From contig NW_027195367.1 of NCBI RefSeq assembly GCF_038502225.1, forward strand, positions 124,001 to 188,000: a stretch of 64,000 nt of DNA, in the 5' to 3' direction. How positions within the stretch are numbered: position 1 is the first letter of the stretch; every line of letters starts with the position of its first letter. The position numbers and the translations under genes were made by a program. Positions 1-64,000 of this stretch are shown here, in pieces. This DNA is from Cherax quadricarinatus. Its lineage: Eukaryota; Arthropoda; Malacostraca; Decapoda; Parastacidae. Below the pieces are notes generated by a model, which did not search any database, was not told where the DNA came from, and worked only from the letters and a program-made list of their open reading frames with translations.

Positions 1-552
1 CCACTGTACTTAACAATTTCAACAAACTTCAAATCGACACCATTGACTTTAGACTCAGCAACATTGACGTACGGCAGTCAGTCAATCCATCATCGTCACG
101 CACAATAAGCCACATATCTATAGCGCTTCCAACAAAATAAACTTTCTTTTATATCAATCAATATTACCCATCATCTCCCACTACATGATAAATTATTACA
201 AACTGGATAGCTAAAACTTCAACTATCCTGTTAATTACAATCTTGTTAACTCATCATCCAAACTGTACTAACATTCGTCCGGGACTACAAATATACACGC
301 AATACTTTTAATCTTTACTAGTAACCTATACAATCATTATAAAAGATATCAAATTATATTCTTACTTTCATTTCTCGCAACCAAAATTAACACATTTACA
401 AAGCACCACATCACAAACTACTATTCATTACTAACGTGACATAATTTACTACTATATCACAAACACCAGTGTCACAACTGACACACAACCCCATTGTAAC
501 ACTGTTATAACACACCTTCTCTCCTGTGTCACATTACACCCTTGTCTCCCTC

Positions 553-556
<4 letters not shown>
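1..556. other. AT-rich sequence, no gene seen
   Basis: No open frame, RNA gene or recognisable repeat family was found here. The sequence is A/T- and C-rich on this strand and looks like ordinary intergenic or unidentified old repeat sequence. Confidence 0.4.

Positions 557-619
<63 letters not shown>
557..619. repeat. (CA)n microsatellite
   Basis: About 31 perfect CA dinucleotides. The short His-Thr open frame running through it is a by-product of the repeat and is not a gene. Confidence 0.97.
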
Positions 620-621
<2 letters not shown>

Positions 622-2480
622 CCTACCTTCGCTACCGTGTCCACGCAACATTCTTATCTCCATGTTATAACAAACACTTCGCATGTGTCCACACAACAAC
701 TTGCATTGTCAAACACTAACAAACGCCGTTCTTGGCGCCAGCTGACAACGTCCAGTTGCTGCCATCACCAAACTCCATAACCAATCAGTTAGTCACTCAG
801 CAAGAAACTAAATTATTCAGTGCCATCAGTAAAATTCCAATCATTCCCAGAATCAAACCAACTAAATCCAATCACTACCATCAGCAAACAGTCTATGTTC
901 CCAACAGAAAACTTTCCTTGTCAACACGAGACGTTACCACCAAATTCAAGCCGTCAATTCATACTAAACTCACATTATGTATGACATCTTAACTCTCGGT
1001 GACCTTTACACAACACACTTTTTAAAATACACTGAATGTGGCCATCAGACTAGGTGAAATGTGGTAAACAAAGACACTCAATGAGGTTGCTTCACCAGCC
1101 TCGACATCAACTAAAATGACGTCACACTGGGTCGTGCTGTGTGTCTGCCTGCCAGCAACACCCAAGTAATCAGTCAGTCAGTCAACCACTTGCCCAATTG
1201 TCTCTTTTCTGCTTACCTATTATATTCAAGAACAAGCGCTAAACCACAAGGGCTATACAGCGCATCAAGGCACGAAGGAAGCGTGGATATCAGGTGCCAA
1301 AAAGGAGTAGAATTCTGCTTTCGTAAGTTATTATCTTAAGGGCCATGAAATCATCACCACCAAATGTAGACTTTTCAGTCATTATATACTACAATGGTAC
1401 AAAATTAATAAATTCAAGAATAATTCCCTCAAAACTTGTGAAAATTTGTGTGGACTGCCTCCAAGTGAGTCACCTACCCTGGCAAGCTCTGTTGACACCG
1501 AGCTCTGAGGTGGGTACCTCAGCCTCACAAGTGGCTTATAGGACAGATTTTCATAAATGACTGATGTTGCAAGAAACTCGCCTGCATGCACGTATAAAGG
1601 ACTAACTTACTTGGTGTTGCAGCATATATCCTGATCTTCAACTTCCCTAAGCTTAGCCTTAGCCCCTTTGGACTTCCCCTCAGAAACCACGTGCAACCGG
1701 GAGCCTTAATTCCTGCAATATTCAATCGTTATTAGTGTCCTGCCTGCACCTCAGAAATTCCTATATCCAAGGGGGTGTGTATCCCCTAGTACAACTATGC
1801 AGACATGGACACTAGCTTCTAGGTAGACAAGAGACACTGGTATGTACTGGGCATGCACTGCCAGCTGCATACAGGCCCACAGATAAATTCACTCACAATT
1901 TTTCCCAGACACTGGCCAGAAATCCTAAGAGAAAGTGGAGGTTTTGTCTTACTGTATGGGCCTGACGGAGGAGGTCATCTATGGTACATTGAGGTGCCTC
2001 TACCAATTTCCCCAGGTCTCAAATGTGAAGACACGTAGGGGGCGCCGTCTGCTGAACACGGCACGTGTTGTCCAGATGATGTCTGGTCTAAGAAGGACGA
2101 GCTGATCCCTTCCAGACCCGCGCCTCGTCATTCAAACTAGGGCTGCCAGTTCTCCCTAGCTAACTTAACCTAGTGTTTGCCTACATTATCGGCCTATTAC
2201 TACCTATGTTAAGGTCTTAGGTCTACATTATTATTATCTACAGTTGCCTCAATAATCCTAATATTAGTGTACTAACAGTAAACTACCTACTTCTTCCCTG
2301 AAGGGTAAATCTATAAATTAATAAATGCCTACCATCCACGCCAACTCAGGAGAGAACGCTTTTGTTTGGGTTGGGTGTAAGGGCCACCCAGGTCAGCCGT
2401 TCCATTACAGCCATGCTGGGACCCCTTTCTATGCCGTATCTGTCCTGTGGAACTTTAGGGACCAAATAAATTTCCACAAA
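620..2480. other. Unassigned sequence, no gene seen
   Basis: Only short open frames on both strands, none resembling a known protein. One fragment of an I-element tail (1231-1300) is the only piece I can assign. Confidence 0.4.
1231..1300 (-). mobile_element. Old fragment of I-clade LINE 3' tail
   Basis: The stretch around 1235-1262 closely matches the 3' terminal block of the 8.33-15.1 kb I-clade element (AGCGCTAA.CCACAAGGGC), and weaker similarity continues through GAAGGAAGCG. It is in the same orientation as that element. No clean TSD was seen, so this is an older, 5'-truncated copy. Confidence 0.65.
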
Positions 2481-3889
2481 ACTATTTTCTTATATTTTAT
2501 TTAAAAACGATGTACAATACATCAGGTACACAAAATCACAACTCCACAAGTAATACAAAAATCTTCACTATACAATCCATTACGTAAATACATATATATT
2601 TATGACATGGATTCAATTCCAAATTCCTAACACTACCACAATCGTTATTAAAACCCATATGGGTATCGGCCATAAGGTCGAATGTGAAATAACTTCGACT
2701 CGCTCAACCCCCCCCCCCCCCGCCCCCCATCGAAATACTATTCCTCTTCACACCATACACATAATTACCTTATCACTTATCCAGTGAAAACTTTAATTAC
2801 CAGTACATTAACAACCTTTTGAACTCAATCTATATATTCCAGTATGCAAACTTTACTGGTATAGAACCCATGTGCCAATGTTACAATATAGGTATAAAAT
2901 TTACATCAATCAAAAACCACCACCAATCTAATTTTATTCGTTCATAGACCTTTTTTTTTGGTGTGTGTGTGTTTGTTACTGGAGCCAAAATGCAAAAAAA
3001 AAAAAAAATAGTACAAACCAAAACAGTACACCCTAACAATTAACATAAGCCATTTTACACAACTAAAATGTATGAACACACACATCATGATAAAACACCT
3101 GTCACCCCGACCAACCAACCCGCCACATGACTTCCAAATCAGTTATGAACCCACATGTTCATATGACAAAAGAACTGTAAATTGCAAGACCTTGGCGTCC
3201 GCATACCTAAATTGTATACCCTTGTCAGGTAGTCCAACTTGAAAGGTATAAATGATAACGAGTAAAACAACTCATTTGACCAGCATAGACTATATACATT
3301 CAAAAGTGATAAAATTATATGTAATAAACCCCTCGTGACAGAGCTAAATATTACTCCGCAAAAGTGTGCAAGACGATACCCTGGAAAAAGGTTAAAAAAT
3401 GACAAAATAAGACACGCACGTCCCCCGTCCCCCCCCCCCCCCTTCTTTCATGTAGTGACATAATACGAGAAATCCCTAGATATAAGTACTTAACATAATA
3501 CAATCTTAGTTACCTCCAACATTGCATCTTCCAGCAGAAAAATTAACGACAAACCTCATTGGGTGGTCGTTTTACAAAAGAATAAATATAAGACAATATT
3601 TCTATCACACACCAATTACAATACTTAAAATAATCCCCTAAAAATGAAATTATTCACTATACTATTACTGCTGATATCAGCACGACGTCTGTGTACATCA
3701 CAGAACAATACCTAACAAGACCCCGGGAAAGATCTAACAGAATTCACCACATCACAAAAAAACTTCAGCAAAATAAGAGTCACAATCCCGGCCATAGACA
3801 GGAACTAGTCCAGTTTCACAAAAGGAAAACCATATGCCAAAATATTGTTTTCTGTCTTGTTCAGATGTAATAACCACACTTAAAACAAA

Positions 3890-4237
3890 TCAACATCTCA
3901 GTCGCACAACGCCATCACATCTATACACTCTCAAGCGCACGAGTCCAACCCCTCGCTGCCTTACCCGCCTCAGTTGCAGTAACCGCTGTACTGTAAGACT
4001 CCTATAGCTTGCAGGGAAAACAGTACCCCACCTCCCACCATAAAGGAGTCTATTCCTACAAGATGTTCTATAAATACCCACTGCAATCACAACCCTAACT
4101 GCTCCCTCGGTTTCCCTCATACCCCATGAGATATACAGGAAATCAGCCACCACGTACAGTATTGCTTTTCTTACCTCCTTTGACACTCCTCTAACTTCCA
4201 AGGTTAAGACACCGTACAGTTGAGATACTTCCCCCAC
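3890..4237 (-). pseudogene. C-terminal domain of LINE family A ORF2 (fragment)
   Basis: A 115-residue open frame whose first ~75 residues align by eye with the C-terminus of the frame at 63343-63990. Shared landmarks are a V-ADFLYISWGMR-like block (VDYIYVLWGMR in the other copy), YRTSCRNR against YRTLCRNR, and SYRSLTVQRLL against GYRGLTIGNLL. This is the tail of a LINE ORF2, downstream of the zinc-binding motif, and not an independent gene. The last ~35 residues read through into the 3' UTR. Confidence 0.7.
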
Positions 4238-4451
4238 TAAAAAATACTGAAACCCTCCTCAACCACGTACAAACCTCTTCCAATGTTTCACAAAAAAAAA
4301 AAAAATCTAAACCGCAACGTAAACAATTCGCCTCCCTTACCAAACCCGTCCTCCTTAAAATCCATTTTTATGCTAAAATTCCCACGATAAATCTGTACAA
4401 TAATTCGCAAACCCTCGATGCCAACTTGAGCTTACAAAAACCCTCCCATAT

Positions 4452-4851
4452 TTCCACCCAATTATTTTTTTTATTATTATCACACTGGCCGATTCCCACC
4501 AAGGCAGGGTGGCCCGAAAAAGAAAAACTTTCACCGTCATTCACTCCATCACTGTCTTGCCAGAAGGGTGCTTTACACTACAGTTTTTAAACTGCAACAT
4601 TAACACTCCTCCTTCAGAGTGCAGGCACTGTACTTCCCATCTCCAGGACTCAAGTCTGGCCTGCCGGTTTCCCTGAACCCCTTCATAAATGTTACTTTGC
4701 TCACACTCCAACAGCACGTCAAGTATTAAAAACCATTCGTCTCCATTCACTCCTATCAAACATGCTCACGCACGCCTGCTGGAAGTCCAAGCCCCTCGCA
4801 CACAAAACCTCCTTTACCCCCTCCCTCCAACCTTTCCCTTCCACCCAATTA
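4452..4851 (-). mobile_element. 5'-truncated RTE-like LINE insertion with 13-bp TSD
   Basis: The insertion itself is 4465-4838 (374 bp) and is flanked by identical copies of TTCCACCCAATTA at 4452-4464 and 4839-4851. The insert corresponds to the last part of ORF2 (residues near ECEQSNIYEGVQGNRQ) and the 3' UTR of the RTE-like family whose best copy is at 49738-50850, here in minus orientation with a short TTATTATTA-type 3' tail at 4465-4480. The precise TSD and terminal tail are the signature of target-primed reverse transcription. Removing insert and one TSD rejoins LINE family A. Confidence 0.92.
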
Positions 4852-5002
4852 TACAACATAAATACACAGACACCCCCTGTATAATTTCCCTATGGCAACA
4901 TATCCACACCATCTGCCACGCCCTGATCCTTTCAACATTTTTCAACTTCAACAACAAACGCAACATGTCCTTGCACTATTAATCCTCTGCCACTCCACCA
5001 TT

Positions 5003-5169
<167 letters not shown>

Positions 5170-5638
5170 ATTACCCGACCCACTCGGCTCCCCTCTCCCC
5201 GCCCTCCCTAACGAACCGCTGCTTTACACATAGGGCCTTCACCCTTGACCCCAATGCCAAGAGACCTAAACCCCTAAGACGTACGTGTGTCATGACAAAC
5301 CTCCCTACTCAACCAAGCTCTCCCGTAACCCCAAACATAAGACCCTTCTCTGCAACTCCTCAATATCCATGTCCTGTAATGGGTATACCTCACCCACTCC
5401 CCATACCTTACTGTAATCAAGAGAGTTAACCACTACTGCCTTCTGTTGCAAGGAGACATCCCCACCTCTTAATCCTCAGAGATGGTCTAAAGCCTTTTTT
5501 AACACCAATTCAAAATTTACCCTTCAACCCTCCCTCTCTTCTGCTATGTACACGATCCCACATATTTTAAGTTGCTCCACGACTGACCACCCATACCTTT
5601 TCCCCCCCCCACACCCACGTACCCACCTCAAATAATTT

Positions 5639-5896
5639 TTATTTCGACCTGTTGATGCACATACCAGTCACTGCCCAAAAAAGCTCAACAACCCCCCTAC
5701 CCACAATCTGCAATTCCTCCTCCTCCTCCTCTTTTAACAAAACCGTGATATCGTCCACGTAACCGACTACACTCGCTGCATGGTTACTACCCAGTACCCC
5801 ACACCCAAAACCACCATCCACCAGTTCATAAATTGGATTTTGCACACAGGAAAAAAAACAGCTGAGACAAAGGCCCCCCCTTGCCTCAAACCACAT
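5639..5896 (-). pseudogene. Reverse transcriptase fragment with YVDD (LINE family A)
   Basis: The frame contains GYVDDITVLLKE, the catalytic Tyr-x-Asp-Asp turn of reverse transcriptases, followed by a Glu-rich stretch and VELFWAVTGMCINRSK, which resembles the 'lkiN..Ks' RT segment that follows the catalytic motif. Upstream on the minus strand lies the endonuclease fragment and downstream the C-terminal domain, the order expected of a LINE ORF2. Confidence 0.75.
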
Positions 5897-6522
5897 TCCA
5901 TATGTGTACAGGCTGCCCTAACTTACCATTCACCTGTACTCGTACCATTGCTGAGGCATACAAACTGTCAACCCATCATACTATCCCCTCCCCAAAACGC
6001 TGCCTTAATAAATACATGTCAACACTCAAACATTTTCCCAGTAAAACCCAAGGGCACCCCCCCTTGACACCCCCAAAAACTCCCTAACACACCAATGTCC
6101 TTCCCTCATGCTCCTACCTGGTATGCCCAGCTGTCCCCTATGAACAATTCCATAACTTATCTCATCCTGTTACCTACGACTTTTGCAAATATTTTTGTCT
6201 GAACACATAAGAGATATAGCCCTATATGCACTCAGACCCCTCCCCTCCATGAGCATGTAATTCAATACCTCAACTAACCATTCCTTAATGCTTCCCCAAT
6301 GCGTCCTATAAAATTCATTCAATATGCCATCTACACCTGGTGCTTTCCCTCTACTCGTCCTAAATATCGCCTCCTCAACCTACTCCAGACAAATCCTGCC
6401 TTCTAGTACCCTCCAATCCCTTTCACATATAAACTTTCTGAAACTCCCCCATCAGACCACCCTCATGGACCCCCCTCCTCTCCACCAGAGCTTTTCCTCA
6501 AACCAAACATCAGTATAAAATC

Positions 6523-7056
6523 TCATGCTGTCCATATTAAAGAGTAACTGACCGGGCAGGTATCCACCCAAACCCGTGCATACTTCCAAACGCAAGAGGA
6601 ATATTGCCTGTTGTCTAACCCAAAATTTCCACAGGACATAACCCATAGCACCTCTTCCATGCCCACTGATTCTAACCGCACTGAAATGCTCCTTGTGAAT
6701 TTCGGCAAGTCCATTGCAAACATGTTCAATGTCTTCGTACCTACTACTTCCGCCCAAAAATAATAATAGTTCAGTTGCCCCTCCAAATCGTTTTGTAACC
6801 CATACCTCCACCTCGCCTCCTCCTTACCCCAATTCCTATAATAACTCTCTATCCCAGGTCTGGCGTGCATTTCCCACCATTCCAACAAACGTTCACCTTC
6901 CCTCCACATTTCCCAAAGATCCTTCCACCAATCCTGAAAAGTGCACTCATTCCCCTCCAAAAGCCACACGTTCACTTTCCAATAACCGGGATAAATTCGT
7001 ATCATTCCATCAAAGTCCAAATCCGCTAGCACTGCACGGTAGTCTGAAAACCCCAC
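6523..7056 (-). pseudogene. Endonuclease C-terminus and linker (LINE family A)
   Basis: A 177-residue frame beginning GFSDYRAVLADLDFDG, matching the SDHxxV motif that ends apurinic-like LINE endonucleases (His replaced by Tyr here). It is followed by YWKVNVWLLEG and a Trp/Glu-rich linker typical of the segment between endonuclease and RT. It reads out of frame before the RT block, so the gene is dead. The Tyr for His change would by itself be expected to cripple the nuclease. Confidence 0.65.
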
Positions 7057-7164
7057 ATTAAAGGTCTGTACGCACCCAACTCAAATTCCCTGCGTTACAC
7101 AAGTTCTATCCAGACAGGCCACATAGCCTCTGCAGACCAACGTGTGCTCCATCCCCCGCCACAT

Positions 7165-7590
7165 GTGTGGTGTGAATATAATACAAACAATTCATAGTTT
7201 GCAAGTTAGTTAACAGCAAGTGCAGGATTGCTAAAACGCTTGTCCACAGGGCTCAAAAAGAGTTGTTGACATGGTTTGGACATGAGAGAATGAAACAAAA
7301 CTGACTTCTACAGTCTATAAATCTGTAGTGGAGGGAAAACGAGGTACGAGTCACCCTAGGAAAGGATAGAGGGACAGTATAAAGGCAGTTGTGTGTGCAA
7401 GGGGCTTGGACTTCCAGCAAGCATTCGTGACCATATTTGATACAAGTGAATGGAGACAGATGTGCTGTTACAGCATGAGCAAACTAACATTTACAAAAGG
7501 ATTCAGGGAAACTGGCAGACTAGACTCAAGTCTGGCAGATGGCAAGTACAGTGTGTGCACTCTAAAGGAGGGGTGTTAGGGGAGGGACGA
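7165..7590 (+). mobile_element. Degenerate RTE-like LINE fragment
   Basis: Nucleotide similarity by eye to the ORF2 3' end at 50270-50710: the run passes through a 'leucine-Trp-Phe-Gly-His' encoding block near 7262-7290, GGGGCTTGGACTTCCAGCA at 7401, GAATGGAGACAGATG at 7448 and the AACATTTACA / GGAAACTGGCAG blocks. Several frameshifts are present. No TSD found. Confidence 0.75.
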
Positions 7591-8317
7591 GTAAAATCAA
7601 TTTTTTTTGGGGGGGGGGAGAGTCCTATTTCAATGAGATTTTGACAGTGCATTAAACAGCATAAAAAAACATATAACCTGTGTTTGTTTTGACTATTACC
7701 CTTCAAGTTAGGTAAAAAAAACAAAGTATGCGCAATTTCATGGGTCCTAACACTTTCCTCTTTCTAATAAATTCTGAAAATGTACAATATTCTAGTTAAC
7801 TTCAGATGAAACAAAGGCTAGATTAACAACAACCCAGGACAGTTTACCAACAATATCAGTACATTCCATAAAAAAAATAATGTTCAAGTTGTTCTTTCTT
7901 GGAGGTAAGAGGAAAAATTCATTAACAAAAAAATCTTCACAATATTGCAAATCCTCTCAGGTTGTTTGTAGAACCATCATTCCTCAATAACATCTGAAAA
8001 AAAGGTCATGATAATCCAATGAATACTTACCACACAAGATGAATTACAATGTCAATAATTTATTACCCATTTTTTTTTTTTTTTACTCTAAGCAAGTGGC
8101 ACACCAATTTACAGCCTGCCAGCTACTAACAGACTCACTCTATGTCTGTCTGTCTGTCTGTTATCCACACACAAGTTGCCATGTACAATATTTACAATGA
8201 AATAATCATAAAAATCGTAATTTTGGGAAGAACAAACAAAAAATTTATATTTGTGAACGTGTATTTTTGTTGACAGCAAAAACAAAAAAAAACACATTTA
8301 ATGAAAAACATACTTAG
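7591..8317. other. Unassigned AT-rich sequence
   Basis: No gene or repeat family recognised. It contains short poly(G), poly(T) and TCTG runs. Confidence 0.4.
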
Positions 8318-8327
8318 AAATATCATA

Positions 8328-8329
<2 letters not shown>

Positions 8330-8380
<51 letters not shown>
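8330..8380 (-). repeat. (TTA)n, the 3' TAA tail of the I-clade LINE
   Basis: About 17 trinucleotides directly between the TSD and the element's terminal block. On the element's own strand this is (TAA)n, the type of 3' end known for I-clade elements. Confidence 0.9.
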
Positions 8381-8382
<2 letters not shown>

Positions 8383-8560
8383 ATAAAAAAGAAGCGCTAA
8401 GCCACAAGGGCTATACAGCGCTGCAGGGTAGGGAAGGAAGCGAGGGTACTGGGCAGCAGAAGGGAGGAGGGATGATCAGTAGGTTACAGAAAACAGCGGA
8501 GTAGGGGATAGCACGAGGATAGAGGGTAGCAAGAGATTGAGGTAGAAAGGGCTGAAGGTA

Positions 8561-11500
8561 TCAGAATTTATGAAGTAAGTCAGTTGTTGTCAAAAAGCCA
8601 ATGAGAGTGTCCGGATGAAAGGTGCGTCCATCAGCGAGAAGGGAAGGTAAAGAGAGAGCAGCGGAGCAAAGACGACGACGGAGGTAAATTCCGTGTGCTC
8701 GTTGATAAAGTGGGCAGTCCAACAGAATGTGGCTGACTGATAATGGAGCCTGGCAATTCTCACAGAGGAGCAGGGCGCTTCTCCATGAGATATCCATGAG
8801 CAAGACAAGTATGGCCAATGCGAAGACGGGAGAGAGTAGTCTCCCAACCTCGACACTGGTGATAAGAAGACAGCCAGTAACCTATACTCATTTTAATAGA
8901 TAGAAGTTTGTTACTTAGCATAGTAGACCAACGTTGTTGCCAACGGATGTGAAGGTGGGAAGATATTGCAGCAAAATAGTCCATAAATGGAATACCTCTA
9001 TAAGAAACTGGTAGGTCATGTACTGCTGACCGCGCAGCAGTGTCTGCTGTCCATTGCCCTGTACGTCAACATGACCAGAAACCCAACAAAAAACAATATC
9101 TTTATGCTTGGTAAAGATGCGGCGTAGCCAAAGTTGGATACGGAGGACTAAGGGGTGAGGTGTATCAAATTTCTGTATAGCCTGTAAAGCACTAAGGGAG
9201 TCAGAGACAACCACAAATGATGACACAGGCATAGATGAAATACGGATAAGTGCTGTAAGGATGGCATAAAATTCAGCAGTAAAAATACTAGCCGAAGATA
9301 GTAAATGCCCTTGTACGACACTGTCCGGAAACACTGCTGCGAATCCTACGCCGTCAGAAGACTTAGAACCATCTGTGTACACAGCAATGGCATGAGAATG
9401 AGAGTGAAAGTGGTCAAGAAAGAGAGAGCGGGAAGCGACCGTAGACAGTTGGGCTTTCGAGCAAGGGAGAGAGAAAGAACAGACTCGAACAGCTGGAACT
9501 TCCCAGGGGGGTAGGGAAAAGTGAGATGCTACATGAACTTAGAAAGGTGGTAATTGAAGAGAAAACAAGAGCGAATGTAGGCGAAGAGAGAAGGGATGGA
9601 GTAAACGGGGGCGGCGAACAAATAGAGAATGTCTACTAATATCAGTGACCATTCTATAAATGGAAGGATTGCAGAGATCATGAGAGCGTACATATTAGCG
9701 AAGGCAATGGACATCACAGTGATCGGATAAGGATGGAACGTTCGCTTCTACAGAGAGGCTCTTAACAGGGGAAGAGCGAAAAGCACCAAGGCATAAACAT
9801 AATCCTTGGTGATGAATGGGGTTAAGGCTAGAGAGAGTAGCAGGAGATGCCGCTGAATAGATCTGGTCACCATAATCAAGTTTCGATAAAATGAGGGTGG
9901 AATGTAGGCGAAGGAGGGTTCGACGATCAGCTCCCCATGAAAGATGAGCAAGGGTTTTAAGAAGGTTCAGCCGGCTGTGGCAAGTTGCCTTCAGAGAGGT
10001 AATGTGAGGTTTCCAGGATAACCTACGGTCAAAGAGAAGGCCCAGAAACTTGACTGTATTACGTTCAGGGATACGGGAGCCATAGAGGTACAAAGGATGA
10101 TCAAAGATGACAGAGCGTCTAGTGAAAGTAATTTGGTGGGTTTTAGTGCTGGAAAATTTAAACCCATGTGTGGTGGCCCAATTGGAAACACGGTCGACCG
10201 CATGCTGGAGAGAAACTGTAATGAGGTGACAGTCAGCGCCTGCACAGGCAATAGCGAAGTCATCAACATAGAGTGATGACCAAATATTTGATGGAAGACT
10301 AGAGGCCAAATCATTAATAGCAAGGAGAAAAAGTGTTGTGCTCAGAACACATCCCTGGGGGACACCTTCAGCTTGGATAAAGTCTGGGGAGAGCACATTA
10401 TTAACCCGAACACGGAAATGTCTATCGGTTAAAAAGTTCTTAAGGAAGGATGGTAGATTGCCTCGGAGGCCTAAGGAGTGGGCTTGGGCCAAAATATTAT
10501 ACCTCCAAGTTGTGTCATATGCCTTCTCAAGGTCAAAAAATATGGCAATAACTGAGTGGTTATTTGCAAAGGCATTACGAACATACGTATCCAAGCATAG
10601 TAAGGGGTCTATGGTAGAACGTCCCTTACGAAAGCCATATTGATGAGTGGAGAGACTGTTGTGTGTCTCTAAATACCACACTAAACGTCTATTTACCAGG
10701 CGTTCCATCACTTTGCAAACTGCACTGGTAAGAGCAATGGGACGATAGTGGGAGGCTTCATGTCCCGTAGTGCCTGGTTTGCGGAAAGGGAGAACAATGG
10801 CAGATTTCCACAGCTGTGGAAGAACTCCTTGTGACCAAATAAGATTGAAAAGGCATAATAGGACTGCAAGGGCTGACTGATGTAAATGTTGTAGCATACG
10901 AATATGAATGATGTCGGGCCCAGCTGCCGATGATCGGCAAGCTGAGAGTGTTGCCTCCAGTTCATGAAGTGTAAAAGGCACATTATACTGTTCTTCTCTG
11001 AGAGAAGAAAAGTCCAAGGGTGCTAACTCTCTGGCAGACTTCGAGGAAAGAAACGAGGGGCATAGATGGAGCCCCTGAGAAATATGGACCAGATGATTGC
11101 CAATTTCATTGGCAACATCTAGTGGGTTTGCTATATCAACACAGGCAACCCGCAGAACAGGAGCCGGGTCAGGAGAATATTTACCACTCAGTTTTTGTAC
11201 TTCTTTTCCAGACTGCACTCAGAGGAAGCAGAGGTGATGGTGGAGACAATCTCGCCAGCAAGTGCGTTTAGCGTCATGGATGACACGGCGAGCGATCACA
11301 CGCTTCTGCTTAAAATCAAGAAGTCTCTCCGTGGTTCTATTGTACCGGTACCTGTCCCATGCAGCGCGTTTCAAACGTACTGCACGAGCACAAGCAGGAG
11401 ACCACCAAGGCACGCATTTCTGAGAATGCCTGCCCGAAGTTTGGGGTATAGAATGAGAAGCTGCAGTTAAAACGGAGGATGAGAAGAGGTGTAAAAGCCC

Positions 11501-12409
11501 ATCAATGGAGGACGAAGAAGGAACCTCACTAAAAACAGTTAGTTGTGAGTAAAGGTTCCAATTTGCCTGATCAAATTGCCAGCGTGGGATACGAAGAGGT
11601 GGTGAATATAAAGGGGAAGTAAGAATGATTGGGAAATGATCACTGTCATGTAAATCCGGGAGAACAGACCAGGTGAAGTCTAATATACCTAGTTGGACGA
11701 ATCTTATTGTGGCTAGCTGGTCTAGTGGCTAACGCAACAGGCTGGAGTTTTTAGACTCTCTGACCGTGGGTTCAATCCAGGCCGGGGTATGGTTTGTTTG
11801 CAATCATGTCATTACGATTTCGTGAGTCATGAAGTCTAATGCGGCGGAGGAAGACCAGACAGAGATCGATGCAAGAGAGGGTGCGAGCCCGAGGATCAAA
11901 ATGGGTGTGAGTACCTGTATTTAAAACATGGAGGGGATGGGTGGCAAGAAAAGCCTCTAACTGAATGCCACGGGAATCACAGTGAGACCCCCCAGAGGAA
12001 ATGACTTGGCAATTTTAATGCCCATAACAGAATCGGTGGTGGTAATGATGAAACAAGAAAGGCAATATCCGGAATAGATACTGCCCAAGAAGGAGAGAGA
12101 GATAAAGAACAGAGCGTATACCACCTATGCAAGTGGATACAGGCTGCTGCGTAATGCAGTGAAGTACGAACAAATAGCTGATGGTATGGAATATCAGTGC
12201 GTAGAAGAAGGGCACTTTCATTAAAGGTCCCATCAGGAAAAGGATCTGAAGAATACAATAAATTATAGTCTGAGATGGGAGAGATAATGGCAGAGTGTAA
12301 TTTTGGTTCCTGTAAGCAAACACCAACAGGGAAAAGACTGGGAGAGTAACATCTGAAGCTCACTCCGATTACCCCTGAGGCCGCCTATATCCCACTGTAA
12401 ATAGGCCAT
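8561..12409 (-). pseudogene. I-clade LINE ORF2: EN, RT, RNase H, zinc motif
   Basis: Start taken at the ATG ending at 12409, just after ORF1. Endonuclease: WDIGGLRGNRSELQ then VCLQEPKL (12400-11977), the 'W.irGL' and 'cLQEt' motifs. SINE insertion and frameshifts follow. RT: open 11218-9695 (507 codons) with AAGPD, YRPIALTS, GFRKGRST, DLEKAYDTTW, EGVPQGCVLS and the catalytic YVDD at residues 317-320. RNase H: 9382-8915 with YTDGS, AEFYAI, SDSLSA and WVSGHVDVQGN, which supply the Asp-Glu-Asp-Asp residues, although the frame drifts after this. C-terminus: CENC then HILLDC (about 8770-8720), a CxxC..H..C motif. The product would nick target DNA and copy the element RNA. It cannot be made from this copy because of the frameshifts and the SINE. 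Confidence 0.88.
11674..11840 (+). mobile_element. tRNA-derived SINE inside the I-clade LINE, 11-bp TSD
   Basis: The insert is 11685-11829 (145 bp). TGAAGTCTAAT occurs at 11674-11684 and 11830-11840. The head has RNA polymerase III-type boxes: an A-box-like GGTCTAGTGGCTAACGCA (about 11719-11736) and a B box GGTTCAATCC (about 11769-11778), spaced as in a tRNA. The tail ends in GATTTCGTGAGTCA. It is in the opposite orientation to the host LINE. The tRNA-like part is not a functional tRNA gene: stems are incomplete and it sits in a TSD-flanked insert. Confidence 0.9.
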
Positions 12410-12453
12410 GATTGGCAATGATAAAGATACTTGAAATCCGCAGGTAAGGGTTC

Positions 12454-14383
12454 CTACGGACTAGAGGGGTTAGAAAAGTCCACATGCAGAGGCAGTGGAA
12501 AACGTTCAAGCAGCGAAGGAATGGTGCGCTGTGAAGAAAGGAGTTGCGCAGATGGAGGAGAGGAGAGAGAAGGAACAGAGGGCGGATCAGTGTCCATTGA
12601 TGGTTTGGTCTCTGCAACATATTCAGAGATTGCTTCAAGTGTTTCGGAACTCAGAGACGTTGTATGGGAGACGATATTGGAGATGGTAGGGGGAGGATGA
12701 GTAAAGACTGGAACTGTAATAGACTGTACCAAGGTAGGGGGGGGCGAGAGGGTGGAGGGAACTGGAGAAGAAGAGTGGAAGGGGACAGAAGAGGCAGAAA
12801 CCTGGGAGGTGGCAGAAGAGGAAGAAACTTGGGAGGGAACAGGGGAGGTAGGTATAGTACGAGGAGGAGGGTGAACCTCTACACTTGTAACAGAGCCAGT
12901 GAGAGGTGAAGAACCCAGTACAGTGACAGGAAAGATAAAATGAGGAGGTGGAAGAAGGGAAGGAGGGGTTAAAGGACCTTTTTTTGACTTCTGAGAAGTA
13001 GAGGGACGATTGGGAGGAGGTGTCATACGAGGTCTCGTTGATACTGAGGTTTCTGAGGAAGAACACGAAGAAGCGAGAACAGACTGAGGCGTTGAAGTAG
13101 GGACGTCTGAGCCTAGGACAGTAAAAGAATTAGATACAGGAGTGACTATGGGAGAGGTAACCACAGAGGTGGCTGCAGAAGATGGGACCCCAGAAGTGGG
13201 GGGACTTTTTGAAACACGGGAATAAGAAACACGAGGTAGTCTCCCTTGGAGGCGGAGATGAGAAACTGGCATGGCATAAGGGATACCTTCTGCCTCTTTG
13301 AGGTAACGGATTTCCTGCTCATTTAAGTAGACTTGGCAACGGCGAGAGTACGAAGGGTGAGCCTCATGACAATTAAGGTAAGAGGGAGGTCGATTGCAAG
13401 ACGTATTAGAATGGTCATCGGCACCATAGACTGGGCATTTGGCTATGGATCTGCAATATTTAGCTGGATGGCCAAATCGCCAGCAATTTCTACACTGTTG
13501 CAGTGTAGGGATCACCTTTCAAACTTGTAACCGATGTCCTGCTACATAAACTGAGGATGGGAGTTCACGGCTCTCAAAAGTTAAACGAGCCACATTGCTA
13601 GAGTATCGTCGCCGCCCGCGGGCATTAAGAACATAAGTGTCTACCTTGAGGATTGGGAGATCTTGGAGTTCCAGCTGTTCAAGAATGTCATTGCCACATG
13701 TCTGGAAATTTTGTTGAACTATGGTATGGGGGCAGAATGATGGTACCACTACAAGAATTGAGGGAATGATGTTTTTCAATAGTGACAGGAACAGTATCTA
13801 TATGGGAAAGAAGAGAAAGATCATGAGCTTGGGTAGCATTCTGTACAGTGATGATGTGCATACCACTCTTAAGAGCATGAAAAGAAATATCTTTACCAAC
13901 ATGGCGTAGGAGTGCCTTGCCAATACTGTGGTCGGAAAGATAGGCGGTAGAGGAAGTAGGTCATAAAGTGAAGAATTTAGTCCATTGTGCAGTCTGAAAC
14001 TGAGCGTGGAGAGGGAGTGCAGGACGTGTCGATCTTTTCTGAGAAGAACGAGAAGGTGGAGAAGTATCATCAGCAGGTAATTGTCGTTGGCGTTTAGGCG
14101 TGGGAACAGAGTTGGTCCAACGTGGAATGGGCCGGCGATTCGAAAATTGCCGCACCATAGAGGGAGAGGCCGGAAGCATAGTCAAAGGAGAGCGGAGGTC
14201 AGATAAATCAAAGGAATCAGTCGAGACCTCAGTACCTGAAGCGGGTGAGGAAACAGCACCGGCAAGAGGTACAGAGGCATGAGGAGTGTCCAAAGAGTGA
14301 TCCAAAGATGAGGCGGGGTCAGAACGGGGTGCGGTATCAAGAAGGGGCCCGGGGGTACCAGGTTCATGGATTGGGTTCTCCAT
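12454..14383 (-). pseudogene. I-clade LINE ORF1 (gag-like), frameshifted
   Basis: Start taken at the ATG ending at 14383. The N-terminal 140 residues are rich in Pro, Ser and Arg (SVPTPKRQRQL), then a frameshift near 13960 moves the coding sequence to another frame (about 13960-13780). The 13779-13519 frame (LILKVDTYVLNARGRRR-like region) precedes the zinc part. The 13515-12454 frame has CRNCWRFGHPAKYC, a perfect CX2CX4HX4C knuckle, followed by two degenerate ones (CPVYGADDHSNTSC and CHEAHPSYSRRC) and a long Ser/Pro/Thr-rich tail. Such proteins bind the element RNA as a ribonucleoprotein. At least two frame breaks mean it is not functional here. Confidence 0.82.
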
Positions 14384-15107
14384 GGTTAGGTTACTTTTTT
14401 TTTTTTCTTAAAAACAAAAAGAAAGAAGAAAATAAAATAAAAATAAAAAAAAGAATAAAAAAAAGGGGGGACCAGGGAGGGATAACTAGGAGGAATGAAA
14501 GGGCCAGAAATCTCCCTCCGTGCCCAAGAGGACCTAAGCACCGCAAGTAGCGTAGATGCAGCATGGAACCCGTGCCATACCCTATCCTTCATGCCAGTAA
14601 ACCAGCAATCCGGGATAACAACCTCGCATCTGCCGAGCTACCTCGTTGGACAAAAGAGAGGGCAGCCGGATATCTGCCACAAAGCATACCTCCTTCGGCC
14701 ACCACCCCCAGAATCCAAAAGGTGGCTTCCAGAGATACACCAGTCACCCGAAAGACACCCAAAGCCACTCTCCGGGATACCGGAGAGGGAACGGGACATC
14801 CGCAGGCAATCCAGATTCCACAGCAAACTACGCCACCGCCAAGAACCTCAATGCAATGGGATGGACCCCGGTATCCTTTTCCCTACCTAGGAACTAGCGC
14901 GCCTGTGGGAAAAATACCAAAGGCCAAAAAGAGGAAGGGCAAAAGGGAGGGGTGGGGAGGGGGAGGAGGAAAGGGAAAAGGGGAGGATGGGATAGGGAAG
15001 GGGGGATTGGGGGGTAATTAGGTTCGGTCTGAGGAAGGAGACCAACAGGTCTAATTCCTCAGACCAAGAGCCTCTTCACCACGCCAAGGAGCCCCCCTTG
15101 AAGAGGA
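14384..15107 (-). other. 5' UTR of the I-clade LINE
   Basis: The sequence between the ORF1 start and the TSD. It has an A/G-rich low-complexity stretch at 14391-14480 and a G-rich stretch at 14930-15015 (plus-strand view). The overlapping short frames here show no known domain. Confidence 0.6.
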
Positions 15108-15119
15108 AAATATCATACA

Positions 15120-15859
15120 AACAAGCTGATTACATCAAAATGTTGGCAACATTTTTCACTAGCAAAACATCATTTTCCATATTCTTTCAATTTTAATGTC
15201 CTGATCACTGAAAAAACTCACCCCTCCCTTAATTAATGTCCGGCAAAACATTCATCCACTTTATGATGACTAAACTTTTTCTTCTTCGAGCCACCCTGCC
15301 TTGCTGGGAATTGGCCCGTGTGTTAATAAAATAAACGACCCCTGTCTACCAGTTTCAGGCCCTACTAAAAAATCACATCACCTAAAATTAACCACACAAA
15401 CCATACCTAATACCCATCAGTTACTCAAAAGCTGCTGCTGCTACTACTCCCATTGTCCTGAGGATTGCTCAACCACTTACCCACTACAATATTATATAAT
15501 TGCCTAAATTTCATTGTTTTCAACACTACTAAATTGTAATATCTACATCATACTGTAAACTGTTTTCAATTCTTCTATTGCAAAGATAAACATGTTTATT
15601 TTGACAAATTACACTGATGTACAAACACATACAATAATTAGGTGTACATGCCAAAATCCCGTTTGTATGCACAAGACCATTTCAGGCAAACTTAGAAATT
15701 AACTTAATATTACTAGACAATAATACAGACTTCATATACTCATTACAAGAGTTACAGTCAGTAAAGTACAACTGCATATTCTGTCAGGTAATGCTACACG
15801 CTTTGGATAAATCTAGTAGAGACTTGTAACACTATTCAATTACTTAATAAAGATTACAT
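15120..15859. other. Unassigned AT-rich sequence
   Basis: No gene or repeat family recognised between the end of the I-clade LINE TSD and the micro-insertion at 15872. Confidence 0.4.
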
Positions 15860-15929
15860 TATTACACTGGATTATTATAATCAAAAAGAAGCGCTAAGCC
15901 ACGAGGGCTATACAGCGTATTACACTGGA
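15860..15929 (-). mobile_element. 46-bp I-tail micro-insertion with 12-bp TSD
   Basis: The insert 15872-15917 consists of ATTATAATC and then AAAAAGAAGCGCTAAGCCAC and following bases, i.e. the final ~46 bp of the I-clade LINE 3' end. TATTACACTGGA occurs at 15860-15871 and again at 15918-15929. It is thus an extreme 5' truncation of an I-element insertion. Confidence 0.9.
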
Positions 15930-16985
15930 ACAATTTACAATCATGAATTACACTTTAGTACTACGTATTTAAAACAATAAAATTCTGTATTACTGTGGAA
16001 CAATTTACATTATGGTATACTGTATTACATTCTACTATTTACAATAATAGAAAAATAAACATGCTAATTTCGCAGTACCAAGTGGTTGAGCATTCATCAG
16101 CACAATATGAGTAGCTTTTGAGAAACTGCTGGTGATTACGTATGATTTGTCTGGTTAATTTTCAGTTATAACGTGTTTTCTTATTTGGGCCTTAAACTCG
16201 TTACCAGACGGTGATCCTCTGCCGTGCTCCGGCTACGAATTCCACATCTGTGGGCCTTTTACGTGCACGACAAACAAACAAACATTTTGGCACGGGGACA
16301 AATGAACACAAGGGATATTGAAGGGTGATCTGTGTCTCGTATTATTGTTGTGTTCTGTTATAGTCATTGAGGAGGACTTTGAGCAAGACAAGGATTTACA
16401 TCACAATATAGTGCTCTGGGTAGGCAGCAGACAATAATAATTGTGCATGCTTTGTATATTTAGCAAGTTAAGACTAGTGTGTGTTGTCTAATGCACAAAT
16501 TAGTAGTAATCAATTGCCCCACAGCTTTTTCCTGGGTTATTAAAGGCGTAAAGTAATTTCTGTCCTTGAGCCCCATTCACAAATACCAAACCATAATGCA
16601 ATTATTCTCTACTAGACTTATCAAAGCCACGTAGCATTACCTAACATTCAATTCTCTTGTACCCAATTTAACGTATCTAATGACCATATGAACCATTATT
16701 GCTTTCCCAATCTTATTAAGTTAACAATTTTCAAGTTTTGCCAAAAATGCTCTGCATACTAAAGGAGCTGTTGCCATGTATACCCAACTATTATATTCCT
16801 CTGTACAATCATATCGTGTCAATATTCTGATTTGTTCAAAAGTAATACAATGATGGTTGAAAAGATTCGTCACTCATTTGCACACTACTGGTTACATTTC
16901 CCTATTTTTTTTAGCTAATAAACATGGTAACCTCAGTAAGATCTGTTCATGTAAGATAAAGGGATATTGGCAACTTTCCATCTAG
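15930..16985. other. Unassigned AT-rich sequence
   Basis: No gene recognised. A single GC-richer block at 16200-16290 has no identified homology. Confidence 0.4.
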
Positions 16986-16989
16986 ATAA

Positions 16990-17790
16990 TCATAACATCA
17001 GGCATTGCTAATTGGAATTTTACTACAGAGATTTCATCTTATAGTTGGGAACGAATCATTTATATTGTTAGCTGTATCAATAGGCTCAAGTTTCAGTTCA
17101 TTTGGCTTAATTAGTACAATAACACTAGCTCTGTTTGGTTTGAGGGTACCCACGATCTCATCGCGTATCTTCCACATCTTTTTAATATCTATCTCCTCGC
17201 CTTTCGGTGAATTGCAATAGTACGGCTGCTTAGACCGAGTAATTTGGTGAGGACCGACGTACTACGCTGTTTGATAAACTCTTTGAGCCCCTTCTGTATT
17301 GTCTTTCGTGATGGATCTAGCGATGCTCTTAGTAAGCCATGGGCAACTTACTTACTCTTTTGTTAGTCATCTGTTTAGTTTTTATGGGATAAAACATTTG
17401 TTATGTACTCTATGCATTTTGTTTACAATATAGTGTATTGTTAATCAAGTCAGACACAGGTTGGTCATCTGTTTGTTAGGCCAAACTTGTTAAAGTCTCC
17501 TGCTATTGGTTGGTGCTTATTCAATTGTGTACCTGTAATCAGTGTTCTTAGCTTAGCACTAAAAGCTGATATATTAGTACGAGACATCCTGTATATGACC
17601 TCAACAGCTATAGGATTTTTTTTTTTTTACAGACAAATTTGCAAATATATACTATTCACCATATTCATCACTGATACATATAGTGTTGCTACATGATACT
17701 GCAAATGTCTATTGTGTCTTAAGCCACATTTCAGTAAGAATACAGGAGGTTTTCTTTAATGAATCTACAAGTGCCAAATCATCATAATAG
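16990..17790 (-). mobile_element. Degenerate jockey-like LINE: EN and linker
   Basis: Reading the minus strand, 17600-17460 translates to VEVIYRM... and PIAGDFNKFG, the endonuclease GDFN motif. 17220-17041 translates to a linker with MWKIRDEIVG, KPNRASVI and NNINDSFPT, the usual 'lWk.in.ilG' and 'iaN.FN.yF' blocks between endonuclease and RT in jockey-group elements. Stops and frameshifts are frequent, and the RT part is missing. Confidence 0.62.
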
Positions 17791-19724
17791 TGTTTGCTTA
17801 GGGATGTAATAAATACATTACATGCACACAAATTAAACAAAATAATATAAACTTATGTTATACTAGTCACCACATAGCACCTATTACTGAAACAAACATA
17901 TCCCCAAAAGATGCCTAACACACGGATAAATGTTTTCTGTAAGGGGTCAGCTCACAAGAAAAGGTTACTGCATGTGCAACTTGCTATGCAAGACCCCTCC
18001 TACAACTAGTTTCAGCAAGACTTGAGTGTTTCCAGAGTCGCGTATAACTTCGTCGACGCTGCAAAACTCATGTACTTCAATTTCTGTAAAGACTAAAGTG
18101 TTCCAACCATCAGGTACAATTTCATAAAGGCTGTAGCACCATATTGTCTCAAGTTTTCTCACCAGCTCTTGTCCTGGAACAAGTCGAGACGTCAAATCCA
18201 GTGACTTCTGGCACGAGTAGTATTCGATAGTCGTTGACACGACACTCGTACGCATACGATGCAACTTCAACGTACGACCTTAATTCATTCTGGAAGGCTC
18301 TTCGAGTGCTGCTCCATTTGATTATCTGACAAGGCCGTTACCCACACCACTCCACTAACACCCAGGATGTGACCCACGCCAATTCCTCAAGGAACAATCC
18401 TCTCCGACTTGACAGTTATTCTCTAGAGTTCCTCACGCCAGTCATCTTTGACTTGCCCGCGCGAGTCTCTACCTCCACATCCGCTGCTCCATGGGTAGAT
18501 TGGAAAATTTAAGGAATGCCCACAACCAGGGTAGGGTTACTCGGGGCAAGAAAGGTTAGCCAACCTGGATAGCCCAGGTTGCTAAGTAAAACAGACAGAT
18601 ATGAAACAGCTACATACTATCTTTATTCCAAAATGTTTGGCCTCTGTAGTTTTGAGAGGGTCAGTCCCTCAACCTGGAGAAAAGTATTTATTCCATAGTA
18701 TGAATTATCTTAGTATATAAACCACTGCCAGCAACTGCTATCTGGCTATTTTAATCTCTCTCGTGTAAAATGGCACAACACAATGTTATACCTGAAATAT
18801 CTCAGGGAAAAGCACCCTGGCTCAACAGGCACAAACTGAAGCTTTGTGAAAAGTACACATTGAACCAACAGATAAACAATCCCACCAGAAATGGATTTGA
18901 TATTCACAAACAAAAAACTAATCAAAGACAATTACAATAACAATATACTCTGAGCACAACAAACAAGTATTAACTCAGGGTGTGGGAACTGCAATATCTT
19001 GAGTAAGTTCAATTTCAACAACCATAGAAATGACTGGAAAAAAAATAAACCAAGAGCTATCAGACACGAATGCACTAAATCCTCACCAGTGCCCGGACAA
19101 GCTCAATACTAGGTCTGTATTAAACACGTACCGTTGAGGAAACCCAGATCAGATACAGCGTACGAGATGGTACAATAGAAAACAACTTGGAATATCGCAC
19201 CTGAGTACAAAAACAACAAAAGGCCATATTGCGAGACGCCCAAAATATTTCTACTAGTATGCAAAATCAAACAATTGCCTATAGAATTCGACCGTAATCG
19301 ACGAGACTCGTATACAGACAATGAACGAAAATGAGTGAAATTCTAAGAGAACAATATCAGTCGATGTTCAGCAACCCACTAAATGACAGCAAGAAACATT
19401 TTTCATTCCATCACAAGGCTGCACACACCAACTGATATTAGTACAAATCCCATAGATTAAAAAAAAAAAATGGCCACTCAGCACCTGGACAAGATTCAGG
19501 GAATCCTCTATTTATAAACAAGTGCAAGGTACCACTAGCACGAGCCCTCGGTATTCTTTGGAGAAAGAGCCTACATCTAGGTGAAATACCACAGACCTTA
19601 AAGAGTGCAGACAGCTCCTTTGCATAAGGCAAGTAATACATCACTAGCTAAATATTACATCAAAAAAATATTCAAAAAAGTGATGAGACAGCAGATTACA
19701 AATTTCTTGGACCGGCATAACCCA
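17791..19724. other. Unassigned sequence
   Basis: No gene recognised. The open frames (101 aa or shorter) show no family resemblance. A block at 18550-18582 resembles, in inverted orientation, the SINE tail phrase seen at 42400-42432. Confidence 0.35.
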
Positions 19725-20715
19725 CACCACTGGTGTTTGAGCAGGACAATCATACCTGTCACAGCTCCTGAACCACTATGACAGAATTACAAACATGTTA
19801 CAAGATGACCAAAGTGCAAATGTGATATGCACAGATTTTGCAAAAGTGTTTGTTTCACAAATGTCATCATGGAGTAATAGTGCACAAAAAAGAGGGCCAC
19901 AGGCACTACAAGGAAGGTAAGAAGGTGGATTTTCAAGTTCCTAACACACAACACAAAAAATAGTAGTAAACAGCATCAACAAGGTAAAAAACTCAATTCC
20001 CTAAATTACTGTTCGGGTACCTCTGCTGTTTCTCATCCTCATAGCATACATAAAAACACCCGGCATAGTTTTGTTTCATTTGCAAATGACACTAAAATAA
20101 GAATGATAGTCACTGAAAAATTACAGTGAAAAACAACAATATAACATTCAATGGTGGTAAGTTCCTGCTGCTTAGGTATGGAAAGAACAAAAAACTCAAG
20201 AGGATCACCAAATAGAACAAAAACAACAGGTAAAAGACTTGGAAATAATTAAGTTAGTTACCTTACTAACAATAACAACATACCTGCAGAGGGTTTCAAG
20301 GGTCAATGCCCCCTAAGGCCCAGTCTCAGACCGGGCTGTTACTGCTGGCCACAGTAGATAACAACAGCCCGGAGGAGGAGGAGGATGATGGGGTGGGTAT
20401 TGAGACCTTTCAAAACAAGGGAAATAATAACAAAGGTGACACTTCAAATCACTAGTGCTCAGTGCTGACGGCCCCATTCAAAGCACGAGAAATATCCGGC
20501 CTTGAACAAATAGAGAGATCGTTTATAGCCCACATAGAGCCAGTGAAACATTTAAGGCAACACTGTATCAACAAGACTATTCAACCTCTTACCACTGCCA
20601 GAACAAGTGTAGTACAAGTCTTCAACACAAAATTGGACAAGTATCATCTTCACCAGGTCCTATATCAACCAGGCTGTCAGACAGTGGGCCTCCAGCAGCA
20701 ACAGCCTCGTTAAAC
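19725..20715 (+). mobile_element. Degenerate CR1-like LINE copy
   Basis: Patchy matches to the intact ORF2 at 55063-57804: a 'DVIYTDFAKAF'-equivalent near 19830, FLILIAYI near 20030, LTAPFKAREISGLEQIERSF at 20470-20530 against LTAPFKAGEIADLENVQRTF, and LDKYHLHQVLYQPGCQ at 20630-20690 against the LDKHLKAVPDQPGCG region. There are many frameshifts and a large deletion between the last two blocks. Confidence 0.8.
20282..20352 (-). mobile_element. Nested CR1-like 3' end fragment
   Basis: Resembles the 3' terminus of the 55017-57804 LINE (ACCTGCAGAGGGTTTCAAGG against ACCTGGAGAGAGTTTCGGGG) and runs opposite to the surrounding CR1-like copy. It is probably a separate short insertion. Confidence 0.6.
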
Positions 20716-21345
20716 GGACAAGCACCAGACGAGTCTGGCCCGAGGTTGTGCTCCGAGAGTACCGGAGTTCTCGAGAGGGAACGATGAGCCCTCGGTATCC
20801 CTGAGAGTGGATACCTCAAATCGGTGACCGTGGAAGTTGGAGTCTGATGGAGAGTGCGTGACGACTCGCCTGCCAAAGGACCTAGCCATTAAAATGGCAC
20901 GACGCTCGAGTGTTCTCCCAATATTCAACTGCCAGAGCACTAGTGGCCGTGCTCTCTCGCTCGAGAGGCTAGGTCTCGGAGGATCATGTGGTTGCGGCCT
21001 GAGACTACCTCGTTGGTCGTTGTGATTCTTCGTGGCACTCGTACGGGTGAGAGGGTTGTGATCACTGTAGATGGCAACCACACAAGATGACTGCCCCCCC
21101 AAAAAAAAAAAATTCAAATGCTCCAGCACAAGTATCAGGGCTAACTAGGACTTCCTTTTCGATGGTGGAGTAGGCCCATCGATGGGTCCAATACTTGGCT
21201 CACTAATATGCTATAGGCTGCAAACACTGCCCTTCAGACGTTTGTAGTAACGCTGCCCCGATCGCTGACTCTCGGACGTCAACCTGGAACGCAGAATGTT
21301 TTGAAAAATCGGGAGACGGCGGAATGAGTACGGTTCGTAATGCGT
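20716..21345 (-). pseudogene. Ty3/gypsy-type RT-RNase H remnant
   Basis: Minus-strand frames give PDFSKHSAFQVDVRESAIGAA (about 21320-21260), LLQTSEGQCLQPIAY, then LEHLNFFFLGGQ and IYSDHNPLTR with a KNHN..RGSLRPQPHD segment (21129-20980). These correspond to the RNase H domain of Ty3/gypsy pol, including the catalytic-Asp 'Q.DAS..giGavL' block (Asp kept, Ala-Ser lost) and the 'TDH.pL' block. No LTRs, integrase or gag were found. It is a decayed fragment. Confidence 0.72.
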
Positions 21346-22670
21346 GTTTTTGTTGCATTTCTGGAATTAGAAAAGCCGTATGATAGGGTGGATAGGGGAG
21401 CAATGTTACAAGCGTATGGAATAAGTGGCAAGTTACCGAGTCCTACGGTTTATACAAGCACACTACGGCTTAGGGTGTGTACGAGAGGGATACATTGCTT
21501 TCCAGCAAATGCTAGTGTTGGGGAAAGGGGTGGAATTAAATTATGAGAAATTAAATATAAAATGGGAGTTGACACAGTCAGTTACTTTTTGGTGGTGATA
21601 CTATACTTTTCAGAGATTCTTAAGTGACAAAGGTTAATGGACAAGTTCCAAAGTGAACATAGATAAAGATAGGTTTATGAAACAAGAGGTGAACCACAGA
21701 ACTGAACGAAAGAAAGGTATTTGTGCACTGAGGTATCTGTAGAGACAGAGACCACTATGAAGGCAAAGAAGGGAATGTAGTAGAGTATAGTAGTACCAGC
21801 ACTCTTATATAGGTGTAAAACATGGGTTGTAAATGGTGCAGCAAAAAGGAGGCTGAAGGCAGTGGAGATGTTATGTCTAAAGTACAAAGTTGAAGGTGAA
21901 CAGATAAGAGTAAGGTGATGAGGGTATCAAACGATTTACACGAGGAAAAAACTGGATATCACATTGGAGGGAGTATGGAAATGGATATGTTCAGATATTT
22001 GGGAATTGATTTGTCAAGAGATGGGTTTATGAACAACGAGGTTAACCCAACAATTGATGAAGGAAAAAAGTTGAGTGGTGCATTGAGGTACCTGGAAACA
22101 AAAAACATTATCCATAGAGGCAAAGAGGGAAATGTACTAGACTAAAGTGGTACTAACACTCATATGGGTGTGGGAATGCTGCAGCCAAGAGGAGGCTGGA
22201 TGCAGTGGACATGTCATGTTTAAGGGCAATGTGTGGTGTATCTATTATATGGAGAATTTGTCATATTAGTCAGAGGGATGAGGGGGTTATTGAGGTGATT
22301 TGCTCATTTAGAGAGGATGGAGCAAAATAGAATAACTTGCAGGGTATACAAATCTGTAGGAGGAAGGATGGGTAGTGGTCATTCTAGGAAAGGGTGAAGG
22401 GGGAGAGGGAGGGAGAGAGGTAGAGAGATTGTGTGTGCAATGGGAATACAGCAAAAGTGTTCAAGATAAATGGTTTTTGAGACCTGACAAGCTGTTGGAA
22501 TGTGAGCAGTATAATATTTTGCAAAGGCATTTAGGACAACCAGTTAACTGGACATAAAGGAATGGTTTGGAATATTTGTTGTTTGGAGTGACATCTGCAA
22601 AGACAGTAATTATGTGTGAATGATGGCAATGAAAATTTTTAATGATGAATTTGTGTTTCTTTTCTGGATT
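21339..22670 (+). mobile_element. Degenerate RTE-like LINE, partly duplicated
   Basis: Starts with RT sequence FVAFLELEKPYDRVDRGAM (a decayed 'vDfeKAFD.Vdr' block, 21343-21405). ORF2 pieces follow at about 21720-21880 and then again at 21915-22145 (FRYLGIDLSRDGFMNNEVN, SGALRYLETK) and on to 22620, where the 3' UTR phrase matches 38400-38460. The 'GALRYL...G' region occurs twice, so two truncated copies are joined or one was partly duplicated. All frames are broken. Confidence 0.75.
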
Positions 22671-22825
22671 TTTTTCATAAATCTGGGATGTAATTGATTA
22701 GGCAGAGAGCTCCATCAAGCCTAGCATCTCTATACAGGTATGTACTAGTTTTGAAACCGATTAATACAGACGCATAAGAGGAAAAAAAACATCGTCTGAG
22801 CTCGAATCAAAATGTGCCAAAATTA

Positions 22826-24057
22826 CGGTGGTCCCTCGTTTTTCGTAATTAATCCGTTCCGGAGTGTGTGACTATTGTCGAAACTGATGATTTGCAAAAC
22901 CATTTTTCCCACGAGAAATAATGTAAACACAATTAATCCGTTCCAAACACCCAGAACTATCGACAAAAAATGTTTCTGTTTACCTTAAAGATACATTTGC
23001 ATGCACAAAACAATAAACATTCAACATGACAGTTACCTTCATTGAAGACTGCTGCTGCTGCTGCTGCTGTTGTTGTTGATGGATGCAAGACACTGAGAAA
23101 GAAGAGAGGTTAGTGTTTGGAAAGGGAAGGGGGTCCATAAGGACTCTAGGTACCAAGTCCTTATCAGGGGTCACTTCTCTACCTTATAGATTTACATGCA
23201 GAAAAGAATGACAAATAAATTTAAAGCACTAATAAAATGGATAAATGAACATTTAACATCACACTAACCTTTATTCAAGACTTGTTGGTGTATGGCAGAG
23301 GGACACAAGGCGACTTAACTGTTGGAGAACGACACCGATATCAACTCGACAGCTTATTTATCTATCGCAATTCAACTAATATGACATAAGAAACAATAAT
23401 AACATAAAAACATGGAATATACTCTAAAATGAACAAGTCATTACATATGTCACGACTGGTGTTGGGTTGTTGTTGGGCGTATAAGGACCACCGAGAGCAT
23501 AAGCCGTACATAATGGTGGTGAAGGCTGCAACTGAGGCGGCGCTGTTTTCTGTAGCCCTATACAACTCCAACAGTATTGGAGGAGTTAGTAAAATTGCTG
23601 AATCACTGAAGAAGGCACCTTCTATCACTATCACAACTGCTACCACCATCACTACTGCCCTCTACCACAATCACAACTGCTACCGCCACCACTTTCCTGT
23701 TTTTCTACAGACTTTTTCTTGAATTGTATCGTGTTTCTCGCATTCTTTACCAGAGGGCTGGCACTAGAAGCTTTCTTTGGAGCCGTGGTACCTTATTTAG
23801 CAGTTGCAACCACTAAAACGAATGGAATATTATGAAATGTATTGTATAAACGGGCGAGATCGTCCTCCCTCACTTGTAAGTAATGACACACCGGCTGGAA
23901 ACAGAGCATGGGGCTGCTTGAGGCGTGCGTGCGTGTCTGGGACAAACGACCGCTTGCAAGTCGGACAACGATTCGCGAGTCGACGTTCCGACAAAAAACG
24001 TGTTACGAGTTTCGAAAATTAAAACTTCTGATACTTACGAAAAACGAGGAACCACTG
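22826..24057 (-). mobile_element. Internally deleted Tigger (pogo) element
   Basis: Terminal inverted repeats CGGTGGTCCCTCGTTTTTCG at the left end and its near-complement ending CGAGGAACCACTG at 24057 flank the element, with TA at the left border as expected for Tc1/mariner/pogo superfamily TSDs. Near the right end the minus strand encodes an N-terminus MAPKKASSA-like (about 23795-23765), the same start as the Tigger transposase pseudogene at 38.7-40.5 kb. The DDE core is absent. Sequence at 23100-23180 matches the 3' non-coding part of that other element (CAAGTCCTT..CAGGGGTCAC). Confidence 0.75.
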
Positions 24058-24120
24058 TGTATGATTTTTATATTCATAATCAGTATCAATAACAGTGCCT
24101 GTATAGTGATTTTAAATTAT

Positions 24121-24206
24121 TATTTTTTTTATTATCACACTGGCCTATTCCCACCAAGGCAGGGTGGCCCAAAAAAGAAAAACTTTCACCATCATTCACT
24201 CCATTT
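24121..24206 (-). mobile_element. RTE-like LINE 3' end fragment
   Basis: The terminal ~85 bp of the RTE-like family (CACACTGGCC, CCACCAAGGCAGGGTGGCCC, CATTCACTCCAT), with a TTATTTTTTTTATTATCA-type tail at its left. Same block as at 4470-4555 and 35660-35745. Confidence 0.85.
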
Positions 24207-24324
24207 TTTTAAAATCCAGCCAAGTATGGCTAAAAATGCTAAACTACAATCCGGCAATTTTTGGGTGCCAAATATTTTTTTTATCCTCTAAAAATGAAAA
24301 GTAGGTTCAATGGAACTTTGGCTA

Positions 24325-24474
24325 TAACAACCTGTCGGTATTGTATACCATTTTGATGTTCATCTTGTCAGACACTGCAACACATGGCATCTTGGTACAG
24401 AAAACTCCTTGGACAAGCTTTTCAAGTGAGAAGTGTTGGATCTGAGAGGAACATGACCTTTCAGTGGTTACATT

Positions 24475-24510
<36 letters not shown>

Positions 24511-24918
24511 TGCACCTCTCCTTCCGACAGTATTTAAGTCTCCGCACTGTCGCTTGATCTTCAGATAGTTCCTGACTATGGAACTGAACTTCTCCAGGCC
24601 GAGGGACTGACAACCTCAAATTCTACGACTACAAGGGTGATGGACTGATTACATCGTCTTCACATCTCTACTGTTCCTGCCTATTTTCTGTATTCGACTG
24701 AAGAAGCCTACTGTGTAGGCGAAACGTTTCGGAATAAAGTTGTCTAACTGTTGCATATGTGTCTTACCTAACAACCTGTCGGTATTGTATACCATTTTGA
24801 TGTTCATCTTGTCAGACACTGCAACACATGGCATCTTGGTACAGAAAACTCCTTGGACAAGCTTTTCAAGTGAGAAGTGTTGGATCTGAGAGGAACATGA
24901 CCTTTCAGTGGTTACATT

Positions 24919-24954
<36 letters not shown>

Positions 24955-25364
24955 TGCACCTCTCCTTCCGACAGTATTTAAGTCTCCGCACTGTCGCTTG
25001 ATCTTCAGATAGTTCCTGACTATGGAACTGAACTTCTCCAGGCCGAGGGACTGACAACCTCAAATTCTACGACTACAAGGGTGATGGACTGATTACATCG
25101 TCTTCACATCTCTACTGTTCCTGCCTATTTTCTGTATTCGACTGAAGAAGCCTACTGTGTAGGCGAAACGTTTCGGAATAAAGTTGTCTAACTGTTGCAT
25201 ATGTGTCTTACCTAACAACCTGTCGGTATTGTATACCATTTTGATGTTCATCTTGTCAGACACTGCAACACATGGCATCTTGGTACAGAAAACTCCTTGG
25301 ACAAGCTTTTCAAGTGAGAAGTGTTGGATCTGAGAGGAACATGACCTTTCAGTGGTTACATTCT

Positions 25365-25399
<35 letters not shown>

Positions 25400-25809
25400 T
25401 GCACCTCTCCTTCCGACAGTATTTAAGTCTCCGCACTGTCGCTTGATCTTCAGATAGTTCCTGACTATGGAACTGAACTTCTCCAGGCCGAGGGACTGAC
25501 AACCTCAAATTCTACGACTACAAGGGTGATGGACTGATTACATCGTCTTCACATCTCTACTGTTCCTGCCTATTTTCTGTATTCGACTGAAGAAGCCTAC
25601 TGTGTAGGCGAAACGTTTCGGAATAAAGTTGTCTAACTGTTGCATATGTGTCTTACCTAACAACCTGTCGGTATTGTATACCATTTTGATGTTCATCTTG
25701 TCAGACACTGCAACACATGGCATCTTGGTACAGAAAACTCCTTGGACAAGCTTTTCAAGTGAGAAGTGTTGGATCTGAGAGGAACATGACCTTTCAGTGG
25801 TTACATACT

Positions 25810-25845
<36 letters not shown>

Positions 25846-26255
25846 TGCACCTCTCCTTCCGACAGTATTTAAGTCTCCGCACTGTCGCTTGATCTTCAGA
25901 TAGTTCCTGACTATGGAACTGAACTTCTCCAGGCCGAGGGACTGACAACCTCAAATTCTACGACTACAAGGGTGATGGACTGATTACATCGTCTTCACAT
26001 CTCTACTGTTCCTGCCTATTTTCTGTATTCGACTGAAGAAGCCTACTGTGTAGGCGAAACGTTTCGGAATAAAGTTGTCTAACTGTTGCATATGTGTCTT
26101 ACCTAACAACCTGTCGGTATTGTATACCATTTTGATGTTCATCTTGTCAGACACTGCAACACATGGCATCTTGGTACAGAAAACTCCTTGGACAAGCTTT
26201 TCAAGTGAGAAGTGTTGGATCTGAGAGGAACATGACCTTTCAGTGGTTACATTCT

Positions 26256-26290
<35 letters not shown>

Positions 26291-26698
26291 TGCACCTCTC
26301 CTTCCGACAGTATTTAAGTCTCCGCACTGTCGCTTGATCTTCAGATAGTTCCTGACTATGGAACTGAACTTCTCCAGGCCGAGGGACTGACAACCTCAAA
26401 TTCTACGACTACAAGGGTGATGGACTGATTACATCGTCTTCACATCTCTACTGTTCCTGCCTATTTTCTGTATTCGACTGAAGAAGCCTACTGTGTAGGC
26501 GAAACGTTTCGGAATAAAGTTGTCTAACTGTTGCATATGTGTCTTACCTAACAACCTGTCGGTATTGTATACCATTTTGATGTTCATCTTGTCAGACACT
26601 GCAACACATGGCATCTTGGTACAGAAAACTCCTTGGACAAGCTTTTCAAGTGAGAAGTGTTGGATCTGAGAGGAACATGACCTTTCAGTGGTTACATT

Positions 26699-26734
<36 letters not shown>

Positions 26735-27144
26735 TGCACCTCTCCTTCCGACAGTATTTAAGTCTCCGCACTGTCGCTTGATCTTCAGATAGTTCCTGAC
26801 TATGGAACTGAACTTCTCCAGGCCGAGGGACTGACAACCTCAAATTCTACGACTACAAGGGTGATGGACTGATTACATCGTCTTCACATCTCTACTGTTC
26901 CTGCCTATTTTCTGTATTCGACTGAAGAAGCCTACTGTGTAGGCGAAACGTTTCGGAATAAAGTTGTCTAACTGTTGCATATGTGTCTTACCTAACAACC
27001 TGTCGGTATTGTATACCATTTTGATGTTCATCTTGTCAGACACTGCAACACATGGCATCTTGGTACAGAAAACTCCTTGGACAAGCTTTTCAAGTGAGAA
27101 GTGTTGGATCTGAGAGGAACATGACCTTTCAGTGGTTACATTCT

Positions 27145-27182
<38 letters not shown>

Positions 27183-27594
27183 TGCACCTCTCCTTCCGAC
27201 AGTATTTAAGTCTCCGCACTGTCGCTTGATCTTCAGATAGTTCCTGACTATGGAACTGAACTTCTCCAGGCCGAGGGACTGACAACCTCAAATTCTACGA
27301 CTACAAGGGTGATGGACTGATTACATCGTCTTCACATCTCTACTGTTCCTGCCTATTTTCTGTATTCGACTGAAGAAGCCTACTGTGTAGGCGAAACGTT
27401 TCGGAATAAAGTTGTCTAACTGTTGCATATGTGTCTTACCTAACAACCTGTCGGTATTGTATACCATTTTGATGTTCATCTTGTCAGACACTGCAACACA
27501 TGGCATCTTGGTACAGAAAACTCCTTGGACAAGCTTTTCAAGTGAGAAGTGTTGGATCTGAGAGGAACATGACCTTTCAGTGGTTACATTCACT

Positions 27595-27626
<32 letters not shown>

Positions 27627-28036
27627 TGCACCTCTCCTTCCGACAGTATTTAAGTCTCCGCACTGTCGCTTGATCTTCAGATAGTTCCTGACTATGGAAC
27701 TGAACTTCTCCAGGCCGAGGGACTGACAACCTCAAATTCTACGACTACAAGGGTGATGGACTGATTACATCGTCTTCACATCTCTACTGTTCCTGCCTAT
27801 TTTCTGTATTCGACTGAAGAAGCCTACTGTGTAGGCGAAACGTTTCGGAATAAAGTTGTCTAACTGTTGCATATGTGTCTTACCTAACAACCTGTCGGTA
27901 TTGTATACCATTTTGATGTTCATCTTGTCAGACACTGCAACACATGGCATCTTGGTACAGAAAACTCCTTGGACAAGCTTTTCAAGTGAGAAGTGTTGGA
28001 TCTGAGAGGAACATGACCTTTCAGTGGTTACATTCT

Positions 28037-28072
<36 letters not shown>

Positions 28073-28482
28073 TGCACCTCTCCTTCCGACAGTATTTAAG
28101 TCTCCGCACTGTCGCTTGATCTTCAGATAGTTCCTGACTATGGAACTGAACTTCTCCAGGCCGAGGGACTGACAACCTCAAATTCTACGACTACAAGGGT
28201 GATGGACTGATTACATCGTCTTCACATCTCTACTGTTCCTGCCTATTTTCTGTATTCGACTGAAGAAGCCTACTGTGTAGGCGAAACGTTTCGGAATAAA
28301 GTTGTCTAACTGTTGCATATGTGTCTTACCTAACAACCTGTCGGTATTGTATACCATTTTGATGTTCATCTTGTCAGACACTGCAACACATGGCATCTTG
28401 GTACAGAAAACTCCTTGGACAAGCTTTTCAAGTGAGAAGTGTTGGATCTGAGAGGAACATGACCTTTCAGTGGTTACATTCT

Positions 28483-28523
<41 letters not shown>

Positions 28524-28935
28524 TGCACCTCTCCTTCCGACAGTATTTAAGTCTCCGCACTGTCGCTTGATCTTCAGATAGTTCCTGACTATGGAACTGA
28601 ACTTCTCCAGGCCGAGGGACTGACAACCTCAAATTCTACGACTACAAGGGTGATGGACTGATTACATCGTCTTCACATCTCTACTGTTCCTGCCTATTTT
28701 CTGTATTCGACTGAAGAAGCCTACTGTGTAGGCGAAACGTTTCGGAATAAAGTTGTCTAACTGTTGCATATGTGTCTTACCTAACAACCTGTCGGTATTG
28801 TATACCATTTTGATGTTCATCTTGTCAGACACTGCAACACATGGCATCTTGGTACAGAAAACTCCTTGGACAAGCTTTTCAAGTGAGAAGTGTTGGATCT
28901 GAGAGGAACATGACCTTTCAGTGGTTACATTCTCT

Positions 28936-28974
<39 letters not shown>

Positions 28975-29842
28975 TGCACCTCTCCTTCCGACAGTATTTA
29001 AGTCTCCGCACTGTCGCTTGATCTTCAGATAGTTCCTGACTATGGAACTGAACTTCTCCAGGCCGAGGGACTGACAACCTCAAATTCTACGACTACAAGG
29101 GTGATGGACTGATTACATCGTCTTCACATCTCTACTGTTCCTGCCTATTTTCTGTATTCGACTGAAGAAGCCTACTGTGTAGGCGAAACGTTTCGGAATA
29201 AAGTTGTCTAACTGTTGCATATGTGTCTTACCTAACAACCTGTCGGTATTGTATACCATTTTGATGTTCATCTTGTCAGACACTGCAACACATGGCATCT
29301 TGGTACAGAAAACTCCTTGGACAAGCTTTTCAAGTGAGAAGTGTTGGATCTGAGAGGAACATGACCTTTCAGTGGTTACATTCTCCTACTACTACTACTA
29401 AACTACTACTACTACTACTATTACTACTACTCTGCACCTCTCCTTCCGACAGTATTTAAGTCTCCGCACTGTCGCTTGATCTTCAGATAGTTCCTGACTA
29501 TGGAACTGAACTTCTCCAGGCCGAGGGACTGACAACCTCAAATTCTACGACTACAAGGGTGATGGACTGATTACATCGTCTTCACATCTCTACTGTTCCT
29601 GCCTATTTTCTGTATTCGACTGAAGAAGCCTACTGTGTAGGCGAAACGTTTCGGAATAAAGTTGTCTAACTGTTGCATATGTGTCTTACCTAACAACCTG
29701 TCGGTATTGTATACCATTTTGATGTTCATCTTGTCAGACACTGCAACACATGGCATCTTGGTACAGAAAACTCCTTGGACAAGCTTTTCAAGTGAGAAGT
29801 GTTGGATCTGAGAGGAACATGACCTTTCAGTGGTTACATTCT

Positions 29843-29874
<32 letters not shown>

Positions 29875-30284
29875 TGCACCTCTCCTTCCGACAGTATTTA
29901 AGTCTCCGCACTGTCGCTTGATCTTCAGATAGTTCCTGACTATGGAACTGAACTTCTCCAGGCCGAGGGACTGACAACCTCAAATTCTACGACTACAAGG
30001 GTGATGGACTGATTACATCGTCTTCACATCTCTACTGTTCCTGCCTATTTTCTGTATTCGACTGAAGAAGCCTACTGTGTAGGCGAAACGTTTCGGAATA
30101 AAGTTGTCTAACTGTTGCATATGTGTCTTACCTAACAACCTGTCGGTATTGTATACCATTTTGATGTTCATCTTGTCAGACACTGCAACACATGGCATCT
30201 TGGTACAGAAAACTCCTTGGACAAGCTTTTCAAGTGAGAAGTGTTGGATCTGAGAGGAACATGACCTTTCAGTGGTTACATTCT

Positions 30285-30319
<35 letters not shown>

Positions 30320-30727
30320 TGCACCTCTCCTTCCGACAGTATTTAAGTCTCCGCACTGTCGCTTGATCTTCAGATAGTTCCTGACTATGGAACTGAACTT
30401 CTCCAGGCCGAGGGACTGACAACCTCAAATTCTACGACTACAAGGGTGATGGACTGATTACATCGTCTTCACATCTCTACTGTTCCTGCCTATTTTCTGT
30501 ATTCGACTGAAGAAGCCTACTGTGTAGGCGAAACGTTTCGGAATAAAGTTGTCTAACTGTTGCATATGTGTCTTACCTAACAACCTGTCGGTATTGTATA
30601 CCATTTTGATGTTCATCTTGTCAGACACTGCAACACATGGCATCTTGGTACAGAAAACTCCTTGGACAAGCTTTTCAAGTGAGAAGTGTTGGATCTGAGA
30701 GGAACATGACCTTTCAGTGGTTACATT

Positions 30728-30763
<36 letters not shown>

Positions 30764-31180
30764 TGCACCTCTCCTTCCGACAGTATTTAAGTCTCCGCAC
30801 TGTCGCTTGATCTTCAGATAGTTCCTGACTATGGAACTGAACTTCTCCAGGCCGAGGGACTGACAACCTCAAATTCTACGACTACAAGGGTGATGGACTG
30901 ATTACATCGTCTTCACATCTCTACTGTTCCTGCCTATTTTCTGTATTCGACTGAAGAAGCCTACTGTGTAGGCGAAACGTTTCGGAATAAAGTTGTCTAA
31001 CTGTTGCATATGTGTCTTACCTAACAACCTGTCGGTATTGTATACCATTTTGATGTTCATCTTGTCAGACACTGCAACACATGGCATCTTGGTACAGAAA
31101 ACTCCTTGGACAAGCTTTTCAAGTGAGAAGTGTTGGATCTGAGAGGAACATGACCTTTCAGTGGTTACATTCTCACTACT

Positions 31181-31212
<32 letters not shown>

Positions 31213-31622
31213 TGCACCTCTCCTTCCGACAGTATTTAAGTCTCCGCACTGTCGCTTGATCTTCAGATAGTTCCTGACTATGGAACTGAACTTCTCCAGG
31301 CCGAGGGACTGACAACCTCAAATTCTACGACTACAAGGGTGATGGACTGATTACATCGTCTTCACATCTCTACTGTTCCTGCCTATTTTCTGTATTCGAC
31401 TGAAGAAGCCTACTGTGTAGGCGAAACGTTTCGGAATAAAGTTGTCTAACTGTTGCATATGTGTCTTACCTAACAACCTGTCGGTATTGTATACCATTTT
31501 GATGTTCATCTTGTCAGACACTGCAACACATGGCATCTTGGTACAGAAAACTCCTTGGACAAGCTTTTCAAGTGAGAAGTGTTGGATCTGAGAGGAACAT
31601 GACCTTTCAGTGGTTACATTCT

Positions 31623-31669
<47 letters not shown>

Positions 31670-32079
31670 TGCACCTCTCCTTCCGACAGTATTTAAGTCT
31701 CCGCACTGTCGCTTGATCTTCAGATAGTTCCTGACTATGGAACTGAACTTCTCCAGGCCGAGGGACTGACAACCTCAAATTCTACGACTACAAGGGTGAT
31801 GGACTGATTACATCGTCTTCACATCTCTACTGTTCCTGCCTATTTTCTGTATTCGACTGAAGAAGCCTACTGTGTAGGCGAAACGTTTCGGAATAAAGTT
31901 GTCTAACTGTTGCATATGTGTCTTACCTAACAACCTGTCGGTATTGTATACCATTTTGATGTTCATCTTGTCAGACACTGCAACACATGGCATCTTGGTA
32001 CAGAAAACTCCTTGGACAAGCTTTTCAAGTGAGAAGTGTTGGATCTGAGAGGAACATGACCTTTCAGTGGTTACATTCT

Positions 32080-32117
<38 letters not shown>

Positions 32118-32527
32118 TGCACCTCTCCTTCCGACAGTATTTAAGTCTCCGCACTGTCGCTTGATCTTCAGATAGTTCCTGACTATGGAACTGAACTTCT
32201 CCAGGCCGAGGGACTGACAACCTCAAATTCTACGACTACAAGGGTGATGGACTGATTACATCGTCTTCACATCTCTACTGTTCCTGCCTATTTTCTGTAT
32301 TCGACTGAAGAAGCCTACTGTGTAGGCGAAACGTTTCGGAATAAAGTTGTCTAACTGTTGCATATGTGTCTTACCTAACAACCTGTCGGTATTGTATACC
32401 ATTTTGATGTTCATCTTGTCAGACACTGCAACACATGGCATCTTGGTACAGAAAACTCCTTGGACAAGCTTTTCAAGTGAGAAGTGTTGGATCTGAGAGG
32501 AACATGACCTTTCAGTGGTTACATTCT

Positions 32528-32562
<35 letters not shown>

Positions 32563-32972
32563 TGCACCTCTCCTTCCGACAGTATTTAAGTCTCCGCACT
32601 GTCGCTTGATCTTCAGATAGTTCCTGACTATGGAACTGAACTTCTCCAGGCCGAGGGACTGACAACCTCAAATTCTACGACTACAAGGGTGATGGACTGA
32701 TTACATCGTCTTCACATCTCTACTGTTCCTGCCTATTTTCTGTATTCGACTGAAGAAGCCTACTGTGTAGGCGAAACGTTTCGGAATAAAGTTGTCTAAC
32801 TGTTGCATATGTGTCTTACCTAACAACCTGTCGGTATTGTATACCATTTTGATGTTCATCTTGTCAGACACTGCAACACATGGCATCTTGGTACAGAAAA
32901 CTCCTTGGACAAGCTTTTCAAGTGAGAAGTGTTGGATCTGAGAGGAACATGACCTTTCAGTGGTTACATTCT

Positions 32973-33007
<35 letters not shown>

Positions 33008-33417
33008 TGCACCTCTCCTTCCGACAGTATTTAAGTCTCCGCACTGTCGCTTGATCTTCAGATAGTTCCTGACTATGGAACTGAACTTCTCCAGGCCGAG
33101 GGACTGACAACCTCAAATTCTACGACTACAAGGGTGATGGACTGATTACATCGTCTTCACATCTCTACTGTTCCTGCCTATTTTCTGTATTCGACTGAAG
33201 AAGCCTACTGTGTAGGCGAAACGTTTCGGAATAAAGTTGTCTAACTGTTGCATATGTGTCTTACCTAACAACCTGTCGGTATTGTATACCATTTTGATGT
33301 TCATCTTGTCAGACACTGCAACACATGGCATCTTGGTACAGAAAACTCCTTGGACAAGCTTTTCAAGTGAGAAGTGTTGGATCTGAGAGGAACATGACCT
33401 TTCAGTGGTTACATTCT

Positions 33418-33452
<35 letters not shown>

Positions 33453-33487
33453 TGCACCTCTCCTTCCGACAGTATTTAAGTCTCCGC
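24325..33487. repeat. Tandem array, about 445-bp unit, ~20.6 copies
   Basis: Measured from a fixed anchor (CTGAAGA) the 20 copies begin at 24698, 25142, 25587, 26033, 26478, 26922, 27370, 27814, 28260, 28711, 29162, 29620, 30062, 30507, 30951, 31400, 31857, 32305, 32750 and 33195. Spacings are 442-458 bp, and the variation I could see comes from an internal (CTA)n microsatellite of roughly 9-15 repeats. Outside that microsatellite the copies I compared look essentially identical. The unit also holds a TATTTAAG box, a hammerhead-like motif, and an AATAAAG sequence just after it. The array stops in mid-unit at 33487, after TCTCCGC. It is not a protein gene array. Confidence 0.97.
25099..25170 (+). 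ncRNA. Hammerhead-ribozyme-like motif (one of 20 in the array)
   Basis: Representative of 20 copies whose CTGAAGA cores begin at the anchor positions given for the array. Read 5' to 3': CGTC (25099-25102), a ~39-nt segment, CTGAAGA (25142-25148), one extra A, a perfect 6-bp stem II GCCTAC-TGT-GTAGGC (25150-25164), then GAAACG (25165-25170). This matches the hammerhead core CUGANGA...GAAA. ACG of GAAACG can pair with CGT of CGTC to make a 3-bp stem III, which would put the predicted cleavage after C25102. Stem I is weak here (UC and AU pairs with internal mismatches). An extra A at this position is known from one viroid hammerhead. Activity is not shown. Confidence 0.6.
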
Positions 33488-33770
33488 CAGCCACCAAATT
33501 CCCAGCCGCCAAATCATATTCAAGTTTCTCGCCACCTGCGAGTCCCTACTACCCTCCCACCGACCCCCGCAACTGGCAGCCAGCCCTCCCACCACTCAGT
33601 GTGGTGAGTGTTTTGTTTGTTCATTATTTGCTATTAAACTACAGTATAAATAATGTAAACACATTCATGACTGCATATTGGAATGGCTATTAGGACAGGT
33701 ATTAGACGATGACATCATGTGTTTACTCTTGAACACTGCAAAGAATTAAACATTTGTGCTACTGCTAATA

Positions 33771-33776
33771 ATAACA

Positions 33777-33869
<93 letters not shown>
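33771..33869. repeat. (AAT)n microsatellite
   Basis: About 33 trinucleotides in the left arm of the inverted repeat. Its counterpart in the right arm is (ATT)n at 35019-35097. Confidence 0.95.
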
Positions 33870-33873
<4 letters not shown>

Positions 33874-34027
33874 CGATATAATTGAAAAAGGAAGTTGTAC
33901 AAAAATACGAGGGAGTGGTTGACACATCGTCAGTGTGACTTTGTTTATGCTGGAGTGAACATTAGTCTCCCTGCTCTTCCAAACATTTCACAATAATTCA
34001 TTGTGTTTGGTGCTTGTAGACTGAGTG

Positions 34028-34763
34028 AGACTGGAGTGGTAGAGGCAGTGGTTGAGGCAGCGATTGAGGCAGTGGTTGAGGCAGCTGTTGAGGCAGTGGG
34101 TGAGGCAGCTGTTGAGGCTGCTGTTGAGGCTGCTGTTGAGGCAGTGGTTGAGGCAGTGGTTGAGGCAGCTGCTGAGGCAGTGGTTGAGGCAGCTGCTGAG
34201 GCAGTGGTTGAGGCAGCTGTTGAGGCAGCGATTGAGGCAGTGGGTGAGGCAGCTGTTGAGGCTGCTGTTGAGGCAGCAATTGAGGCAGTGGTTGAGGCAG
34301 CTGTTGAGGCAGTGATTGAGGCAGTGGTTGAGGCAGCGGTTGAGGCAGTGGTTGAGGCAGCTGCTGAGGCAGTGGTTGAGGCAGCTGTTGAGGCAGCAAT
34401 TGAGGCAGTGGGTGAGGCAGCTGTTGAGGCAGCGATTGATGCAGTGGGTGAGGCAGCTGTTGAGGCAGTGGGTGAGGCAGCTGTTGAGGCTGCTGTTGAG
34501 GCAGCAATTGAGGCAGTGGTTGAGGCAGCTGCTGAGGCAGTGATTGAGGCAGTGGTTGAGGCAGCTGTTGAGGCAGCGATTGAGGCAGTGGGTGAGGCAG
34601 CTGTTGAGGCAGCGATTGAGGCAGTGGTTGAGGCAGCTGTTGAGACAGCGACTGAGGCAGTGGGTGAGGCAGCAGTTGAGGCAGCTGTTGAGGCAGCGAT
34701 TGAGGCAGTGGTTGAGGCAGCGGTTGAGGCAGCGGTTGAGGCAGCGGTTGAGGCAGTGGTATT
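34028..34763. repeat. 12-bp minisatellite, ~60 copies
   Basis: Unit GAGGCAGTGGTT with variants such as GAGGCAGCTGTT, GAGGCAGCGATT and GAGGCTGCTGTT. Because the unit length is a multiple of three and contains few stops, several frames on both strands stay open for up to 267 codons ([20 protein letters not shown] types). No other evidence supports a protein. Confidence 0.93.
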
Positions 34764-35016
34764 TAATAACATACATGTTATTAATAATAATAATAGATGT
34801 TATTAATAATAATAATAATACATGTTATTAATAATATGTACTATTATTATTTATAACATATATGTTATTAAATGCCACTGCCTCAACTGCTGAATTATTG
34901 TGAAATGTTTGGAAGAGCAGGGAGACTAATGTTCACTCCAGCATAAACAAAGTCACACTGACGATGTGTCAACCACTTCCTCGTATTTTTGTACAACTTC
35001 CTTCTTCAATTATATC

Positions 35017-35018
<2 letters not shown>

Positions 35019-35087
<69 letters not shown>

Positions 35088-35097
35088 GTTATTATTA
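35019..35097. repeat. (ATT)n microsatellite
   Basis: Right-arm counterpart of the (AAT)n at 33771-33869, inside the inverted repeat. Confidence 0.95.
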
Positions 35098-35261
35098 GCA
35101 GTAGCAGAAATGTTTGATTCTTTGCAGTGTTCAAGAGTAAACACATGATGTCACCATCTAATACCTGTCCGAATAGCCATTCCAATATGCAGTCATGAAT
35201 GGGTTTACATTATTTTGTACTGTAGTTTAATAGCAAATAATGAACAAACAAAACACTCACC

Positions 35262-35390
35262 ACACTGAGTGGTGGGAGGGCTGGCTGCCAGTTGTGGGGG
35301 TCGGTGGGAGGGTAGTAGGGACTCTCAGTGGTGGGAGGGCTGGCTGCCAGTTGTGGGGGTCGGTGGGAGGGTAGTAGGGACTCGCAGTGG
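35262..35390. repeat. 65-bp tandem duplication in the right arm
   Basis: The block GTGGTGGGAGGGCTGGCTGC ... GTAGTAGGGACTC occurs twice in direct orientation at about 35270-35325 and 35330-35385, while the left arm has it once (33541-33598). It therefore arose after the inverted repeat formed. Confidence 0.85.
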
Positions 35391-35544
35391 TTGAGGAAGT
35401 GGTGGAGGCAGTGGTGAAGTCTGTGGTATTTAATAACATACATGTTATTAAAGCATAACATGTATATATTTAGTACAATTTACAATGTTTTCATGTATTT
35501 TATGATTGTTCATGGTTCAACAAGTTAAGGAAGCAGTATTGTAT

Positions 35545-35646
35545 TATATATCCCTACAATATATTGGGGCACCAAACATTCACGGTTTTTCAACATTCGC
35601 GAGGCTCTTGATCCCCTAACCCTCGCGAATGTTGAGGGAGACCTGT
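35545..35646. mobile_element. Mariner/pogo-type element end fragment
   Basis: The right side reads CTCGCGAATGTTGAGGGAGA and CCTGTA. Its inverted complement, CAACATTCGCGAGG, lies at 35590-35603, giving an internal palindrome. Ends of this type (CAGGTCTCCCTC...) followed by TA are common for Tc1/mariner/pogo elements. Only a fragment is present, and an RTE-like insert abuts it. Confidence 0.5.
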
Positions 35647-35649
35647 AAT

Positions 35650-36330
35650 TATTATTATTTTTTTTTGTTTATTATCACACTGGCCGATTCCCACCAAGGC
35701 AGGGTGGCCCGAAAAAGAAAAACTTTCACCATCATTCACTCCATCACTGTCTTGCCAGAAGGGTGCTTTACACTACAGTTTTTAAACTGCAACATTAACA
35801 CCCCTCCTTCAGAGTGCAGGCACTGTACTTCCCATCTCCAGGACTCAAGTCTGGCCTGCCGGTTTCCCTGAACCCCTTCATAAATGTTACTTTGCTCACA
35901 CTCCAACAGCACGTCAAGTATTAAAAACCATTTGTCTCCATTCACTCCTATCAAACACGCTCACGCATGCCTGCTGGAAGTCCAAGCCCCTCGCACACAA
36001 AACCTCCTTTACCCCCTCCCTCCAACCTTTCCTAGGCCAACCCCTACCCCGCCTTCCTTCCACTACAGACTGATACACTCTTGAAGTCATTCTGTTTCGC
36101 TCCATTCTCTCTACATGTCCGAACCACCTCAACAACCCTTCCTCAGCCCTCTGGACAACAGTTTTGGTAATCCCGCACCTCCTCCTAACTTCCAAACTAC
36201 GAATTCTCTGCATTATATTCACACCACACATTGCCCTCAGACATGACATCTCCACTGCCTCCAGCCTTCTCCTCGCTGCAACATTCATCACCCACGCTTT
36301 ACACCCATATAAGAGCGTTGGTAAAATTAT
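35650..36330 (-). mobile_element. 5'-truncated RTE-like LINE copy
   Basis: Minus-strand frames 36363-35914 (PTLLYGCKAWVMNVAARRRL, FGHVERMERNRM, GRRGRGWPRKGWREG) and 35954-35736 (ECEQSNIYEGVQGNRQA) match ORF2 at 50180-50770 nearly residue for residue. The 3' end is ...CACACTGGCCGATTCCCACC with a TTATTATTATT tail at 35650-35680. The element is truncated near 36330, where the similarity stops in the AT-rich array. Much less decayed than the 7.2-kb and 21-kb copies. Confidence 0.92.
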
Positions 36331-38341
36331 ACATATTCTAGCTAAAAAAATTAGTTTTTTCAAGAAATACTACAAAAAGCGTCGATTCGTCGAAATATTC
36401 TAAAAATATCATTATCGATCATTTTTCAACATTCAAAACTACATTACATATTTTTAACAAATCTTACAAATATTCGATAAAAATCAATAATATTAAATTC
36501 TTCATATATTATTTTAAAGATATTTGAATCATTGAAAATCTCGGGAAAATGTGCTAAATTAATCTTTTTATTGCATATTTCAACAATTTAGAGCATTTAA
36601 AACACTTTTCATAGAAACCTCATTTTTTTTAGCTAAAATACATTGATTTTCACACTTTTTAATCACAATTCCTCCAGCAATTGAATTTTATGCTAAAAGT
36701 AAGCTAAATTTAGATTTTTGTTAAGTGCATTGTCAATACACTTTTTAATTAAAAAGGTGAAGTTTTTCAAGAAATGCTTGAAAAAATTTCGAATCGTGGA
36801 AATTTCCAAAAAATATCGCTGTCAATGGTTTTCAAACATTTAAAAATATATTATATATTTTTAAAAATAACAAAAATGTTCAGGTAAAAATCAAGAATAA
36901 TTTTTAATGCTTCATATACAGTGGACCCCCGGTTAACGATATTTTTTCACTCCAGAAGTATGTTCAGGTGCCAGTACTGACCGAATTTGTTCCCATAAGA
37001 AATATTGTGAAGTAGACTAGTCCACTTCAGACTCCCAAACATACACGTACAAACGCACTTACATAAATACACTTACATAATTGGTCGCATTTGGAGGTGA
37101 TCGTTATGCGGGGGTCCACTGTATTTTAAAAAAAAAATACTTGAATCATTGAAAAACTCTGAAAAATGTGCTAAATCAATGATTTAGTGCAAATTTCGAG
37201 GATTTAGAGCATTGAGAGCACTTTTCAGGTGAATGTCATTTTTTAGCTAAAATAATTGGATTTTCACAGTTTTTAATCGGAATTAACACTGCAACTGAAT
37301 TTTATGATCAAAAAAAGCTAAATTTTTATATATTTTGAAGTACTTTGTCAATAGATATTTTAGCCAAAAAATTGCAGTTTTTTCAAGAAATGCTTGAAAA
37401 AGCTTCGAATCGTCGAAAAATGCAAAAAAAATTAATTTTCGATCATTTCTCAATACTCTAAAGTATATTACATATTTTTAAAAAATCCTACAAATATTCG
37501 ATAAAAATCAATAATAATGTTAAAAACCTCATGTACTATTTTAAAAATACTTGAATCATTGGAAAAGTCGGGAAAATATGCTAAAACAATCTTTTAGTGC
37601 ATATTTCGAAGATTTAGAGCATTAATAGCACTTTTAAGACTAATTTTATTGTTTAGTTAAAATTCATGTATTTTCACACTTTTTGGTCAGAATTACTGCT
37701 GGAATTGAATTTTATGATAAAAATAAGCTAAATTTTTATATTTTTGTGAAGTATTTTGTCAATACATATTTTAGCTAAAAAATCGCAGTTTTTTCAAAAA
37801 ATGCTTGGAAAGCTTTGAATCGTCGAAAAATTAAAAAAAAAATGTAATTTTCGATCATTTCTCAATGTTCTAAAGTATATTATATATTTTTTAAAAATCC
37901 TACATATATTCGATAAAAGTCAATAATAATGTTAAAAACTTCATGTACTATTTTAAAAATACTTGAATCATTGAAAAAGTTGGGAAAATATGCTAAAACA
38001 ATCTTTTATTGCATATTTCGAAAATTGTGAGCATTTAGAGCACTTTTAGGACGAATTTTATTTTTTCGTTGAAGATCATGTATTTTCACACTTTTTGGTG
38101 AGAATTACAGCTGGAATTGAATTTTATGCTAAAAGTAAGCTAAATTTTTATATTTTTGTGAAGTATTTTGTCAATACATATTTTAACTTAAAAATTACAG
38201 TTTTTTCAAGAAATGCTTGGAAATGCATCGAATCGTCAAAAAATCCCAAAAAATGTAATTTTCGATCATTTCTCAATATTCAAAAGCACATTACATATTT
38301 TTAAAAAATCCTACAAATATTCGATAAAAATCTATAATATT
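36331..38341. repeat. 410-bp AT-rich tandem array, ~5 diverged copies
   Basis: Anchors (CAAGAAAT or CAAAAAAT preceded by TTTTT) fall at 36361, 36768, 37384, 37795 and 38207. The spacings are 407, 616, 411 and 412 bp. The 616-bp interval becomes 413 bp once the 203-bp MITE at 36919-37121 is removed. Copies differ by many substitutions, so the array is old. No coding potential. Confidence 0.9.
36919..37121. mobile_element. MITE with TA target site (mariner/pogo type)
   Basis: Ends CAGTGGACCCCCGGTTAACG and GCGGGGGTCCACTG are inverted complements over the last ~13 bp, and TA flanks both sides (36917-36918 and 37122-37123). The length is 203 bp and no transposase is encoded. The terminal sequence is shared with the right end of the Tigger pseudogene element (GGGTCCACTGTA at 40717-40728), which could have supplied the transposase. 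Confidence 0.9.
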
Positions 38342-38574
38342 GTTAAAGGAGGGGTTTGGGATATTGGCAGTTTGGAGGGATATGTTGTGTATCTTTATAT
38401 GTGTATGCTTCTAAAATGTTGTATTCTGAGCACCTCTGCAAAAACAGTGATAATGTGTGAGTGTGGTCAAAGTGTTGAATGATGATGAAAGTATTTTCTC
38501 TTTGGGGATTTTCTTTCTTTTTTGGGTCACCCTGCCTCGGTGGGAGACGGCCGACTTGTTGAAAAAAAAAAAAA
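38342..38574 (+). mobile_element. 3' fragment of an RTE-like LINE subfamily
   Basis: Similar to 44355-44617 throughout (GGGATATTGGCAGTTTGGAG, CACCTCTGCAAAAACAGTG, GGGTCACCCTGCCTCGGTGG) and ends in GACTTGTTG and a poly(A) of about 13. It differs from the AATAA-tailed subfamily at 49.7 kb in its final bases and in having a homopolymer tail. Confidence 0.85.
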
Positions 38575-40726
38575 ACAAACTGAAGAAGACATGCGCAGTT
38601 ACATGACACTTACATTTATTGAAGATCTGGTGATGATTGATGGTATGGGAGGAGGGGAGAGTGTTGATGGTCTTAGTGTTTAGAAGGGGAATCCCCTTCC
38701 ATTAAGACTTGAGGTGTCAAGTCCTTTTCTGGGGTTACTTCCCTTCTTTTAATGCCACTAGGACCAGCTTCAGAGTCACTGGACTTCTGTCGCACAACAT
38801 ATCTGTCCATAGAGGTCTGTACCTCTCATTCCTTTATAACTTTCCTAAAGTGGTTCACAACATTGTCAGTGTAATAGTCACCAGCATGGCTTGCAACAGC
38901 TGTCTGAGGGTGATTTTCATCAATAAAGGTTTGCACTTTAAGCCACATTGCACAGATTTCCTTAATCTTTGAAGTAGGCAACTTCTTCAATTTCTCTCTC
39001 CACTCCTCCTAAGCAGTTTCCTCAGGTCTGGCCTCTTGCTGTTGAAGTTGATCTAGCAGCTCATCAGTGGTTAGTTCTTCATTGTCCTCCTCCACCAACT
39101 CTTCCACATCATCCCCACTAACCTCCAACCCCAAGGACTTTCCCAATGCCATAATGGATTCCTCAACTGGCATAGGATTCCCAGGGTTAGCCTCAAACCC
39201 TTCAAAATCCCTTTGGCCTACACATTCTGGCCACAGTTTCTTCCAAGCAGAGTTCAAGGTCCTGTTAGTCACTCCCTCCCAAGCCTTACCTATAAGGTTT
39301 ACACAACTGAGTATATTAAAGTGATCTCTCCAAAACTCTCTTAGAGTCAATTGAGTTTCTGAGGTCACTAAAAAGCACCTTTCAAACAGAGCTTTTGTGT
39401 ACAGTTTTTTGAAGTTTGCAATAACCTGCTGGTCCATGGGCTGCAGGAGAGGAGTGGTATTAGGAGGCAAAAACTTGACCTTAATGAAGCTCATGTCCCC
39501 ACAAAGTTGCTCTGCCAAGTCTGTAGGATGACCAGGGGCATTGTCTAACATCAGGAGGCACTTAAGGTCTAATTTCTTTTCAGTTAGGTAATTTTTCACA
39601 TTGGGGGCAAATGCATGGTGTAACCAGTCATAGATAAAGTCCCTAGTGACCCATGCCTTACTGTTTGCCCTCCACAGCACACGCAAATTAGCCTTGAGGA
39701 TATTCTTTTGCCTGAACGCTCTGGGAGTTTCCGAGTGATACACTAATAAAGGCTTCACTTTGCAATCACCACTAGCATTGGCACACATGAGAAGAGTAAG
39801 CCTGTCTTTCATAGGCTGATGTCCTGGGAGTGCCTTTTCCTCCTGAGTAATGTATGTCCTGCTTGGCATTTTCTTCCAAAACAGGCCTGTTTCGTCACAA
39901 TTAAACACTTGTTCAGGTTTCAGTCCTTCACTGTCTATGTACCCCTCGAATTCCTGCACATATTTTTCAGCTGCTTTTTGGTCCAAACTGGCAGCCTCAC
40001 CATGCCTTATCACACTATGTATGCCACTATGCTTCTTAAATCTCTCAAACCAACCTTTGCTGGCCTTAAATTCACTCACATCATCACTAGTTGCAGGCAT
40101 TTTTCTAATTAAATCCTGATGCAACTTCCTAGCCTTTTCACTTATGATCGCTTGAGAGATGCTATCTCCTGCTATCTGTTTTTCATTTATCCACACCAAT
40201 AAGAGTCTCAACATCTTCTATCACTTGCGATCTCTGTTTCGAAGACACAGATGAACCTTTGGCAAGAACAGCTTCCTTGATTGCCGTTTTCTTGGACACA
40301 ATAGTAGCGATGGTTGATTGGGGTTTACTATACAACCTGGCCAGCTCAGAGACACGTACTCCACTTTCATACTTAGCAATGATCTCTTTCTTCATCTCTA
40401 TAGTAATTCTCACCCTTATTCCTGTAGGGTTTGCACTAGAAGCTTTCTTGGGGCCCATGGTCACTTATTTTGCAGATGAAATCACCAAAAATGCTGTAAT
40501 ATGAAATGTTCCGATTGTATGCTTGGATGTTACCGCGGAGGCTGGCTGGTAAACAATGCCACCGGCGGAACATGTGAGGCTGGCTCAGGCAGCACATTAG
40601 ACGTGTCTTGGACGAATAGCGTTGAGCGAGTTTTTCAGCGGTATGCAAGGCTGAATTTTAGCGATAAAATGTATCGGTATGCGGATTTAACGTTATGTGA
40701 TGCCAACGGTATGTGAGGGTCCACTG
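38575..40726 (-). mobile_element. Tigger (pogo) DNA transposon, left end missing
   Basis: The right end 40713-40726 is GAGGGTCCACTG followed by TA, a pogo-type terminus, and the transposase pseudogene lies inside. The left terminus was not found: at 38574 the sequence joins the poly(A) of an RTE-like insert, so the left end was lost or displaced by it. Confidence 0.75.
38673..40464 (-). pseudogene. Tigger/pogo transposase pseudogene
   Basis: Start MTMGPKKASS at 40464. The first 93 residues hold a CENP-B-type helix-turn-helix (EIIAKYESGVRVSELARLYS). A frameshift between 40214 and 40183 moves to the next frame (401 residues), which has a second DNA-binding segment (ASKGWFERFKKHSGI) and the DDE catalytic core: D107 in NCDETG, D224 in MLDNAPGH and D261 in LQPMDQ. 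This is a DDD-type triad typical of Tigger. An in-frame TAG at 39009-39011 ends it early, yet the frame continues (ICAMWLKVQTFIDENHPQ) past another TGA (38826-38828) to a natural TAA at 38673. So one frameshift and two premature stops separate it from a normal full-length protein. It would bind its own terminal repeats and cut and paste the element. Confidence 0.92.
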
Positions 40727-40894
40727 TATTATCTTTTCCACTATAGCAAGCAAAATCCCAAACGCAAATACTCAGCCACAAGACTACCTTACTGGTAATT
40801 TCCTAAATACTCTATATATATAGCACCAACAAATCCTAATCAAGCCTCACTAATTATTTAATCGTTAAAAAACAAAGCAGGAGATCTAAACAAC
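40727..40894. other. Unassigned AT-rich spacer
   Basis: No feature recognised between the Tigger end and the jockey-like LINE remnant. Confidence 0.4.
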
Positions 40895-40963
40895 TTGCCA
40901 ACATTCATGTATAAAAAAGCAGCTCATGTGCTGTCCCCCATTATTGTAACACCACCACCACCA

Positions 40964-40994
<31 letters not shown>

Positions 40995-41534
40995 CACTAC
41001 CACTACCACTACCACTACTACTACTACTATTTAACAAATCTGTTGAATCTTCTAAATTCCCATCCGCACTCGAGACGGCAAGGGTCACCCCGATCTGTAA
41101 ACAAATCTACTCCCGCCTCCTGTCCCGTAACATACTGAACCGCTGCCAGTTTGGGTTTAGGTCAAAAAAAAGCACAAATGATGCAATTATTCAGATGCTC
41201 AAATTACGTATATACAGCAGTTGACAAAAATGAATATCCTCTGGGACTCTTCGTAGACCTACGGAAAGCATTTAATACAGTCGACCGCAATATTTGCACC
41301 TAAAACTAGAGCATTACTGGGTCAGAGGACACTCGCTCAATTACCTAAAATCTTCTCATCTATCTTATTGGTAGACAAATGGCATGACTTTCAATACTGA
41401 GCCTGTAGTTGTTGGAGTGCCACAGGCTAGTGACCTAGGTCCTCTATTCTTTCTTATGTACATCGATGACCTCCTGAATGCACTGCGGCTTCTTAGACCA
41501 GTTCTATTCACAGATAACACCACTTGTCTGTGTG

Positions 41535-41573
<39 letters not shown>

Positions 41574-42629
41574 GTCTTCTCCCACACAAACACAGCTACA
41601 CTTAGTAACACTGTAAACGGCGAGCTACTTAAAATATCAAACTGGATGACTGACTACCAACAAACTTGCTTACCCTCAATACAGACAAAACCTACTTCAA
41701 GCTTTTTGGAAGCAGAGCATCAAATAACCAGCTAAACATATCAATAAATAGTTCACCCATTACAAGACACACTGTAATCTTAAATTTCAGACCCACATTC
41801 AGCATATAACTAACAAAGTTTCCAAAACAGTAGGTACTATCCTTTCCAAGATACGATACTATGTACCCCAACGGGTCCTCCTTACCTTATATCGCTCTCT
41901 AATATACCCTAACCTCACCCAAGATATTTGTACTTGCGGATCTACCACGGCCAATCGTCTCAAACCTTTAATAACCCAACAAAAAGCAGCAGTGAGGATC
42001 ATCACAAACTCCAGTGCCAGACAATACACATCACCTCTCTTTAAAAACATCTACTTACTTAATATACACACTTATTATTGTGCCTACTACATATACAAAA
42101 CATTAAACTCCAATATCAACCCTCCACTCAAACTTCTCCTAGACAGCTTCAACACAACACACAGGGTGGCCCGGTGGCCTGGTGGCTAAAGCTCCCGCTT
42201 CACACACGGAGGGTCCGGGTTCGATTCCCGGTGGGTGGAAACATTTCGACACGTTTCCTTACACCTGTTGTCCTGTTCACCTAGCAGCAAATAGGTACCT
42301 GGGTGTTAGTCGACTGGTGTGGGTCGCATCCTGGGGGACAAGATTAAGGACCCCAATGGAAATAAGTTAGACAGTCCTCGATGACGCACTGACTTTCTTG
42401 GGTTATCCTGGGTGGCTAACCCTCCGGGGTTAAAAATCCGAACGAAATCTTATCTTATCTTATAACACAAGGCACAAAACACTTTGATATCCCTCATGTC
42501 CATCTCACACTTTGCAAAAATGCAATGCACATAAAGGTCCCTAAGATCTGCAACTCTATACCTGAAGCAGCAAGAGGTCCCAGGCCCACAAATCAGTTTA
42601 GGATTATACTCAAAAATAATAATAATATG

Positions 42630-42669
<40 letters not shown>

Positions 42670-42690
42670 TAATCATCATCAATCCCAATC
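40895..42690 (+). mobile_element. Decayed jockey-like LINE RT with nested SINE
   Basis: RT pieces in order: 'ETARVTPICK' (about 41070), RLLSRNILNRCQFGFRSKKS (about 41110-41170), VDLRKAFNTVDRN (about 41250), VGVPQASDLGPLFF and YIDDLL (about 41415-41475), FTDNTT (degenerate second 'aDDT', about 41505), a post-RT region, and FNTTH followed by TRHKTL on the far side of the SINE (42148-42163 and 42465-42490). Insertions of microsatellites, (CTA)n/(CCACTA)n at 40955-41035 and (TCTG)n at 41535-41575, further disrupt it. A jockey-group element is inferred from the YIDD arrangement. Confidence 0.78.
42164..42464 (+). mobile_element. tRNA-Val-like SINE in a jockey-like LINE
   Basis: A head of tRNA type: GGCCCGGTGGCCTGGTGGCT (A-box region), a CTTCACACACGG loop and GGTTCGATTCC (B box, 42218-42228). 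A tRNA-unrelated body with CCTAGCAGCAAATAGGTACC and GGGTTATCCTGGGTGGCTAA follows, ending in a (CTTAT)n tail at about 42447-42464. The loop CACAC resembles Val(CAC) tRNA. It splits the LINE reading FNTTH/TRHKTL. A TSD cannot be resolved because both flanks are AACACA-rich. Confidence 0.85.
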
Positions 42691-42830
42691 AAATTTAAAG
42701 CAACTCCCCTAAAGTCTTTATTATACTTAAACTATTAAGCCATTTTTACAAACTTATAATGTATGTTTGTATCACTAATTGTACTACTGAATATTAATAA
42801 TAGAGTAAATGAACTTCTTTCTTTCAACAC

Positions 42831-43265
42831 ACCAGCCGTATCCCACCGAGGCGGGTTGGCCCAAAAGGAAAAACAAAAGTTTCTCCTTTTGCATTTAGAA
42901 ATATACACAGGAGAAGGGGTTACTAGCCCCTTGCTCCCAGCATTTTAGTCACTTCTTACAACACACATGGCTTACGGAGGAAGAATTCTGTTCAACTTTC
43001 CCATGGAGATAAGAGGAAATAAACAAGAACAAGAACTAGAAAGAAAATAGAAGAAAACCCAGAGGGGTACGTATATATATACTTGTACATGTATGTGTAA
43101 TGTCACCTAAGTTTAAGTACAAGTAGCAAGACGTACCTGGAATCTTGCATATTTATGAGACAGACAAAAGACACCAGCAATCCTACCATCATGTAAAACA
43201 AGTACAGGCTTTCGTTTTACACTCGTTTGGCAGGACAGTAGTACCTCCATGGGTGGTTGCTGTCT
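42831..43265 (-). mobile_element. LINE 3' UTR-like repeat, copy 1
   Basis: Begins with GTATCCCACCGAGGCGGGTT, the inverted form of the CACCCTGCCTCGGTGGGA ending of the RTE-like subfamily, and continues into a non-coding block (ACATGGCTTACGGAGGAAGA, CCCATGGAGATAAGAGGAAA, GGCAGGACAGTAGTA, GTTGCTGTCTACCA). The latter block recurs at 46836-47165. It is probably the 3' UTR of a LINE whose ORF is not in this window. Confidence 0.65.
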
Positions 43266-43649
43266 ACCAACCTACTACCTATGAACTTAATTACAAACTT
43301 AAAAATGTATGATTGATTGTATCATAAACTGGCTATCATAAATTGTACAACCCCAGATTAATAATAAAAGTGAAATATATAACATTTGTATTCTACCACT
43401 GTAAAAGAAGCTAATTTTGTACTTAAAAATGTAAGATTGTCATAAATTGTACAACCTCATATTAACAATGGAGTGAAGATTGACTGTTTGTTTGTATTCT
43501 ACCACTCTTCACCTGTCTAGAAAAAAGTAGTGTATAAGTATTAGGTAAAGTCTGCCTGAAATACCTAGGCATGATAATGGCTTTCTCTGCTCCATTCATA
43601 CTATATGAAAAAACACATTGTAACCTTAGCAAAGAAATAAATATGGAGT
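43266..43649. other. Unassigned AT-rich sequence
   Basis: Two similar blocks at about 43300-43345 and 43425-43470 (TAAAAATGTA, CATAAA, TTGTACAACC) suggest an old local duplication. No gene. Confidence 0.4.
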
Positions 43650-44617
43650 ATGGAAGAAGTGAATGTTTTCAGATACTTGGGAGTTGACGTGTCGGCGGAT
43701 GGATTTATGAAGGATGAGGTTAATCATAGAATTGATGAGGGAAAAAGGTGAGTGGTGCATTGAGGTATATGTGGAGTCAAAAAACGTTATCTATGGAGGC
43801 AAAGAAGGGAATGTATGAAAGTATAGTAGTACCAACACTCTTATATGGGTGTGAAGCTTGGGTTGTAAATGCTGCAGCGAGATGGTTGGAGGCAGTGGAG
43901 ATGTCCTGTCTAAGGGCAATGTGTGGTGTAAATATTATGCAGAAAATTCAGAAAGCGGAAATTAAAAGAAGGTGTGGAGTTAATAAAAGTATTAGTCAAG
44001 AGGGCTGAAGAGGGGTTGTTGAGGTGGTTTGGTCATTTAGAGAGAATGGATCAAAGTAGAATGACATGGACAGCGTATAAATCTGTAGGGGAAGGAAGGC
44101 GGGGTAGGGGTCATCCTCGAAAAGGTTGGAGGGAGGGGGTAAAGGAGGTTTTGTGGGCAAGGGGCTTGGACTTCCAGCATGCGTGCGTGAGCGTGTTAGA
44201 TAGGAGTGAATGGAGACGAATGGTATTTGGGACCTGACGATTTGTTGGAGTGTGAGCAGGGTAATATTTAGTGAAGGGATTCAGGGAAACCGGTTATTTT
44301 ATATAACCAGACTTGAGTCCTGGAAATGGGAAGTACAATGCCTGCACTCTAAAGGACGGGTTTGGGATATTGGCAGTTTGGAGGGATATGTTGTGTATCT
44401 TTATACGTATATGCTTCTAAACTGTTGTATTCTGAGCACCTCTGCAAAAACAGTGGTTATGTGTGAGTGTGGTGAAAGTGTTGAATGATGATGAAAGTAT
44501 TTTCTTTTTGGGGATTTTTTCTTTTTGGGTCACCCTGCCTCGGTGGGTCACCCTGCCATAGTGGGTCACCCTGCCTCGGTGGGAGATGGCCAACTTGTTG
44601 GAGAAAAAAAAAAAATT
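43650..44617 (+). mobile_element. RTE-like LINE copy, homopolymer-tailed subfamily
   Basis: ORF2 residues EVNVFRYLGVDVSADGFMKD (43656-43715), MSGALRYMWSQKTL (43748), TLLYGCEAWVVNAAARW, then FGHLERMDQSRM, GRRGRGHPRKGWREG and RSEWRRMVFGT up to 44237. One frameshift lies near 43980-43990. The 3' UTR matches 38342-38574. Its end contains the GGGTCACCCTGCC phrase three times in tandem (44525-44585), then a poly(A) of about 12 at 44605-44617. Confidence 0.9.
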
Positions 44618-46045
44618 GAACTGTATTAATTTCAACTGTTTTTCTTTCAATAACAAGCTCTACAAACAAACCTACGGCATGGGAATCGGGGTCCCCCATC
44701 ATTGCCATCTTAGCCAACTCGTACGTGGAACACCTAGAGTCCGAACACTTCGCCAACATCGTCCCTTCAAGCGTCACTTGGTTACGTTACGTGGACGACG
44801 TTCTCGTAAGAACTCCCAGATGTTTTGATGTACGGAATCTTCAGGCAAGGCTCAACGCAGTTGAACCGGCGATCCAGTTTACACTAGAAGAAGAGTCCAA
44901 TGACAAGTTACCTTTCCTAGACGTCCTCATTCACAAAGAAGACAACAACCTAAGATTTCAAGTTTATCGAAAATCTACAAATAAAAATGATCTCGCACAC
45001 ATCTATTCCAGTCAAGATACTGAGACCAAAAGAGGCATCGTCACTGGATTTTTCCCGAGAGCATGCTGAATTTGTAGTCCCGAGTTTCTTGACGAGGAAT
45101 GTACATACATTCACCAAACCTTCACTGATTTACATTTTCCTTCCTTTTTCACCAAAGACTGCGAGAAAAGAGCACTTCAGATCATTAATTCTCCACGCAC
45201 CAACACCACTCCCAACAAAGTTATAATTCTTCCCAACAGCCAGGTTGCACTGAATGTTTCTAAAGCACTTTCACAAGCTAACACCAGAGTCGCCATCGCT
45301 TCCAGCACTTCAATAAAGAATCTAACCAGAACAAAATCCAAGCACCACAAACCAGTCAACGAAGGGGTTTACAGTATACCCTGTGGAGGCTGCAGCAAGA
45401 TTTATGTTGGTGAAACAGCAAGAAACCACGACACCCGCTTCAATGAACACATTTACGCATGTAGGAACGATAACTTGAACAACGCCTGTGTACAACACCG
45501 AAATTCCACCAATCGATCATCTCCTGAAACTCACGGACGCCCAACTAGTAATCAAAGAAACTAATTTCCACAGACGCAAGTGCCTTGAATCTTCACTAAT
45601 AGCCGTTTCTAATACAGTTAAACAAAACAACGGCAGCTTCACCATCTCTGAAGTCTTAGCAAGAATCCTCCTGAAAACAGTAAACCCTGCCATCACATAG
45701 TCTCTCCTGTTAATACTACACAAGCACATTACAGAGAATGAACACTGAAACAGGCCTTCTCTATCCAGCCTCCAATAGAAATATTTATTTAACCTATTTT
45801 AATGTTACCCAAGTAATAGCTTTTATATCCTTTTACTCGTGTGCGAGTTAATTGTTCTAACATATTGTATTACTACTATAACTTGCATTACTGCTACTAC
45901 TACTACCACTAGTATTGCACCTCACTCTGAGCCTATATATACCCTCGGTGTCCACGTACTGTTTGTGACGGCTTGATAAAGCTCCTGGAGAGCGAAACGT
46001 TGCCACAATAAAAATGTCACATTAGTTGCACTTGTGTCCTTTTAC
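44618..46045 (+). mobile_element. Penelope-like element, 5'-truncated
   Basis: RT end: NNKLYKQTYGMGIG (44654-44695), a frameshift, then HLESEHFANIVPSSVTWLRY and YVDDVLV (44785-44805), and FTLEEESNDKLPFLDVLIH (44878-44934), all characteristic of Penelope-type RTs, followed by FQVYRKSTN. Endonuclease: GVYSIPC..C.KIYVGETAR at about 45368-45424, the GIY-YIG motif in its GVY/YVG form, with TRFNEHIYACRNDN after it. Frameshifts near 44697, 45065 and 45480 kill the gene. The end has a hammerhead-like block (45953-46004) and AATAAAAATG. GIY-YIG plus this RT type identifies a Penelope-like element; its product would nick DNA and reverse transcribe the element RNA. Confidence 0.88.
45953..46004 (+). ncRNA. 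Hammerhead-like motif at Penelope-like element end (divergent)
   Basis: CACGTACTG (about 45954-45962), then CTTGATAAAGC (from 45972), a small stem GCTC-CTGGA-GAGC, then GAAACG (45992-45997). The stem-II-plus-GAAACG part fits a hammerhead. The core deviates from CUGANGA (TTGATAA), so this is either inactive or a divergent form. Confidence 0.4.
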
Positions 46046-46825
46046 TTTACACCTTCCTTAGCTCTAACTATTGGAAACTCCTGACCTAATCCCATTTATT
46101 TCTCCCCACTGAAACTCTCCTACTACCCCTTTCATCTTTGTTTCACCGAGCCAGGACATCCAAATTCTTTTCATTTATAACATCCACAATCATCTCCATC
46201 TTGTCATGTGTACTACATCCATGCACAAACATCCCAACTTAAAGGTTTTATTTTCATTTTTAGTAAGCTGTAAGCTTGGCATTTTAGTTGCAATGTAGGT
46301 CAACTGTGCTTGTAAGGTCAAAAATTTACTTGAATGACCAGTGTAAATTGTCACACCCCTCGCCTTGGCACAGCAAGACTCCTGGTGCCGTTCCTTTGTG
46401 CCCCATGGAGGGTGACTCCCAAAACCTGGGGTTAAAGGGGGTTGCAGAAAAGACAATATAAACCAAGGAAGCAGCTAGGGAGGGAGAGAGAGAGAGAGGA
46501 CCTCTGAGTGGGAGCTCTGGACAGCCGAGTGTGTAGTGGGCCACTTGGGGCGGAGCTCGGGTTGGCTGGTCGGTGAATTGAGAGAGCGTACGAGTCCGTG
46601 TTACTGATAACGTTCTCACCCCCTCCTGGTAATAAGTCCCACGAGTCAATTATTATACTATGTAATTCTCTAAGATAATGGTGTATTCCCTCTTTATCAA
46701 GTAAACTATAGCCACTGTTCTTATTTTTATATGTACCCTCTTGTTAAGCACTGGGTAATACAGGAGACAGCCATGCTCACTTGTTGGGATACAACAGGCA
46801 GAGTGGGTGAATGTCTCGCATAGTT
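46046..46825. other. Unassigned sequence with a short (GA)n run
   Basis: No recognised gene. A (GA)n stretch lies at about 46481-46499. Confidence 0.4.
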
Positions 46826-46835
46826 GACTTACGAC

Positions 46836-47165
46836 ATGCATGGCTTACGCAGGAACAATTCTTATTCCACTTCCCCATGGATAAGAAAGGAAAATAAGAA
46901 CAAGAGCTATTAAGAAAAACCAAAGAACGCTCAGATGAGTGTGTATACATAAATGTATACATACATGTGTACTGTGACATAATTGTAAGTAAAAGTACTA
47001 CCAAGATATACCTCTTATCTTGTGTTTATAAAACAAACAAACAAACAAACAAAAAAAAAGACATCAGCACTCCTACCATCAAGTAGGACAAATAAAGGTT
47101 TCTGTCTTGCACTCATCTGGCAGGACAGTAGTAGTAGTAGTAGTACTCTCCTGGGTAGTTGCTGT
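46836..47165 (-). mobile_element. LINE 3' UTR-like repeat, copy 2
   Basis: Related to 42964-43262 along its length: GCATGGCTTACGCAGGAACA, CCCATGGATAAGAAAGGAAA, CAGCACTCCTACCATCAAGT, CTGGCAGGACAGTAGTAG, GTTGCTGTCTACCAG. The copies differ at many positions and this one carries (AAAC)n and (GTA)n expansions. Confidence 0.7.
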
Positions 47166-47697
47166 CTACCAGTTCAAAATGGAATTCATGTGTAAAGCCT
47201 GGGAACATAACTAATGAACAGAGGAAATGTTATTTTAGTGCCAGGAAAGTCTGTACTGTTTATTCTGGACCCTATTTTGAAATTTGTATGAAATTGGCCA
47301 AATTACCAATTTCTGATCACTTTTTTGAGTAGCTGAAATAACTGATTGGGTAGTTTCTTGGGCTCAATCAATGAAATGGAAGATAACTAAGAATTTGGTC
47401 GACTGGAACAATGTAGTTGGCTTCAAATAGGACTCGAAGTGGGCAAAATTGCTGATGCATACAAACACAAACAAACAGCAAAATTTGTGTAATTTCAACA
47501 ATTTTCCATCAAATTTCATGCTTTTGGGTTTATTACCTTCAGAAAAAGATTCTCTACCATTTCAAAAGAAAAAAAAAATTGGGAGGGGGGGAGAAGAATC
47601 TTGGACATTATGGACACTTGAGACTGGGGGTCTGATTACTTAGGGGTTAAAGAACCTACTTACCTTTATTTTTGGATCCTCACTTCTTGTCCATACA
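47166..47697. other. Unassigned sequence
   Basis: No recognised gene or family. Confidence 0.4.
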
Positions 47698-47751
47698 ATC
47701 CAACCCTGGGTTATCCTGGCTGGTTAACCCTCTCTACCCTGGGTTATCCTA
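47698..47751 (+). mobile_element. SINE tail fragment
   Basis: CCCTGGGTTATCCTGGCTGG and, a second time, CCCTGGGTTATCC, matching the tail region GGGTTATCCTGGGTGGCTAA of the 42164-42464 SINE. It directly abuts the start of the 428-bp array. Confidence 0.55.
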
Positions 47752-48010
47752 GGCCTACTGTGTAGGCGAAACGTTTCATAATAAAGATACCTAACTGTTG
47801 CATATGTGTCTTACCTAACAACCTGTCGGTATTTTATACCATTTTAATGCTCAATCTGTCAGACACTGCAACACAAGGGTATCTTGGTACAGACCTGCAA
47901 TCAACTTCGACAACTTCCACTAGTGAGAGCGGCTGGATTTGAGAGGGACCTGACCTTTCAACATCTGAGTTCTTACCTCTCCTAGTGGCCTACGTCTCAC
48001 CTCTTGGCGC

Positions 48011-48018
48011 TATAAAAG
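48011..48018 (+). promoter_or_regulatory. TATA box in the 428-bp unit
   Basis: TATAAAAG in the context GGCGCTATAAAAGCTCC, repeated in the next unit at 48439-48446. The 445-bp family has TATTTAAG in the equivalent place. Position and match to a polymerase II TATA box suggest a promoter within each unit; transcription is not shown. Confidence 0.55.
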
Positions 48019-48128
48019 CTCCATCCTGTCACTTCATCTCCATATTGTTTCATACTATGGAACAATGCTCTTCTCCAGACTGAGGGACTGACCACCTCAA
48101 AACTTTAAGGGTGATGGACTGATTACAT

Positions 48129-48201
48129 CGTCTTCAAGTATCTTCTGCTTCTATCAACTTTTCTGTACTTGACTGAAGAAGCCTACTGTGTAGGCGAAAC
48201 G
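48129..48201 (+). ncRNA. Hammerhead-ribozyme-like motif, 428-bp unit 1
   Basis: CGTC (48129-48132), stem I strand TCAAGTA (48134-48140) complementary over 7 bp to TACTTGA (48166-48172), CTGAAGA (48173-48179), an extra A, stem II GCCTAC-TGT-GTAGGC (48181-48195) and GAAACG (48196-48201). ACG pairs with CGT to give a short stem III. A single extra T lies between CGTC and the stem I strand, so the geometry is close to but not exactly canonical. It is the best-formed example in the window. Confidence 0.65.
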
Positions 48202-48556
48202 TTTCATAATAAAGATACCTAACTGTTGCATATGTGTCTTACCTAACAACCTGTCGGTATTTTATACCATTTTAATGCTCAATCTGTCAGACACTGCAAC
48301 ACAAGGGTATCTTGGTACAGACCTGCAATCAACTTCGACAACTTCCACTAGTGAGAGCGGCTGGATTTGAGAGGGACCTGACCTTTCAACATCTGAGTTC
48401 TTACCTCTCCTAGTGGCCTACGTCTCACCTCTTGGCGCTATAAAAGCTCCATCCTGTCACTTCATCTCCATATTGTTTCATACTATGGAACAATGCTCTT
48501 CTCCAGACTGAGGGACTGACCACCTCAAAACTTTAAGGGTGATGGACTGATTACAT

Positions 48557-48629
48557 CGTCTTCAAGTATCTTCTGCTTCTATCAACTTTTCTGTACTTGA
48601 CTGAAGAAGCCTACTGTGTAGGCGAAACG
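48557..48629 (+). ncRNA. Hammerhead-ribozyme-like motif, 428-bp unit 2
   Basis: The same elements as the first unit: CGTC at 48557-48560, CTGAAGA at 48601, stem II following and GAAACG ending at 48629. No differences from the first unit were noticed. Confidence 0.65.
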
Positions 48630-48713
48630 TTTCATAATAAAGATACCTAACTGTTGCATATGTGTCTTACCTAACAACCTGTCGGTATTTTATACCATTT
48701 TAATGCTCAAACA

Positions 48714-48905
48714 CGCAGATGATGATCAGACTAAATGCAAATTATGTGGTCAGGCCTCTGGTCACTCTCTTGAACACTGTGTGCTTAATTTTCCACTAAC
48801 TGAAGAATATAAATATATAATGACCTATATGACTTGTCAAGATATCTTAATGAAAATAAGATACCAGATATACTAAGCAAATTTCCTAAATTTGCTTGTA
48901 ACAGA
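48714..48905 (+). pseudogene. LINE C-terminal zinc motif fragment
   Basis: One frame reads DDDQTKCKLCGQASGHSLEHC and continues VLNFPLTEEYKY. CKLC..H..C is the CxxC-H-C zinc motif that follows the RT in many LINE ORF2 proteins. No other part of a LINE is adjacent, so it is a small orphan fragment. Confidence 0.55.
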
Positions 48906-49155
48906 TAAGTGAACTATAGATATGTAGATATGAATCCAAATGTACTCTTGCTAACTCTTTTGGGGCCTAGTTCCTAGGCCTTTTGTGTATCTATATGGTC
49001 TTGTGCTACCGTCCCCAGGATGGATATGGGGCGCACAATAATCTAGCCACTTTGACAGAAAAAAAATCCCAGGACAGCGATTGAATGAATAATTGCGAAG
49101 GAAAGAAAAATTTGGGCTCATTCTACGTTGAAAGTAGAGGTTGTATAGAATATAT

Positions 49156-49620
<465 letters not shown>

Positions 49621-49627
49621 CACAGCT

Positions 49628-50850
49628 GCAAAGAGCAACTGTGACAACTCCCACTTTGTGTGTGATTCTTTATCTTTTAACTCCACGCCTCTTGTCAAGA
49701 CCCTCGCATTTACTTCTCTTATAGATGGGGTTGTAAAAGAAGTAAATGCGAGGGTCTTGACAAGAGGCGTCGAGTTAAAAGATAAAGAATCACACACAAA
49801 ATGGGAGTTGTCACAGCTGCTCTTTGCTGATGACACTGTGCTCTTGGGAGATTCTGAAGAGAAGTTGCAGAGATTGGTGGATGAATTTGGTAGGGTGTGC
49901 AAAAGAAGAAAATTAAAGGTGAATACAGGAAAGAGTAAGGTTATGAGGATAACAAAAAGATTAGGTGATGAAAGATTGAATATCAGATTGGAGGGAGAGA
50001 GTATGGAGGAGGTGAATGTATTCAGATATTTGGGAGTGGACGTGTCAGCGGATGGGTCTATGAAAGATGAGGTGAATCATAGAATTGATGAGGGAAAAAG
50101 AGTGAGTGGTGCACTTAGGAGTCTGTGGAGACAAAGAACTTTGTCCTTGGAGACAAAGAGGGGAATGTATGAGAGTATAGTTTTACCAACGCTCTTATAT
50201 GGGTGTGAGGCATGGGTGATGAATGTTGCAGCAAGGAGAAGGCTGGAGGCAGTGGAGATGTCATGTCTGAGGGCAATGTGTGGTGTGAATATAATGCAGA
50301 GAATTCGTAGTTTGGAAGTTAGGAGGAGGTGCAGGATTACCAAAACTGTTGTCCAGAGGGCTGAGGAAGGGTTGTTGAGGTGGTTCGGACATGTAGAGAG
50401 AATGGAGCGAAACAGAATGACTTCAAGAGTGTATCAGTCTGTAGTGGAAGGAAGGCTGGGTAGGGGTCGGCCTAGGAAAGGTTGGAGGGAGGGGGTAAAG
50501 GAGGTTTTGTGTGCGAGGGGCTTGGACTTCCAGCAGGCGTGCGTGAGCGTGTTTGATAGGAGTGAATGGAGACAAATGGTTTTAATACTTGACGTGCTGT
50601 TGGAGTGTGAGCAAAGTAACATTTATGAAGGGGTTCAGGGAAACCGGCAGGCCGGATTTGAGTCCTGGAGATGGGAAGTACAGTGCCTGCACTCTGAAGG
50701 AGGGGTGTTAATGTTGCAGTTTAAAAACTGTAATGTAAAGCACCCTTCTGGCAAGACAGTGATGGAGTGAATGATGGTGAAAGTTTTTCTTTTTCGGGCC
50801 ACCCTGCCTTGGTGGGAATCGGCCAGTGTGATAATAAATAAAAAATAAAT
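49628..50850 (+). mobile_element. RTE-like LINE copy with inverted 5' end
   Basis: The 90-bp left arm 49628-49717 is the reverse complement of 49738-49827 with 3 mismatches, separated by a 20-bp spacer. The normal-orientation LINE begins at or just before the spacer and continues through ORF2 to the 3' UTR, ending GGCCAGTGTGATAATAAATA at 50820-50840. This is the least damaged RTE-like copy in the window. Confidence 0.95.
49719..50770 (+). CDS. RTE-like LINE ORF2 C-terminal part (RT and downstream), 5'-truncated
   Basis: Taken from the LINE-coding start of the frame after the inverted arm; the ATG at 49658 lies in the inverted arm and is not the native start. LLFADDTVLL near residue 56 is the catalytic [FY]xDD block, then KSKVMRI, VFRYLGVDVSADGSM, PTLLYGCEAWVMNVAARRRL, EMSCLRAMCGVN, LLRWFGHVERM and GRGRPRKGWREG, ending with SEWRQMV. 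This order fits an RTE-type LINE. Coding continues without a stop for 350 codons. The endonuclease and first RT motifs are missing, so no active enzyme can come from it. Confidence 0.88.
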
Positions 50851-50877
50851 ATATATACATACATACGTGAATAAACA

Positions 50878-50945
50878 GAAGGGTGGACGATGGGCTCGAA
50901 CTGGGGTCCGTAAATTGAGAGTCTGATGCTCTACCGCCTAGGTTA
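50878..50945 (-). mobile_element. tRNA-Lys-like SINE head
   Basis: On the minus strand: TAACCTAGGCGGTAGAGCAT (D-arm and A-box region), CAGACTCTCAAT anticodon-loop-like, and CCAGTTCGAGCCC (B box). The D-arm GGTAGAGCATCAGAC resembles tRNA-Lys. The acceptor stem does not close, so this is not a tRNA gene but a remnant or SINE head. Confidence 0.6.
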
Positions 50946-53099
50946 ACATAGGCCTCTTAAAGGAAGGATTCCGAGGTAACATTTACTTTATTTCAGTCTG
51001 CCAGAGGCACCAACTGTAGCAACCTGAAGGGGGCCGTCGGGCAAAATCTGTAACTCTGTTGTTTACTGTCCGATTTTCTCCAGTTTTGGTACACAAGACA
51101 AAGTCGTTTCACTCTTTCTTAAAAATATTTATCAAAAATATACCTCAAACAACAACTGAGAAATGACTGATTTACTGAAAATGCCCTTGTGGCCAAACCT
51201 TCTCTTATATGGGACTACGTAAGGTTGTTTGGACACTTGGTGCCGAGAGAACAATGCTTATTCTTATTTTCTGTGACCACTTTTCTTTAAATGAACGTAT
51301 CTTTATTTCACAAAAAAAATAAAGTTTGTTAGTTCCTGGAATATTGCAAAAAATCTGCCCTTTACTCCCACATAACTCCCAAAGTATTTGGAATATTTCC
51401 AAAATTTGGTCACAGAAAAACGGAGAAATCATTATTCTACAACTTTTGTGAGTATTATATTCCATTTAATTCAGTAATAAAGGGAGAAAGTTTAACAATT
51501 GTTGAATAAGTTACTTCTGAGATATCGGCCGGGAGCGCCGGCCGGCCCCCGTCTTAAAAAAAAAAAAAAAAATTCGCGAAAATCGCGTTTGTTTGGGTGT
51601 ATTTCTTAGTAAACTGATGCTCTAGTGCAGTTAGCCTCTAAACACCGTTTTCTCTTACTCAGAGACGACAGGGTGACCAGTTATACTTTTATATCGAAAT
51701 ATTCCCGATAATCTCTGGGCCATATTATGGCCTATTTTATTCAGTCTAGAGTATATAACATGTTTGTATGTTATTTAGAGTGTTTATTATATCATATTAG
51801 ATCAATTCTGATAGACAAATAAGCCGTAGAGTTGATATATAAGCTGATATAAGCGTAATAATGGGTGATTCCTGCTGGCAGCTCGGGAGCGGGAACACTG
51901 CCGACCGTTCCCATCTGGTTCCCGGTAGTCACTAAGTCTGCGGATAAGTCCCGCCTACTGTTTTATGATGCCAAATAGTTAGTTATTATATTAGAAAGAA
52001 TAATGCAAGAAAAGGCGATAAAAAACAGGAAAACAACTCCAAAAAATATACGGGCCGTGAGCAGACTCGGTACCAACATCGCCGTCACCATACCTGATAT
52101 AAATGACTATAATTTCTTGTAGAAACGTCGTAGAACATTCATTCTGGTACCATTGTGTTGCCAAAGAGTTGAGCTATTTTTCAGTATATATAACTCAATA
52201 TCCATATTTTTTCGATTTTTCGGTGAGCGCGCGCGGAAAATTGCCCTACAGCCCCCTGAGGGGTGGTTTGCGATTAAATATTTATGTTCACTTCCCTCTG
52301 TACGATTTCACTGAAATTTTTACCACAGAATCTAGGCATGTGAGACTAGACTGTGTATTTTTTTAATCAAGATCGTTCAATAAATAACGACATAAAAAAA
52401 TAAAATGTGAGAAATTGTATATGGCCGCACTTAATATGGCAATGTGGCAATATCGAAGTTATTTTTTATAACATTAAATTATTAATTAATGCCAAACAGA
52501 CCTTTTGTCAGAAAGCAATCATGCAATATAATCTTTTATAGTACCCAAAAAAAATTGTGAAGATGCCTTGACATGTTTTGGGACAATTTTTGCATTTTAC
52601 ACCCATGGTATACAAAAATGGTAAGGATTTTTATCAAAAGGTACCATCCATGTTATAGAACAATGTTCCGTGAATAAATCCTGTAAAATTTATAAAGATC
52701 GGTTCAATAATAAGGGAGGAGCTCCCCTAAAATTGAAGAAAATGGACTTTCCAGAAAAATGGAATAATACATTGAGACTTAGCTTATGGTGGGTAAAAAT
52801 ATTCCATGTGGCTTCTTATGTTTATTAGGAGTAGAAGTGAGCATATATAACATATTTCTGAAGTTCCATGCAGATCCCTCCATCCTGAAGTCCTTTGCAG
52901 ATTGGCCAATCATGACGGTCCATACACATCAAACTGGAAAGAAGGAAATACACACTAAACATCGTATTGCCAATGATTATGTACAAAAGATGTGTAAATA
53001 TACATATATACAATATTTATAAACATACACATACAATTAAACAACAAATTCGCATGAATTATTTACCTTTGATGAAGAGTAGGCATGGACATGGATCAT
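50946..53099. other. Unassigned sequence, probably including the 3' flank of the Mutator-like transposon
   Basis: No gene found. A block at 52153-52225 (TGTTGCCAAAGAGTTGAGCT, TTTTTTCGATTTTTCG) resembles 58889-58962 in the same orientation. The terminal repeats of the Mutator-like element were not recognised. Confidence 0.4.
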
Positions 53100-53680
53100 C
53101 TAATGGCCTCCAGCCTCATAGGAGGTGTCCACCACGCTCTTCCTCTTCTTGCTTCTTCGAGCTTTGGGTCTCTGCATCTTTTTATCCATAGCCATCAGGC
53201 GTTTTTGGTTCAATGAGGAACGCCCATACCCAAGTCGTATATCCAAACAACTTCTTTCGTATCCTACATTGTAATCTGCTATGGCGTGGCTGACGGCGAA
53301 ATCAACTTGCCACTTATTTTTATACAGGGCTTTGTTGCAATAGGACCATATTCTTTGGTGAAGGCTTTCATTTGGGTTTTGTGTTCGTCCCTGTATGCAT
53401 CGTTTCATCATGTCATCTTGGGTGAGGTCCTTGTAGATTTCATGCACCTGATTGATGTAGTCAGGTTCTAGCTGAAAGCTCACTTTCATGGTTGTGTGGG
53501 ATGGTGGTGGTAGGTTATCTGCCAGTGCCTTCTGGTAAAAACACCATGAAGCAGAACCAGGTGGACAAAGGTGATGTTGTGGGTTGTCGTCTGTGGAGGA
53601 ACAGTGAAAGAAGCTTGCAAGTATTCCATTCCTCATAGTTTCAGCATCAGTTCCACAATTGTCCCTTAGGTTCTTCTGAA

Positions 53681-53806
53681 AATACTGAGCAATACACAAA
53701 TAACCCGCACATAAAAGACAGAAGCTTACGACGACGTTTCGGTCCGACTTGGACCATTGACAAAGTCACACGGTATTGTGCCTTTTTGTTATTTAATACT
53801 GAGCAA
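53681..53806 (-). mobile_element. 102-bp retroinsertion with 12-bp TSD, hammerhead-like
   Basis: The insert is 53693-53794. AATACTGAGCAA is present at 53681-53692 and 53795-53806. On the minus strand the insert holds GGTCC-AAGTC-GGACC, a 5-bp hairpin, directly followed by GAAACGTCGTC, the same stem-plus-GAAACG layout as the hammerhead-like arrays. It ends near TTATGTGCGGGTTATTTGTG. The core before the hairpin (TTGTCAAT) does not match CUGANGA, so catalytic activity is unlikely here. It introduces a stop into the transposase frame after its codons LAQY. Confidence 0.85.
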
Positions 53807-55011
53807 GCTTGTCAATCATGAAATCTGTCAACAGCCCTTTCCTCTTCTGGTGATACTCCTTTCTCTTTTTTCCAGTTCTCAGTTGTTTTTCAGTGTAGTG
53901 CAATTTTACCAAGCTTGTCAATCTATTTTTCAGCCGCTTTGCATAATGGTTGATGCACTCTTCTTTTGTAACTTGTAAACCTTCGTATGGACCAGCACCA
54001 TCATTGAGTTCAATAATTCCTTTGTAGGTTGCAGCATCACCATCAGACACTATGGTCTTGTACCTCAACTTCTGCTTCACTGATCTTTGCCAAATGATGA
54101 GGGCAGCTTCTACCTCCATTCTTCCTGAGGAGCCGGAAAAGTTTTTGTTGCATTTGCTTTCATGTTTTTCTTTCAATGTTTCATACGTTTCCACAGTAAT
54201 TCTCTTCTTTTTCAAACGATTTTCGATACTGACACACATGAAACAAAATTTACACAACACTTGATAGTCAACTACAAGCTTTGTCACGGCATCAATAGCC
54301 ACACCAATGCCAAAATTAGAATGATGGCCCCTAGTATGCCACGTGCCATCATACGTCACATCAATATCAACAACTCTACGTGCGTCTGGCAAAGTGTCTT
54401 GTTTGGCATATTCCTTACGAACAATTGCCCTTGTTTCAACTAGAATTCTGTTGCACGACTGAATGGATGCCCGTGTAATCATGCTTGTGTATCTGTTGAA
54501 TGTTTGGAGAGTCATAGAAGGTAGGTTACACAAGGCATTTCTACGAATAAATGAGTTGTAGCCTCCACCACTCACCATTTCACCATACACCATTCGACCA
54601 GTCAAATTATTCAGCTGCTTACTAATACCATATGGCTTTTTCACTAAAACAGCGTTACACTCGGTACACGACATAGCAATAACAGTTTCTAAGTGATGGT
54701 TATAATATGTAACTTTTATCTTCCTAGATAAACACTCGGTACAGTGAACAAATGACAGAATTTCATCAAACCTATCATCTTCCATACTTATCATTTTCTT
54801 CTCAACAACAACAGGAGTTATCTTTTCATACATCGACACTCGTCGTTTGGCACTTGATACACCACAAACACTGGCACTGGCACTCGCGTCAGCAGCTGTC
54901 GACGTGCTGGTGTCAGCTGTGGGGGCGGCCACATCTTCAGTGGCCACATGTGGGGCGGCCACATCTGCAGTCGTCACAGAGGTTACACTCATATGTGGTG
55001 AGGTCGTCACA

Positions 55012-57809
55012 TACGTAACTGTGGGTGTTTACCTGGAGTTTACCTGGAGAGAGTTTCGGGGGTCAACGCCCCCGCGGCCCGGTCTGTGACCAGGCCTCCT
55101 GGTGGATCAGCGCCTGATCAACCAGGCTGTTGCTGCTGGCTGCACGCAAACCAACGTACGAGCCACAGCCCGGCTGATCAGGAACTGCCTTTAGGTGCTT
55201 GTCCAGTGCCAGCTTGAAGACTGCCAGGGGTCTGTTGGTAATCCCCCTTATGTGTGCTGGGAGGCAGTTGAACAATCTCGGTCCCCTGACACTTATTGTA
55301 TGGTCTCTTAACGTGCTAGTGACACCCCTGCTTTTCATTGGGGGGATGGTGCATCGTCTGCCAAGTCTTTTGCTTTCGTAGTGAGTGATTTTCGTGTGCA
55401 AGTTCGGTACTAGTCCCTCTAGGATTTTCCAGGTGTATATAATCATGTATCTCTCCCTCCTGCGTTCCAGGGAATACAGGTTTAGAAACCTCAAGCGCTC
55501 CCAGTAATTGAGGTGTTTTATCTCCGTTATGCGCGCCGTGAAAGTTCTCTGTACATTTTCTAGGTCGGCAATTTCACCTGCCTTGAAAGGTGCTGTTAGA
55601 GTGCAGCAATATTCCAGCCTAGATAGAACAAGTGACCTGAAGAGTGTCATCATGGGCTTGGCCTCCCTAGTTTTGAAGGTTCTCATTATCCATCCTGTCA
55701 TTTTTCTAGCAGATGCGATTGATACAATGTTATGGTCCTTGAAAGTGAGATCCTCCGACATAATCACTCCCAGGTCTTTGACGTTGGTGTTTCGCTCTAT
55801 TTTGTGGCCAGAATTTGTTTTGTACTCTGATGAAGATTTAATTTCCTCATGTTTACCGTATCTGAGTAATTGAAATTTCTCATCGTTGAACTTCATATTG
55901 TTTTCTGCAGCCCACTGAAAGATTTGGTTGATGTCCGCCTGGAGCCTTGCAGTGTCTGCAATGGAAGACACTGTCATGCAGATTCGGGTGTCATCTGCAA
56001 AGGAAGACACGGTGCTGTGGCTGACATCCTTGTCTATGTCGGATATGAGGATGAGGAACAAGATGGGAGCTAGTACTGTGCCTTGAGGAACAGAGCTTTT
56101 CACTGTAGCTGCCTCGGACTTTACTCTGTTGACGACTACTCTCTGTGTTCTGTTAGTGAGGAAATTATAGATCCATCGACCGACTTTTCCTGTTACTCCT
56201 TTAGCGCGCATTTTGTACGCTATTACGCCATGGTCACACTTGTCGAAGGCTTTTGCAAAGTCTGTATATATTACATCTGCATTCTTTTTGTCTTCTAGTG
56301 CATTTAGGACCTTGTCGTAGTGATCCAGTAGTTGAGACAGACAGGAGCGACCTGTTCTAAACCCATGTTGCCCTGGGTTGTGTAACTGATGGGTTTCTAG
56401 ATGGGTGGTGATCTTGCTTCTTAGGACCCTTTCAAAGATTTTTATGATATGGGATGTTAGTGCTATTGGTCTGTAGTTCTTTGCTGTTGCTTTACTGCCC
56501 CCTTTGTGGAGTGGGGCTATGTCTGTTGTTTTTAGTAACTGAGGGACGACCCCCGTGTCCATGCTCCCTCTCCATAGGATGGAAAAGGCTCGTGATAGGG
56601 GCTTCTTGCAGTTCTTGATGAACACAGAGTTCCATGAGTCTGGCCCTGGGGCAGAGTGCATGGGCATGTCATTTATCGCCTGTTCGAAGTCATTTGGCGT
56701 CAGGATAACATCGGATAGGCTTGTGTTAATCAAATTTTGTGGCTCTCTCATAAAAAATTCATTTTGATCTTCGACTCTCAGTCTGGTTAGCGGCTTGCTA
56801 AAAACTGAGTCATATTGGGACTTGAGTAGCTCACTCATTTCCTTGCTGTCATCTGTGTAGGACCCATCTTGTTTAAGTAGGGGCCCAATACTGGACGTTG
56901 TTCTCGATTTTGATTTGGCATAGGAGAAGAAATACTTTGGGTTTCTTACGATTTCATTTATGGCTTTTAGTTCTTCCCGCGATTCCTGACTCCTAAAGGA
57001 TTCTTTTAGCTTAAGTTCGATGCTTGCTATTTCTCTGACCAGTGTCTCCCTGCGCATTTCAGATATATTGACCTCTTTTAGCCGCTCTGTTATTCTTTTC
57101 CGTCGCCTGTAAAGGGAGCGCCTGTCTCTTTCTATTTTACATCTACTCCTCCTTTTTCTTAGAGGAATAAGCCTTGTGCATACATCGAGTGCCACCGAGT
57201 TAATCTGTTCTAGGCATAAGTTGGGGTCTGTGTTGCTTAGTATATCTTCCCAGCTTATATCGGTTAGGACTTGGTTTACTTGGTCCCACTTTATGTTTTT
57301 GTTATTGAAGTTGAATTTGGTGAATGCTCCCTCGTGACTAGTCTCATTTTGTCGGTCTGGGGCTCCACGCATACATGTCTGAACCTCAATTATGTTGTGA
57401 TCTGAGTATATTGTTTTTGATATGGTGACATTTCTTATCAGATCATCATTGTTAGTGAAGATGAGGTCTAGTGTATTCTCCAGTGTAGTAGGCTCTATTA
57501 TTTGCTGGTTTAAATTGAATTTTGTGCAGAGATTTAAAAGCTCGTGTGAGTGTGAGTTTTCATCAGAGCTGCCTCCTGGTGTTATTACTGCAACAATATT
57601 ATTTGCTATATTCCTCCATTTTAGGTGCCTTAAGTTGAAATCCCCCAGGAGCAAGATGTTGGGTGCAGGAGCTGGAAGATTTTCCAGACAGTGGTCAATT
57701 TTTAACAGCTGTTCCTGGAATTGCTGGGATGTTGCATCCGGAGGCTTGTAGACTACCACAATGACTAGGTTTTGGTTCTCGACCTTTACTGCTAAAACTT
57801 CCACTACGT
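55012..57809 (-). mobile_element. 5'-truncated CR1-like LINE, intact 913-codon frame
   Basis: Inserted at 55017-57804 with TACGT at 55012-55016 and 57805-57809 as a short TSD, in the same orientation as the Mutator-like gene. The minus-strand 3' end repeats CTCCAGGTAAA twice at about 55025-55048, reminiscent of CR1 elements, which end in short tandem repeats. It abuts the broken transposase on both sides. Confidence 0.85.
55063..57804 (-). CDS. CR1-like LINE ORF2 (EN-RT), N-terminus truncated
   Basis: 913 codons with no stop, starting in the insertion junction at a GTG, so the true N-terminus is lost. Endonuclease part: VYKPPDAT, LLLGDFNLRHLKW (GDFN 54-57) and YSDHNI (SDH 134-136). RT: APGPDSW (385-391), NYRPIALTS (443-451), QHGFRTGRS, YTDFAKAFDKCDH (513-525), SSVPQGTVLAP, and the catalytic FADD (602-605). 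The C-terminal domain has a Tyr/Trp-rich segment (YWERLRFLNLYSLERRRERY). The long frame with no frameshift marks this as a young insertion. It lacks the first part of the endonuclease, so it should not be active itself. CR1 versus a related jockey-group clade is not settled. Confidence 0.88.
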   Translation of the reverse strand: MEVLAVKVENQNLVIVVVYKPPDATSQQFQEQLLKIDHCLENLPAPAPNILLLGDFNLRHLKWRNIANNIVAVITPGGSSDENSHSHELLNLCTKFNLNQQIIEPTTLENTLDLIFTNNDDLIRNVTISKTIYSDHNIIEVQTCMRGAPDRQNETSHEGAFTKFNFNNKNIKWDQVNQVLTDISWEDILSNTDPNLCLEQINSVALDVCTRLIPLRKRRSRCKIERDRRSLYRRRKRITERLKEVNISEMRRETLVREIASIELKLKESFRSQESREELKAINEIVRNPKYFFSYAKSKSRTTSSIGPLLKQDGSYTDDSKEMSELLKSQYDSVFSKPLTRLRVEDQNEFFMREPQNLINTSLSDVILTPNDFEQAINDMPMHSAPGPDSWNSVFIKNCKKPLSRAFSILWRGSMDTGVVPQLLKTTDIAPLHKGGSKATAKNYRPIALTSHIIKIFERVLRSKITTHLETHQLHNPGQHGFRTGRSCLSQLLDHYDKVLNALEDKKNADVIYTDFAKAFDKCDHGVIAYKMRAKGVTGKVGRWIYNFLTNRTQRVVVNRVKSEAATVKSSVPQGTVLAPILFLILISDIDKDVSHSTVSSFADDTRICMTVSSIADTARLQADINQIFQWAAENNMKFNDEKFQLLRYGKHEEIKSSSEYKTNSGHKIERNTNVKDLGVIMSEDLTFKDHNIVSIASARKMTGWIMRTFKTREAKPMMTLFRSLVLSRLEYCCTLTAPFKAGEIADLENVQRTFTARITEIKHLNYWERLRFLNLYSLERRRERYMIIYTWKILEGLVPNLHTKITHYESKRLGRRCTIPPMKSRGVTSTLRDHTISVRGPRLFNCLPAHIRGITNRPLAVFKLALDKHLKAVPDQPGCGSYVGLRAASSNSLVDQALIHQEAWSQTGPRGR

Positions 57810-57924
57810 GACGAGAGATGTATATATAGGCGTAGGGTTGATCAATGTGGCCACTGTGGTGGCCACAGATACGTCACTTCGTTTCCGCTTTCTCGATGTT
57901 GTAGGTTTGCGGCTTGAAGTGGCC

Positions 57925-58198
57925 ACATCTGGTGTGGCCCCTGACGTGGTGGCCACATCTGGAGTGGCCCCGGACGTGGTGGCTACATCTGGAGTGGCCC
58001 CGGACGTGGTGGCCACATCTGGAGTGGCCCCGGACGTGGTGGCCACATCTGGAGTGGCCCCGGACGTGGTGGCCACATCTGGAGTGGCCCCGGACGTGGT
58101 GGCCACATCTGGTGTGGCCCCGGACGTGGTGGCCACATCTGGAGTGGCCCCGGACGTGGTGGCCACATCTGGAGTGGCCCCGGACGTGGTGGCCACAC
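57925..58198 (-). repeat. 30-bp coding minisatellite, 9 copies
   Basis: Unit GTGGCCACATCTGGAGTGGC followed by CCCGGACGTG, encoding (minus strand) a decapeptide SGATPDVATT that repeats nine times without breaking the transposase frame. Copies are nearly identical at the DNA level, with T/A variants at one site. Confidence 0.93.
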
Positions 58199-58462
58199 TC
58201 TTCCTTTGTCCCTTGGTTTTCTTAGCACATGCCTTGACTGGAGAAATATTCAGAAGTTCACCAGCTAATTCTGAGGAGTCAGAGGGTAGTGATGGCGTCG
58301 TGGCGTCACCTGCTGCTGCCTCAGCTGCTTCTCGTTTTAGCTTTTTCATCATCCGCAGTCTTTGCATCCTCAACCTCACAGCCTTGTTCATGTTCAATGA
58401 ATGAATACTCTTCTTACGAGGCATTGTGGTGCAAAAATATGTACAATTGACGGCGAAAATAC

Positions 58463-58702
58463 GTGTCCCAAGGGAGCTGCGTGGTGAATCAAAGGAGCGT
58501 AAGTCTGCTTCTACGTGACGCTTGGTCGGCACTGAGGTTGTTGTGGACAGTAGAGCTCCTTGCTACACCCACCATCACAGTTACAAAGTGTCCCAAGGGA
58601 GCTGCGTGGAGCATAAATCTACTTCTACCTGACCCTTGGTCGGCACTGAGGTTGTTGTGGACAGTAGAGCTCCTTGCTACAGCCACCATCACAGTTACCA
58701 AT
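58463..58702. repeat. Tandem duplication, ~120 bp, two copies
   Basis: GTGTCCCAAGGGAGCTGCGT occurs at 58463 and 58588, and both copies proceed through CTTGGTCGGCACTGAGGTTG and GACAGTAGAGCTCCTTGCTA. The second copy has a small deletion after the first ~25 bp. It lies just 5' of the transposase start. Confidence 0.9.
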
Positions 58703-59331
58703 GAGTAATTTGAAGCATTTGGCACAAAAACATAAGAAAAAATTACGGAAAAAAGCTAAAAATGACAAGAAAATTACAATAAACGAACTACACGTATGCG
58801 TGAGTCACGATAATGACGTAATTACCCCAATTACTAAAATCACGATAACTTTTTACCTAATTATCGTACAGAGACATACACCAAAATGTTGCCAGATTGT
58901 TGAGCTATTTTTCGGTAAGATTAACTCATTTTTCGATTTTTTTCGATTTTTTCGTCTCTTGCCTGGCTCGATGTCTGAACCCCCTCCCCCTCCCCTTCCC
59001 CTTCCCCCATCAATTTCATATCATCTATGAACTCAAACTAAGTTGCAATAAACAAGGGGTTTCAATCAATAACTATACTGCAACTAGCTGGGGATCGAAC
59101 CCATGTTATTTTAGCCCGCCTCGTGGGAAGTCAGCCAAAACTATTGAATCATCACTGCCACAGACATCAAGTACTCAGTAGCACTGGGCAGGTTTCTGAA
59201 TGTGAGCACATATGTTCATCGACACCATACCTAACCCTTCTAGGGTAGGGTAGGTGCCTGAGCCCGAGCCTTTAGCTCACAAGACTGTCATTCCCATTTG
59301 TTCCCTTGGGGCGGGGATGGCAGACCAGAGA
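58703..59331. other. Unassigned sequence around a tRNA-like remnant
   Basis: AT-rich with a (CCCCTT)n-like stretch at 58978-59006. No gene was recognised; 59087-59165 is listed separately. Confidence 0.4.
59087..59165 (-). mobile_element. tRNA-like SINE head, decayed
   Basis: On the minus strand GGGTTCGATCCCCAG (B box with its stem) preceded by CCACGAGGCGGGCT and, ~45 nt upstream, a weak A-box-like GTGGCAGTGATGATTCAA. It looks tRNA-derived but too diverged to be a tRNA gene. Confidence 0.5.
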
Positions 59332-59410
59332 GGCCTGGGGACAGTTGGTCCCAGAAGCTAGGCCTGGGGACAGTTGGTCCCAGAAGCTAGGCCTGGGGAC
59401 AGTTGGTCCC
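59332..59410. repeat. 29-bp tandem repeat, ~2.7 copies
   Basis: GGCCTGGGGACAGTTGGTCC followed by CAGAAGCTA, three times, the last incomplete. Confidence 0.92.
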
Positions 59411-59619
59411 AAAGATGAGGAGGTACTTGTGCCTCCTCCCATGGGAGACTTAGGTCTCAGACACTCCCTAAAGAGGGAGCCAAGGCCGGGCCACCACTTG
59501 GAAAAGGCCCGGGCCGGGAGAATACCGGCGAATATTTAATAATAACACATATGTTGCTGTGGTAACTTAAAACTTACTTAATTCTACTCCCATTTGGAAT
59601 ATCAGCTTTCAAGAGTAGC

Positions 59620-60126
59620 ACACATGTTAATGTATCCACGAACACATGTTAATGCATCCACGTACACATGTTAATGTATCCACGAACACATAATGCATCC
59701 ACGAACACATGTTAATGCATCCACGAACACATGTTAATGCATCCACGTACACATGTTAATGCATCCACGTACACATGTTAATGCATCCACGAACACATGT
59801 TAATGCATCCACGTACACATGTTAATGCATCCACGAACACATGTTAATGCATCCACGAACACATGTTAATGCATCCACGAACACATGTTAATGCATCCAC
59901 GAACACATGTTAATGCATCCACGTACACATGTTAATGCATCCACGAACACATGTTAATGCATCCACGAACACATGTTAATGCATCCACGAACACATGTTA
60001 ATGCATCCACGAACACATGTTAATGCATCCACGAACAAATGTTAATGCATCCACGAACAAATGTTAATGCATCCACGAACAAATGTTAATGCATCCACGA
60101 ACACATGTTAATGCATCCACGAACAA
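59620..60126. repeat. 22-bp satellite, ~23 copies
   Basis: Unit ACACATGTTAATGCATCCAC plus GA or GT, with few variants (TGTATC near the start, ACAAATG near the end, and one 4-bp deletion at about 59688). Confidence 0.95.
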
Positions 60127-60264
60127 TTGGTTTTAAGCAGTTAACAATACTGCAACTGGTCACTTGTTCGTGGATTCACTAATATCAAGTATAGTAGTTC
60201 TACCTTCTAATTTCCAGGATCAGTCATCAGAAGTAATAAACTTTACTGTCAGATAACCCACTGA

Positions 60265-60303
60265 GCGATCTCTCTAGTCTAGACTCTAGACTAGAGAGAT
60301 CGC
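60265..60303. repeat. Perfect 39-bp palindrome
   Basis: Arms of 19 bp, GCGATCTCTCTAGTCTAGA and its exact complement, around a single C. The following palindrome begins inside its last two bases. Confidence 0.95.
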
Positions 60304-60358
60304 ATTCCTCTCCTCAACAACCCTCTAGAGTCTAGAGGGTTGTTGAGGAGAGGAATGC
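60302..60358. repeat. Perfect 57-bp palindrome
   Basis: Arms of 28 bp around a single G, from GCATTCCTCTCCTCAACAAC to its exact complement ending GGAGAGGAATGC. No mismatch was found. Confidence 0.95.
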
Positions 60359-60469
60359 TGCCATAGGTCTCAAAGGCATATTATGACTGATACGCTTCAC
60401 CTGCGTAAGTGAACCAGACCTGTGAACTCTTCCTTGTTTTCCAACCTCTTCCGTCGCTGCCCCGCCCCA

Positions 60470-60564
60470 TTCAAATTCAAATTCAAAGTTTATTCTCTAT
60501 AAAGATTACAATGTTGAATTTACAGAATTTGGTTGTTGTGTGGTTTACATGTAGTTAAATAATG
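60470..60564. other. Spacer with short ATTCAA repeat
   Basis: The phrase TTCAAATTCAAATTCAAAGT opens a decapod-looking element 3' end that leads into the 40-bp repeat. No gene. Confidence 0.4.
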
Positions 60565-60949
60565 ATTACAGAGTGTACCACTAGAACGCCTAGCATGGCT
60601 AGGTATTACAGAGTGTACCACTAGAACACCTAGCATGGCTAGGTATTACAGAGTGTACCACTAGAACGCCTAGCATGGCTAGGTATTACAGAGTGTACCA
60701 CTAGAACACCTAGCATGGCTAGGTATTACAGAGTGTACCACTAGAACACTTAGCATGGCTAGGTATTACAGAGTGTACCACTAGAACACCTAGCATGGCT
60801 AGGTATTACAGAGTGTACCACTAGAACGCCTAGCATGGCTAGGTATTACAGAGTGTACCACTAGAACGCCTAGCATGGCTAGGTATTACAGAGTGTACCA
60901 CTAGAACACCTAGCATGGCTAGGTATTACAGAGTGTACCACTAGAACGC
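60565..60949. repeat. 40-bp tandem repeat, ~9.6 copies
   Basis: Unit ATTACAGAGTGTACCACTAG followed by AACGCCTAGCATGGCTAGGT. Copies mostly differ at one site (AACGCC or AACACC), with one AACACT. Confidence 0.95.
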
Positions 60950-61293
60950 TGTTACGACTTAATCTTCACCGTAACAATAGGGGCACAAATAACTCCATTT
61001 TTTTTTTGTTAGTTTTATTTTATTACCAATCATTTAGCTTCGTTGGTATTTGGTTAGTGAATTAAAATAACCACAAGCAATTATAAATGAAACACTATAC
61101 AGCAAGAAACCCAATCTTACGTTCAAATTCTCATTAACAGAGTATGATACAATAATTTCAATTAATAATCTACTCTTTTAGAAAGGTCTAGGGTAACGAA
61201 ATAGTTATCTTTCATAAGTGACATGAATTACCAGACTAATGGCAAAGGCAAGACTTGGTATAAAGTTTTAGTTTAAGCTAGGAGCTTTGTGTT
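60950..61293. other. Unassigned AT-rich spacer
   Basis: No gene or family recognised between the 40-bp and 76-bp repeats. Confidence 0.4.
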
Positions 61294-62057
61294 GAAGACC
61301 CGTACCGAGTCAGAGCTAGGAGCTGACTGACTCACTCAACTACTTCATAGTCAGACTTCAGCTCTGCCAGAAGACCCGTACCGAGTCAGAGCTAGGAGCT
61401 GACTGACTCACTCAACTACTTCATAGTATGACTTCAGCTCTGCCAGAAGACCCGTACCGAGTCAGAGCTAGGAGCTGACTGACTCACTCAACTACTTCAT
61501 AGTATGACTTCAGCTCTGCCAGAAGACCCGTACCGAGTCAGAGCTAGGAGCTGACTGACTCACTCAACTACTTCATAGTATGACTTCAGCTCTGCCAGAA
61601 GACCCGTACCGAGTCAGAGCTAAGAGCTGACTGACTCACTCAACTACTTCATAGTATGACTTCAGCTCTGCCAGAAGACCCGTACCGAGTCAGAGCTAGG
61701 AGCTGACTGACTCACTCAACTACTTCATAGTATGACTTCAGCTCTGCCAGAAGACCCGTACCGAGTCAGAGCTAAGAGCTGACTGACTCACTCAACTACT
61801 TCATAGTATGACTTCAGCTCTGCCAGAAGACCCGTACCGAGTCAGAGCTAGGAGCTGACTGACTCACTCAACTACTTCATAGTATGACTTCAGCTCTGCC
61901 AGAAGACCCGTACCGAGTCAGAGCTAAGAGCTGACTGACTCACTCAACTACTTCATAGTATGACTTCAGCTCTGCCAGAAGACCCGTACCGAGTCAGAGC
62001 TAAGAGCTGACTGACTCACTCAACTACTTCATAGTCAGACTTCAGCTCGGCCAGAAG
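61294..62057. repeat. 76-bp tandem repeat, ~10 copies
   Basis: Unit starting GAAGACCCGTACCGAGTCAG and ending CTTCAGCTCTGCCA. The spacing of starts (61294, 61370) is 76 bp. Variants are limited to GGAGCT or AGAGCT and TCAGAC or TATGAC. Confidence 0.95.
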
Positions 62058-62390
62058 GCGACGCGTGGCGTCAATTCTAGAACCACCAATTGGTCACTAC
62101 AGTAGTGGTTACACATTCGTAATACCTAACCTAATAATAATATAATATAATATTATAATTATAATAATCATGGGGAAAGATATAATATAATACAATATAA
62201 TACAAAGAGAGTACTTTTGATTCATACTGTACCCGATAATAATATATAGTGGAACCTGCTTTATCTAGCTAGTAATAAAGTGGTTCGCGATATATTATTA
62301 CAGAACTTATTTTAACCAGGCCTTTTATTTTTGTATATAATGGAGTGAAGTAGGGGCGCGTAACACAAATACACCAGCAGCTGCAGCAGT
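62058..62390. other. Unassigned AT-rich spacer
   Basis: TAATATAATAT-rich sequence. No gene. Confidence 0.4.
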
Positions 62391-64000
62391 TTTTTTTTTT
62401 TTTTTTTTTTTTTTATTTTATTTAAAACTTCATGTACAAATATTAATAGGTACATATATAAAAAAATGATCAAGGACAACATCAGTAAAACAATATATAA
62501 ACACAAAACAATCCAGGCAACATCTGACAGTCTACTATATACAAGTTTTTATAACATATCACAATTTAAGAAGGAATAAATTTATAATAACAAAGTCCAC
62601 AAAATGGCTATTAATAAAACTCCTAAAATTACAACCTCAACACAATAATGCTCCAAGCTTAATGACAATCACCCATAATACCACTCGCAACAAATACACC
62701 AGACCTACAATATGCCTTATTAAGAAACCTTTGCTGCAACACAGGTGACCCACCATCCCTCCCCCCCCACTCACACACACACATTGAAAACTAACCCTAT
62801 CACCAACCTGAATAATCATGACATTAATTATCCTCAATTTAGGATTATTATGACACATGTCACTTGAGGAAACATTATTTACAACCATGAATGGTACAGG
62901 ACTACCAAAATTACAATACCTTAAATAAGAACAATAATAATAGGTAATTACTGCCAAAACTGATGCTGGACCACGTTACAATAAAAACAAAAATAACTCA
63001 GTGCTTCAAGGAAATAGTGAAAGGAAAACCCTCTCAAGAAAATTCAAATTCAATTGCAATACCAGTGCAAGTGGAACATAATACGCTACCAAAGAAATAT
63101 ACATGTTATATAATTTATAGGTTATACATTAATACATGTTATATATTTAATCTGCTCCTTACACCTTCCCCATCAAGGGAACTAAGCAAAACTTATCTTG
63201 CACAACCTCTCATCTGGTCACACACTAGTACCTCCAATCACACCCAACCACATCACTGCATACCCAAGGAGGTGAGCCCGTTGAAATCCCCTGAACCCCC
63301 AACCCCATTTACCAACCTAATCACCCCGGCAGTTAAAGCCCCTTATAACGCCAATAAATTCCCTATTGTTAGTCCTCTATAACCCTCAGAAAAATACTCT
63401 TCCCACCTTTTCCCAAAAATGTCTCTGTTGCGACACAAAGTTCGATAAAACGTCGCCGCCAAAGTCCTTCTCAGCACATCCCCACCCACCTTCCCCCTCA
63501 TACCCCATAAAACATATATGTAGTCCACGATGACATATGCTAAACCTCTTACCACACTCTCCTCCACACCACTCATATCAAGACTCAATGCTCGCAATAC
63601 CGCCACACCTTGACCCCCCACCCTCACCACTACCTTACGCATCCATACCCTGATGCACTCCAAACCTTCACAAAAATAGATGACATGATACGCAGTCTCT
63701 TCCCCACTGCATCTGCCACACCCCCCACCCTCAATAACCCTCCTATCTCGGAGCATCGCTCCCGTTGGCAAAATCCCATGCAGGAAACGGTACATAACCT
63801 CACGCGCCCTAGGTCGTATCCTTAATTTACTAAATCTTCGCCATATTACATCCCATGCATACATGGGGTAGATCCCTTCAACCGGCGCCACTACATGTCT
63901 CTCTAACAATTTACACAAAGTTCCCACCTTTACTTTTCCTGGTTCCCTGGCTAACATTAAGGCGCGTAACACTGTCTCGCATTCCTTCATTTCCGCCCCT
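62391..64000 (-). mobile_element. LINE family A, second copy, running off the window
   Basis: Read on the minus strand: ORF2 C-terminus (63990-63343), a 3' UTR of about 0.9 kb, and a poly(A) tail (poly(T) at 62391-62414, 24 T). The 3' boundary TTTTATTTAAAA is shared with the copy ending near 2485. The element continues beyond 64000. Confidence 0.85.
63343..63990 (-). CDS. LINE family A ORF2 C-terminal part (zinc motif), 5' end outside the window
   Basis: 215 codons, ending in a stop at 63343 and probably continuing upstream beyond the window, so the Met at 63990 need not be the start. Landmarks: YPMYAWDVIWRRFSKL, then RFLHGILPTGAMLRDRR, CGRCSGEETAYHVIYFCEG (a CxxC..H..C zinc motif like those at the end of LINE ORF2 proteins), and YVLWGMR, FYRTLCRNRD, GYRGLTI near the end. 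This copy is much less damaged than 3890-4237. A nucleic-acid-binding role is inferred from related LINE proteins. Confidence 0.82.
   Translation of the reverse strand: MKECETVLRALMLAREPGKVKVGTLCKLLERHVVAPVEGIYPMYAWDVIWRRFSKLRIRPRAREVMYRFLHGILPTGAMLRDRRVIEGGGCGRCSGEETAYHVIYFCEGLECIRVWMRKVVVRVGGQGVAVLRALSLDMSGVEESVVRGLAYVIVDYIYVLWGMRGKVGGDVLRRTLAATFYRTLCRNRDIFGKRWEEYFSEGYRGLTIGNLLAL

Follow-up and report, generated by a model that had tools for sequence, protein, structure and literature searches.

Hammerhead motifs in Penelope-like elements

Hammerheads are widespread in Penelope-like elements (PLEs), and minimal PLE hammerheads are already known. According to PMC7761336 and PMC6155905, those reported by Cervera & de la Pena (2014) and Lunse et al. 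(2017) are described as having no helix III beyond the conserved nucleotides. PLEs have been proposed as the helper of non-LTR retrozymes, and the in vivo activity and role of their hammerheads are called still a mystery (PMC7761336). The Penelope elements of Adineta vaga are described with a 9-bp TSD and an optional 31-bp tail on one arm, and their terminal repeats (pLTRs) as sufficient for mobilisation in trans (PMC3846280). In the satellite hammerhead of newt and axolotl, cleavage is reported to be dimer-dependent (PMC7229834).

The locus considered here lies in a window of 64,000 nucleotides from the crayfish Cherax quadricarinatus (assembly GCF_038502225.1, contig NW_027195367.1, positions 124,001 to 188,000), which holds a long tandem array (array A), a short array of a related unit (array B) and a broken element of family P (Table 1). 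With a probability of about 0.8, array A consists of joined tandem copies of one solo, non-autonomous PLE terminal repeat carrying a TATA-like box, a type I hammerhead fold, an AATAAA hexamer and a tail hairpin. This reading is based on the anatomy of the unit, on covariation that is specific to the fold, on dispersed relatives bearing insertion marks of the PLE type and, in the same genome, on PLEs with a like motif. The array illustrates the passage of a retrotransposon repeat into a satellite-like array. Since a single genome offers several diverged PLE families, some 58,000 motif matches, natural swaps of a core pair and a constant insertion, two questions become testable: whether a base inserted after A9 can coexist with catalysis, and whether PLEs retain the fold for cleavage or for another purpose.

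Table 1. Features of arrays A and B and of the P element, in window coordinates
Feature	Position	Strand	Basis or remark
Array A, 20.5 tandem copies of a 445-bp unit, probably a solo PLE terminal repeat (pLTR)	24325..33487	+	TRF and alignment of 20 complete units
Minimal type I hammerhead-like motif, copy 1 of 20	24693..24733	+	covariance-model match 24689-24739, E 2.7e-9
Copy 1, stem I	24693-24697/24729-24733	+	UUCGA/UCGGA
Copy 1, core CUGAAGA	24698-24704	+	
Copy 1, extra A	24705	+	between A9 and stem II
Copy 1, stem II	24706-24711/24715-24720	+	
Copy 1, GAA	24721-24723	+	
Copy 1, self-complementary ACGU	24724-24727	+	entire stem III
Copy 1, U17	24728	+	predicted cut between 24728 and 24729, after GUU
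Copy 1, AATAAA (poly(A)-signal-like hexamer)	24733..24738	+	just after predicted cleavage site
Tail hairpin CGGTATTGTATACC	24780..24793	+	unit positions 12-25, PLE 'tail'
TATA-box-like TATTTAAG	24975..24982	+	unit position 207
Remaining array A cores (starts)	25142, 25587, 26033, 26478, 26922, 27370, 27814, 28260, 28711, 29162, 29620, 30062, 30507, 30951, 31400, 31857, 32305, 32750	+	
Array A motif, copy 20 of 20	33190..33230	+	covariance-model match
Broken 5'-truncated PLE body (RT + GIY-YIG region), family P	44571..45697	+	tblastn and whole-genome protein search
TATATATA box, 3' repeat of P element	45934..45941	+	
P-element hammerhead-like motif	45962..46013	+	retains the extra A; core UUGAUAA (U3-A8), stem I GGC/GCC
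Array B, 2.2 copies of related 428-bp unit	47753..48710	+	TRF, alignment
Array B, complete motifs	48162-48215 and 48590-48643	+	stem I UGA/UCA; covariance-model matches

A tandem array of a terminal repeat

Tandem Repeats Finder (TRF) gives array A a period of 445 with 98% matches, and the string CTGAAGA-A-GCCTAC-TGT-GTAGGC-GAAAC occurs in it exactly 20 times, spaced 442-458, and twice more in array B. Both agree with the homogeneous array of 20 copies of about 445 bp reported in the preliminary description, whose CGTC, extra A and AATAAAG are also present in the units as described; the CGTC lies within a block common to arrays A and B. Among the 20 complete units 21 columns vary, 20 of them inside or edging a CTA tract, outside which there is one substitution. 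With units this close to identity, their conservation cannot be taken as a sign of function. The array is one-sided, in that the covariance-model scan finds no adjacent copy on the minus strand; it stops on the right at about unit position 222, which matches neither usual 3' end.

TATA-like sequences, putative promoters by sequence, are present in A, B and P. By a hand tally in which overlapping loci were counted once, 7 of 17 dispersed A arms start 32-53 nt past the first base of TATTTAAG. An AATAAA also follows the motif in representatives of families B, C, D, E, P, Q and R.

The insertion marks are those of dispersed relatives, the array A of the window itself being one-sided. Head-to-head pairs of A/B and R copies carry flanking direct repeats of at least 11 nt in 10 of 13 cases, one of which (L053) is a CA-rich simple repeat; the mismatched-flank control reaches at most 10 over 156. 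In two overlapping lists, the (-)n(+)m layout is found in 20/20 and in 19/23 two-strand clusters, and two-strand tandem arrays of at least three copies, all (-)n(+)m, make up 7 of 42 listed clusters. Of seven A pairs, six combine an arm ending at unit position 5-12 with one ending at 35-39, and the CGGTATTGTATACC hairpin lies between the two groups of ends; the seventh has an end at 38 and a truncated arm. All seven R pairs have one arm ending at 220-225, the other ending at 182-191 in six and at 162 in one. The two 3' ends thus lie about 33 nt apart in both A and R, as an optional tail on one arm, and a tail TGTCGGTA...TACC is common to A, B, P and R.

In families P, R, D and E a motif of this kind stands 3' of the PLE body. 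An open relative of the P element has matches to RVT_1 (5.2e-10) and GIY-YIG (2.7e-5), and the R, D and E bodies were recognised through tblastn to P; a domain search detected no RT or GIY-YIG domain in the two window pieces of the P body. Among the loci read, none showed a recognisable PLE body that ends in a motif of A or B type, for which reason A and B are filed as non-autonomous derivatives; the intervals between inverted A/B copies 2-4 kb apart (L081, L082) had no match to a PLE at E<=1. Bodies with a 3' motif, head-to-head pairs, TSDs and tails support the link to Penelope elements drawn in the preliminary description.

Layout and predicted fold of the motif

Judged from its sequence, the array A motif is a minimal type I hammerhead-type fold in which stem I directly flanks the core. 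Read this way, stem I forms an uninterrupted helix of 5 bp with one G-U; it had been called weak because the wrong permutation was assumed. The predicted MFE structure of the monomer consists of exactly stem I and stem II, at -12.1 kcal/mol. Against shuffles of the same composition it has a z-score of -1.43, with 18 of 200 folding equally well, so stability alone proves nothing. Intramolecular stem III is absent, GAAACGUH having no loop, and A15.1-U16.1 could therefore form only between two copies. In the dimer folding that had been suggested as a check, the MFE structure of the A/B dimer has the GAAACGUUUC palindrome paired over its full length, so that the core would be masked, a point against the present reading. 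In other families the MFE folds lack stem I in two of three B windows and in both Q windows, and favour a shifted or extended stem I in R and E.

In the hammerhead consensus stem II directly follows A9, and the extra A is hence a departure. The family rows read never place stem II directly after A9: one extra nucleotide stands beside the core in 189 of 189, the spacer base being missing in none. The hammerhead features that they do show are a core with a covarying 3-8 pair, GAAA followed by an H17 other than G, and stems I and II. Of the earlier claim of a hammerhead-type motif with an extra A, the kind of motif thus stands, by covariation and cross-family model matches, while its layout becomes type I instead of type III.

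Covariation and occurrence in the genome

The 189 rows come from loci L001-L080 and the window, with overlapping loci counted more than once; they are what remains of 218 GAAAC rows after removal of 28 inside GIY-YIG coding sequence and one chance match (window 12865), and the search behind them required stem II and left stem I free. Stem I, stem II and the core pair 3-8 covary between families, the last as C3-G8, U3-A8 and G3-C8. The core reads CUGANGA in families A-D, UUGANAA in E, P and Q, and GUGAUCA in R, and pair 3-8 is Watson-Crick in 177 of 189 rows and 57 of 63 distinct strings. The other 12 rows comprise 7 UUGAUCA, 3 GUGAAGA, 1 GUGAUUA and 1 UUGAUGA, the first two kinds of which seem to come from copies that an inverted junction has truncated. 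Stem I pairs at 2.1-1.1 in 176 rows, at 2.2-1.2 in 180 and at 2.3-1.3 in 174. The 3' core is GAAACGU in 182 rows and GAAACAU in 7, and H17 is U in 180, C in 6 and A in 3.

Eight representatives were chosen by hand from six families (C, D, E, P, Q and R), with A and B not among them. Pairing is seen in 94.3% of their 70 cells, compared with 69.8% in shuffles (0/500 reach this value) and 31.9-61.9% with slid partners; their 3-8 pair is U-A in four, C-G in three and G-C in one. A pattern with positions 3, 7, 8 and most of stem I unconstrained gave 460 matches (reversed control, 8). Among 100 listed of these, Watson-Crick pairs number 67 at 3-8 (permuted mean 42.8, maximum 58), 76 at 2.1-1.1 (56.2, 69) and 69 at 2.2-1.2 (35.2, 51). 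In the same 100, none of six shifted control pairs is enriched in Watson-Crick pairs, one is weakly enriched when G-U is included (p 0.012) and pair II2 shows no enrichment (p 0.09). Since the families are related, the permutation p-values overstate the significance.

The covariance search proposed in the preliminary description had a divided outcome. At the gathering threshold or at E<=10, Rfam 15 returned no hammerhead for the array units, the copy-1 region or the P region, the last having just two matches, to snoRNAs and well under threshold. A model built from the eight representatives, with neither family A nor B in it, finds all 20 array A copies (E 2.7e-9) and both complete B copies (E 2.6e-10), the next best in the scan having E 0.39. 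The P motif matches at E 1.4e-15, but this model includes P relatives.

In the window, the pattern CTGANGAN{4,30}GAAAC has 22 matches, which are the array A and B copies (shuffled mean 0.96, largest 5). Throughout the genome, the 28-nt core occurs 46,610 times and a second pattern 11,559 times, against 146 for its reversal, for a total of about 58,000 (the background of the latter being near 146). A canonical-length pattern, with no extra base, has 2,447 matches against 475 reversed; among the first 100 listed, 17 have stem II intact one base earlier, 40 a non-A spacer and 43 neither. A purine-pyrimidine third-pair pattern gave 14 matches (control 0), too few for use. Scans of viral and genome contig collections gave no relatives of these PLE hammerheads in other taxa. 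Literature searches returned nothing for the exact motif strings or for combinations of 'hammerhead ribozyme', 'C3-G8' and 'U3-A8' as typed, and unrelated papers only for a hammerhead satellite in crayfish.

Proposed mechanism and alternative explanations

Transcription would start about 30-50 nt past the TATA box, and a PLE protein made elsewhere would use both cut strands to prime reverse transcription within the tail, giving head-to-head inserts of monomers or multimers. Since each motif lacks a stem III, two copies in a multimeric transcript could join by ACGU pairing as a double hammerhead; its cut would follow GUU and would probably be slow or depend on the PLE protein. That the motif cuts RNA at all is given about even odds. 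A more specific proposal, tentative and on balance unlikely, is that of a distinct crayfish subtype of PLE hammerhead, with an obligatory adenosine between A9 and stem II, a 3-8 pair swapping between C-G, U-A and G-C, a stem III formed only between copies, and cleavage held until the PLE protein or a neighbouring copy completes the fold. Cleavage held back in this way would allow uncut multimers to be reverse transcribed.

The preliminary description had instead proposed a type III hammerhead with a 3-bp stem III, ACG/CGU, cutting after C25102 so that a multimer would trim itself to 445-nt monomers. CGTC does occur in the array A units and the related B unit, but within the ~90 nt preceding the core it is found in only 2/39 P, 7/32 R and 0/6 Q rows; no stem I can be made out in the long loop, 25093-25175 folds into another structure (z -0.34), and the covariation favours the type I stem I, whose predicted cut follows GUU instead. 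This layout is therefore highly improbable. As for the trimming, all 17 tallied dispersed A arms span the predicted cut (the arms having been fetched by the core itself), 19 of 20 copies with the exact post-cleavage sequence in the first 8.27 Mb of contig 1 keep the full core just upstream, and in this sample of 20 copy starts at the cut are thus not enriched. Efficient self-trimming is thus unsupported, the copies being compatible with cleavage of RNA that never re-inserts. A chance likeness to the hammerhead, with which the missing Rfam match and the modest folding z-score would agree, is hardly credible in view of the covariation, including that of the 3-8 pair, the cross-family model match and the excess over the reversed pattern.

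Closer to an even chance, though still short of it, is that the motif is a conserved non-catalytic fold of hammerhead ancestry, serving PLE protein binding, template choice or 3'-end formation, in which the extra A marks the loss of catalysis. The invariable extra base and the continuation of dispersed copies through the cut argue for it, as do, in the lizard PLE as described, catalytic mutants of the hammerhead that leave insertion unaffected and RNA ends not seen at the cut site (PMC11167929); in Terminons the hammerhead is called the characteristic 3'-terminal fold (PMC6431247). Against it, the core pair 3-8 (PMC3088659) covaries in three states, H17 is never G, and the lizard motif is reported active with protein (PMC11167929). 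It is also possible, with the odds leaning somewhat against it, that array A is an ordinary satellite, grown by unequal exchange from one inserted PLE repeat, and the motif a passenger without present role. The near-identity of units outside the microsatellite, the one-sidedness of the array and its atypical right end would fit; the (-)n(+)m arrays of at least three copies point to multimer insertion at those clusters, and covariation between families would be left unexplained.

Comparison with known systems

Like the minimal PLE hammerheads as described in PMC7761336 and PMC6155905, the crayfish motif is of type I, lies in PLE terminal repeats, occurs in tandem and has a suggested dimer action. 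It differs from those descriptions in the extra A between A9 and stem II, carried by all family rows read, in the 3-8 pair found as C-G, U-A and G-C, and in being missed by Rfam 15; the extra A and the natural G3-C8 may be new relative to described PLE hammerheads. Metazoan non-LTR retrozymes, by the account in PMC7229834, share the type I hammerhead, tandem units of 150-450 bp, of which 445 bp is near the upper edge, and a low GC content. Canonical retrozyme hammerheads have in addition loop-loop contacts and a helix III that the crayfish motif lacks, and circular RNA is shown for retrozymes (PMC7229834). The newt and axolotl satellite hammerheads resemble it in their satellite-like tandem organisation, very weak stem III and palindromic loop, with no extra A mentioned in the description compared (PMC7229834).

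The Poseidon PLE of Anolis carolinensis (PAc) likewise has a hammerhead-bearing repeat in tandem organisation, a tail between two RT start sites, and both DNA strands cut and extended (PMC11167929). PAc pairs C3-G8, its G3-C8 being a laboratory double mutant that partly restores cleavage, while crayfish family R carries G3-C8 naturally (PMC11167929). As in the Adineta vaga Penelope elements described in PMC3846280, with their putative TATA box, the crayfish pLTR has a TATA-like sequence, a head-to-head inverted arrangement and, on dispersed copies, flanking direct repeats and an optional tail; in the crayfish, by comparison, solo repeats are also found in tandem, and copies of the core alone number in the tens of thousands.

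Array architecture and register of the motif

The tandem array of 20 copies reported in the preliminary description is borne out: array A comprises 20.5 copies of a 445-bp unit, and the motif quoted for it is present exactly once in each unit. In the alignment, the 20 complete units vary at one column, the CTA tract and its edge aside; the array is thus either young or has been homogenised and, because its units are nearly identical, conservation within it is uninformative on function. It is also one-sided, starting at unit position 1 and, unlike dispersed copies, ending at about unit position 222, which matches neither usual 3' end. Array B consists of two identical 428-bp units related to those of array A.

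In the same description, CGTC was read as the triplet cleaved in a type III layout. The strands flanking the core instead pair directly in the type I register, UUCGA (24693-24697) with UCGGA (24729-24733), giving the order stem I, CUGAAGA, an extra A (a spacer base between A9 and stem II), a 6-bp stem II, GAA, ACGU, and U17. CGTC lies upstream of the motif in a block of 28 nt (GGGTGATGGACTGATTACATCGTCTTCA, e.g., from 24636) that is identical in both arrays, within a stretch otherwise diverged between them. The minimum free energy structure of the motif stretch as a monomer is exactly the type I fold, an equal stability being reached in 18 of 200 shuffles. Since ACGU is self-complementary, stem III is possible between two copies only; in the portions of the sources available, action as dimers is reported for amphibian hammerheads (PMC7229834) and suggested for the minimal hammerheads of Penelope-like elements, or PLEs (PMC7761336). 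In family A, the sequence after the predicted cut (24728/24729) starts with UCGGAAUAAAG.

Beyond the right end of array A, a long inverted repeat, recognised by eye, adjoins it and flanks a minisatellite, an arrangement that resembles a fold-back element.

Positions of features in the window and in other loci of the same genome
Feature	Sequence	Position	Strand
Array A	window	24325-33487	
Array B	window	47753-48710	
Broken PLE	window	44571-45697	
Further motif of same build	window	45962-46013	
Long inverted repeat	window	33550-34040; 34890-35390	
Minisatellite based on 12 bp (GGTTGAGGCAGC)	window	34038-34760	
Tandem array, period 412	window	37133-38347	
Tandem array, period 22	window	59620-60125	
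Tandem array, period 40	window	60565-60947	
Tandem array, period 76	window	61294-62057	
DDE_1/HTH_Tnp_Tc5 transposase	window	39009-40217	minus
Mutator-like transposase	window	53793-55028	minus
Reverse transcriptase (RVT_1)	window	55063-57873	minus
Reverse transcriptase (RVT_1)	window	9695-11218	minus
R: body; motif; inverted motif	L064	537-1364; 1490-1539; 366-415	
D: body; motif	L011	2160-2705; 2840-2889	
E: body; motif	L011	1420-1148; 957-905	minus
E: body; motif	L013	319-902; 1093-1145	
Q array	L040	2452-3294	
Single motif	L070	~1500	
Head-to-head cluster	G000 contig 1	29176968-29181601	

Motif families and covariation

A survey of 318,948 nt of loci plus the window required the core, at least 4 bp in stem II, GAAAC, and one-base spacing; after exclusion of 28 matches in coding sequence and one due to chance, it yielded 189 rows with 63 distinct strings. 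Besides two singletons, these belong to families A and B (core CUGAAGA), C (CUGAUGA, stem II GCCAC/GUGGC), D (CUGAAGA, stem II GCCA/UGGC, loop CUCG), E (UUGAAAA), P (UUGAUAA or UUGACAA), Q (UUGAUAA, cleavage triplet GUC), and R (GUGAUCA, stem I UUAGAA/UUCUAA). Position 7 varies, and G is found at H17 in none of the 189 rows. Positions 3 and 8 covary, with C-G in 95 rows, U-A in 51, and G-C in 31; the other 12 comprise seven UUGAUCA, three GUGAAGA, one G-U, and one U-G. The available part of PMC3088659 describes the two positions as pairing with each other in the hammerhead, and U3-A8 as found in nature and active in vitro.

Family Q is a third family found in tandem, with three motifs 421 bp apart. 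The single motif of L070 has an 8-bp stem I (AUCACAAC/GUUGUGAU), a wobble pair U3-G8, and an additional U following the predicted cut site.

In eight representatives picked by hand from six families, with A and B left out and two of the eight being near-duplicates of others (C1/C2, P/P2), 66 of 70 cells were paired (94.3%), against a mean of 69.8% for shuffles and 31.9-61.9% for slid partners. A covariance model built from these eight, and thus blind to A and B, recovers every one of the 20 A copies, the two complete B copies, and the P copy of the window; by E-values that are rough owing to a short calibration, its next-best match lies at 0.39 and the truncated first B copy at 0.88.

Genome-wide, in the 3.95-Gb assembly, a 35-place pattern that holds the spacer A fixed and imposes nothing at positions 3, 7, and 8 or over most of stem I has 460 matches, versus 8 for the reversed pattern. 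Among the first 100 listed of these 460, many of them decayed copies whose relatedness permutation leaves in, Watson-Crick pairing exceeds all 5,000 permutations at 3-8, 2.1-1.1, 2.2-1.2, II3, and II4, while II2 falls below that level (p 0.23); none of six shifted control pairs is enriched for Watson-Crick pairing, and one is weakly so once wobble is included. When each distinct stem-loop counts once (78 rows), the results for stem I, 3-8, and II4 persist and that for II3 drops to p 0.011.

The extra A

Among the 189 rows of the family survey, selected with one-base spacing, none lacks the spacer base. In the genome, the spacer-A pattern with the exact A/B core occurs 46,610 times (reversed control 0) and, with a second stem II pair other than C-G, 11,559 times (reversed control 146); the pattern without the spacer A occurs 2,447 times (control 475). 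Stem II is intact one base upstream in 17 of the first 100 listed among these 2,447, which would extrapolate to roughly 400 copies with canonical spacing if the listed matches are typical; canonical spacing is therefore rare, and looks like scattered decay. In tblastn comparisons with P, the PLE bodies beside motifs of other families share 52% (R), 60-68% (D), and 42-52% (E) identity; the extra A has thus persisted through considerable divergence.

Relation to Penelope-like elements

Penelope elements average 2.3% in Astacidea, the crayfish infraorder, according to the part of PMC10454600 available. In families P, R, D, and E, PLE bodies have motifs on their 3' side, and in the window the broken PLE is succeeded by a motif of this build. 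The open P frame in L036 encodes RVT_1 and GIY-YIG domains; four of the proteins closest to it (P0001, P0002, P0006, and P0008) are from C. quadricarinatus, with 87-97% identity. Most dispersed A/B copies consist of arms that meet at their 5' ends. In six of the seven A pairs the two arms stop at different places, one at unit position 5-12 and its partner at 35-39, and the arms of R pairs show the same kind of end difference. Of 13 pairs (six A/B, seven R), 10 are flanked by direct repeats of at least 11 nt, one of them CA-rich; the longest direct repeat over 156 combinations of mismatched flanks is 10 nt.

The accessible text of PMC3846280 describes for Penelope a terminal repeat (pLTR) of about 200 bp with a putative TATA box, inverted pLTRs, most often head-to-head, target site duplications of 8-10 bp, and a 31-bp tail that may be present on one inverted pLTR. 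Such a tail is explained, in the part of PMC11167929 available, by two reverse transcription start sites, both strands being cut and extended. Families A and B, which carry a TATA-like sequence, fit this description except for the coding region, and are therefore filed as non-autonomous PLE repeats.

Multimers, cleavage, and a proposed mechanism

Among 100 listed places of 8,124, 20 of 42 clusters are two-strand, and all 20 have minus copies followed by plus copies, (-)n(+)m; 13 are single pairs and seven hold at least three copies. The largest listed clusters reach seven minus and five plus copies, and same-strand spacing is 429-465, with one exception of 715. A second list, which overlaps the first, has 23 two-strand clusters, of which 19 are (-)n(+)m, one is ++-, and three are mixed. 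The cluster on contig 1 of the assembly, where seven minus copies precede five plus copies, is one occurrence of this recurrent head-to-head layout. Such multimers suggest that reverse transcription copies multimeric RNA starting at both cut strands.

Among 20 copies in which the post-cleavage sequence is exact, the full core still stands just upstream in 19, so these inserts derive from RNA uncut there, and insertion does not require cleavage, as is likewise the case for a lizard PLE. The genome thus lends no support to the earlier proposal that multimers trim themselves, although RNA that never re-inserts could still be cleaved. 

The analysis establishes the anatomy of the sequence, its covariation, and the insertion marks on dispersed relatives. 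By analogy with PLE biology, transcription would start from the TATA-like box at unit position 207 (seven of 17 non-redundant A arms start at 239-260), the PLE protein would be provided in trans, and the tail would correspond to the start of reverse transcription; neighbouring copies may form a double hammerhead, predicted to cut after GUU. Almost as likely is the alternative that the fold is retained for protein binding.

Comparison with known hammerheads

Hammerheads of type I are already published both as minimal forms in PLEs and from tandem repeats of animals. The portions available of PMC3088659, PMC10085705, PMC11167929, PMC7761336, PMC6155905, and PMC7229834, a set apart from the works defining the minimal PLE motifs, make no mention of a fixed inserted base after A9 or of a natural G3-C8, and the two may therefore be new relative to known PLE hammerheads. 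In the lizard PLE hammerhead, as far as the available text of PMC11167929 describes it, G3-C8 is a laboratory double mutant that partly restores the ribozyme, whereas the cores of family R are GUGAUCA.
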